Of a stretch of DNA of 53,075 nucleotides, positions 1 to 53,075 are shown piece after piece. The stretch is from Tieghemiomyces parasiticus (lineage: Eukaryota; Kickxellomycota; Dimargaritomycetes; Dimargaritales; Dimargaritaceae), in contig JANBPT010000225.1 in NCBI GenBank assembly GCA_027575765.1, forward strand, positions 1 through 53,075. Direction: 5' to 3'. The notes under the pieces are model-generated. The model worked only from the letters and a program-made list of their open reading frames with translations. It did no database searches and was not told the DNA's origin. Both the position numbers and the translations under genes were made by a program. The first letter of the stretch is position 1. Every line of letters starts with the position of its first letter.

Positions 1-318
1 CCCCAGCAGCGACGCTCGCCCTAGCTCCCCCAGCAGCGACGCTCGCCCTAGCTCCCCCAGCAGCGACGCTCGCCCTAGCTCCCCCAGCAGCGACGCTCGC
101 CCTAGCTCCCCCAGCAGCGACGCTCGCCCTAGCTCCCCCAGCAGCGACGCTCGCCCTAGCTCCCCCAGCAGCGACGCTCGCCCTAGCTCCCCCAGCAGCG
201 ACGCTCGCCCTAGCTCCCCCAGCAGCGACGCTCGCCCTAGCTCCCCCAGCAGCGACGCTCGCCCTAGCTCCCCCAGCAGCGACGCTCGCCCTAACTCCCC
301 CAGCAGCGATGCTCGCCC
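1..318 (+). repeat. 27-bp minisatellite, about 12 copies
   Basis: The sequence repeats every 27 bases from the window edge to about 318. The copies are essentially identical until substitutions appear near 294 and 309 onward. It encodes the 9-residue unit P-S-S-D-A-R-P-S-S in the frame of the 2-1393 gene. Near-perfect identity implies recent expansion or homogenisation. The array may continue to the left of the window. Confidence 0.95.
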
Positions 319-1393
319 CAACGCTTCCACAAAGGGTGCCTCCAACCCCGGGACCAACGCTAACATGCCCGCTAAGGTCAACGAGACGGACAAAAACCGA
401 AGCCAGAAGCCCAGCTCCCAGCAGCCAATGCCCGGGATGAACATCGACATTGGGAAGAAACTCATGGATGTGCTGGGTGGTGCAACTCCGGCCAGCCCCA
501 CCCAGACGGGACCCGCTCTCTTCCCTGGAAACCAGGGTTCTATGCCCGTCAAGACCGAGGCCGGTCGCAACCAACCTGGTCGGAATCCCACCGACAGTCG
601 CCAGCCCCCCACCCCGCAGGGTCCTGCTAACACCTCTGGTAACTCGCCTAATGGTATGCCGACCGGAAGTGCTCCCACTGCCACCAAGGGTAAAGAGGCT
701 CATGCCCCGATGACCAACTCTGATTACGGTTTCGCGCTCCCTAGCGAGACCCCGTTCGGCACCAAGTTCCCTCAGCCTGAGTACAATGCTCCTTTCACCA
801 TGCCGTCCAAGGACGTCGACACCAAGGCCCCTCAGCCTGAGTACAATGCTCCCTCCCCCGTGCCGAAGAAGGAAAACGACACCAAAGCCCCCCAGCCCGA
901 GTACCGTGCTCCTTCCCCCATGCCCAACAAGGAAGTCGACACTGAAGCTCCCCAGCCTGAGTACGGTGCTGAATCTCCCAAGCCGAACAAGGAAGCCGAC
1001 ACCAAGGCCCCCCAGCCTGAGTACCGTGCTGAGTCCCCCATGCCGAACAATGAAGCTGACACTGAAGCTACTCAGCCTGAGTACCGCGCCGAATCTTCCA
1101 AGCCGAGCAAGGAAGCCGACACCAAGGCCCCCCAGCCTGAGTACCGTGCTGAGTCCCCCATGCCGAACAACGAAGCTGACACTGAAACTACTCAGCCTGA
1201 GTACCGCGCCGAATCTCCCAAGCCGAACAAGGAAGCCGACACCAAGGCCCCCCAGCCTGAGTACCGTGCTGAGTCCCCCATGCCGAACAATGAAGCTGAC
1301 ACTGAAGCTACTCAGCCTGAGTACCGCGCCGAATCTCCCAAGCCGTCTAAGGAAGCTGACGCCAATTCTCCTCAGGCCGAGTACTACGCCTAA
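2..1393 (+). CDS. Tandem-repeat Pro/Ser/Glu-rich protein, 5' end outside window
   Basis: The frame is open from base 2 to the TAA at 1391-1393 (463 residues in the window), so the first Met codon at 365 is probably internal and the gene starts upstream. Three parts are visible. Residues 1 to about 106 are about 12 copies of a 9-residue unit, P-S-S-D-A-R-P-S-S. A Pro/Gly/Asn/Thr-rich linker follows. The last ~207 residues are ten copies of a 20-residue unit with the core Q-P-E-Y-R-A-E-S-P, ending in Tyr-Tyr-Ala and stop. No catalytic domain or membrane segment is visible, and all of it should be disordered. It could be a cell-surface or secreted repeat protein, but the signal-peptide region is not in the window. 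I do not recognise a family. The ORF is convincing because the repeats keep frame despite base differences. Confidence 0.7.
   Translation, partial: PSSDARPSSPSSDARPSSPSSDARPSSPSSDARPSSPSSDARPSSPSSDARPSSPSSDARPSSPSSDARPSSPSSDARPSSPSSDARPSSPSSDARPNSPSSDARPNASTKGASNPGTNANMPAKVNETDKNRSQKPSSQQPMPGMNIDIGKKLMDVLGGATPASPTQTGPALFPGNQGSMPVKTEAGRNQPGRNPTDSRQPPTPQGPANTSGNSPNGMPTGSAPTATKGKEAHAPMTNSDYGFALPSETPFGTKFPQPEYNAPFTMPSKDVDTKAPQPEYNAPSPVPKKENDTKAPQPEYRAPSPMPNKEVDTEAPQPEYGAESPKPNKEADTKAPQPEYRAESPMPNNEADTEATQPEYRAESSKPSKEADTKAPQPEYRAESPMPNNEADTETTQPEYRAESPKPNKEADTKAPQPEYRAESPMPNNEADTEATQPEYRAESPKPSKEADANSPQAEYYA
770..1390 (+). repeat. 60-bp coding tandem repeat, ten copies, with a 120-bp higher order
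   Basis: Units start at about 770, 830, 890 and every 60 bases to 1310, with a partial unit at 1370. From about 950 two unit types alternate: one has K-P-N-K-E-A-D-T-K, the other M-P-N-N-E-A-D-T-E. That gives a 120-base higher-order period. The first three units are the most diverged, so the array seems to have grown from its 3' part by duplication of unit pairs. Confidence 0.93.
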
Positions 1394-2005
1394 GCGGATC
1401 AGCAGATCATGTTAGAAATCGAAAGAAGCATAATTATTAGTCCATCAGCCATACACTCCCCGTAATACATTCATACCTGCAGCCACAGCACATTTTAGAT
1501 CTGGTCATTGTCTTTATAAACCACGAAATTGTTATCGAATGCCAATAATAACGTATATTGCAAAAGACTAAACTCAGTTTCGGGGGTGTTGAAGGCTGCT
1601 GATAGCATTAAGACTTAGTCGTACAGCGGAATTCTCCTGTACGACTTTGACCCGAAAGCTGTCAGCGGTACCACCAACGCCAATTCTTCTTATGCTGGGA
1701 GGGGGGGGGGAGAAGCGTACGGCCGAAGGGGCTTGCACCCATTTAAAAGGAAGGGGGGAGGCGGAATCGCGAATACCTACGTCCGTTCCCTTCCATTTTT
1801 ATTGATCTTCTGTTTCTTGAAAATCGAGATCATGCCACCCGTTTGCCTTTATAGTCGCCATCTTCGGAAAAAAATGTAACCCACAACACGCTTATTCACT
1901 GTCTCCAGATTATCGTAAGTTAGTGGGCTGGATCAAAGTATTATAGCAATTAAATTAAATTCATCTTTTTTTACAATTAACTCCGTCTCATTGAGAACAT
2001 CGATG
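1394..2005. other. Intergenic, AT-rich, with a hairpin and a G run
   Basis: This separates the ends of the convergent repeat-protein gene (+) and phosphate exporter gene (-). It holds a 10-bp perfect inverted repeat (1617-1646) and a G run at 701-710 of the second kilobase (1701-1710). TTTATT at 1798-1803 could be the minus-strand AATAAA of the exporter transcript. I see no gene. Confidence 0.6.
1617..1646. repeat. Perfect 10-bp inverted repeat with 10-base loop
   Basis: AGTCGTACAG at 1617-1626 is exactly complementary to CTGTACGACT at 1637-1646. Flanking bases extend the pattern at a distance: TTTCGGG (1578-1584) is complementary to CCCGAAA (1651-1657), and a GCTGATAGC/GCTGTCAGC pair shows one mismatch. 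It lies about 220 bases after the stop of the repeat-protein gene. Confidence 0.6.
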
Positions 2006-5000
2006 TTAGTAGTAATCCTTCTCCGGTACCACGACTACCACGCTGGTTGGACGGCGTGGCGGTGACATGGGCATCTCCTCAGCGCGCCAATTGGGGCGCT
2101 CGCCCACTCTCGTCTCGACGGTCTCAGCGATCGATCGGCTGTCGGGAATCTCCTTTTCATTGTCCGTCAGATCGACAGCGTGTGGCGTCGGCGGGGTAGG
2201 TGGTAGAATGCCAAAAGCAGCGAAATTATCATCGGCACCGCTGTCTTGGCTATTCAGACCCACATTTTCACTGCCGCCACCACGTGGTAAGGTATCGTAC
2301 GGTAGTGGGACGTCCTTGGTAGCCCGGAAGGCGCCACAGTTGTTGACATGCTCATTCTCCATGCGGTAAATGTTCCACTGGAAACGGCGGAAGGCGTCGA
2401 TGAAGGCCGCCCCGAAGGCAATTACCTCGTAATGGTTGCGGTCCTTAAGGAAGACCGTACTGCCCGTTAGCGACGACATCCAACCGAACCGGATGACGAA
2501 GTTGCTGATAATAGCAAACCAGTAGGTCTGGGAGGAGAGAGGAGGAGGGCAGTGGGTAACAGTAGGGCCGATGGTTAGGTTAGAAAGTGATATTGGACCA
2601 GCGCGCGGCAAGTTCGAATTAGACCTTGTAATAGGCTGTCTTACAAGTGGCCCCGTTGGATACAATGAAACGCAGCACTCCCCTAAGCTCGTATGGTCAC
2701 TTACCCAAGTCCAGGAATACTTGCGCTCCCGACGGAGCACTGGCCGCCCGTTGACCATTTCGAACATGCTCCAGTCCATGAGAATATCCCAAGAGTAAGA
2801 CACAAGGGTGGAGGCCACGGCGAAGAAGAGCCATATGATCTTGTTGGTGCGAGATGGGTAGATACGGTAGTTGGCGGCTAGCCAATGTACGAGGACGGAC
2901 AGTGCGTATTTGAAGGCGTTGGTGAAGTTCCGTGGACGGCGATGGGATTCTAGGATCCCCCGGCGCATGCACTGCATAAAGCGCCACAGTGAGGGGATCA
3001 TGGCGAGACCCGGGTAGAGCCACGTATGGGAGATGTGGCATGACTCGGACATGTTCTTCCACTTGTGGGTATAGGCGCACCCAGCCATGTGTAACCCGGT
3101 GATGAAGTAAGTCAGACTAGTTAGCTGGTCAGCAAGCATGAAGTCCTTAAACTTGACCTTGAGCAGCGGGGTTACCATGACGCGTTTGACGTTATTGAGA
3201 AACCACATGCGGGCCGAGAAGTGGAAGACTTTGAGCGGGAATATAAAGAGCGCCAGCATGCAGAGGATGAGGATCCCCGGGTAGGTGGAGCTCCGGATCG
3301 TCAGATAGAACGGGTTAGTCACGGTCAGGCACACAAATAGCGTCGTGAGAAAAAAGAGAAAGAGCGGGATCTCCATGAATTGCACGTTGCTCAGGTTGTC
3401 CCGCGGATCGAACTCGTAAATGAACTTGTAATTGATACGATTGCGCCCCCAAATGTAAATGTTGAGGCCGAAGAGGATGAGCATAGCGTTCATCAAGTAG
3501 ATACCCCCGAAGATTTTGAGGGCATATGATAGGTAGGGAACGTCAAGCCAGGTTTTGGGGGATTGCACTGTGTGGGAGGGGGGGGAAGAGTAGATGGGGT
3601 AGTGTAGTGGAGAAGTGTTAGGGTGCATGCTGGGCATTTGTATATTCGAGTTGGGAGGTGTGTGGAGGCTAGGCCAACCAGCGGAGTCAAAATCAAGGGA
3701 AGTCCTAAACAGGTGGATGGGATATGGCACTTACCCAGTAAAGGGGGAGCGCCTCTGGGGATTAGCCCATTTTCTCTGCCATTATCTCCGCCCTCTCATC
3801 CACGATCTATTGCTAGTCAGAAGTAATACTGGAATCCGTCCTAGTGTAAAGAAAAGGCCACTTACTTATCCAAATCAGGTATATGATCATAGGGAAGGTC
3901 ATGCCACCGAAGATACCGCAGCGCAGAGCCGAACCGTGGAATGTCTACCGTCAGAAGAGCGTAGCGAGTAAGGGGTGGGAAACAGAACGGGAAGGCAAAC
4001 GGGTTAGACGCTGATCTGTGTACCACTGACGCCACTATCGGCCGGGTCAACGGTGATTCTAAAGCCGTGCTGAGCCAGGGGAGGGGTTACTTACGTCGAA
4101 GCGATGATCGCTGATGCGCAACTTCTTGATACCCCGACTGCGCGAACCACCGCTGAAGTGTTTGATGTAGAGATTCTATACGGCAGAAGGTAGATTGGAA
4201 GTCCGGATTAACATGGTATGGGTTAGTGACCGATGGGTAGCCATGTCACCGCCTTTTAAAGTCGATCACCTTGGGCCATTAGGCGCTCCTATGTGGCTTA
4301 GTCATGGGCCACTTACCTCAGTCTCCTTGAGCAAGTTGTCGATCGTGGTCGACTTGACGAACTGATGGTTCTCGACACCGAATGAGTAGAACTCCAGCCC
4401 ATCATGCCAGGACCCAATAGTCTCGTACTTGTTAAGGATTTTAACGAATCCGTTGTAGTTGAGAATCTGGTAATTCTTGGCCAGTTCTGCACCGCGATAA
4501 AGCTCCAGGAGAGCCTTCTTCAATTTGGACTTAGATGCCCGGTACTTGAAGTTGAGCGGTTGATCGGGACCCGCGCTACCTGGCGCGTCGTAACCAGCCG
4601 AACCCTGGTTCGTCTGCCAGCTCACGTGGCGTCGGTTACCACCGTCGCCTCTCGGGGCATTGGAGGAACCGTCATTGGAACCGCCTGGGATCAGGTTGGT
4701 GAAGAAACTCTTTAGGGGTTGGGTAACATCCGGCCGCAGCGAGGACCGGCGGTTGAGGTTCTTACGAACCATTTCGTGGTGCTTACACTGCTCCTGTAGG
4801 GTGCACAGGCGCGTTTGAAGCCGGATCTCGAGCTCTGGATTAAGGTAGGAAGAGAGGGGGACGGTTTATATATAATAACGATTGTTAGCGCCACCGTCGT
4901 GAACCCGTATTACTCCGACCAATCATCATGTTGTGAAAGCATCAGTAGAGAGGAGTGGCCGCAGGGAAAGCGGACAGTCGTATTACTTACCGTGGTAAAA

Positions 5001-5723
5001 GTCGCCCACCTTATTGAGCTCATTCCCAAACAGAGTAAAGAACGTCCGTTCCTCGAGCGGTAGTCGGTTCTGCTCCATTTGAATGAAGACTGGGTCCATC
5101 GGGCCGTTGACGTCGTAGTCTTCCAGTCGAATATCCGGAATGGAGGTCGGGAGCAGTCGACGGGCGGCGAATGGTGGCGGTGAGGCATCTGGCGAGTCGG
5201 TAGGAAAGTACGGCGATCTGATACCGTCCGGCCCACTCGGACCCTCTGCCGAGGGTGGGACGGCCAGTGACTCCCCGTGCTGTAAAGACGGCCGGGCCTG
5301 GATTTGCTCTTCCCCGTCCTGACTCTCGTCGCCGCTACTGCTCTCGGCGCGGGAATTCCGGCGCCGGGCGGAGAGACGGCGTTCACGGCGACGGCCCTCC
5401 GGGGCGCTCAAGGAATGGCAGATAGAGGCTCGGTTCTGGTTCTTCTGGCCACCGCGCAGGTTATGGCCGGCCGGAATTACTTGGGGCATATCCCCCGACG
5501 ACGATGTCATGCTTGTTACGGATACGTTCTTGCCGTTCTTCCCCTTGGCATTGGCCCGTTTACGGAGGTTGGTCTTGCCGGTGAACGACTGGAAAGTGAG
5601 GGACAGGGCGCTGACGTGCGTGCGCGGGATTTGCGATAAAGTTTTGCGAAGCGCTTCATAGTTGATGTACATCTTTTGCCACTCCGGTACGGCCTCGGCG
5701 GCCAAGTAATCGGCAAAGCGCAT
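2006..5723 (-). CDS. SYG1: SPX-EXS phosphate exporter, XPR1/SYG1 family
   Basis: Six exons (complement): 4991-5723, 4317-4834, 4095-4175, 3866-3944, 2705-3567, 2006-2527; all phases join and give 931 residues (yeast Syg1 is 902). The SPX domain comes first. It opens with M-R-F-A-D-Y-L and P-E-W-Q-K-M-Y-I-N-Y, has a long disordered insert, and closes with the F-V-K-I-L-N-K helix near residue 376. Exons 4-6 hold the membrane-spanning EXS part, including W-R-F-M-Q-C-M-R-R and several hydrophobic segments. The family exports phosphate across plasma or endomembranes and is gated by inositol pyrophosphates binding SPX. Residue 26 is Arg where Lys is usual, and two lysines of the SPX pocket are Asn379 and Thr383. 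The intron at 2528-2704 is 177 bases with no in-frame stop. Confidence 0.92.
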
Positions 5724-8700
5724 GATGAAAGTCTAAACGAGAGGCTGATGAAGCGGTCTAGAGTAAGAGAAGGTTATCAGGGTTCTAATGCGACAGAGTG
5801 AGAGAAAGTATTTTACTACAGAAGTAGGGGGGATGTGAGTAAATCTAGAGTGCGGGATGGCGTGTACCACAGACCTTCAAGACACTGCAGTGAAACTATA
5901 GAGGGAGATGGTGATTTTTTTGGCGGTCAAGGGTAGGAGAGTAGGTGCATTGGTGTGATAGCTACCGAGTCGCCCGCAGGTACAGCTTTATATACACGGA
6001 CCGGACTAGGTTAGATAGTGTCATTATAGGTCAGAGGGGACCTGGAGCTAGGGTGGATAGGGGAGAACGCCACGCAGTAATGGACAGCAGTAATAGTCAG
6101 GCCGACGAGCGACAGCGGATGGCCAGCCACGGTCGGACGGGTGCTACGGCTAGCACCGAGCCGACAGCGCCATGGAGAGTACAGATGGCAGCCTCGATAC
6201 GACGCTCGAAGGACAGAGACGTGGTCACAGCCACACACAAGGACGGCCGAATAGCCACAACTCTCCTGTCCGAATAGTCAACACGTGGCTTTGGTTGTGT
6301 TGCACGCGGTGGAAGGTGGCGCCCTTACGAGCAGTAGCAGACTGTGATCTTCTTAGCTAGAAAACGCCCGGCGCCAAGACTTTTAATAAAGTAATTGGTG
6401 TAAGGGCGCTAGAGCGCAGTAGAGACCAGGGACGGACATCACGGTCCGTGTTGAAGGTGTAAGGAGAGGTGAAACGAAAAAGAAAAGGAAAGGAGGGAAA
6501 GCGCCACAGTTGGGTCTGTGTACCGCGAACGGTGCCACCAGGCTCACCATACGGCTCTCGCACCGTCACCGTCACCCGGTCTCCTTTTTGTGGACAAGTG
6601 GCGGTACTTCGGCCAGTCACGTAGTACACTGCCTCACCCTCTCTCTTTCTCTCTCTCTCTCCTCTCTTTATCTCTCCCACTGCCCTGAAATGCCCTTACC
6701 ACCTTGCGTTCGTTCCCATCCTGAGCAGGGTTCAAAGTACTTAAAAGTAGTAACACCGCACACCAGCCAAAGGGATAGATCCCGCCGTGGAAACAGGAGC
6801 TTCAAGTAGGGCAGGTGCGAGAAAGGAAAATCAATTAGGTTCAAGGTGCGATCTGGAGAAAACCTAACAAACCATGTAAAACGAAAGACGGGGAAGGGGA
6901 GCTGGCGGTCTGTGGCGGCTAGCTACGCGGAGTGCGAAAGGGCGCGTTGGCCATAAAGATAATAAGTCAAAAATATCGATTCTAATAAAAGGTCAGATTT
7001 AGAACTATCGATATCCGTATTCAATGAGTTTACATCCAGCCTTGTTGCCCACTTAAGCCAAGGGATGCGCCCTACATTGGGCGCGTTGTGCTCGCTGAGA
7101 CCCTCTTCCCGTCATATTGACGCCTTTGGAACTGGTGCACCCCGACAGGCACAGCCGGCGAGATTAGCTTACGCTAGCTGGGTGTTGATCAGCACGACAG
7201 GGCCGATTGTGCGGTACCAATAACAAAGACATTGCCAAAATGAAGCGCCAATGATATAAAGAAAAGGGGGACATTTAGGTCTGAGGCAGGTTTAGTCGGC
7301 CAGAGAGGCGATCCAATACTAATCAAAGGGGGGGGTGGTTAGTCCGCAGCAGATGTGATGTGTAGGTAGCAACTAATTCGCATTACAAATACGACACCAG
7401 TCGACGGCCCATCCTTTGAATCCGCCAGGTTTGATAACAAATGTCAAAGAAAAAGTGAGTTGGCCGATGGAAGCTATCGGTAGTTCGGTAACGATAAGGG
7501 GTGGGTGACCCACGATAGGGCCTGACGTTCCGCTCAACAGGCATCATTACACATCTAGCCTCCCTCGCCAGTTTATTCTATCTGAGTGAACCGGTCTGTC
7601 CTTGACACCGAATGGCCAACCGCGGGCCGTGTGCGACGTATATTTAGTCGGCTAGACCGCAGCGTCCTCGATGGCTGTGACTGCACCCCCATCACTTGGC
7701 GGGCAGCTAGGGGTCGATAGCCTAAACGACCTGCGTATCCAGCGCCGTATCTCGGAGTTCTCACTGGGTAATTAGGGCTGTCTATGAGATTTCGTGGTTG
7801 GATTCTGCACCGCGCGGAGCTTCATGTGAGCACCCCGGGCGCCCAATACAGACAACACCGCGCCCACCATTACAGGCACGGGACGGGTGCAAGGTAGGCG
7901 ATCGTGTAATGAGTGAGGCTACCCAGGTAGGTACACGAGTACAAGCCGGAAGGTAAAGCCTCCGTTGCCAAGTGCATCAAATTGGCACCGACCAGTTCAG
8001 GGACTCGCATGGAGAGAGCGAGGCCGTATTTATTTATCCGATTTCGAATAAAAGGAGGCGACCAATACCGATTAGCGGCTGAGTTGCTGGGTAGGTTTCG
8101 CACTAGTGGAAGCGACACCAACGAGCCTTTCTGCCTTAGCGCAAGTTCCGAGTCCTGCTGCCATTTCATAGCTTTTATATATGATTGGTAGGCCGAAAAG
8201 CCTGACGCCACTCTTTGGCACGGTAGTCTCGAAAAGGCACTGTGGGCTATTATCTGGGGGTTTGCTGAGCGCCAGGGTCGCCAGCCGCGATTCACAAGCG
8301 GAGAAATCGGGAAAAGGGAGATGTCGCGGCATAGGGATCCGCTGTCGTTTATGAAGCCAAAAGACAAGCTGTTTACTCCCCGGAAGCCGTACACAGAATC
8401 GACCTGTCGAAAGGGGCCGCAATGAAAAGTGGGGCCGTGGCCTCGACAACCGAGTAAGATTTGCGACTTGCCATATTGGGCTACATCTTTCGGTCGACTT
8501 GGAATAAGCTATCAACGCTATGTAATGGGATGGGCTACCCGAATACGCGGAGGGACAACGCCAACCAAGGTAATACCTGGTAAAGCGCGCGATCCTAAGC
8601 CCGGCAAGTCCAACCAATAGCGCCCCTACCCTGTCGAAATTCATTCCCGCGAAGCCACGTCGTGAAAGAGGACAGGTGGGGTTCGAGGTCAAGTCTGCCC

Positions 8701-9958
8701 ACGACGCCGCGGCTTCGGCATCGTTTCTTCCGTCACGGCCGACGCCCATGCACGCGGATGGCCTAACCCTTACATCCCCTGTGAACCCCGCACCGCTCGC
8801 ACTTGTTCTGTCCTTCCCTGTCACGCTTCTCGGACCCACCCACACACTTTCAACTCAAGCGGAGGGGTCTTTGTTCGGTTCGTTTTTGAATGTCCCGTAA
8901 GGCTCTTTGTTGGATCCCCCCTATCCACCTTGTCTGACCCTTCTCCCCACACGCACCGCTCTTCACGGAGAACCGGGCAAGGGGCTAGTGGGATCCTGGC
9001 CACCCCCCACTGCCCGCCAATCATTCTATGGACCCCGCCTATCTGGCCGTCCACCACGCAACATCTCTACCTCCCCTCTCTTCCTTGCCCTTACTCTTTG
9101 TTGGGTCGACCCTATCCAACGGCAGAACAAACCGCAACGCCGATCTCGCTCTAAATGAGTTCGATGTGCCCCAAAGGCTTAGGGGTCGTTGTTAGGCCTT
9201 GCTTAGTGACCCCTTCGGCCTATGAGAAACGAAGGGAAGAGGTGACGAACGTCTTGGTCGGGGCCATAGAGTGGGAGAGAGGAGAGAGAAGGGGAGCCTG
9301 TCCACGGATATTGCGATAGCTGCGCGGTACTGCCGAATAAAAAAGGCGACGGCCTTTGTTCAGAGTCGCTTCACTTCCATCTCTCTCTCCTCATCCTTCT
9401 CTATCCCACTGCATTCGGGCCCTACATTATCCACCATGTCAATTCGACGGTTAGGCCATGAAGTATATATTCCAGACAGGCCGCTAGAATCCACTACACC
9501 CGTTCACCATTTCGACCCTGCATCCCATCGCCTCTCCGTTGCCCCGGTGTACCTCCGCGCTTGCCTTGCATATTTCTCCTCGGTTTTGGTTGTGCTCTCG
9601 TCCTAGCCTACATATCCATTCACTGGTCAACCACACATGCCACACTGCAATCGATATCTTCTCCACTCTCCAGTATTCTCACTCTAAACCTGCTACAACA
9701 CACTGATTCATCTCATCACACTTGTTCAACCGCCTGCGGCTCTACCCCCCTTCCTCATTGTTTATTGGCATCTATCTAACCGCACGGTCCTCCACGGGAT
9801 ATATATTTTTTCCGACCGCATCTTCCGACTACCTATCCGCTGTATCTCCGTAAATCCTACAGGGACTGCTCATCCTTTCACTTTACACTCCACCGTCTCC
9901 GCTGTTTGGGCGGCCCACCTAGCACCAGGCCACTCTACCATTTCAACACTCCGCCACC
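5724..9958. other. Gene-poor 4.2 kb interval between divergent genes
   Basis: This lies between the start of the phosphate exporter (-) and the start of the SPRY adaptor (+). The outer parts are probably promoters and 5' leaders; 9350-9950 is pyrimidine-rich with short upstream ORFs. The middle has only scattered ORFs without recognisable domains. The longest is 257 residues on the minus strand at 8072-8845, and its composition looks random. I found no convincing tRNA, 5S rRNA or transposon ends by eye. Confidence 0.55.
6638..6676 (+). repeat. CT-rich simple repeat
   Basis: An almost pure CT tract (ctctctttctctctctctct and similar) with no coding potential, lying between two divergent genes. 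Confidence 0.85.
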
Positions 9959-11851
9959 ATGGTTCTCCCCTGTCCTCCGGGCGCTGCGGTCTGTGCGGCC
10001 GGTATTCACCTCCGCACCTCCCACACACACCACACCATCCCCGCTGCCTCCGCTACGATCGCCACGCCTACCAAGACCACATCCAAGGCCGAGGCTATCA
10101 GCCACCGTCGACTCGTCATTGCGGGGGCCTTCTGTGGTCTAGCCGCCTTTATCGTGACCTGTGTCACCATCCGCCTACTCCTCGCCTACCGCCAGCGCCA
10201 TGCCCAGCGCCGGTCGCGCCGGGATTCGGAGGACCAGGGCCGCGGCCGACTCTTAGTACCCCGTCTCCCTATCTATGAAACCGCCAGCGGACCTCTCTCC
10301 TCGATTCATCCCAGCATGATGCAGCTACACCCGCACGACCTGGCCTCTCCCACCGGCCTGCCACGGCTCGGCGGCCTTGGACCGCGTCCGCTGCGGTCAC
10401 CGTACCTGGGGGTCTACCCTTCCCACCGCATGGGCCTCACTCTCACGGGTCAAACGCGGTCGTCCCCTAAGCCCACGACCCCCACGACCCCGTCTCGCTC
10501 GGTTATCAAGAACGTGCTGGAGGAACCTGTTCAGTTCGCTGATGACGAGGCCCGGCTTCAGCACGACCAGGCCCGCCTGTTCGAATCCCTCTACCCGTAC
10601 AACTCGGTGCCAACCCGGATCACCCAGGACCAGCGGGTATATATCGAAGAGTACGGTGTGAAGGCCTGGGAGTTTATGCCCCCCATCCACCCCACCGCCG
10701 TGGGCCTTGAGCTGGCCCCTACCGGGTTGGCCGATCGGGTGCGTATCCAGACGCGTACCGAGATTGAATTTTTGACGCCTTCGACCACCACGACCGCCAA
10801 GGCACCCGGGCGGCACCAAGAGTGCCTCGTCCACACCAACCTGCCCCTGCCCAGCGACGCCCCAGTCTACTATTTCGAGGTCAAACTCATGACCAAGCCG
10901 GCCGACACCAATGTGGCCATCGGTTTGGTCACCAAACCCTACCCCTCCTGGCGTCTCTGCGGGTGGAACGCGCACTCGGTGGGATTCCACACCGACAGCG
11001 GTTCGCTCTTCCAAAACTCGGCCTTCAAGTCGGTCCTATGCGGCGAACGCTGCTACACCGGCGACGTGATTGGATGCGGGTACCAGCCCCAACAGGGTAC
11101 CGTTTTCTTCACCCGGAACGGCTACCGTCTCCCCACCTACCTCACTAACGTTTGCCGCACGTTCTTCCCGGCCGTATCGGCCAACGGTCCCTGCCAGCTC
11201 AGCGTCAATTTCGGACAGGCTGGGTTCGTGTTCATCGAGGCCAACGTCAAGAAGTGGGGGCTCGGTCCCTTGGAAGGCACTTTGCTGCCCCCGCCCAAGT
11301 ATGCCGACGCGTTGAGCTCGACTACCCTGTTAGCGTCCGCCGGTGAGGTGGAAAGGTCCCCCGGGTGCGGCACGGCCGGTGGTTACGGTCGTCGGGTTTC
11401 TACCAGTACCGAGAGCGATGCCGATACCCTGGTGAGCGGACAGAGCAGCCGACGATCGTCCATGAATACTCAAGATGAGGAGGAATACGGCCATAGGGGT
11501 GACAGTCACCAAACCCGCCCCGAACTTACCCGTGCCACTGCTACGACGACGACGACAACAGCGCTGGGTCCGGTGGACTGGCACTTCCACCCGCATGACC
11601 TGACGAGTCCCTCCCCCTCCGCCGCCTTGACCTCGCGTCTCCTCCCTGGCACCGTCACCGCCGACTTGGCCCACGCCTTGGCCCGCATGCCGTCACCCAC
11701 TCGTCCACTGGTCTCGTTGTCCCCTACACCGGTCCTCGTCGCTACCACCACCGCTCTTGTGGCACCCCCGGCGGTAGCGACGGCTGCCCTGCCCGAGGAG
11801 CTTGATATCGGCGAGCCTGAACCGCGCCGTGTGTTTGGCCGTCCCAACTAG
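9959..11851 (+). CDS. Ssh4/Ear1-like SPRY-domain ubiquitin-ligase adaptor
   Basis: Single exon, 630 residues. The start ATG sits in an ideal context (CCGCCACCATGG). After a short N-terminal region there is one transmembrane segment (about 52-77, L-V-I-A-G-A-F then A-F-I-V-T-C) followed by a basic stop-transfer stretch. Residues about 185-290 form the conserved lead-in (E-E-P-V-Q-F, then E-Y-G-V-K-A-W-E-F). A SPRY domain spans about 301-420 (Y-Y-F-E-V, G-W-N-A-H-S-V-G-F-H, F-F-T-R-N-G). P-P-K-Y at 445-448 is a PPxY motif just after SPRY. This order matches fungal Ssh4/Ear1, endosomal or vacuolar membrane proteins that recruit Rsp5-type ligase to sort permeases. The C-terminal ~180 residues are Ser/Thr/Pro-rich and disordered. 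I infer the role from architecture. Confidence 0.88.
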   Translation: MVLPCPPGAAVCAAGIHLRTSHTHHTIPAASATIATPTKTTSKAEAISHRRLVIAGAFCGLAAFIVTCVTIRLLLAYRQRHAQRRSRRDSEDQGRGRLLVPRLPIYETASGPLSSIHPSMMQLHPHDLASPTGLPRLGGLGPRPLRSPYLGVYPSHRMGLTLTGQTRSSPKPTTPTTPSRSVIKNVLEEPVQFADDEARLQHDQARLFESLYPYNSVPTRITQDQRVYIEEYGVKAWEFMPPIHPTAVGLELAPTGLADRVRIQTRTEIEFLTPSTTTTAKAPGRHQECLVHTNLPLPSDAPVYYFEVKLMTKPADTNVAIGLVTKPYPSWRLCGWNAHSVGFHTDSGSLFQNSAFKSVLCGERCYTGDVIGCGYQPQQGTVFFTRNGYRLPTYLTNVCRTFFPAVSANGPCQLSVNFGQAGFVFIEANVKKWGLGPLEGTLLPPPKYADALSSTTLLASAGEVERSPGCGTAGGYGRRVSTSTESDADTLVSGQSSRRSSMNTQDEEEYGHRGDSHQTRPELTRATATTTTTTALGPVDWHFHPHDLTSPSPSAALTSRLLPGTVTADLAHALARMPSPTRPLVSLSPTPVLVATTTALVAPPAVATAALPEELDIGEPEPRRVFGRPN

Positions 11852-12517
11852 GATGCTCCTCTCCCCTCTCTCTCGCTTCTTCCATTCCCCATTACCGATT
11901 CGGTTTTTAGTCCTTACGCCCCATTCGGTTCATGATATGACATACCTTTGCAGTTCAGTTTCTGCCGTGACAGCCTTGCATTATTCTAGCACCCCTCCCT
12001 CTTGGTTATTCACCGTTAAGGCAGGTTTGAATGTACGTATTCATCGAACAACGCCAATAAATATGACTAATGAAGAACCCTGGTACTGCCTCGTAGTGTC
12101 TAACTCCAGTTTAACTGTAGTAGCGAACCGCTGAATGGTGAGTTATTTGTGCTACAGAGGGGATGGAGGGGGCAGCCGCCATTCCGCTATGTAGGGTCGG
12201 CCCCGTGCTGTTTATACCGCTCATATTTAACTTACTTAGATGAAATACACTTTGTATGTATAAGACTGGGCTGAGGGTTGATTTATGTGAAGGCATAAGA
12301 AATGCGATATGGTAGCAGCTAGCTAAACGAAAAAAAAGAACCCTCATGCAACGATGGACGGATTGGCTCAACAGGTGCCATGTCACAGGAGGGTTGAGGC
12401 AAGGTGGTGGATGGCAACAGGAATAAGCAATCCGGAGCCTAACTATATCTTCGACACCCGTGTTAACCTACGATGGGTGGGTGAGATGCGATGGGCATTG
12501 CAATGCTCGAGCGCGCC
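11852..12517. other. Intergenic between convergent genes
   Basis: This holds the 3' flanks of the SPRY adaptor (+) and glutamine synthetase (-). It is AT-rich, with short ORFs only, and I see no gene. Confidence 0.6.
12056..12061 (+). terminator. Possible poly(A) signal of the SPRY adaptor
   Basis: AATAAA lies about 205 bases after the stop codon on the same strand, in an AT-rich context. It is a motif match only. Confidence 0.35.
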
Positions 12518-15500
12518 TTAGACGGTGAGAAGCAGCTCGGTGTACTTGGGCAGGGTCCAGAACTTGTCACCGACGATGGCCTCCAGGGCGTCGACATGCG
12601 TGCGCACCTCGTCCATGAGCGGGTACACGACATCGTGGGCAATGAAGGCGCCCTTGACGCCGTGGCCGCCCTCTTCCAGGTTAGCGATGGCGTCCTCCAG
12701 CTGCTTGAGCTTCTCGCTGACCCCGGCCAAGTGGGCGCTGGTCTGCTCAAGCAGGTTGATCTCAGCAGTTGGGGTGACCGATACGGCCTTAAGAGCCACG
12801 GCGGACTCTCCGAGCAGACGGCGGTACTCGAAGGCGGCGGGGAGCACGTGCGAGTGCACCAGGAGGGCCAGAGTCTTGGACTCGACGAGCATGTCCTTCT
12901 CGTAGCGCTCCATCATGATGTGGTAGCGCGAGTTAAGCTCCGGCTCCGAAAAGATGGGCACGCGCTTGGTCAGCAACTCCTTGTGGGGGCCCTTGAGCAA
13001 CTCGCCAAAGGCCTCAGGGGCGCTCAGAATGTTGGGCAGGCTGCGCTTCTTGGCCGCCTCGACCCAGTCAGACGAGTAACCGTCGCCCTCGAAGCGGATG
13101 GGCTTGGACTTGATGACAAAGTCGCGCACGACGTTGAGCTGATCCTGGGTGGAGGGGAACTCCTTATCGCCCTTGGCCTCGATCAGGGCGGCGGTGACTT
13201 CACGCAGCGAGTCAGCCACGGCACAGTTGAGCAGGGTGACCGGGAACGACGGGGACTGCTTGGAACCCACAGCGCGGAACTCAAACTTGTTGCCAGTGAA
13301 GGCGAACGGCGAGGTACGGTTGCGGTCCGTCAGGTCACGCTCAATGTGGGGCAAGGTCGACACCTTGAGGTCGAGCACGGTACCGCCCAGCTTGACGGTC
13401 TGGAACTGGGGCACCGAGAAGTTGCGGATGGGACGCTTCTCCTCAATGGAGTCCAGGACTTCATTCAGCTGGGTACCCAGGAAGATGGATACGATGGCCG
13501 GCGGGGCCTCATGGGCGCCCAGGCGGTGCTGGTTGCTGGCGCTGGAGATGGAGGCTAGCATGACGGCGGCGTGTTTGTGCACGGCGTTCAGCACAGCCAC
13601 GAGGAAGAGCAGGAAGCGGTAGTTGGTCTCGGGCTTGACGGAGGGGTCGAGCAGGTTCTCGCCGCGATCGGTACTCAGAGACCAGTTGCAGTGCTTGCCA
13701 GACCCGTTGATGCCAGCAAAGGGCTTCTCGTGGAATAGGGCCTTGAGGCCGTGGCGGTGGGCCACCTTGTGCAGCACCTCCATGGTGAGCAGGTTGTGGT
13801 CGACAGCGACAGCGGCTTCCTCAAAGATAGGGGCGACCTCGAACTGGGCGGGGGCCACCTCGTTATGGCGGGTCTTGAGCGGGACGCCCAGACGGTACAG
13901 CTCGAGCTCCATCTCGCTCATGACGGCCAATACCCGCGAGGGCATGTTGCCAAAGTAGTGGTCCTCCAGCTGCTGGTGGCGCGGGGGCAGGTTACCGAGC
14001 AGGGTGCGGCCACAGATCTTCAGGTCGGGGCGCAGCGAGTAGAGACCGCGGTCAATCAAGAAGAATTCCTGTTCGGTACCCAGGGTGGTGGTGACTTGGG
14101 CGGCCGGGGACTGGGAGGTCACCGAACGCGGAGAGATGAGAGAGAGCAGCTCCACGGAAGCCTTGGACACGGCGGCGCAGGAGCGCAGGAGAGGGGTCTT
14201 CTCGTCCAGGGCTTCGCCGTTGTACGAGATGTACACGGAAGGAATGTAGAGCACCTTGGTGCCGTTCGGGCCGGGCTGGATGAACATAGGCGAGCAGGTA
14301 TCCCACACGGTGTAGCCGCGGGCCTCAAAGGTGGAGCGCATGCCACCGGAGGGGAAGCTGGAGGCATCAGGCTCAGACTGCAGGAGCTGGGAGCCGGAGA
14401 AGGCATCGATGGCGGCGTACTGAATCAGACAGGCAAGTGAGGGGGTATGGATCGAGATGGGATCGGTGAAGGATGGACAAGATAGACAGAAGGATGGTGC
14501 GTTAGTCAAACTGTGCGGAAGAAGGGTAGGTGGGAAGGGCGAAGAGAGGAAGTAGGGAGGTGGGCACACGCTACAAGGCAGGACTGCAACGCAAGTGTAC
14601 CTCGCCGTTAGCCGCCGGGCTCTCGAACCCGAAGCAATGAGCGTATAAAGCGAGTTCTGCGCGACAGAGCGACGGCAGTCTCGTTAGGAAGGAAAACACG
14701 GCTAGGATTATAGACCAGGAGGAAGAGACATGGGAATCGTGAGCCCGCAAAGCCTTGGGAAATCCACGATGTAACAGCCATTATTTCAGTCACTGACTCC
14801 CGCGCGATTCCGCCTACTTGCAGCGATAAGGGGAAACGTCCTCCGCAATCGGCCGAGGTCACGGATGGGATAGTGTGAACACACACACAAGGTGAGGTCA
14901 CACACACACACACACCCAGACCTCTATACAGTTACCCCCCACGCAGGTCTGCGTTATCGATAAGGGTCCCGTAGATAAGAGCAGCGAGGCTGGTAAACAA
15001 TGAAAGCAGTCCCGGAAACAAGAGGGGAGGGGAAAAATGGAACGGGAGTGGGACTTCGAATATACTTGCGCATCCAGTTGATCACCCAAAGCCATTCACC
15101 CTAGCCTTGCCTCCCGTTTCACAGCCGATTAATGTGGGACACGGGGGGAAGCAGTGCCAGAAACATGGAGAAGGGGTCGATACGACCAGCTCACGGCGAG
15201 AAGTCTAATGTATGACAAGGAAGAGGAAAGGGGCTTACCTCACCACCCAGGGTGCTCTGGAATGTCAGGAACGAGTCGTGCTTCTCGGCAGTGGAGTCGG
15301 TCTGGGGCTGGAACCAGTGGGTGAAGTGGGTGGCACCGCGGTCCATGGCCCAGACGCGCACGGCGTGGGAGATGGCGTCGGCGGTGGCCTTGGACAGGTT
15401 CTGGTGGCCGCGCTTCTGCTTCAGAAACTCGGCAAAGACTGGCTTGGGCAGGGCCTTAGAGATATCCTTGGTGGTGAAGACATACTCATTGTAGATCTCG

Positions 15501-15601
15501 GACGGGTACAGGGCCTTGCCGCTCTCAGACCGCGGGAAGGGTACCGTGCGACCGGGGCGGTTGACAGCCTCTAGAAGGGTGGACTTGCGTTCTTGCGACA
15601 T
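12518..15601 (-). CDS. Glutamine synthetase type III (GSIII/GlnN)
   Basis: Two exons (complement): 15239-15601 and 12518-14419, joined in phase 0 to give 754 residues (GSIII is usually about 700-730). It makes glutamine from glutamate, ammonia and ATP. GSIII hallmarks are clear: T-H-F-T-H-W-F-Q-P near residue 96, E-K-H-D-S-F, F-S-G-S-Q-L-L-Q-S-E-P-D-A-S-S-F-P just after the junction, F-E-A-R-G-Y-T-V-W-D, A-P-A-Q-F-E-V-A-P, and F-A-G-I-N-G-S-G-K-H-C-N-W-S for substrate binding. Across the junction the family alignment is continuous, so no exon is missing. The intron is 819 bases, the longest here, and carries an AC microsatellite. Most studied fungi use the unrelated-length GSII (about 350 residues), so a GSIII is notable. 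No organelle-targeting peptide is evident. Confidence 0.94.
14878..14915 (+). repeat. AC dinucleotide microsatellite in the glutamine synthetase intron
   Basis: Two AC/CA tracts are separated by ggtgaggt inside the 819-base intron. Confidence 0.85.
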
Positions 15602-18015
15602 GGTGATGACTGAGATTCACGAGTGGGGAGTTGGAAGAGGTGAAAGCGTGGGCGGTATGGGAGCAGAAAAGGTGAGCGAGAAAGGTAGGCATGTGGGAGC
15701 AGAGAGCGGCCAAGCGAGTTGGACGTCACGTCGGGGGGCAGGGTGGCGGAGGGAGGGAGCGACTGATCAGCACACCTTCCCGGCCCATAGGCATTTGGAA
15801 CCAGCCAGGGTCACCAGTCACGGTGGTCAGGCTAAAACCGAAGGGCTAATATCCGGACTCGCAAAGTAGCTGTCACCAGGGGAGTCAGGGACATACCTTG
15901 AGAATTGCGGTTGTGATGATGGTGAGTAATGGTTAGACTAAGAGGGGCGGTACTAAACGGGCAGGATATACAGAAAACACTACGAATACAAAAGTGATGT
16001 GATGGAGAGACGGGAGGCACGGGAGGTGGGCCGAATATATAGTCTCGGGCGAAATTGGGGAAGCAATATTGAGGGAGCGGAGAGCAGGGTAGGCAGCGGG
16101 GGCGAAGGCATTGATGGGCTGGCCTACTATGGATGTCGCCGATATGGTAAGCGCATACAGAGATGGAGTGGGCGAGAGCAGAGATAGGCCTAGCCCATTG
16201 TCCAGTTCCAGTGACTGGCCCATGGCAATAGGAAGTCCCCATCCCATTCAGCAGGGCTCAAGATAAAGGTGGGCATCCACTACTGACGCATCAAACCAGA
16301 GGGCGGAGGGGGGGGGGAAGAGTGGGATTATCCTCTCTCTCTCCCCCCTCTCATTATCTCCCTGCATATACAGTCTAGGACCTGGACAGCGGGGACCGGC
16401 GGCATGGAAGGAAGAGGGGTCGCTTGTAAGCACCTGGTGAGGCCAGCATCAGCAGGCCCTCCTGTATCCCACCCCGTCTACTGGTGAGGTTCTTACAGCG
16501 TTCCGGTTGGCGGCTCCCAATGGGAAGGGCCGGGACGACAGCTTCAGATTTCTCCACCACCCGAATGGCTGACTTCCCAAAGCGAGCAGCCCAGGGGAGG
16601 CTCCCTGGCCTGTAACGGCGTGGCCATATTGGTGCGCAGGCCCATGCCGAGCGAGCCAGTGACGTGCTGGAGATTAGGGGGTTATGGACATCTAGAAGAG
16701 CACCGTACGGGCTGGGTCGACAGCCACATATGTCTGGCTGCCCGCTGGCACGCTGTATGCTCGCCCCTTCCCCTACATGCTGGCGAGGGCCCGCTTTCCC
16801 GGCCTTGGGCGATGGCTCTACGGCGCTGTGCCTCGCAGACATTCGCCTGTCGGCAGCCCTCCTTCATGGATAAACGCTGCCCTGTGGCATGCTACGCCCT
16901 GATCGTTATCGGCCGGTCTATCGTGGAAAATAGCGGCGGGAGAGGGTACGCACAGCCTGAGTACCGTTGGGTGTGAGTAGGGTCGGGGGAAAAGATAGTC
17001 CTCATGGGACCTCGCATTTAATCGATGGGACTGCAGGCCGTGATGGCCCGCCGATCCTCCCGGGCCAATCAGCTTGTCCGGATATACCTGGAGATACGGG
17101 TCGTATGCGCACCCTTTGGCTCGTGCGATAAGCAAGCGCATGACCAAAATTGGGTACTGCTGATAAAGGGAGCGGGTGGCTCTGGTATCGACAGTTGTGG
17201 GCGGGTGTGGGCACCGGGGACGTGCCACCCAATACACCCCCGACGTTGCGATAGCCGGGCGATAAGGGTTGGCAGGGCGACGTTTGATTGGCGTGGGGAT
17301 TATGTGGGGGGGGGGAGAGGGTGGTGTATTGGGTAGAATGGGGGGCTAATATCAGGCGCTGAGGCACCAACAGAGAAGTAATCGCAAGTCCAGGACGGCC
17401 ATCACACCACGACCCTCGGTGTTCAGACCCCACATGTTATGACTGGTCCAGCAGACTCAGCACGATAGCAGAATGTCCGCGTGACGGTGGCGGCAACAGT
17501 GGCTTGAGGGGCCGGGGATATCGATTTTCCCTGCCACGACGGCCTGTCTGATCAAGTCCCTTGGGGTGGCCCCACATTGGGCTTAGAGTGGATATTTGCC
17601 AACGACCGGTCCAGGTGGGCCAGGGACGAATCACAGCCAATAGGCACGGGCTCCGCAGCCGAAAGCACACACGGGAAACCGACCATGCCCCCAGCGCCCC
17701 TCAGTTGCTCCACTGACCACGCGTTGCCTACGCGTTCAGTTCGTCAGCATTCACTGTCATACAGAACAAGTCACAGCTTAGCGGTATTTTTCGACCAGAC
17801 CTTGACTTACTCACCACACCGCCCCGGTGTCTGACAGTACATCCCTGTGGTCGGGATAAACCGGGGCGCTCGCAGATATACTCGGATCGTCCCGACCTGT
17901 GTCTAAAAAGGGCGCGGCTGTTTATTAATAGAAAGTAGGGCATGGCAAAGCCCAGGGCTGAATCCCACACGAGCTAATGGGGGTGGGTGGGTGGCTGGAA
18001 ATAGCGCTTAGTGGG
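15602..18015. other. 2.4 kb without recognisable genes
   Basis: This lies upstream of glutamine synthetase and downstream of the GABA transaminase, both on the minus strand. It should contain the glutamine synthetase promoter; a TATATA-type site lies near 16033-16038, about 430 bases upstream of the ATG. G runs occur at 16308-16317 and 17306-17315. ORFs of 118-155 residues overlap on both strands at 16375-16976 but resemble nothing known. Confidence 0.5.
17921..17926 (-). terminator. Possible poly(A) signal of GABA transaminase
   Basis: TTTATT on the plus strand reads AATAAA on the minus strand, about 90 bases after the stop codon of the aminotransferase. Confidence 0.4.
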
Positions 18016-19868
18016 CTAGGCCCAGAACTGCAGGGTCTTATCCACCCGTTCGAGGAAGTGGTCGGCGTGGTGCTTCTCGAAGGTCAGCATGGGACGCAGG
18101 CGGACCGTGACCTCCCCGCACACGCCCATGTTGACACCCAGCTGGCGCATACCACCCACGAAGCGGTTGCGCAGCTCAGGGGTAGCGAAGTCGAATGCCA
18201 GGAAGGTGCCCTCGCCGCGCAGGTTGGTGAAGGTCTTGGGGTGTCTTTCGGCAAGGCTCGCCAGGCCTCGCTTGAGGTGATGGCCGGTCTGCTGGACCAC
18301 CTGGAGCAAGTCGTCCTGCATCACCGTATCGACAATGGCCTTGGCGTGGAGGGCCCGCACGGGGTCTCCCATCCAGGTATTGAAGTTACGGAAGGGCTGG
18401 TCGGGGCGCAGCTTTTGGGTGTGGTAGAACCCAGCCGCCTGGAACTTTTTACTGAAGGTCACGGCGTCGGGGGCGTTGGCCGCATCCAGACCCCACTGCT
18501 CATGGGCCCAAAAGGTGCCGGTGGCGCCCACGCCGGTCTGGACCTCATCGACAATAAGGAGCACGTCGAGACGACGGGTCAAGTCGCGGAGCCCGCGGAA
18601 AAAGGCCGGGCTGGCATGGTTGTCACCGCCTTCACTCTGAATGGGCTCGACTACCACGGCAGCTACAGGGACCGAGCTCTCGCGGATGACGGCCTCGGTG
18701 GCCTCCAGGCAGCGCTGCTCCTCCTGGGCGTTCTCCGCCGTGTAGTCTTCCAGTGGATAGCGGAGCTGCGGAAACGGCGCCTCAGGCCACGGGAATGCTG
18801 GAATGTCCAGTTTGTGGATCGCCTTGGAGCGCGTCGTAGAAAGTGACCCCAACATGCGGCCGTGGAAGGCCTTACGGAAGCTCAGGATGGCCAGGTGGGG
18901 GCTGCCCGGCGGCTGGTTATGCATGCAGGTAGAAGCCTCCTTGGATCCCGCCATTTTGAAGTTTGGGCCGCGGTGTTTGGCTTGGTGGTGCATGAAGGCC
19001 GCCTTGTAGGCCAGCTCGTTGGCGCAGGACCCGCACATGGCTGATGGCAAACGGTAGGGGGAAGGGTGGTGGTGTTGGGTGTGCCCAGGCCCAGGTGAGT
19101 TGGAGTTACATGAAAGCCAGTGGCGCTGATAATAATGATAATGATGAGGTGGGGAGGATCAACATCCGCCAACCGATCCCACCATGGTCCCAAAACAAAG
19201 CGGGGTACCGACGTCACTCGGGCCCCCTTACCCCACTGGCAAAACAGTCACACGCACGTACATGGGGGAGGTGGAGCGGGAATGGAGAGGGGGGGAAGAC
19301 TGCCCACTCAGGCACCCCAACACTATGCCGATAGAGTCGCATCCGGCCATTACTTACTTGTGAAGACCTGGTCAAGGCCGGCGGGGGCCACGCGCATGAA
19401 CGACTCGCGCAGCGTATGGGTCCAGTCCATAGGCGGGAAAACGCCGAGGCAGGACCGATTCGCGAGGGCCGTCAGCATCTCGGGGCTTCGCGAAATCTCC
19501 AGGATGGCCGGGTGATTGTAGCCCAGCGGGATCGAGGCAATTTGGCAGTACACGTCGAGGAACTGGTTACCGTCGGCGTCCGACAGGTAGTTGCCCACAG
19601 ACTTGGTCAGGTCGGTCATAAACATAGCTGCCCGGGGGTCCTGCAGCTGGTCGAGCTCCTCGAGGAGGCTGACCGACTTAGGGCCCGGGATGGTGTCAGT
19701 CTTGACGACCGGGGCTGTCGGTTCGGTCGGGAACCAGGTCGACGAGGCCATGGCCCGGCGGGCTAGGAGGGTCGGAGCCAGGCGGCGGCTGGTCAGGGTG
19801 GTCGTCCAAGCCAGGCGGGAAGTGGCGGCCGGGACTGAAACCAGCCGGCGGGTACCGTTGAGCAGCAT
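18016..19868 (-). CDS. UGA1: 4-aminobutyrate aminotransferase
   Basis: Two exons (complement): 19358-19868 and 18016-19040, joined at a split Thr codon to give 511 residues. It is a class III PLP-dependent enzyme that converts GABA and 2-oxoglutarate to succinic semialdehyde and glutamate. The junction reads G-L-D-Q-V-F-T-T-M-C-G-S-C-A-N-E, typical of the family. Further matches are F-H-G-R-M-L-G-S-L-S-T-T-R-S-K, I-Q-S-E-G-G-D-N-H-A-S, D-E-V-Q-T-G-V-G-A-T-G and the PLP lysine in F-S-K-K (366-369). The first ~40 residues are rich in Arg, Ser, Thr and Leu with no acidic residues, which suggests a mitochondrial presequence. Yeast Uga1 is cytosolic, so mitochondrial location is inferred. A second Met near residue 40 could give a cytosolic form. 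Confidence 0.94.
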
Positions 19869-21532
19869 ACCGTGGAGAAGTGGAGGGTTGGGTCAAGAAA
19901 GGTGGGTGAAAAGAGCGGATAGATAAAAGTACAAGAAGGTTAGGCAACTATGAGTGAAGAGCTGAGAAAGAGGTCAAGTTCTTTTCCCCTAGGGCCAGCG
20001 AAGAGTGTGGACTATAAGAGCGGAGGTCGGTTGGCGGCTCAAGGATCAGGCTGGCCACCGATGAAGTGGGCCGAAAGCCTAAGGGAGGGGTATCCGCAAA
20101 TGGAGAGACTGGTGGCTGCGCTGCGCCCACTCATCCTGTCCCACGCTGATGGGAAACACGGCGGGGTATGGGCGTAGCAACTAAGCCGGTCTAGTAGACG
20201 CTGGTTTCAATTACAACCCCCGCCCTCCCGCCTTCAAGTATGACGACCTCATAGGGTTCCTCTATACGATGCGACAGCCCTACTGGAGGACGGAAATGCT
20301 GGGAATATAATCCAGCAAGGGCTGCACTGGATGTTTTCGAAGATGGTGGGCGGAACGTGAGTTGTAAACTTCCAAAAGCCACCAAGCCTTTCAAAGTAGA
20401 CTGTAGGCTACTGCACTGTTCGCCCATACCAAGCTATTGGGGCAGATTGATCGTCAATCTCAATAACCTCAAAGCAGGTAGAAATAAAAACGCCACCTGC
20501 TTCATCTTTGCTGCTCGCCAAATCGATTACGCATCAGAAGAAATTAGTCAGGTCATACCTGTTGTGCCTCGCCCACCTGACCGGCAGCCAAACTCCTTGC
20601 CGTCGCATTGACCTTCCTTGGTAGGCCTAACCAATATCCAGGTGATGTATTGTTTCTTTCCCGCAAAGCAGATAGAGAGGGGAACTTAGTAGGTATGCCA
20701 GCTCCAGGTCCGCTCGCTAGACGCTATGTTCATTCCATTGGTGCGCTTGGATAGGACTACCAGCCGCCAATGTACAGCACTGAAATCCAGGGTTATCGAA
20801 GGGGTTGTCGGTACCTTCGCTCCCCCAATCACTCCCAGTATCGTGTCCATCCTTACGTCCACACACTTGAGGACTGGTCTGCTTCATTACGCTGATCCGT
20901 CCAATCAGTCAAGAGAGACACAGCGCAGGCGTGACCAAATCGTCCCGCCTAAGTTGCGTCCTTGTCCCATCCCAGGGTAAACAGCAAAATAATAACATAG
21001 CTGAATTTACCCCTTCGGCGCTGCCCTTCTAGGTCCACCGTTCCTTTACTCCAATCTCATGGTAGTGTCACTACTTCCAGCAACGAGTTCCGGTGGTTTA
21101 CATTCCTGCGTTCCAGAACGTATCCGCGGGTTAAGGATCCTGGCAGGGCGTGTGTTGGCCTGGCCCTCCACCTACACGGGATGGAAACTCCGATCCTAGC
21201 GAACCCCCCGTCCGTATCCGTGTTTACCTCTACTGGCAAAAACCGCTGCTGCTTGCAGTATTCTGGTTACCAGATTCGTAAACACGCAGGGGAGGGTGTG
21301 CCCGGCCAGATTTCTAACCGCATACCTTCCAACGACATCCGTTAATCTACACTCATTGTTTTGGCTACGTTGTTTATTATATCCGCTCTCCATTCTCCAA
21401 CTTTGCTATTCCTAATCCTGTATAGTCTATTCGTCCATCTCCCCTGACCTACTCTAGCAGTCAGTCCCACGGGTGTCTCGATTTATTCCCATTGTCATCA
21501 GTGCAAGGCCACTACGTCGTTGATTGCCCACC
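19869..21532. other. Divergent intergenic region, GABA transaminase and MCM7
   Basis: This 1.66 kb lies between the starts of the aminotransferase (-) and MCM7 (+), so both promoters should be here. ORFs do not exceed 84 residues and none is recognisable. Confidence 0.6.
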
Positions 21533-24149
21533 ATGTCTAACCTCCAGCACATCGCGGTGTCAGTGCAGTACGCGTCAGAAATCGGTAAGCTTCACAGTTA
21601 AATTCTGCTTGCGTACCATGTCCGCCGAACTTGCTCGTCGGGCAGCCTCCAACCTTGCGTCACTCGCTACACCGCGGCCAAAACCATCATTTTCCCACTG
21701 CGATATTTCACTTTGACCTGTCCTAAACGTCAACGCCCTATTCTACCACCTGGCCTCCTGCCGCACTCTACCCCCAACCCCTTCAGAAAAAATCAAGGGT
21801 TTCATCAACAAGTTCAGCGCCCCTGCGACGAGCAACGACGACGATACCCTGGCCAGCCCCCCGCCGTCCACTCACAAGTACCTCGACCAGCTGCAGGCCA
21901 TTGCCGATCGGCGCCAGAGCTCCATCACTTTTGATTTGGATGATGTGGCAAAGTTTGACAGCTACGGCGGGGCCCTTTTCCACAATATCACCGCCAACAC
22001 TAAACGCTACGTGGAACTGTTCAGCCAGGCCATCGACGCCCTCATCCCGCCTTCGACCGTGGACATTAGTTACGAGGACGACGTGATCGATGTGGTGCTC
22101 TACCAGCGTCGCCAGCGCGAACTAGCCGCCCAAGCTTCGGCCGATGGAGCTGGATCGACGGAGGCCCAGTATCCGGCTTTGCTGACCAGGCGCTACGCCG
22201 TCTACTTTCGGCCGCCAGCCAACCGCAAGGCTGTGGCGGTGCGCGATGTGACGGGGTCCCACGTGGGCCAACTGGTGACGGTGCGGGGCATCGTGACGCG
22301 GGTCACTGACGTCAAACCCTTCCTGGTGGTGTGTGCCTACAGCTGTGACCAGTGTGGCTACGAAATCTTCCAGGAGGTCACCCAAAAGCAATTCGCACCG
22401 CTCACCGAGTGTCAGTCCCAGCTGTGCAAGAAAAACGACGTTAAGGGCCGCCTGTACATGCAGACCCGCGCCAGCAAGTTCTACCGGTTCCAGGAGGTCA
22501 AGATTCAGGAGCTCACTGACCAGGTCCCCATTGGTGACATCCCGCGCACCATGTCCATCCACCTCTTTGAGGAACTCACCCGCCAGGTCAACCCTGGTGA
22601 CATGATCCACGTGTCGGGCGTCTTTCTGCCGATGCCGTACACCGGGTTCCGCGCCATGCGCGCCGGTCTCTTGTCCGACACCTACATCGAGGCTCAATAT
22701 GTCCACCAGCTCAAGAAGCAGTACACTCAAATGGAGGCCACTCCGGAGGTGCAACGGGCCATCGACGCGCTTGCGGGCGACCCGGACACCTACACCAAGC
22801 TGGCCAATAGCGTGGCCCCCGAGATCTTTGGGCACGAGGACGTCAAGAAGGCCCTCCTGCTCCAGCTGGTGGGCGCTCCCACCAAGTCCACCAACGACGG
22901 CATGAGCATTCGTGGCGACATCAACATTTGCCTGATGGGTGACCCGGGTGTGGCCAAGTCGCAGCTGCTCAAATTCATTACCAAGGTGGCGCCGCGTGGC
23001 GTGTATACCACCGGCCGCGGGTCGTCCGGGGTGGGTCTGACCGCGGCGGTTACCAAGGAGCCCGTGTCGGGCGAGATGATCCTGGAGGGTGGCGCCCTGG
23101 TGCTGGCTGACAACGGGGTCTGCTGCATTGACGAATTCGACAAGATGGACGAGTCGGACCGGACGGCCATCCACGAGGTGATGGAACAGCAGACCATCAG
23201 TATTTCCAAAGCCGGTATCACCACCACGCTCAACGCCCGTACGTCCATCCTAGCCGCCGCCAACCCGGCGTTCGGCCGCTACGACCCCCGTCGTAGCCCA
23301 AGCGAGAACATCAACCTACCTGCGTCCCTCCTATCCCGATTCGACATTTTGTTTCTGATCCTCGACAGCCCCACCTTCGATAACGACCTCCTGCTTGCCC
23401 AGCACGTGGCCTACGTGCACATGCACAACACCCACCCGCCTCTCGGGTTCGGGGTGCTCGACCCGGCCATGATTCGCCACTTTGTCGCCCAGGCCCGCCA
23501 AAAGCGGCCCGTCGTGCGCAAGGAAGTGGCTGACTACGTCGTGAGCGCCTACGTCCAACTCCGTCAGCAGAGCAAGCAGCTCGAGGAGGCCGTCAACGCC
23601 CACTACGCCAAGTCGTCCCGTCATCGTAAGCCCTTCGGTTCAGGCCAGCGTTCGGTTGGGCCTGGTGGTAACGCGGCTGGAGCCGCCACTGCTAACCACG
23701 GGTCCGCCCAGCAGGGTATTGGGCAGATCACTCCGCGTACCCTCCTGGCCGTCCTCCGTCTGGCCCAGGCGCACGCTCGCGTCCGCCTGTCCGATGTGGT
23801 GGAGGAGGCCGATGTGGACGAGGCCCTGCGGCTCATGGACGCCGCCCAACACACGCTGGAGGCCCACGCCCTAGGTGCCGGTGGTAGCGGCGGTGGCGGG
23901 GCCACCGGAACGGCTGGCGGGCCGCGCTCCACCCCTGATGTCATCTTCTCTATCCTCCGCCAGATGGCCCGTAGTGGCGGTCAGCAGCCTACCCTCGAAC
24001 TGCCCTACCGTGCCGTCCTCGAACGGGTCGTCGCCAAGGGCTATAGCGAACAGGACCTTTTGGACGTGGTGCGAGTCTACGAGGACATTGACGTCCTGTT
24101 GCTCAACCAGTCACGTACCAAGATTTCGTTCATTTCGCCACCCGAGTAG
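21533..24149 (+). CDS. MCM7: DNA replication licensing factor MCM7
   Basis: Two exons, 21533-21584 and 21787-24149, give 804 residues. The first exon is 52 bases; its ATG has context CCCACCATG, and the G|AA split codon closes the frame. It is the Mcm7 subunit of the MCM2-7 replicative helicase. Seen: a zinc finger with Cys204, 207, 226 and 231; Walker A G-D-P-G-V-A-K-S (402-409); D-E-F-D (466-469) in C-C-I-D-E-F-D-K-M; and the arginine finger S-R-F-D (Arg535). M-E-Q-Q-T-I-S-I-S-K-A-G and G-R-G-S-S-G-V-G-L-T-A-A-V are core MCM motifs. The N-terminal Cys finger spacing and the run Y-T-G-F-R-A-M-R-A-G-L-L-S-D-T-Y point to MCM7 among paralogues. Two Gly/Ser/Ala-rich inserts interrupt the C-terminal winged-helix region (near 23630-23720 and 23870-23930). 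Confidence 0.96.
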
Positions 24150-24997
24150 ACCAATGTCCGTGTGTTGATGGGTTAGATTTTAGTGACCGACTTTGGCATT
24201 CCTTTAAGTATTCCACCCACATGCTGCGATTATTGTGTTACTGGCTGTATTTACGCTTTTTTTCCCCTCACTTTTTTTGGGGGGGTACAATCGAATTCTA
24301 CCACTGAGTTTAGTTATCCCAGACTTGTGTCTCTATCCATACCTTTGTCCCCCCTAATTTCACCGTCTGGCAACTTTTCAAACATTTAATAAGAGTAATT
24401 ATATATATATATACCCCTTGTGCTGATAATAGTCAAGTGTTGCTAGGGGCCGATTAAATGCCTGACGATAGTGACGAGCCTAGATCTTGGCTGGTTTTTT
24501 TCTACTCACCTCGCTACGTTTCCGATTTTATCTTGCCGAACATTCCTCAACCACGTAGGAGGTAGAGGTGGTGACTTGGAATTCCCTATAGGGTAGACTC
24601 TGGCTTTCATACAGCCGCCGGCTTAGAAGTCTGGCTGCCGCATTGACGCTTAATATCCGCTGTGATACATGCCCTGTGCTCAAGCTGGAGTGTGCACATA
24701 GGGGCGCATAGTGAGGAGCAAGTGTGGGGAGCCGTTAGAGCCCTCGATACACGCTTATCTTATGTTTCGTAACCCATGGCTAACTATATATGGCCTTTTT
24801 TTTCCATTCCCATTTGGAAACACCTCTATTATTTCCAGCATTCCCAACTCGCACTAAAGCTGGCAATTTCTCCCCCACCCGAAGACGCCCTACCTTAAAT
24901 TGCTCTAGAGAAATTGTCCACCCGCATTCCGTCACCCTGACGACCCGTTCATTCCGTTCCTGGACATCCCTCACGCACACGCAGGCACACGACGACC
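24150..24997. other. Intergenic between MCM7 and the TPP1-like gene
   Basis: This is AT-rich, with T runs, a TA microsatellite at 24399-24413, and presumably the MCM7 3' UTR and the downstream promoter. I see no gene. Confidence 0.6.
24399..24413 (+). repeat. TA microsatellite
   Basis: Alternating TA run of about 15 bases in the MCM7 3' flank. Confidence 0.8.
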
Positions 24998-27900
24998 ATG
25001 CGGCAGCCCATGGTCCGACCGTGGCTGGTGGACACTTTCCTCCAAGCTACGGTTCGACTTGGTGAGGAGCTCACCCGCAAGCAACGTGTCCAGCTGATCG
25101 CCTTCCACACCTATCGCACTCCCTCACAGGGCGAGCCAACTCTCGTTCATGGCCAAATATCGGACACGCGGCACTGGATTCCGACGGTGTTTTCAGCGGA
25201 CTGTGTTCGCCATTTTGAAGACGAGCAGGAACGAAGCCTCACGTCCGTGGCCGGCGGTGTCGTGATTCTTCAGCAGTATAAATTTCAGGCTCGACCGGAA
25301 TTGACGGGTAATGCCGAGAGCGGGTACGGGTGCCATTTGTGGGTCGACCGGATCGCGTATATGGGACTTGACGGGTCGACTGTCATCGGGAACCCGGCAT
25401 TGTTCATTGATAATCCCGAAGCCAGAGCTAAGACTATCACGCTGGTGCAGGCGCCCATGGCCGACCACAAAGGCACACACATGTCGGGTACGTACCGTGG
25501 CAGATAATATAGAGAGGTCCAGGACTGACCGGGAGAGGAGGGGGAGCCTCTCACCTTTTACTAACTGGAGAGGCCATTTTCTAACCTTATGCTGTCCTTC
25601 ACCCTACATCCGTCTTTCCCCGGTACAGGGGCCCTAACAAAGAAGGTCTATCCGACGGATGATGCCCAACCTGCCAAGCCTTCGTCCTCATGGCACGCGC
25701 CCGCGTGCCAATCGACGGCTCAAAATGACAACGTAGGTTAACTCGATAGCGACAAAACTATGTAACTCGGAGCTAGTCGTTAAGCGCGTGGGCGACAGTT
25801 ACCGGACCACGGTCGATGCCATTCCTTATCGTTTGATGGATCCAGTTCGCTTGGTAACCTTTCACCTCGGCCCCTTCTTCACCACCATATACTCTGTTCA
25901 TCCCGAACCCGGCCCCATCCCCCAGTCTCTGACTACGCCCAGCGTGGCGGAGCTGCTACCAACCGAGGATCAGTTGGCACTTCTCGATGAAGTACCAGGT
26001 GAGTGGGCCATCCAAGAATAATTGCAACTGAATCGGCCCTGATGTACAGCCCCTCTATAAGCCTTCCTTATAGTTTTTGACCCACCCATTGTGGCTCCAT
26101 TCACTTACTTACATCTCCTTTTTCCATACGTTGTATTAGGCTGGGATGAAGAGGGATCTGACATCGGAGAATCCACCAATGCTAGGACCCCACCGCCTGG
26201 GGACATAGCGGTGCCCATTCCGCTGGCCGGCACGTCCAAGCCATCACCTCAGATAACCTCACCGCTTTCACGGCCCCAGTCCCTCCCATTGGTACGTCTC
26301 GGTGTAGTTCAGCTACCGTCCGTCTAAGCTGAGTAATCATGGCACCATGAACCCTAATCAACGTCCTGCTTAACTCCTGCCCACCTGCTCTCCTATCCGC
26401 CACCCCTTTTCCTTTACCGATGTAGCGACTGTCTCCCAGAGAATCCGAATCCGAGCCCTCTCTCCGTGCGGTCGACCGCTACGCTGCCGAGTTTCGGCAG
26501 ACCATCAACACGCTGCCAAACTACTACACCGACATATTGGACAGCTTGACCTCTCGCATGGAGGCACTGACTAAGATACCAGGCACTTCTGCTTCCCGCG
26601 ATACCATGCCACTGCCGACGATGGTTGGACAGGTCGGCGACTCCGATGCCGAATCTGAGCATTTGGACGATATCCCTTGCGGGCAGCAGGTCAGGGATAC
26701 CCACTACGACCTCACTTCACAAGACGATTCTGCCGGCTTCAGCTTTCAAACCTACGCCGCCAGTTTTCAGTCGACTCAGCCCTCGACAAGGTAGGTCTCT
26801 CTTGACATGACATACTGTCCTCCGCCTGATCGGTAGTATCGGTATGACATCAACCGACTGGCTCACCCGAAACACTGGCTGCCTATTTTACCCCCCCCCC
26901 AGTCAAATCCCGTTGCCTAGACCAGTTACCGTACCTTCCGTCCCTGTACCGGCCTTCGCCACGGAAGACCCAGAGAGTCCCCCGGGCTGGGATACCCCCT
27001 CCCCATCCCCAGCCGTCCCGAACGGCCAACCCGTGCGTGACTCTCAACCTACAATTGGGCCGGATCCCACCACGCAGGGCCCAAGTGCCCTAGCCTATTT
27101 GATACCCAGCCAAGATTCCATGGTAGACGACGTCACAGTATCGGTCACGAATGGCCCAACCGACCCGTTCCCACCGGATAATACGGATTATAATCACGAT
27201 CCTGACCACGAAGACGATATGCCCTGCTCTCCAGATCTGTTTAGATCGTCAGAACCAAACCTTACGGCAGATGGGTCGCGTCATTTGGTCAGCTCGACCA
27301 CCTCGCCATACTTGCAAACCTACGCGTCCTCCCTCTCTAATGACGGTTGGGGCCGTTCGTCCTCGCCGGACACCACATCGTCGCAAGCATCTGTCGTCAA
27401 CGTCTCCTTCCAGACCCTCGTCCGACTCCAGCGAGCACTGTCGCCCACCTGTGATCTCGCATCGCAACCTGCCGGATCGTCTAGGGTAAATATGGAGTTG
27501 AGGGTGGCAGAAATCCCCCCGATCTGTGGTTAGAAGACTAAGGGACTATCAATCGTGCTAAAATCAAGTGCAGGTATCTCCACATTTATAGTGGTGCTAA
27601 GACACAATAATTTCTCACCATACCACGCCTTTGCTTCCCCTGCACTATACCTACCTAGGCACCGTCGCCGGCCCGCCAGTCCTTCCCTCTGCAGGTCGGC
27701 GCCGGTTTACCGCCCCGCGCCCATGGAAAGCCCCCACATCCCAATACTCCGGAGGATTCGGTGGAGGTCTCCGAGGCGGTGTCTTCCGAGGAGATTTCTG
27801 TTGTGGGCATTGGCCGGGCGCCCTCGGAACCCTTGCTATCGAGGATGGGGGCGGCGACTTCAACCCCTTGGCGACGTCGACCTCGAGCGTCTCCCGCAAT

Positions 27901-28711
27901 AACCGTCAACTCCCATTCCACCTCGCCGATGGCCATCAGTATCCCGTCCAGCCCTAACTCGCCCGTTCAAAATTCGCCCGCGGGGGGAGGCTACCAAACC
28001 GATGACACGGTTGAAGTCTCCACCGATGACGAAACGTTCAATAGGGGACTCCGGCTCGTCACGTCCACCCTGTATAGCGATCCGAATCGGGCCCCAATCG
28101 TATCGACCCTGGCCTCAGCACCAACTAAGGACCATCGATCTGGCCCACCACAGCGGCCAGGCCGGACCGGAGTCACCGTCCGACTCCGTCGTGAACCGCT
28201 GCGGCGGGTCGCCGTGCTATCCCATGAGAACAGTAATGATGATGATATCGACGTCCCTTCTCAGCAACTCCCAAAACGCCGCAAGCAACGCGCGGCGCGC
28301 ATCACACCAACGACCGTCCGACCCACCCGGAAACGGCGCGGTGTTCCCGCGAAGCCGGTGATCACCGTCACAACCAGCCCCATAAATCCACCCCTTTCAG
28401 CTCCACCTCCCGACCCTGCACCTAGTGTCGCCAACTCGAGCTTCTCCACCTTACGCCGGCTGCACCAGTCAAGGTCACACGCCATTCACTCACTGGCCAC
28501 CCGCCCACTAGACGACGTACTGGCCGAACCTACACGCGGCCCATTGTGCCGGCCTAATCCAGTGTCGCCCCGGAAACGCAGGCGAGTCACGCCGCCCTCG
28601 GACTTTGAACCCCAGCAGGCTTTGGGACTTCAGGACTCTTCTCCCGAGCTCTTGGCCCCACACTTACCTCGGCCCGACGTCAGTGTGGATTTCAACAGTT
28701 GGGACTTTTAA
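24998..28711 (+). CDS. TPP1/ACD (Tpz1)-like shelterin protein with N-terminal OB fold
   Basis: Seven-exon model: 24998-25487, 25629-25732, 25785-25998, 26140-26291, 26426-26790, 26903-27485, 27695-28711, about 974 residues. The exon 2/3 junction is the weak point (a 52-base intron with a poor acceptor). Residues about 5-125 match the OB fold of TPP1: R-P-W-L at the start, then I-S-D-x-x-H-W-I, G-G-V-V-I-L-Q-Q, and H-L-W-V-D-R-I. Human TPP1 has R-P-W-I, V-S-D-x-x-H-S-V, G-R-L-L-L-L-Q-D and Y-L-Q-V-D-R-F in the same order. TPP1 binds POT1 and recruits telomerase. The rest is Ser/Pro/Thr-rich with a helical stretch in exon 5 and two basic, nuclear-localisation-like clusters in exon 7 (P-K-R-R-K and P-R-K-R-R-R). 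A second ATG at 25010 has better context. Family assignment is from remembered sequence only. Confidence 0.75.
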
Positions 28712-29779
28712 ATGGGGCGGCGGGGCATCCGTGCGGACGGACCTAGCATCCCATGTATAATAAAGTAGCGATTAGGCATAGACGACTAGAACTGCTGCAC
28801 TCAAAAGCAAAGGACTATAATCAGGGGCTGGGTAAATCCCCGGACATTCCGCTCCTTCCCGCTCTGTCAGAGTCGCCATTTGAGACTTGTGAAACAGCAA
28901 GTCTAATTTTGAGTAGATCGATCCCTACTGCCCCTGATGGTCGCAGAGGCCCGGTAGAACGCTGTGTCCGGCAGGATCCAGTCAAATCCCACAGAGCCCC
29001 TGAGACGCCGGTCCCAAGTATCACTTCTCGCTAGCTCGCACGCTGTCCGCCGATATACCCTCTCTTGCAGCCAGGATGATTCAATCGGCAGAGTTCAGCC
29101 TCCGCCCGGCGCCACCCCGGACGGGCTGCGAGGCTATTCTTTCAAGGAAGGTCTCGCACTTCTCCTACCAGCAACTCCGGTAGGTACCAACTAGGCCAGA
29201 AACTCGCTTGCTCTCCAAACGGGTCCTGAAGGAGAGGCCCCAGTCCAATCCATACGTCCAAGAGCGCAAATTAGTCAGGGTTGCGCAGGGGGGGCACCCT
29301 AGATTTATCACGCGAGTGGGTGCGCTCGGTGATTGATGACCTGGACTGAAGAGGCTGTTGAGGCTGAGCTTACCAGGAGCCGACGGAGGATTGAAAGTTG
29401 AGGCTATAAGTATAGCGCAGTGTGCTCAATCCGAACGCGAAAGGGCACCGCGTCCTCAGTATATATATTTGTTGATTTTCATGACCCATAGTCCCGGCCT
29501 TAGTGGAGTCGCATTTATCACCGACCGCATTCCGAACCCCACATAGGTTTGCACGGATACTTGACCGTACTCCGCCATTGTCCCTGCGAAAGGGTTTAAT
29601 AGGACCTTGGTTTTCGGATAGTTCCTACGTGTGGCCTTGAATCAAGGTACCACGCCTACCCGCTACGCAATTGATTTAAACTGAAGGGCTAACCATCACC
29701 CTCAGACTCCCATCCGCGCAGCTGGCCCTCGTATCTTCCCAGTACTTCAAAATTGATGCTCTACACGTAGTCGTCGGCA
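28712..29779. other. Intergenic between the TPP1-like gene and CDH1
   Basis: This holds the 3' flank of the TPP1-like gene and presumably the promoter of the APC/C activator. ORFs stay below 95 residues and none is recognisable. Confidence 0.6.
28759..28764 (+). terminator. Possible poly(A) signal of the TPP1-like gene
   Basis: AATAAA lies 48 bases after the stop codon. This supports the stop at 28709-28711 as the true gene end. Confidence 0.45.
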
Positions 29780-31741
29780 ATGATGAATCCTGAGGGGCCC
29801 AATCTCTTCCACGCCGGTGTCCCCCAGCCGCCGGGCCCTCCCAGTACGCCGCGTCGCTTCGGTCCCAATGCGCCACTCGAAGATACTTCCCAGCTGGCCC
29901 CGCCGACGCCGCATTCGCTTACCCCGTCGAGCACATCACGTAAACGACCGGCCCAGTACACCTATGGCGACCGGTAAGTTGACCACGGCGCGTGCAGCTC
30001 GATGAGCGGTCAAGGATTCACCTGCGAAAGGGGAGCGGTGTCGAGTTCGCCTTCGACAAATTTCTAATGTGGCGGTATTATGGGCAACTCTCTCCTCACC
30101 ATCACCATTCATATTTCTAGTTTTGTCCCCAGCCGCAGTGGGCGCAACTTACTAGCCGAATTCACGCTAGCCTATGAAACCCCGTCTGTGAAGCGACTCC
30201 GCACCGAGTGCTACACCATGGACGAAGAGCAGAGTAAGTAGGAGCAGATAAACCTTTGCTCACTTCTTACCGGCCCTTCTCTTCAAGGTAGAGATACCGT
30301 CCGTACCGACGACTGCAGCTAACATCCAACTCAATACACTTCCTCCTGACTTTACAACGTACAACGCCGCGGCAATGGCTTAGAAATAGCCAACTTACGG
30401 TACCAGGCCGCCTTGCATGAGGAGCTAATCGGGAGCTCCACGCCCCAGCACCGCCAAAATCACATGTCCAAGGCGTCGATCGGGACTAGCCCTCGCCGTC
30501 CACCACGCGTCCGTATCGGGCCCATAATTGATGAGCCACCACCGTCCCTCGCCTACTCAACTCCACGACTGCTTAATTTCCGGTCAACCCCAACTGTCCA
30601 ACCGGCCAGCCCGGCCCGTCCCACGGCTTACCACTCCCCGCACCACCGGGTCTACACGCAAAGCCCCGTGAGCCTCCGGACGCAGCGTCTCTTAGACCAT
30701 GGCGGACCGGATCGACGACGGCGAGTGCTGGACCGGCACCCTTACAAGGTTTTGGACGCGCCCAATATTCGCGATGATTACTACCTGCATTTGCTAGACT
30801 GGTCGGCACGCAATGTGGTGGCAGTGGCCCTGGGACCCGAGGTGTACTTGTGGAAGGCTGCCAGCGAGGAGGTCGGAGCGCTTGGCGAGGGGCAGGGCGG
30901 GCCCACAGGGCTAATAGGGGGCCCCGTGACCGGGGTGGCATGGTGTCCCCTAGGGGACCGGCTGGCCATCGGGGACGAACTGGGCCGTCTCGCTCTGTGG
31001 GACTACGCCACGCACCGCCGAGCTGCGCTCCCGCCCGTCATGACAGCTGGACTCTGCCACGCCGACCGTATTGGAGTGATCGCCTTCCGGGACGTCCACA
31101 GCTACCTCACGGGGAGCCGTGACCAGGCCGTGCGCGAATTTGACGTCCGGGTAGGGCCCGGACGTATTGTCCGGCAGTACCCAGGACACCAGCAAGAAGT
31201 GTGCGGGCTGGCGTGCGATCACGTCACGGGTCACCAGTTCGTTAGCGGCGGCAATGAGAACCGGATTCTGGTGTGGGATGTCCGGCAGCCCGATCACCCC
31301 CTCTGGCAGTGGTCGGACCACACCGCGGCGGTGCGAGCACTGGCCTGGCACCCGTCGGAAGCCCACGTACTTGCCAGCGGCGGTGGTACGACAGATAAGA
31401 CGGTTCGAACCTGGAATACGCGAACGGGCCGGCTGGTGCGGACGATAGACACGGCATCTCAGGTCTGCAACGTGGTGTGGTCACGACACACGTCCGAATT
31501 GCTGACCACCCACGGGTTCTCCCAACACCATATCGCACTCTGGGACTATCCGTCGTTCCAGCGCGTTGCGACCCTCCGCGGTCACCGGTCCCGCGTGCTT
31601 AACTGTGCCCTGGCTCCCGACGGGGAGACTGTCGTTACGGCCGCGGCTGACGAGACCCTCCGGTTCTGGCGTGTGTTTCCTAAACCAACCATTACACCCA
31701 CCAGTAGTGGAATACTAGAACGGGCCATCCGGATCCGCTAG
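29780..31741 (+). CDS. CDH1: APC/C activator, CDH1/Fizzy-related family
   Basis: Three exons: 29780-29973, 30121-30233, 30390-31741, giving 552 residues. The first junction reconstitutes the C-box D-R-F-V-P-S-R at residues 64-70, which docks the activator on the anaphase-promoting complex. K-V-L-D-A-P at about 222 opens the seven-bladed WD40 propeller that recognises D-box and KEN degrons. G-H-Q-Q-E-V-C-G-L, L-A-S-G-G-G-T-T-D-K, S-Q-V-C-N-V-V-W and D-E-T-L-R-F-W are family signatures. The protein ends in Ile-Arg, the IR tail that binds Cdc27. The C-box and S-R-S-G-R-N following it favour Cdh1 over Cdc20. A meiotic paralogue (Ama1 or Mfr1 type) remains possible because blades 2-3 are diverged. 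A TAG lies in frame just upstream of the two adjacent ATG codons. Confidence 0.9.
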
Positions 31742-33014
31742 GTACTCCTACTTCGTAGGTTGTACTATGGCTATGCTCTGGGCGACTCTCTACTGTACAT
31801 CTATTTTCCCTTGTAACCAACAATATAAACTGCCATACGGTGTAGATCCTGGACGGCGGGCCACGCCAGCTGGTGAGGGCCTTTGGAAGACGACCTAGGG
31901 TCTGCTGGGCCCTTGTAACCTCGATAAAGGCAGGTGGGTTCTTAGCGAGGTGCTTTACGTTTGCTTGGCCACGCGTCAGTGCGCATACCACGGAAGCCTG
32001 GCACCACCCCTGCCCTTGTGGGTGGTGGATTCGATGATCTGCTGCGCGTGTAGCCTCCGTGGTCGGAGGGGGGGGGGCGTCCCCTACGGTTACCAGCTTG
32101 CATGGGCCACGGTGCAGTACATTGCCTACGCCTAGAGTATTGGACAGATAGAAAACCCAGGGAAGGCGGGAATTGCAGGCCCGTCGAACAACACGGCCCT
32201 ATCATACGGGCCTTTCCTGTCACATCATTACTGGGAATGGCGAGGCCAGTACCCCTACTTACTGTCATTACCCGTCCCGCGGATCGTATTCTACAGAGGC
32301 CCCCGGAACATCACATTCGTGTTTACGGGTGTGAAGCCACCGAACTCCTGGCTACCCTGTGCAGTGGAAAAGATATGGTCACCACATCTGCTCACAACGT
32401 TCACTTTGGAAGAAAAAAAAAGGCCATATTCTCAATAAAAAATCGATGCCTAAAGGAGGGTTGCTTACTCTCCACCACCACATCCTCTACATTGCCAACT
32501 GCCAGTAGAAACCTCCCAGCCGCTACCACGCTGTTCGCAACGACAACCTAGTTGCCTGGTAAACCTTCGCCGTCCTATTTGACGGTCGTCAATACCAGCA
32601 CTACCTACCGTAGGATGCACCCTATCCTCCACGACTTATTGTGGCCACCCAACTGTAGCCGTAGGTCTGCCAGGATACTATACCTCTCCCCGACCTCGCG
32701 GGTGGCGCGCGACGAGTTCCTGGCGGATTCTCCCGGCCGCGTCGCTGCACCATCTCCGTTACAGCATAACCTTCACCCATTGCGCTTCAGCATACCCTTT
32801 GCCTGCCCTCCGTGCCACTTATCGGCAGTCCTTCCAGCCTAACCCCATCCGTGTCGCCACTCTTCCACTTGCCACCCCGGCCGCTGCTACCATCTCTCCA
32901 CTCACTTGTTTCCCACCTCGCCATATTATTCCTTACCAATCCCGACCCCCCCCCCCCGACCTGCGTTAGGCAACTGATTCCGCACCCTCGTTGCATCCCC
33001 TCTCCACCTTCGCC
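31742..33014. other. Intergenic upstream of TOR
   Basis: This holds the 3' flank of CDH1 and the TOR promoter and leader. A G run lies at 32068-32077 and a C run at 32946-32957. The 300 bases before the TOR ATG are strongly pyrimidine-rich. I see no gene. Confidence 0.6.
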
Positions 33015-36000
33015 ATGGTTGCCCCCGCGGCCCTCCCGGCCACCCACGGGATCAACTCATTCCTCCTGATGCTCCGCAGCCGGTAAGTTACAGTGGCGGA
33101 GGCCTAACGCAGCCTGCCTGGTTGACCGTGCATCCCCGTCAAACCAGTGCCAACGAGACCCCCCGGTCGCTAACAACGCCTCCGTCCTTCCCTCCTTTCC
33201 ACCCCGCTGCCAACCAGTGACTACGCCGTCCGGCGCAAGGCAATGCAGGAGCTGACGGTCATACTTGAGGCCTGGCGAACGGAATCGTACTCCTCCAATG
33301 CTCGCGGTCTCAACGAATTCAAGCACCAGTTCTCTGAAATGTCCAATAGCACCGATCCTTCGGTCAAGCTGGTCGGGGCTGCTGGCCTCGAAACTGTGAT
33401 TCCGCTCTTTATCGACGAGGATTCGACTGTCCTCGCTCGCTACAGCCATATCCTACTAAAACTATTGCAGTCCGATGATATCGCAGTCGTTCGCCACGCC
33501 GTCCGCGCCAGTGTTATGCTCTTACAGATCGCCGGGTCCCTGACCCCCAGTATGCTTGAAGCTACCCTGACCAGTGCTATCGAATGGCTACAAGGAGAAC
33601 GCCTCGATACCCGCCGACACGCCGCCGTGCTCCTGCTCCGGGAGATTGCCACCAAAATGCCCAACAGTGTGTACTCGTACGTTAATCAGGCTCTGCAGGC
33701 CATGTGGGGGACCCTCCGCGACAGCAAACCCTCGGTCCGCATGGACACCAGTGAAGCACTGGGGGCTCTCTTGGACATCGTAGAGCGTCGTGAGACGCCC
33801 TTTCGCCCCACCCTACTTACTGGCTTGTACGATGAGGCCCAGAACGGCATCAAGATGCAGACGCTAGAGTGCCTCCACAGTTCCCTCCTCGTGTTCCAAC
33901 AGCTGCTCAAACACAGCGGCATGTTCATGAGCGCCCACTATCGCGAGGTGGCCACCCTGGTCTACCGGGTCCGGGACCACCGCGAATTACTGATTCGGCA
34001 GGCCGCCATCCGGCTCATGGAGATCCTGGCCCAGTACTCCCCCAGCGACTTTCGGCGACCATTGGACTTTAGTGCAGCTGGCGGAGGCGGTTCCCTACTC
34101 CCTGGCGCCACCGGAGACGAGCCAGCCATGCAGCTCTTTGTGACCTACCTTCTCGGCCAGCTTAAGAAAGAGAAGGAACGGCCCGCGGCGTACCGCGCCC
34201 TCGGTGAGATCGCCTTGCAGGAACGTAACGACTTTCTACCCTACGTATCGCCCACCGTCCAGCAGATCAAGGAGTTTTTGGCCCCCAAGTCCAAGCACCG
34301 AGCAGACCCTGACACGGAGGAGGCAATTATGCAGTGTATCTCCCACTTCGCGCAGGCCCTAGGCCCCGCAATGGCCAAGTACCTACACGATAGCTTGGAC
34401 CTCCTGTTTGTATCGGGTTTGACCCCGAACCTGCAGCGCGCCCTCAATCAAATCGCCCTCAACGTGAACCAGATGCTACCAGCCGTTCAGGCCCGGCTCT
34501 TGGACGAACTATCTTGGCTCTTGGCTGGCCAGGCCTACGTGGCCGCGGGAGCTCCCGCCCGACTCACAACCGGAGCCGGGATGGCCGGTAGCGCCACCGC
34601 CCACGGTCCTGCCGCAGGAGGCTCTGCCGCAGTTGTCAACGGTGGACACTACCCAGCCACAGGAGCAGCCCGAGCCCACGAGCGGCCGACTGAGGGGCGG
34701 CTGATCCTGGCGCTGGAGACGCTAGGGGAGTTTAATTTCCAGCCGCACAACCTGACCGAGTTTGTCTGCGACCACGTCCTACCCTATATCGAGAGTGACA
34801 GCGTTGACGTTCAGATGGCGGCTATCACCGCGGTCAACGCCGTATTCGATAAGGACAAAATTTGTCAGCAGACCAGCCAACACGCGTATCAAATCGTCAA
34901 CGAGGTTCTCCAGGTGCTACTCAGCGTGGCGGTAGCCGATAGTGACGCGCTGGTACGTGCCCGCGCCCTGAAAGACTTGACCCGGAATTTTGACCATCAG
35001 TTGGCCCAGTCCGACAACATCCGGATGTTCAGCTTGGCTCTCAACGACGAGACGGTGGAGGTGAAGCTCCTGGCCGTGGGCATTTTGGGGCGCCTAGTGT
35101 CCCGCAACCCAGCCCAAGTTCTCCCGTTCCTCCGCCGCGCCTTGCTCCAGGTGCTCACCGAACTGGAGTGCGCTCCGCACGCCAAGGTCCGGGAAGAGTG
35201 CTGTCGGTCACTGGATGAGCTGGCCCGTTCTGCACCGCAGTGGATCCGAGCCTACATCGTCCCGATCTATAAGAGTCTATTCCCCCGCATCAAGGACCCC
35301 AACCCAGCCGTGTCGGTGGCCGCCCTGGACGCTCTCGCCGCGGTGGCACGTGCTGGCGGGGAGGACCTGAGGAACTACCTGGGCCAGATCATGCCCGTTC
35401 TGACCGAGATCCTGGGCGATCAGATTGCACCACAACGTCGCGTCCCGGCCCTGCGCGTGCTCACCTACCTGGGCACCTACGCGGGCGTGGTCATCACGCC
35501 CTACACCGAGTACCCCAGCCTCATGAACTACCTGATTGCCATCTTGAAGCACGAGAAAGGGGACGAACTGCGGCAGGAGGCCCTCCGTGCCCTCGGGACC
35601 CTCGGCGCCATCGACCCGTACCAGCATCACAGCACCGTACAGAACCACGCTGTCGAGGCCGGCCGCCCGGCCACGGGGCCCGGGTCGGAGACCGACGGCG
35701 CCAGCGACGAATGGCTGGCGACCTCCTCACTTTTTACCGATGACTACGACCTGACCATCGTCATCAACGCCCTGGTCAAGATTTTAGCCGACCCCAGCCT
35801 GGCCGGCCACCACAGCGTCGTTATTCAGGCCTTAATGCACCTATTCACCACCCTTACCCATCGCTGCTTCCGTTTCCTAGGCAAAATTGTGCCGGCCTTC
35901 ACCCACGAGATGAAGGTGTGCCCCACCACGGTTCTGGACTTCTACTTTGAACAGCTGTCGATCCTGATCCTCATTTGCAAGCAAAATATTCGCCCCCACC

Positions 36001-39000
36001 TGGACGACATGTTCGCCCTGTTTGACCTACACTGGGGATTGGGGCCCGGCATCCAGGTGACTATCACGGGAATGTTGGAAGCCATCTCCCGGGCCCTCGA
36101 GGGTGACTTCCGGGAATACCTGCCCAAGGTGCTCCCGGCCCTTATGGAGGCTGCCGAGTCTGATACTTCCGAGCGACGCCCCCTCACCCTCAAGGTTATG
36201 CACGCCGTGGCCACCTTCGGCACCAACATCGAGGAGTACATCCACTTTGTCATGCCCGTGTTCATCCGCATCATCGAACGGGCCGACACCCCGGCCACGA
36301 TCCGGCGTCGCGCCCTGCACACGAGTTGCTTAGTCGCCGAGACGGTCAACTGCCGTGGCTTTGCCTCCCGCCTAGTGCACTGTGTCACACGACTCCTGGC
36401 AGCCCCCAACCAGTACGATCACGACCGGGACGTAACGGACGCGGCCCTGGACGCCCTGTGCGTCATGATTTGTCAGCTCCAGCAGGACTACCTCCCCTTC
36501 ATCTCGGTCGTTGACAAGGTGATCCAGCGTCACAAGATCCCAGCGGCCAAGTACAACCTCCACCTCGGCAAACTGGTCAACAACGAACCCCTACCGCGCT
36601 CCGTCACCATCCCCAACCTTGACCAGCTCGTACACCGGCGCGGGTCCCGTACCTCGCTGCTGGAGAGCGGAGCCGCTGCGGCGGCCGCTGCGGCCACTTC
36701 GAGCGGAGGCAAGCAGCCTGTCAACCTAGCGGTCCTGCGCGACCGGTGCGACGTTAGCCCATGGTCCACCCGCGAGGATTGGATTAACTGGATGCGCAAG
36801 TTCAACCTTTTTCTGCTCGAGGAGTCGCCCAACGCCGCTCTGCGGTCGTGCTCCACCCTAGCCACCCAATATCCACCACTGGCCCGCGACCTTTTCAACG
36901 TCGGCTTCATGACCATGTGGCTGGCTACGGGCGAGACGGACCAGGGCCAACTGGTCACCGCAATGCACACGGCGCTACGCAACCCCGAGGCCCCCAACGA
37001 AATTGTGCAGGCAGTGCTCAACCTGGCCGAGTTTATGGAGCACGACGACAAGGCCATTCAGATCGACATTCGGTCCCTGGCCGAGTACGCCATGCGGTCT
37101 AATGCCTTCGCCAAGGCCCTCCACTTCAGTGAACTCACGTTCCTGATGAGCTCCAGTGCCGAGAACCTAGACCGGTTGATCCGTGCTTACACGCAGCTCA
37201 ACCAGCACGACGCCGCCACGGGTCTGATCAAGTTTGCCACTAAATTGCTCCCGGACCTGACCTTGCAAAACAAGTGGTTCGAGCGGCTGGAGCGGTGGGG
37301 CGAGGCCCTGACGTTCTACGAGGACCAGGAGGCGCAGCGCCCCGACGACATGGAGGTCCTGTTGGGCAAGATGCGCTGCCTCCACCACATGTGCGAATGG
37401 CACAAGGTCACCGCCCAGGTCGAGGAAGTGTGGGATCGAGTCACCGAAGAGTACCGGCCACGGGTGGCTCTACTGGCAGCCGGAGCCGCCTGGGGCAGTG
37501 GCGAGCTGGACAAAATCGACCAGTACCTCCGCATCATCGACAAGGACTCGGCCGATCAGTGCTTCTTCCGCGCGGTCCTGGCCGTCAATCGCCAGCAGGA
37601 CGATGCACGCGCTCTCATCCGAGAGACCCGCCGCCACATCGACCGCGACATGACCGGCCTGGACGAAGGGTACGGCCGGTCCTACGGCTCGGTGGTGCGT
37701 ATCCAGATGCTGACCGAACTCGAGGAAATCCTGGAGTACCGCGCCTGCGAGGGCCAGCCCAAGCGCCAAGACGAGATCCGCGACACCTGGGATAAACGCC
37801 TGCAGGGCGTTTCACGCGAGATTGACGTGTGGCAGAAGCTGCTACGGGTCCGCGCGACGGTGTTACCCCCCAGCGAGGACATGGGGGTGTGGTTGGAGTT
37901 CGCCGAACTGTGCCGGGAAAGTGGGAACCTTGGCTTTGCGGAGAACACCATCGCCTCCATCCTCGGGGTGGATCCGATGCACCTGAACGCCGACATGATC
38001 TACGAGGCCCCTTGTCCCGTGGTGTACGCTTACCTCGAGGTGCTCTGGGCCCGCGATGAGCAGCGCGACGTGGTATACCACTTCCTCGACAGCTATTCCA
38101 AACAGCTCCGGTACCAGTACAACCGGGAAAAGCGGTACGAAGACCTACACTTAGCGGCCGAGGAGTATCTCTGCAACCTACCCGATAATGCCGCCGACGT
38201 GGAGGGGATCCTGGCCCGGTTTCACCTCAAAAAGGGTGAATGGTACGGCGAACTACGCGAGGAGCGTGACCGTGCCTACTACGACCATGTTATCAGCTGC
38301 TACAGCTTCGCCACCCTCATGACGCCGAACTGGTACAACGCCTGGCACGCCTGGGCCCAAGCCAACTACGAGGTGGTTACGGCCGCCGAGAAGGACGCTC
38401 GCGCCGTCACGCCGGACATGCTGGTCACGTATATCGTGCCGGCCGTCGAGGGCTTCGCCAAGTCCATTGCTCTGTCGTCGGGCAGTACCCTGCAGGACAC
38501 GCTGCGCTTCCTGGCCTTGCTCTTCAACTATGGGTACCAGGCCGAGGTCCAGACCGCCCTGGCCCGTGAGGTGCAGAACGTACCTACCGAGACCTGGCTG
38601 CAGGTGATCCCTCAGCTTATTGCCCGGATCCACGTGCCGTCCACGGGCGTACGCCATCTCATCCAGCAGATCTTGGCCGCTCTGGGCAAGGTTTATCCGC
38701 AGGCCCTTCTCTTCTCGCTGATTGTGGCCACTAAATCGGAGAGTGCCCCTCGGCGCCAGCTGGCTACGGAGACCATGAACAAGCTCAAGCTGTACTCGGA
38801 GCGGCTGGTCACCGAGGCCGAGCTGGTCGGCCGGGAGTTGATCCGTACCGCCGTGCTGTGGGCCGAGCTCTGGCAGGCGGCCGTGGAGGAGGCCTCCCGG
38901 CAGTACTTGACCTATCATAACCTCAACGCCATGTACGAGATCCTGCGGCACCACCATCAGACTCTGGCCGCGGGTCCCACCACCGTCAAGGAGACCCAGT

Positions 39001-40451
39001 TCGTCCAGCAGTACGGCCGTGACCTGGCCGAGGCTTGGAATTTGGTGGAGCAGTGGCGCCAGACCCTTGACCTCAACGTGCTCAACCAGGCCTGGGAGAT
39101 TTATTCGCAGCTCCATAAGAAGTTCGAGAAGCAACCCGTCAAGGCTACCACCCATTCGCTTGACCAAATGGCGCCCGTGCTGCTCAGCTGCCAGGACATG
39201 GAGCTTATGATGCCTGGGCTGTTCCAACCGGGCCGCCCGCTGGTAACCATCGCCAAGTTCGACCCCACTGTCTACGTGTACGGCACCAAGCAGCGGCCGC
39301 GGCGAATGGCCATCTACGGCAGCGACGGTCGCAAGTACCAGTATCTCCTTAAGGGTCATGAGGACCTGCGGCAGGACGAGCGTGTTATGCAGCTGTTTGA
39401 GCTTGTCAACAACCTCCTGGCGCGTGACGCCGAGACTTTCAAGCGTCACCTGGACATTGAGCGGTACCCGGTCGTCCCGCTCTCGCCCAACACAGGCCTA
39501 ATCGGATGGGTGGAAGACTCCGACACGCTGCACGCCCTCATCAAGGAGTTCCGCGACGCGCGCGACATGGCCCTCGGCATTGAGCACCGGTACATGCAGG
39601 GTATGGCACCCGGCTACGATCACCTCCCGGTACTCCCCAAGGTTGAGGTGTTCGAAGCGGCTCTTAACGGCACCCACGGTCAGGACCTGTATAAGGTCCT
39701 ATGGATCAAGAGTAAGAATTCCGAGGTGTGGCTAGAGCGGCGCACCTGCTACACCCGGTCCCTAGCTGTCATGTCTATCGTGGGCTACGTGCTGGGCCTG
39801 GGCGACCGGCACCCGTCCAACCTGATGCTACACCGCGTGACGGGCAAAATCGTTCACATTGACTTCGGCGACTGCTTTGAAGTGGCCATGAACCGCGACC
39901 GGTTCCCGGAGACCGTCCCGTTCCGCCTCACCCGTATGCTCATCATTGCCATGGAGATCGCCGGGATCGAAGGTAGCTTCCGCGTCACCTGCGAGCACGT
40001 CATGCGTGTTGTGCGCAGCAACAAAGACAGCATGATGGCCGTCCTTGAGGCCTTCGTCTACGACCCACTCATCAACTGGCGACTGGCGAGCAACAACAAT
40101 ACTCGGAACGTCGCCAGTGCGACAACAGGGGGCGCCGACGTGGCCACCGCGGGTGGCAGCAGCAGTACGACTGGGGGGGCTGGTGCGGCGGCCGGATCAC
40201 GCCGGTCCGGGGCGCCGCAGCGAGAGGACGCCATTGTGGACCGCGATGAGAACTACCCGACTGGTAATAACGAACAGATCAACGCTCGAGCCCTCGAGGT
40301 TATTACTCGCGTGTCCAACAAACTCACCGGCCGCGATTTCCACCCGAACGAGGTCCTCCCGGTCAAGCAGCAGGTCAGCAACCTGATCGACCAGGCGACG
40401 TCCTCAGAAAACCTGTGCCAGTTGTACGTCGGATGGTGTTCATTCTGGTAA
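33015..40451 (+). CDS. TOR: Target of rapamycin (TOR) serine/threonine kinase
   Basis: Two exons, 33015-33082 and 33218-40451, join at a split Arg codon to give 2433 residues, normal for TOR (about 2470). Exon 2 is a 7.2 kb uninterrupted exon. N-terminal HEAT repeats run to about residue 1190. The FAT domain follows (A-R-D-L-F-N-V-G-F, N-L-A-E-F-M-E-H, and W-L-Q-V-I-P-Q-L-I-A-R-I). The FRB domain is about residues 1898-1997 with the conserved Ser1916 and Trp1982. The kinase domain has G-H-E-D-L-R-Q-D-E-R-V-M-Q-L-F, catalytic G-D-R-H-P-S-N (2218-2224) and D-F-G (2238-2240). The protein ends in the FATC tail, C-Q-L-Y-V-G-W-C-S-F-W. Low-complexity inserts lie near 34520-34680, 36660-36700 and 40110-40230. 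TOR controls growth in response to nutrients in complexes with Raptor/Kog1 or Avo proteins. Several rapamycin-contact residues in FRB differ from the human and yeast proteins. Confidence 0.98.
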
Positions 40452-40583
40452 ACGCTAGTGAGCGGGAGAGGACGTCTGTGTGTTTTGATAGCACACTCTC
40501 GTGCGCGGTGGTGCGTCTGGGCTGGACCTTTCATTTCACCACGGTCGTGCCCTCATGTAACATTTTGACCAGTCCTGTGGTTT

Positions 40584-40600
40584 TGTGTGTGTGTGTGTGT
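40584..40600 (+). repeat. TG microsatellite
   Basis: About eight TG units followed by a T tract, 130 bases after the TOR stop codon. Confidence 0.85.
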
Positions 40601-41003
40601 TTTTTAATTTTGTGAACCCTCCACTCATACTGCTACCATTTAGCTCTTATTTTACCAGTCATGAACTAGGCCAAGAGTAAAAAATTCGTCGTAATTAATC
40701 ATCTGGCGCGCCCCACGCCAGTATCGAAGCCGCGTAAGCGAAAAATAAAGAAGAAGAAGGGGGATAAAGCTGCCTCGCTTGTCTGTGCAACACTCCGTCC
40801 ATCACGTTTGAATCTGATGGCATCCGATCTGTCAATGAGGCAGTCGAACCGGTTCATCCCACAGTAGCTGCCGTGGAGGGAGGGGGTACTTATAAAGTGG
40901 CCGTCGGTGAGGGGGGGGGGAGGGACTGGCCATAGCAACTTGACCGCGCAAATGTTTAATTTCTAGATTTAGTACTCGTGTATCATGGTATGTATCGAAG
41001 ATT

Positions 41004-41009
41004 TTTATT
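41004..41009 (-). terminator. Possible poly(A) signal of the orphan gene
   Basis: TTTATT on the plus strand reads AATAAA on the minus strand, about 173 bases after the stop of the orphan gene and in AT-rich DNA. Confidence 0.35.
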
Positions 41010-41181
41010 AAACTTTCTAAATAGCGTATATAGACTTTAAGTGTATAACTTTATATGATAGTGGAACTAGAAATATGAAAGCCTCGGTTAATAATAATAT
41101 ACAGTGCAATAGGTGTAAAGCTTAGAAAAAGAAAATTGCTGCGCACAGACCAGCTAGCGGCGGCGTTCTCCATGGCAAGCC

Positions 41182-42229
41182 TTAACCAGATGCCACATCA
41201 GCCCCCTTGAGCCCGGAGCCAAAGCGACAGACCCGATCCTGTTGCTCCTCCAACAGCTGCATGGTTCGTTGAAGGCGCTCTTCATAGCTCCTTACCACGG
41301 CCATCCAGGTGGACAGTCCTGTCCGGGCGTCAAGGCCGCCGGGGAGGTGAGGGAGCCCGTGTACCTGCAGAAGGTAGCACAGTTGCTCAGGTGACATGTG
41401 CTGCCGCTCCACATGGAAGCGATATAGTGCTACCTTCTGCTTGGCAACTGTCAAGTGGTGCTGGTGGTGACGGATCATGTGCCTGGTGTGATTCACCCGG
41501 CTCTCCAATCCCTCCAGTACTCCACAGTGAGACCTCGGCATGTGGGGCAGGGCTCTCGTCATGGTGGCCTGGCTGATGCGGCACTGCCGGCCCAGTGTAT
41601 GGTAGGCAGTGGCGTTTGCATCTGTTAACTGACCCTGGCTAGGCTGCAGAGGTTGTGATGTGCCACAGTGACAAGATTTTGGTTTGTAAAAAGTGAGTTA
41701 ATAGCCCTATATATAACCCTTGTACCAACTGGTACTGGGATTAACCCAAATAGTGCATTATTGGGGTTTAAACGAGCAATGTTGTTCTTACCTTGGCAAC
41801 ATTATGTGGAGCTAAGCCTGCATGTGTAGTGCGCCGGACATTACCCCCGGGGTGGAAGGGCCCAGCTGCTACAACAGGCTCAATGGTACCTGTACCACTG
41901 CGTAGGGGGTGCAGCGTCCGGTACGCGGGGTGTACACGCGGCACCGCGGAGTAAGGGAGGGGTGCGGAGATGGTGGGCCCTTCACGTTTCTCCGATCCAT
42001 CTTTGGCAACCTGCTTCTGGCCCAGACAGCTAAGGCCGCTGAAGCGATCCTTAATGGCGGCCAAAGCTGCCAGGTGAAAAAAAATGTGCATAGCACAGAG
42101 GGTGAAAATTAGGCGTACATGGTTAGTAAGGAATCAGTTCAAAGTCACCGTCCGGATATTGGATAGTGGCTAATAGCAATGTGATTACCACAGTCATGAC
42201 TTACTCTTCTTGATGATCTTGAACTGCAT
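41182..42229 (-). CDS. Orphan three-exon gene, 253 residues, unknown function
   Basis: Three exons (complement): 42205-42229, 41792-42066, 41182-41643. The first exon is only 25 bases and encodes M-Q-F-K-I-I-K-K. It ends at a GTAAGT donor. The next exon starts after a T-rich acceptor (ttttttttcacctggcag), and the third starts after ctctgcag. Phases 1 and 0 close without a stop, which is good evidence for a real gene. The middle part is Pro/Gly/Thr-rich. Residues about 111-130 (A-T-A-Y-H-T-L-G-R-Q-C-R-I-S-Q-A-T-M-T-R) look like a helix-turn-helix pair. The rest is His/Gln/Arg-rich helix, ending in a possible coiled coil (S-Y-E-E-R-L-Q-R-T-M-Q-L-L-E-E-Q-Q-D-R-V). I recognise no family and assign no function. 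It sits alone in an AT-rich region. Confidence 0.6.
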
Positions 42230-44455
42230 TTTAAATCTAGCTATGGTGTGTGAGTGTCGGAATTATAGAAAAAAGAAGCTCAAGGATCAGAGATTTAAGA
42301 CTTCAGTATTGAAAAAAGTAAGAGCGGGAGGGATCAACAGCAATATAGAGCAGGTCAGGGCGTGGCCAATTGTGAATCTGGATGTGATCTTTGGAGGGGA
42401 TACTTTGCTGGAGAAAATAAGCCAGCGGAGGGCTCGACCTTTTTATAGTGTACAAAAATACTTGGCAACAGGTAGTTCCCTTTAACCTATTGCCAACAAT
42501 AGAGCGTACCTATCTTCTTTACCACCTGTCAATGGCCGCTGTATTAAGGGCCGTGATACAACCAGTTACCTGCAGTCCATCACAGTCCTCGCTGACAACT
42601 GAAGTTAGCGCCCCCCGCATTCGTTGGTTGCTTGCATTACTTACATTTCAAGTAGTGCATGGATAGCCCCACGTTTAAATCAATATATAGCCGGTAATAT
42701 ACTTTGGTATCGGAAATGTAGCCGATCCCATATAGAATTCTATGCCTGCCTATTTGATCCTCTGGCGTTGCAAGATTGTTTGCACTGTTCCTCCTCAAAT
42801 GTGTTGAAATATGAAGTACAGTGAGACAAACATATCTCCCCTTACTGAAAATTCCATGCAATTGATAATTCTAGCGCCTCATACGCCGTACGTCCGGAAT
42901 ACCTCCGTCCTTCTCAGCCCAAAAATAATAGTTGCAGGAAAATGAATGGTCATGAGATGAGTTCCACTGTCTCCCCTGTATAGGAATACTCGGAAAGAGG
43001 ATGGTGAACGTATATTAGCATAGTACTCACCATTTAGACCCCAGACCTGAAAGAACATGCCTGTGCCAGTCTCCATTTTAGGAACGTCGTTCATAATAAG
43101 GCAAGCATATGTATACGATGCCATCCATGAAATTCAACACGGAAGATGGGCACCTGGCAAACGTCTTAGGTCAATCCCCACGGTCCAGCTTGGTTATGCA
43201 CAGCAAGGCGTGACCTGAGTAAAATGGCGGACTGGATGATTCAAAGAAAATCTGAAAAGTGCCACGTTCTATAGATTTATCAGATAGTATGGCCATAGTT
43301 CCAGCATCCAACCAGAGGTGCTCGCGATCATTTGTCCATTGTTTTCTTCTATGGTGGAGGCAGAGAACATGGTAGCCGAGATATCGTCTGATTATCCATC
43401 GTTCTGTGATCCGGCCCCTCGGCAATTTAGGCGGCGTCTAACGCTCGCATCAACAAGCGGCATTAACTGCAAAACCTTACGGGGAGACCTCCAGTAAGGC
43501 CAATACGGCAACATACTTGCGAGGGAGTATCCTCCGGCCGTCTTCCTACTAGTCACCCCCGCGGCATTGGTCGCCACAGCTGCCGATCCGAAAACTGTGG
43601 CATAATGCCTACCGAATGTGGCCAAGATCAACCTTGTCCCTTTCATCATCTTCCCTCCGTTCCAATCTGGCGAGACTTCGTAGGCGCGGCCGAAATGATG
43701 GCGCCGTGGGAACGGCTCATGCAAAAACACAATTTACCTGCAAGTCACATTAAAGTCTGACGCTGCTGCATTCTAGCGTCGGTGGGTCGGAAGGATACTT
43801 TATGTCCGGTACTACCGCCCAACTGCCCGGGACCCACGGCCAATACTGTGCATTATTGCGCCATAAGCCGGGCTCGACTGGGTCCCGAAATGTCGACTAA
43901 TAAATCAACTTATTTTGATCATAAGGTCCTATGCTGTTATGCCTGCGGACATTCCCTTTGGTGTGGCGATGGCCTCCGAACAAAAGTCACCCCGGTAGCG
44001 GGTATGAAAAACGCGCCCAGGTCCTGGCTGACTTCACAACAACGAATATGCGAGGAAGTAGCCCCATCTTGCCAAGCCGAGGACCTCCCTATACATCGAT
44101 GCGATAGCGGTCAAGATCTACATTAAAGTGGACATTTCATGGAGAAGCTCGACCGGTGACGTATCCATGCCACCGTATGTCTTGCGGTTAGACGCATTGT
44201 ATTGTAAATAAAAACCGGTAAGGATGGGCCAGTGGCCTTTATGTATTAACTGGTTGCCGATATCCAAAAGATTAGCCGTTGGCCAGGTCGTATCACAAGC
44301 ATCAAATCGCAGTAAGTGCCCCTGTACCGTAGTGTGCATCATTGTGTCCATGCCCAACTTCCCCATTGATCGACCAGGCTGTTCGGAATTAGATAAGCCT
44401 AAATAACAACTTTGTTATCAGAATCGTGGACAGTCTAGCACCCGTGCTCAGCGCC
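42230..44455. other. 2.2 kb AT-rich interval with possible gene remnants
   Basis: No gene could be assembled. Several minus-strand ORFs look more protein-like than chance: 44118-44366 (L-L-R-F-D-A-C-D-T-T-W-P, then G-H-W-P-I-L-T-G-F-Y-L-Q-Y-N), 43171-43425 (H-L-W-L-D-A-G-T-M-A-I-L-S-D-K) and 42879-43124 (M-F-F-Q-V-W-G-L-N-G followed by a GTGAGT donor). They lie in one order on one strand, but I found no splice joins with matching phase between them. A degraded gene or chance ORFs are both possible. Confidence 0.35.
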
Positions 44456-47400
44456 TCAGGACACCTCGCCGGAGTAGTACCCGTTCAGATTAAGTTTCAT
44501 GGCCAAATTAAGAAACAGTGGGGTCTCGGTCTCTGAATAGTGCCGCAGTGCCTCCAATAGCAGGTTGATCTGGTGGTGGTAGGACTTTTCCAGCTTGCCC
44601 AAGGTGAGATCCTGTTGGGCGCGTAGGTCGAACTGACCCAAACCCATGGCTGCGTTGTCCACGGGTTCGACTGACTCCGTGGGGGAAGATGTCCCGAATG
44701 TCGCCGAGGATGGAAGTCGCGGGCGGCGGTGGGTCATGTCAACCGCCGCGACGGACGCCGTTTCCGGATCCGTGCTACTCTGGTGATTCATGGTGCCCTC
44801 GGTCCGTAGGTAGTTGTGGGCGAACAGTGCAAAGGTCTGGCACTTGGCGATTAGCTTGAGAACAACGCGCATCAGTTTGGGTACACCGAGCATGCTTTGC
44901 TGCAAACAGTTGGTGAGGAACGTGGTCTGGGCCGTCGTCACCTCATCGATGGTCGTCGCGGCCGCCACCTGGGCCTCGAAGTGGGACCAGTGAGCCTCGA
45001 GGACCTCCCAGCTGACGTAGTAGAGGATTTGGCGGACAGTGTTGAGCATGTTGTGGCGGAGGAACCAGATGCGCTGGCGGAGCTGGGCTCCTGCGGCAGC
45101 CGGGGGCCGGCGGGCGCCGACCCACATTTGACAAAGTAAGTGTTCGGTGTATTTAAACTGTAGGAGGTGGCGGAATAGGAGCTGGTACTGAGTGACCGCC
45201 GCAGGCGTGATGATCATAGACAGCGGGAACCCCACTTGGCAGTCGAGGCTAAGTTGTTCGAGACAACTGGCCAATCCTGAACCGGGCCCTGAGGCGGCGG
45301 AAACCGATCGGTGCGACAGGACCGATTCGGACCGCAGGCGCCCCAATGGATTAGGTGAATCGGTCATACCAGTGGTAGCATTGACGTGGTGAGCAGGAGT
45401 TGGTGTCCCGAATGAAACTAGTTCAGAATCCGAACCGCCGCGCGGGGTATGCGGGGATCCCGATGTGGTGCCGCGGCGGGCTACTGAGGCAGGCCGGGCT
45501 GCACCGCCCGACAATATGAAATCCGCGAACCGGTCACCACTTAGGATGATGCGGACGGCCGCGGAAGCGCCTGAAGGGTTAGTTTGATCGGTGGCTGCCG
45601 TTTGCAGCCCAAGGTCCAGGAGAGCCTGCAGTTTACTTTGGACGACATCCTTGGCCGGTCGACTCAGTTCGGCCTGAGCCTGGTCCAGGAAGTGGGTCAG
45701 AAAGTCCGATCGGTCCAACAGGAAGTAGTGCTTGAGAACCCGCAGCCGGTCCAGTAGGCGGTTCTGGTCAAGGAGTATCCAGAGTAAGGTCTGGTTGGCG
45801 TAGCGGTGGGCGTTGGCCACCTGGAGGGTGTAGCGATGACCCTCGAAGGCCTGGGTTACGGCGTCAGCGTGGCGGTTATCTGCATCCTCCCGGCCACTCT
45901 CCAAGATCTGTAGGTCAATGAAACTCTCCTCAGCGAAGATGCGATCCGGGTCTGTCGCGACTATCGGGCCCGGCTCATCTTCAGTCATAGGCGGCAACAT
46001 CGCCCCGTTCGGTTCGTCGTACTGACTGGCAGCCTTGCAGGCACGGATGACGTTGAGATACAATCCAGAGACCAGAATCTGCTTGGCTAGCGGGCGCAGA
46101 AACTCCGGGGTCATGTCCAGCCAGACGCGGTGCTGGGCGAAAAGCGTGTCACCGCCCCGGACGGGCGTCGGCCCTGATCCGGACCCGGACGAGTCAATGG
46201 TACTGGTTTCCACGGGTTCGGCGGTCATGGCGGCAGTGAGGGACCCTTGAAAACTACGATCGCCGGCCCGGACCATAAACTCGGCGTAGGGATCATGAAC
46301 TTCGCCGCGCTGCAACCAGGCCTGTAGCATATGTAAGAAGGGCTGAGCCGCCCGCGCCAGTAGGAAACCGTAGAGCCGGCGGGTTCCTGGATCGCCGCTC
46401 TGCATCGTCATCTCGTGGGCGATGATCTTGAGGGTGCGGCCGCCTCGGCAGACGTAGGTACCGGCGGGCCCGGCGGGTTCCGTCGGGGGCGCCCCGATTT
46501 CGCCCGTCACCCCGGCGAAGTACTGCGCGTCGCTACTGTCACCGTCACCATGGTTACTTCCTGGGCCGGAGGTGCCTGGTGCCAATTTACCTAGGCCATA
46601 CATGGCGTCGCTACCCCCGGCACTGGGCGGTACGGTGGTACGTTTTTCTCGGCAGAATACTTTGTATTCGCGGCGACCCATGTCAGCAAATTCCTGCTCC
46701 GTCTTACGGCGGATGATGCAGGCCAGGACGGCCAGGCGCTCCAGCATGGCGATACTGGGTTGAAGATAGAAATGGAGCTTCTGTAAGGTGAACGGAGCAG
46801 CCTCGGTCCCGGCGCGGTGCAGGTGTTCGAGCTGGGCGATGAGGGTGTGGAATTCCTACGGAGCGGGCCGGGGGACGGGGGTTGTGAGTAGAAGTGGTGA
46901 GGGGATTGTGTGAGGGGCATATCAAAGGATTAGCGCCAAATTGTTCCCGGGTGGGGCTCCAGTTAACACTGCTTCACCAATCCATGTGGTAAAGTACTTC
47001 AATTGCCTAACCAAGTGGCGTACGACCTACCTGCAGCACCTCCTCGATGGCGGCGCACAGGGCTTGGTTAACCATACCAGCCTGGGCGGCCATGTAACGG
47101 CGACAGAACTCCTGGAGCAGGAGATGGTAGCTGCACACTGGGAGGATTTGGCGAACCACGGCCTGCAGCGATAAATCTAGGCGGACGTCGACACGCCATT
47201 GGTAGACCCGACCGATGGCTTTTAATATTTGGTCCAACTCGGAGGGGCGGCCGCGCGATCCCCGGACGTCCGCGGCTGACTCGGCGGCAGCCTTGTATAG
47301 GACGGCGGTATCCGGATCGTCGTCCCGGAGGTGCACGTACTGACCGGGGATTCCTGACAGGGCGTAGAGGAGGTCCTCGATGACGAGCTGTTGCTGGTAT

Positions 47401-47474
47401 AAGAGGCTCAAGGCCCCTAGGTCCGGCAGGTCTGGGGTAGGCATCGGCATGGTCGACGTGGCAGAGCTGAGCAT
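44456..47474 (-). CDS. Gamma-tubulin complex protein 2 (GCP2/Spc97)
   Basis: Two exons (complement): 47031-47474 and 44456-46855, joined in phase 0 to give 947 residues. GCP2 pairs with GCP3 in the gamma-tubulin small complex, which nucleates microtubules at spindle poles. The N-terminal GRIP1 region has V-I-E-D-L-L-Y-A-L-S-G-I-P-G-Q-Y, I-L-P-V-C-S-Y and N-Q-A-L-C-A-A-I, then after the junction L-I-A-Q-L-E-H-L-H-R. D-P-Y-A-E-F-M-V and L-K-H-Y-F-L-L-D-R-S-D-F-L-T-H-F follow. The C-terminal GRIP2 region has Y-Q-L-L-F-R-H-L-L-Q-F-K-Y-T-E and ends N-L-N-G-Y-Y-S-G. These favour GCP2 over GCP3. Ser/Gly/Thr-rich inserts break both halves. The start is uncertain: the frame stays open upstream of 47474, and an acceptor-like site (ccactcag) near 47505 suggests a further 5' exon. 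Confidence 0.88.
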
Positions 47475-48056
47475 GGCGCAGATGGCGAGGTCGGAGTTCC
47501 GTTTGCCAATCCTGAGTGGTTAAGGTGGTGTGATGGAAATAGCTGAGGTCAGGTTGGACAAGGGGAATAGGTAAACAAAACCGGACAGGGGTATCGGGAT
47601 TTGTAGCGAAGCGCATGCGGGCACACAGTAGAGAGCCAGGCCACTTGGTACCCCTTGTTACCAGAGCTTGGTGCTCGTCTTCTGCACACCAAAACAAAAT
47701 ACACTAGCAGTTAGGACTGGAAAGAGGTTGGTTGCAGCGTTTGTTGCCTGGGGATACTCACTCACGAAACCTCACCGGGCCACTTCGGCCTAGACAATAT
47801 CTTTTGGACCCCATCGTGACTGATCTAGGGCCTGGTTCTCTATCAAAACCAGGGAACAATTTAGGGCCTAGCCCTACTAAAATGACTAAAGCCCAGGTAA
47901 TCCTTTTACTGTTATTGGTAGCCCAGCCCTCTCACGATGGATCGGACTGACGGAAGCGGCCATGATCAAAGTTGCCAAAAATAAAATAAATCTGGGCCGT
48001 AAGATCGGGTATGCTAGAATGGAAAAAAAATCGACCCTCTGCTGTGCCACTCGGGC
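47475..48056. other. Intergenic between GCP2 and glutamyl-tRNA synthetase
   Basis: Both neighbours are on the minus strand, so this holds the GCP2 promoter (and perhaps a 5' exon near 47500-47700) and the synthetase 3' flank. A 7-bp inverted repeat, CCTGGTT/AACCAGG, lies around 47830-47855. I see no other feature. Confidence 0.55.
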
Positions 48057-50255
48057 TTAAGCGTTGGGCGGGGCGTTGACCTTGGCGGCCGTGGACTTGG
48101 CCTTACCGTCGGGCACACGGATGAGGTACACCATGGGGGACTCGGTGGTGGACGGCCGGTCGCAAATGTAGTACCCACGCCGCTCGAGCTGGATGATGTC
48201 ACCTTGTCGGAGGTCGTGGAGGTTGCTGTCGCCGAGGGCCCGGGTCTTGAACTCGGTGACGGGGTTGACATAGTCCTGCCACTGGTCGCCCTCTTCAAGC
48301 TTCTTCTTGGTGAGTAGGTGGTCGTAGTCAACCAGCATGCACTGTACCAGACCAGGTTCTTCGGCGGGCGTTAGCATCGACAACCAGGTCAGCTTCTTCT
48401 TGGTCTTTTTGACGTCGCCGGCCAGGTGGAGGGCCAGGTCGACCTGGGTCACAATGTTGGTGGCCGGATCGCGCTGAATACGTTCGACAATCATGTTGCC
48501 CCAGTCCATAAGCGTGATCTCTTCATCCATAGCCAGCTCGGCCGCGTCCTCGGCCTCGAGGCACAGTGTATTGGAAGTATACAGTTTTTTGATGCCGACC
48601 GCCGGATTCTTTTTGTGCTTCGGCACATCACGGGCTTCAGGGAGCGCCGGGCAGTCCAGGACATTGACGACGCACAGGTCCTGTTCGGTGATGGCGGTAT
48701 GGCGTGGGGCCACCGGGTCAATAACCTTCTTGTTAAGGGCCCACAGCTTGTCCCACTCCAGGAGTAGAATGTTCTGGGACGCGCCCTGCATGAGAATGTA
48801 CTGCTTGAGGGCCTCGATAGTCAGGCCGCGGCGGCGGATCCCACGCACGGTGGGGAACCGCGGGTCGTCCCACCCATTGACCAGGCCTTCGTCCACGAGC
48901 TGCTGGAGCTTGCGCTTTGAGAGTAGGGTATAGACAAAGTTGAGTCGGCTGAAATCCCAAATGTGGACGGGACGGATTTTAAGGGCGTCAAAGAACCACT
49001 CGTACTGTGGGTTCCGGTCACGATACTCGTTGGTACGCAGAGCGTGGGTGACGCCCTCCAGGCTGTCGACAACAGGGCAGGCGAAGTCGTAAGTCGGGTA
49101 CACCTTCCACTTGAAGCCGTGGATGTGGTGCGGGTCCTTGACGTTGCATCGGTAGACCACAGGGTCGCGCATGGCCTTGTTGGGATTATCCACGCTCATC
49201 TTGGCGCGCAGGCAGCAGGTGAGCCCGTAATCGGTTCCCCGGGTCATCTCCTCGAATCGGCGCTGGTTCTCGGCCACGGTCTCGTCGCGGCGGCGGGAGG
49301 CAATCCCGGCGCCGCGCTCCTCGCGCATGGTGGAGTTGTCGGTGTCGTCAACGTAGGCGAGGCCGTCCTCGATAAGCTGCAGGGCATACTGGTACAGCTG
49401 GTCAAAGTAGTCGGAAGTGTGGGTGGTCCGGTTGGCGGTCACGCCAAGCAGCCGCAAGTCCTCGACGATGCTTTGCTCGAACTCCATCTTCTCCTTGGAC
49501 GGGTTGGTGTCGTCAAACCGGAGGATCAGCTGGCCATCGTACTTCTGGGCAAAGTACTGGTTCAGCAGAGCGGCCTTGGCGTGGCCAATGTGGAGGTAAC
49601 CGGACGGCTCCGGGGGGAACCGGGTCACGACCTTGCCGAGGGCGCCATCTTTCAGGGGGATGTCGAAGTTGCCCTGGTCCACGCGGTTGCGAGTACTCTC
49701 GACGGCGCGCTGGTGACCCTTAAGGGCCTCGGCCACGCAAGGCAGGCCGTTGAGGTAGGTAAACCAGCGGACCAGATGGGGACCAAGCTTGGCCCCGCCG
49801 CTCTTCATGTTTCCCCCAAAAATCTTGTTGGCACGCAGGGCGCCCCACACGGCGAAGTCGGCCTCGGTGGGTGTGTAGCCGGCCAGGAAGCTACGCAGTG
49901 TGAGATGGCGGTTCAGTGTCTCGAAGGTCTGCCCCAGCTGCTTGAAATCGCCGGAGGCCAGCTCGTTGCGGGTGAAGTCGAGCCAGTACGGGAGCTGATC
50001 GGCGACATCGGTGTACTGGCTAGCATGGCCGGACATGATGGCCAACTCGTGTACAGCGTTGGCAGCCCCGACGACCTGGATGTCACCGATGCGCAGGACG
50101 ACATTGGTCTTGTCGCCGCCGACGGTGATCTCGGGCACGTCTTGCCACTCGACGGTGACAGTGAGGTCAGACTCACGGTCCTGGAGGTAGTGGGCGTAGA
50201 CCAGGGGCCCGTAGGCCAAGGACGTAGCCTTCTGGGCGAGGATCAGAGTCGCCAT
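48057..50255 (-). CDS. GUS1: Glutamyl-tRNA synthetase, cytosolic
   Basis: Single exon, 732 residues from the ATG at 50255 (context CACCATGG). The frame extends 47 residues further upstream to 50396, but that part is hydrophobic, unlike the family, and is rejected. It charges tRNA-Glu with glutamate in the cytosol. Residues 1-190 form a GST-like N-terminal domain, which in yeast binds Arc1. The class I catalytic core has F-P-P-E-P-S-G-Y-L-H-I-G-H-A-K-A (HIGH at 222-225) and the KMSKS-equivalent L-L-S-K-R-K-L near residue 446. The run R-R-D-E-T-V-A-E-N-Q-R-R-F-E-E-M and the L-S-K-R-K-L form are typical of eukaryotic GluRS rather than GlnRS. A beta-barrel anticodon-binding domain follows and ends at a Lys/Ala-rich tail. 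It is head to head with eIF2B epsilon. Confidence 0.95.
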   Translation of the reverse strand: MATLILAQKATSLAYGPLVYAHYLQDRESDLTVTVEWQDVPEITVGGDKTNVVLRIGDIQVVGAANAVHELAIMSGHASQYTDVADQLPYWLDFTRNELASGDFKQLGQTFETLNRHLTLRSFLAGYTPTEADFAVWGALRANKIFGGNMKSGGAKLGPHLVRWFTYLNGLPCVAEALKGHQRAVESTRNRVDQGNFDIPLKDGALGKVVTRFPPEPSGYLHIGHAKAALLNQYFAQKYDGQLILRFDDTNPSKEKMEFEQSIVEDLRLLGVTANRTTHTSDYFDQLYQYALQLIEDGLAYVDDTDNSTMREERGAGIASRRRDETVAENQRRFEEMTRGTDYGLTCCLRAKMSVDNPNKAMRDPVVYRCNVKDPHHIHGFKWKVYPTYDFACPVVDSLEGVTHALRTNEYRDRNPQYEWFFDALKIRPVHIWDFSRLNFVYTLLSKRKLQQLVDEGLVNGWDDPRFPTVRGIRRRGLTIEALKQYILMQGASQNILLLEWDKLWALNKKVIDPVAPRHTAITEQDLCVVNVLDCPALPEARDVPKHKKNPAVGIKKLYTSNTLCLEAEDAAELAMDEEITLMDWGNMIVERIQRDPATNIVTQVDLALHLAGDVKKTKKKLTWLSMLTPAEEPGLVQCMLVDYDHLLTKKKLEEGDQWQDYVNPVTEFKTRALGDSNLHDLRQGDIIQLERRGYYICDRPSTTESPMVYLIRVPDGKAKSTAAKVNAPPNA

Positions 50256-50934
50256 GGTGAACAGGGGCGAGAACAATGGAAGAAAGCGCAAAATAGGAAA
50301 TGTGAGGATACGGGCGGAGTGCGAATAGAGAAACGTTAAACGAAGCGAGGGGAAGGATATAGGTAGGCTGGCACCTTTCGATTTTTTTAGGGACAAGAAT
50401 AGGAACTAGGAGGTCACAGCTCGGCGAATGGGAAGAGGCCTAGGCGGGATCAGCACTACACGGATGTGGAGAGGACGGCGTAGCGGTAGAGCGCTCGCCG
50501 GATCGCACAACTTTAAGGTGGCAGCAGTTAAGCAGGGAGGGAGCCAGCGCCGCCCCAGGGAACGAAGGCGCACGCCTGCGATTCTTCAAGCAGGTGCGAC
50601 CAGGATGTGGCTGCACGGGGGGTCTCCCACACATACGTTGACTCACACTAGTGGGGCCCCCGAGCCCCCCCTCTGGCTGCGGGGTGAAATTAATGGCTCA
50701 GGCGGCCCAGCGCGGCGGGGACTAAACGAGTCGGGAATGCGCTCGCCGTTTGCTCTGCCCACCTACCCATTCAGGCACTCCTTCCTCACCTGGTCCGTCT
50801 AATCTCGGACGCCTTCCCCCCTGACTCTTTCACTCGATTACTCTGATCGACTCGACCAGCTGGTCACTTCAACCCCTAGGCACACACACATCTTCATTCG
50901 ACCCAATTGCTTTCCAAGGACACAACACCACAGG
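50256..50934. promoter_or_regulatory. Shared divergent promoter region, GUS1 and eIF2B epsilon
   Basis: 679 bases separate the two start codons, which point away from each other. The region holds both 5' leaders. The 130 bases before the eIF2B epsilon ATG are CT-rich. No TATA box is obvious. The bidirectional role is inferred from layout alone. Confidence 0.5.
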
Positions 50935-53075
50935 ATGCCGCCTAAGAAGACGAAACAGCAGAATATCGAGGCCGAGGAGAAGCTGACGGCGGTCCTGATT
51001 GCCGACAGCTTTGACCAGCAGCTCATGCCCCTTACCGAGTCGACCCCGCGGGTAAGTTCGTCGCCGTACCGACTGCAAGCCCGTGCTGTACTAGGACCCC
51101 GCAGGCCACGTTTGACCACCCCTGTCAATGCGTCTACCGTAGTCGGGGTGCCCTGCTGCTACGTAATTTTCCACCGGCGAGCTCTCAATTAAGTATGAAA
51201 ACTACCCTGCCCAACGCCCTCCCTCCCCTCCTCACTGCCACCTTGACCCGCGGTGCAGTGCCTGTTACCGCTCTGCAACGTGCCCCTCATTGAGTATACT
51301 TTTGAGCTCCTGGCCACTGCTGGCGTAGAGGAAATCCTCATCTTCTGCTGTATCCACCCCCAGCAAATCAAGGACTATGTAGCGTAAGTGGTAGATTTCA
51401 CTGGGCATCTGTACCAGGAATCAAGCGCGGCTTCAACCAGCTGTTATCCTTCGCCCGATACTGTTCCCTAATTTAGCCTCGACCATGGCGCCGCTCTATA
51501 ACATATAACTTCCCCTCCCCCGCCGCCATGTTGCACCTACACACGCATGCGCACTCCAGCGGCTCCAAATGGTCCAAGTCCCACTCGCCCTTCGAAGTGC
51601 GGGTCATCGTAACCCAGGAGGCCATGTCGGTGGGTGATGTACTGCGCGAGCTCGATGGCAAGTCCCTGATCCGCACTGATTTTATCCTCATCTATGGCGA
51701 CGTGGTTTCCAACATGAACCTCGCTGGGGCCCTGGAGCAGCACAAGGCGCGCAAGGCGGTGGACAAGAACACTATCATGACCATGATGGTCAAGGAGGCT
51801 GACCCGGGCCATCGGGCCCGGGCCCAGCCCGACGCCGTCTTCGTCGTGGACGACGCCAACCAGCAGTGCGTACACTACGTAGGCCCCAAGCGAGGTCTGG
51901 CCTCGCAGTCCACTGTCCCACTCTCGGTAGAGCTCTTCGAGAAACACCCGCGGCTGCAGATCCGGTACGATCTGATGGACTGCCAGATCGACATCTGCTC
52001 AGTGGAGGTCCCGGCTCTATTCACCGAAAATTTTGACTACCAGGACCTCCGCCGGGACTTTGTGACGGGTATTTTAGGTTCGGAGGTGCTGGACAGCACC
52101 TTCTACCTCCACTCGATCGGGCGAGAATACGCCGCCCGCGTGCAGAACGGCCAGCTTTACGATGCCGTGAGCCGGGATGTGATCGCCCGGTGGACGTTTC
52201 CAATGGTGCCTGAGAGCAACCTCCAGGAAGGCAACGAGTACATCCACAAGCGCAACCACGTGTACCAGGAACCGGGGATCAAACTGGGCCGCACTTGTAC
52301 ATTGGAACGTAACCTGGTGGTGGGTCGAGGTACCCGGATCGGCGAGCACGCCCATCTAGCCGACTCCACCCTGGGTCGCGGCTGCGTCGTGGGTGACCAC
52401 GCCCACGTGACCGGCGCTTACCTCCTCGACCACGTTACCGTGGCCGACCACTGCCGCGTCGAGCGGTCCATCTTGGGCCGCAATGTCAACGTCCTCTCGG
52501 GGTGCACCGTCGGCACCGGCTGTCTGCTGGGCGACGGCGTGATCGTGGGGCCTGACGCCCACCTGCCCCCGTTTACCCGGCTGACCCGCGCCCTGGACGG
52601 TGAAACCCCCGACAGGGCCTTGGTGGGCGCCGAGGGTAATGCCGTCCGCTGGGAGCCGTCCGACGACGAGGACGAAGACGAGACCTATGCGATCCAGGCC
52701 GGTGCTCTAGGTAAGTTTACTGCTGTCGTACCTGCCCTGCCGTAGCCGCGCGGCCGATTACCGCAAATCAGACGGGATAGGGCGGTCGTTGCTTCCCAGG
52801 CCTCTAAAAGCCACCTATCCTCCTCCCGATTATCGGACCCATCCGGGCTAACCTGGGAAATTCGACCCATTTCCTTTTTCTTCCGTCTTCTTTCTCTACG
52901 ATTTTGCTACAACGTTCAGCTGCCGACCTGAGCCGCCTGAATCTGGGTGACAACCACGCTTCAGACTGCGAATCGGACTCCTCGGCGGAATCCCTTGTCA
53001 GCGGGGACGAGGATGAAGCGGGCCAAGCCCTGGGGGACAGCTTTGAAAGCGAGGTGGCGGCCACCATCGACCGAG
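50935..53075 (+). CDS. GCD6: Translation initiation factor eIF2B subunit epsilon, 3' end outside window
   Basis: Exons 50935-51051, 51259-51383, 51560-52710 and 52920 to the window edge; phases 0, 2 and 1 all close, giving 516 residues here. It is the catalytic epsilon subunit of eIF2B, which exchanges GDP for GTP on eIF2. The N-terminal nucleotidyltransferase-like domain has L-T-A-V-L-I-A-D-S-F-D, C-L-L-P-L-C-N-V-P-L-I-E-Y, S-K-W-S-K-S and M-S-V-G-D-V-L-R-E-L-D, then D-F-I-L-I-Y-G-D-V-V-S-N-M. A left-handed beta-helix of hexapeptide repeats follows (about 340-430: L-V-V-G-R-G, I-G-E-H-A-H, V-V-G-D-H-A). An acidic stretch (S-D-D-E-D-E-D-E) comes next. The last visible residues, F-E-S-E-V-A-A-T-I-D-R, lead into the catalytic W2/HEAT domain, which lies outside the window. 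Confidence 0.95.

Follow-up and report, generated by a model that had tools for sequence, protein, structure and literature searches.

The locus and its gene model

The window, that is, the whole 53,075-nucleotide stretch of DNA analysed here, corresponds to one contig (C505) of the 1363 that make up the 46.5-Mb genome assembly of Tieghemiomyces parasiticus (Kickxellomycota, Dimargaritales). On its forward strand, downstream of an MCM7 frame in the same orientation (21717–24149), lies a multi-exon gene whose first exon encodes a domain of the TPP1/Est3 type. Public databases hold a predicted protein for this gene (IWQ60_004589) and another for its allele (IWQ60_006529). Several other genes were recognized in the window: a type III glutamine synthetase (12521–14683, reverse strand), identified from its N-terminal and C-terminal domains; a CDC20/Fizzy WD40 protein (30350–31738, forward) downstream of the TPP1-type gene; a TOR kinase (33174–40448, forward), encoded by an uninterrupted 2425-residue frame with FAT, mTOR, FRB, PI3/PI4 kinase, and FATC domains; a gamma-tubulin complex component (44459–46855, reverse); a class I E/Q tRNA synthetase (48060–50405, reverse); and an eIF2B-epsilon-type LbH protein (51477–52742, forward).

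The TPP1-type gene was modelled as seven phase-consistent exons that together encode 939 residues. The features of the model are as follows:

24998..25487, + strand: exon 1, encoding the TPP1/Est3-type domain (residues 1–163; Pfam PF10341 at residues 28–133; donor GTACGT)
25214..25231, + strand: acidic stretch FEDEQE (residues 73–78), read from the sequence and lying within the stretch aligned with 2m9v; candidate counterpart of the TEL patch
25629..25732, + strand: exon 2, a fast-evolving linker present in both public models
25926..25998, + strand: exon 3, a short exon after the OB-type domain, with an acceptor shared with both public models; candidate POT1-binding segment
26140..26291, + strand: exon 4, with phase-consistent GT..AG borders; missing from both public models
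26426..26790, + strand: exon 5, with phase-consistent borders; one of its peptides is found in both public models
26903..27485, + strand: exon 6, Ser/Pro-rich, with phase-consistent borders; one of its peptides is found in one public model only, that of the other allele
27659..28711, + strand: exon 7 and the stop codon, an open frame to the stop; its C-terminus is common to both public models
28676..28708, + strand: C-terminal end DVSVDFNSWDF, including W937, identical across haplotypes; candidate Poz1/TIN2-binding tail

Public models exist for both alleles, with 615 and 753 residues (a difference of 138), and it is likely that one or both are mis-spliced. Our model agrees with both of them at the joints between exons 1 and 2 and between exons 2 and 3, in part of exon 5, and at the C-terminus; the public models, which both omit exon 4, differ from each other across exon 6, which makes the middle exons of our model tentative. 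A 40-nt version of intron 2 with a GAG acceptor was dropped in favour of the intron at 25733–25925 found in both public models, because the intervening stretch, when read as coding, looks unconstrained (4 synonymous and 9 nonsynonymous differences). Two insertions set the other haplotype apart from the window: one of 23 bases in intron 5 near 26892, by eye a partial duplication, and one of 6 bases in exon 6 near 27011.

Family assignment of the N-terminal domain

Exon 1 spans 490 nt, from the ATG at 24998 to the donor immediately after 25487, and its product of 163 residues contains four motifs: RPWL (7–10), ISDTRH (54–59), GGVVILQ (86–92), and HLWVDRI (113–119). The preliminary description had listed four such motifs as following the order and spacing of human TPP1, and the sequence scan bore out their presence in that order within residues 7–119. 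All four co-occur only in exon 1; elsewhere in the window, the six reading frames hold a single stray RPWL and a single stray VSDPRH. The succession RPW, SDxxH, GxVVILQ, HLxVDR is one that we take to fit TPP1.

Compared with Pfam-A, the exon 1 product matched a sole family at E ≤10, namely PF10341 (TPP1), with an E-value of 3.6e-6 and 27.3 bits against a cut-off of 26.5 (residues 28–133). The margin over the cut-off is small, at less than 1 bit, and the annotated full-length proteins of the two alleles score 23.8 and 25.3 bits, below 26.5 (E 4.5e-5 and 1.5e-5, respectively). None of 10 control sequences (one reversed and nine shuffled versions of the exon 1 product) matched PF10341 at E ≤10; three of the 10 weakly matched other Pfam families, the best at E 0.043. 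A six-frame search of the genome placed PF10341 at two sites, with 28.7 and 26.8 bits, both above the cut-off, and the same search of 14 control genomes yielded no match. The two sites are alleles on the two haplotype contigs, indicating one orthologue per haplotype.

Searches against NCBIfam, a library built for prokaryotes, returned no family for the TPP1-type protein at E ≤1, and the single protein matched none of the solved-structure sequences at E ≤10. A profile built from both alleles gave two matches at E ≤10 among 177,635 solved-structure sequences: a farnesyltransferase subunit ranked first (E 1.2) and yeast Est3, 2m9v, ranked second (E 1.6). The Est3 alignment covers residues 50–87, spanning the SDxxH motif and the FS-CV-FE stretch after it; not significant alone, this match agrees with Pfam as to the family. 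AlphaFold2 reached a pLDDT of 30.0 on residues 1–163 as a single sequence and of 34.7 on 135 residues together with the allele (two sequences), both too low for fold assignment; from its family membership, the N-terminal domain would be expected to adopt an OB fold. Taken together, the PF10341 match, the genome search, and the absence of any such match among the 10 controls support membership of the TPP1/Tpz1 family in an early fungus, as originally proposed from the letters of this stretch, and orthology of the gene with TPP1/Tpz1 is well supported at the sequence level.

The public record already bears a PF10341 tag, which thus pre-existed in the databases, together with a UniRef name that starts with “Telomere replication prot”. 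A description of TPP1 in Kickxellomycota was not found among the titles and abstract openings covered, a range that takes in few subscription journals. Protein searches for relatives in other species gave none (0 of 33 candidates in one search, 2 of 414 in another, and 1 of 98 in a third), the matches being the protein itself and its allele; the query behind the 2 of 414 kept the extra intron-2 stretch, which lies outside the scored region.

Divergence between haplotypes

The second haplotype is represented by contig C693, which is colinear with the window contig and 94.9% identical to it across the 20 kb compared (window positions 15381–35322). The two haplotypes were assembled as separate contigs, and matches to TPP1, POT1, TERT, and Rap1_C likewise occur in pairs.

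Comparison of the two alleles revealed a marked partition of the protein. Residues 1–140 differ by 7 synonymous and 1 nonsynonymous substitutions (per-site ratio 0.05, from 8 differences only), as compared with 48 synonymous and 7 nonsynonymous in MCM7 (55 differences); the domain is thus under purifying selection close to that of MCM7, albeit on small counts. Residues 141–198 show 5 synonymous and 12 nonsynonymous differences (ratio 0.77), residues 199–222, encoded by exon 3, show one of each, and residues 223–939 show 43 and 49, respectively (ratio 0.41). The final 41 codons, with 2 synonymous differences and 1 nonsynonymous, look constrained. The domain, judged from few differences, looks conserved and functional, and the tail behind it evolves faster, as would be expected for TPP1.

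Telomere proteins elsewhere in the genome

A POT1 candidate was detected in both haplotypes, where the genome search matched PF02765 at 33.5 and 28.9 bits (the second rising to 29.7 with its neighbours) against a cut-off of 29. Within the open frame, the first OB domain (OB1) scores 31.9 bits by the same family. The exon downstream of it carries a CxxC-x13-CxxC set in both alleles and weakly matches the POT1A OB family (PF25507, E 0.0049, 17.1 bits, cut-off 27). When POT1 was compared with solved structures, “Protection of telomeres protein 1” ranked second at E 0.56, which is not significant; the downstream exon and the Rap1 frame gave nothing related among the solved structures.

Telomerase reverse transcriptase (TERT) occupies one open reading frame, 1291 residues long (locus L023, 3051–6923, reverse strand). 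Its RNA-binding domain was matched at E 2.8e-34 and its reverse transcriptase domain above the cut-off of that family. The TEN domain was matched weakly (E 7.4e-4; 20.2 bits, below the cut-off of 25), and a C-terminal match likewise fell below its cut-off. The single open frame is useful for placing the T. parasiticus lineage.

For Rap1, the genome search yielded 25.9 bits for Rap1_C in both haplotypes (cut-off 24.2), and the whole frame scored 23.0 bits (E 8.5e-5), under that cut-off; no BRCT or Myb part was found in the frame. The domain is probably a genuine Rap1 C-terminus, though its score is borderline. Rap1_C matches on six further contigs (C113, C687, C568, C621, C599, and C710) were rejected because they overlap strong Myb matches, and those on C599 and C710 reach the cut-off only with in-frame neighbours.

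The search for duplex-binding and bridging partners was less productive. The TRF dimerisation domain (PF08558) had no match in the genome and none in any control genome either, so that its absence is not shown; the same applies to TIN2, for which PF14973 (TINF2_N) gave no genome match and only a bacterial match below the cut-off among the controls. A first telobox pattern had no match (backwards control, 1), nor did a second, which likewise does not show absence. With one mismatch allowed, the telobox was matched 11 times versus 13 for the backwards control, i.e., at chance level, and none of the 10 loci read out of these 11 (L025 being left out) is Myb-like by eye. No telobox was found in 70 Myb loci drawn from 126 Myb matches (30, plus 40 chosen from the rest, with weak partial matches and many second alleles left out). 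A looser telobox pattern gave one match, which is SANT-like by eye. The repeat (TTAGGG)4 does not occur in the assembly, which may only mean that chromosome ends are absent from it.

These results bear on the further suggestion of the preliminary description that this fungus has an animal-like shelterin, for which a check of the genome for partner proteins had been advised. The sequences support this in part only: POT1, TERT, and a borderline Rap1_C are encoded in the genome, and TRF/Taz1 and TIN2/Poz1 (the latter searched with the TIN2 family PF14973) were not found, in searches that cannot show absence. One could imagine that the Kickxellomycota shelterin keeps an ancestral, animal-like set of TPP1, zinc-type POT1, and Rap1, and that its duplex anchor, tethering Rap1 and TPP1 to the chromosome, is a different, undiscovered protein or a remodelled Myb acting on a non-TTAGGG repeat; we consider this doubtful. 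A non-TRF binder would have precedent, since duplex telomere binders can be swapped in fungi, as the available part of one study indicates (PMC7952879).

Proposed function and alternative readings

We propose that the gene belongs to the TPP1/Tpz1 family, which its sequence matches, and that its product is likely the shelterin bridge joining POT1 to telomerase, a reading to which we assign a probability of roughly 0.85. POT1 would sit on the single-stranded telomere end, and the TPP1-type protein would link it to telomerase and so deliver the enzyme to chromosome ends, a role comparable to that of TPP1 in animals and Tpz1 in fission yeast. Three contacts are proposed for it, modelled on those of the fission yeast and human proteins as described in four sources available in part (PMC4936895; PMC7338525; PMC9333443; PMC4199508). 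First, a surface of the OB-type domain, for which the region around FEDEQE is a candidate, may contact the TEN domain of TERT. The TEL-patch region is negative in human TPP1 and S. cerevisiae Est3 and positive in Hansenula Est3 (PMC7338525), and the key residues of the Tpz1 TEL patch are Arg81 and Ile77 (PMC4936895); acidity is thus a weak guide to the patch. Second, the short segment after the OB-type domain, encoded by exon 3, may bind the zinc-type OB3 of POT1, just as Pot1 OB3 binds Tpz1 via a short segment following the OB domain (PMC9333443). Third, the tryptophan-bearing C-terminus may bind a TIN2/Poz1-like partner, so far not found; the position of DVSVDFNSWDF recalls the Tpz1 tail at 486–508, which includes W498 and I501 (PMC4199508). 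Fission yeast Tpz1 also has an SWSSS motif, according to the accessible portion of PMC6686008, and the 939-residue model holds no exact counterpart of it.

Alternatively, the protein could be an Est3-type telomerase subunit, acting inside the telomerase particle rather than as a shelterin subunit that binds POT1. Est3 (2m9v) was the only related solved structure to appear, and the truncated UniRef name was taken as the Est3 family name because 2m9v is titled “Telomere replication protein EST3”. A POT1 gene in the same genome, followed by an exon with zinc-type cysteines and a weak POT1A OB match, argues against such a role, given that OB3 of Pot1 is the Tpz1 binder (PMC9333443), as does the tail, some 780 residues long, with signs of constraint over its final 41 codons. 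Some Candida-group Est3 proteins carry large extensions (PMC7338525), so length alone is not decisive; we regard an Est3-type subunit as quite unlikely.

It is considerably less probable that another OB-fold protein, e.g., a relative of Ten1, Stn1, or RPA2, matches the TPP1 profile via the shared fold. The Pfam margin for PF10341 is small enough to invite the idea, and PMC9119445, which was available in part, cites a view by which RPA2, STN1, and TPP1 could be paralogues of ancient origin. Neither any other Pfam family at E ≤10 nor any NCBIfam family at E ≤1 (in that prokaryote-oriented library) emerged for the domain in its place. The motif order in exon 1, moreover, fits TPP1. A chance open frame or decaying copy, which the differing public models (615 versus 753 residues) and the splicing uncertainty they imply might suggest, is barely credible, given that exon 1 is open in both alleles, that the domain and MCM7 show similar purifying selection, and that our model shares exons 1–3, the C-terminus, and a portion of exon 5 with both public ones.

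The reading of the gene as a TPP1/Tpz1-type bridge matters because the spread of TPP1 across the fungal tree is poorly known, given its very fast evolution. The presence of TPP1, POT1, TERT, and likely Rap1 in Kickxellomycota would support a POT1-TPP1 half of shelterin in the common fungal ancestor; if so, budding yeast would have lost this half later. The gene would also allow the POT1-TPP1 contact to be probed at a great evolutionary distance from fission yeast and Ustilago, and it turns the missing duplex binder into a concrete question.

Comparison with known systems

The closest parallels are TPP1/ACD of animals and Tpz1 of fission yeast. Like these, the T. parasiticus protein has an N-terminal domain matching PF10341 and a long, faster-evolving C-terminal part, and its genome also encodes POT1, TERT, and a Rap1 domain of borderline score. 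The systems differ in that the TRF/Taz1 and TIN2/Poz1 partners were not found in the T. parasiticus searches. They differ also in length. Human TPP1 has approximately 460–540 residues. Our model comprises 939 residues, as compared with 508 for Tpz1 (PMC4199508).

The relationship to Est3 is of another kind, as the likeness consists of the weak 2m9v alignment (residues 50–87, E 1.6), whereas here a long tail follows the domain and POT1 is encoded in the genome. We take Est3 to be in the same Pfam-level family as TPP1 (PF10341). It is mostly a lone small OB domain that serves as a telomerase subunit and is not known to work with a POT1-type partner system.

A final comparison concerns the POT1 of fungi, on which one study, available in part, covers the Zoopagomycota; TPP1 is not listed for these lineages in that portion of it (PMC9119445). 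The POT1 homologues of Zoopagomycota are described there as having three OB folds, and OB3 as conserved across fungal phyla, with its zinc residues lost only in ascomycetes (PMC9119445). The T. parasiticus POT1 candidate shares this zinc-type cysteine set.
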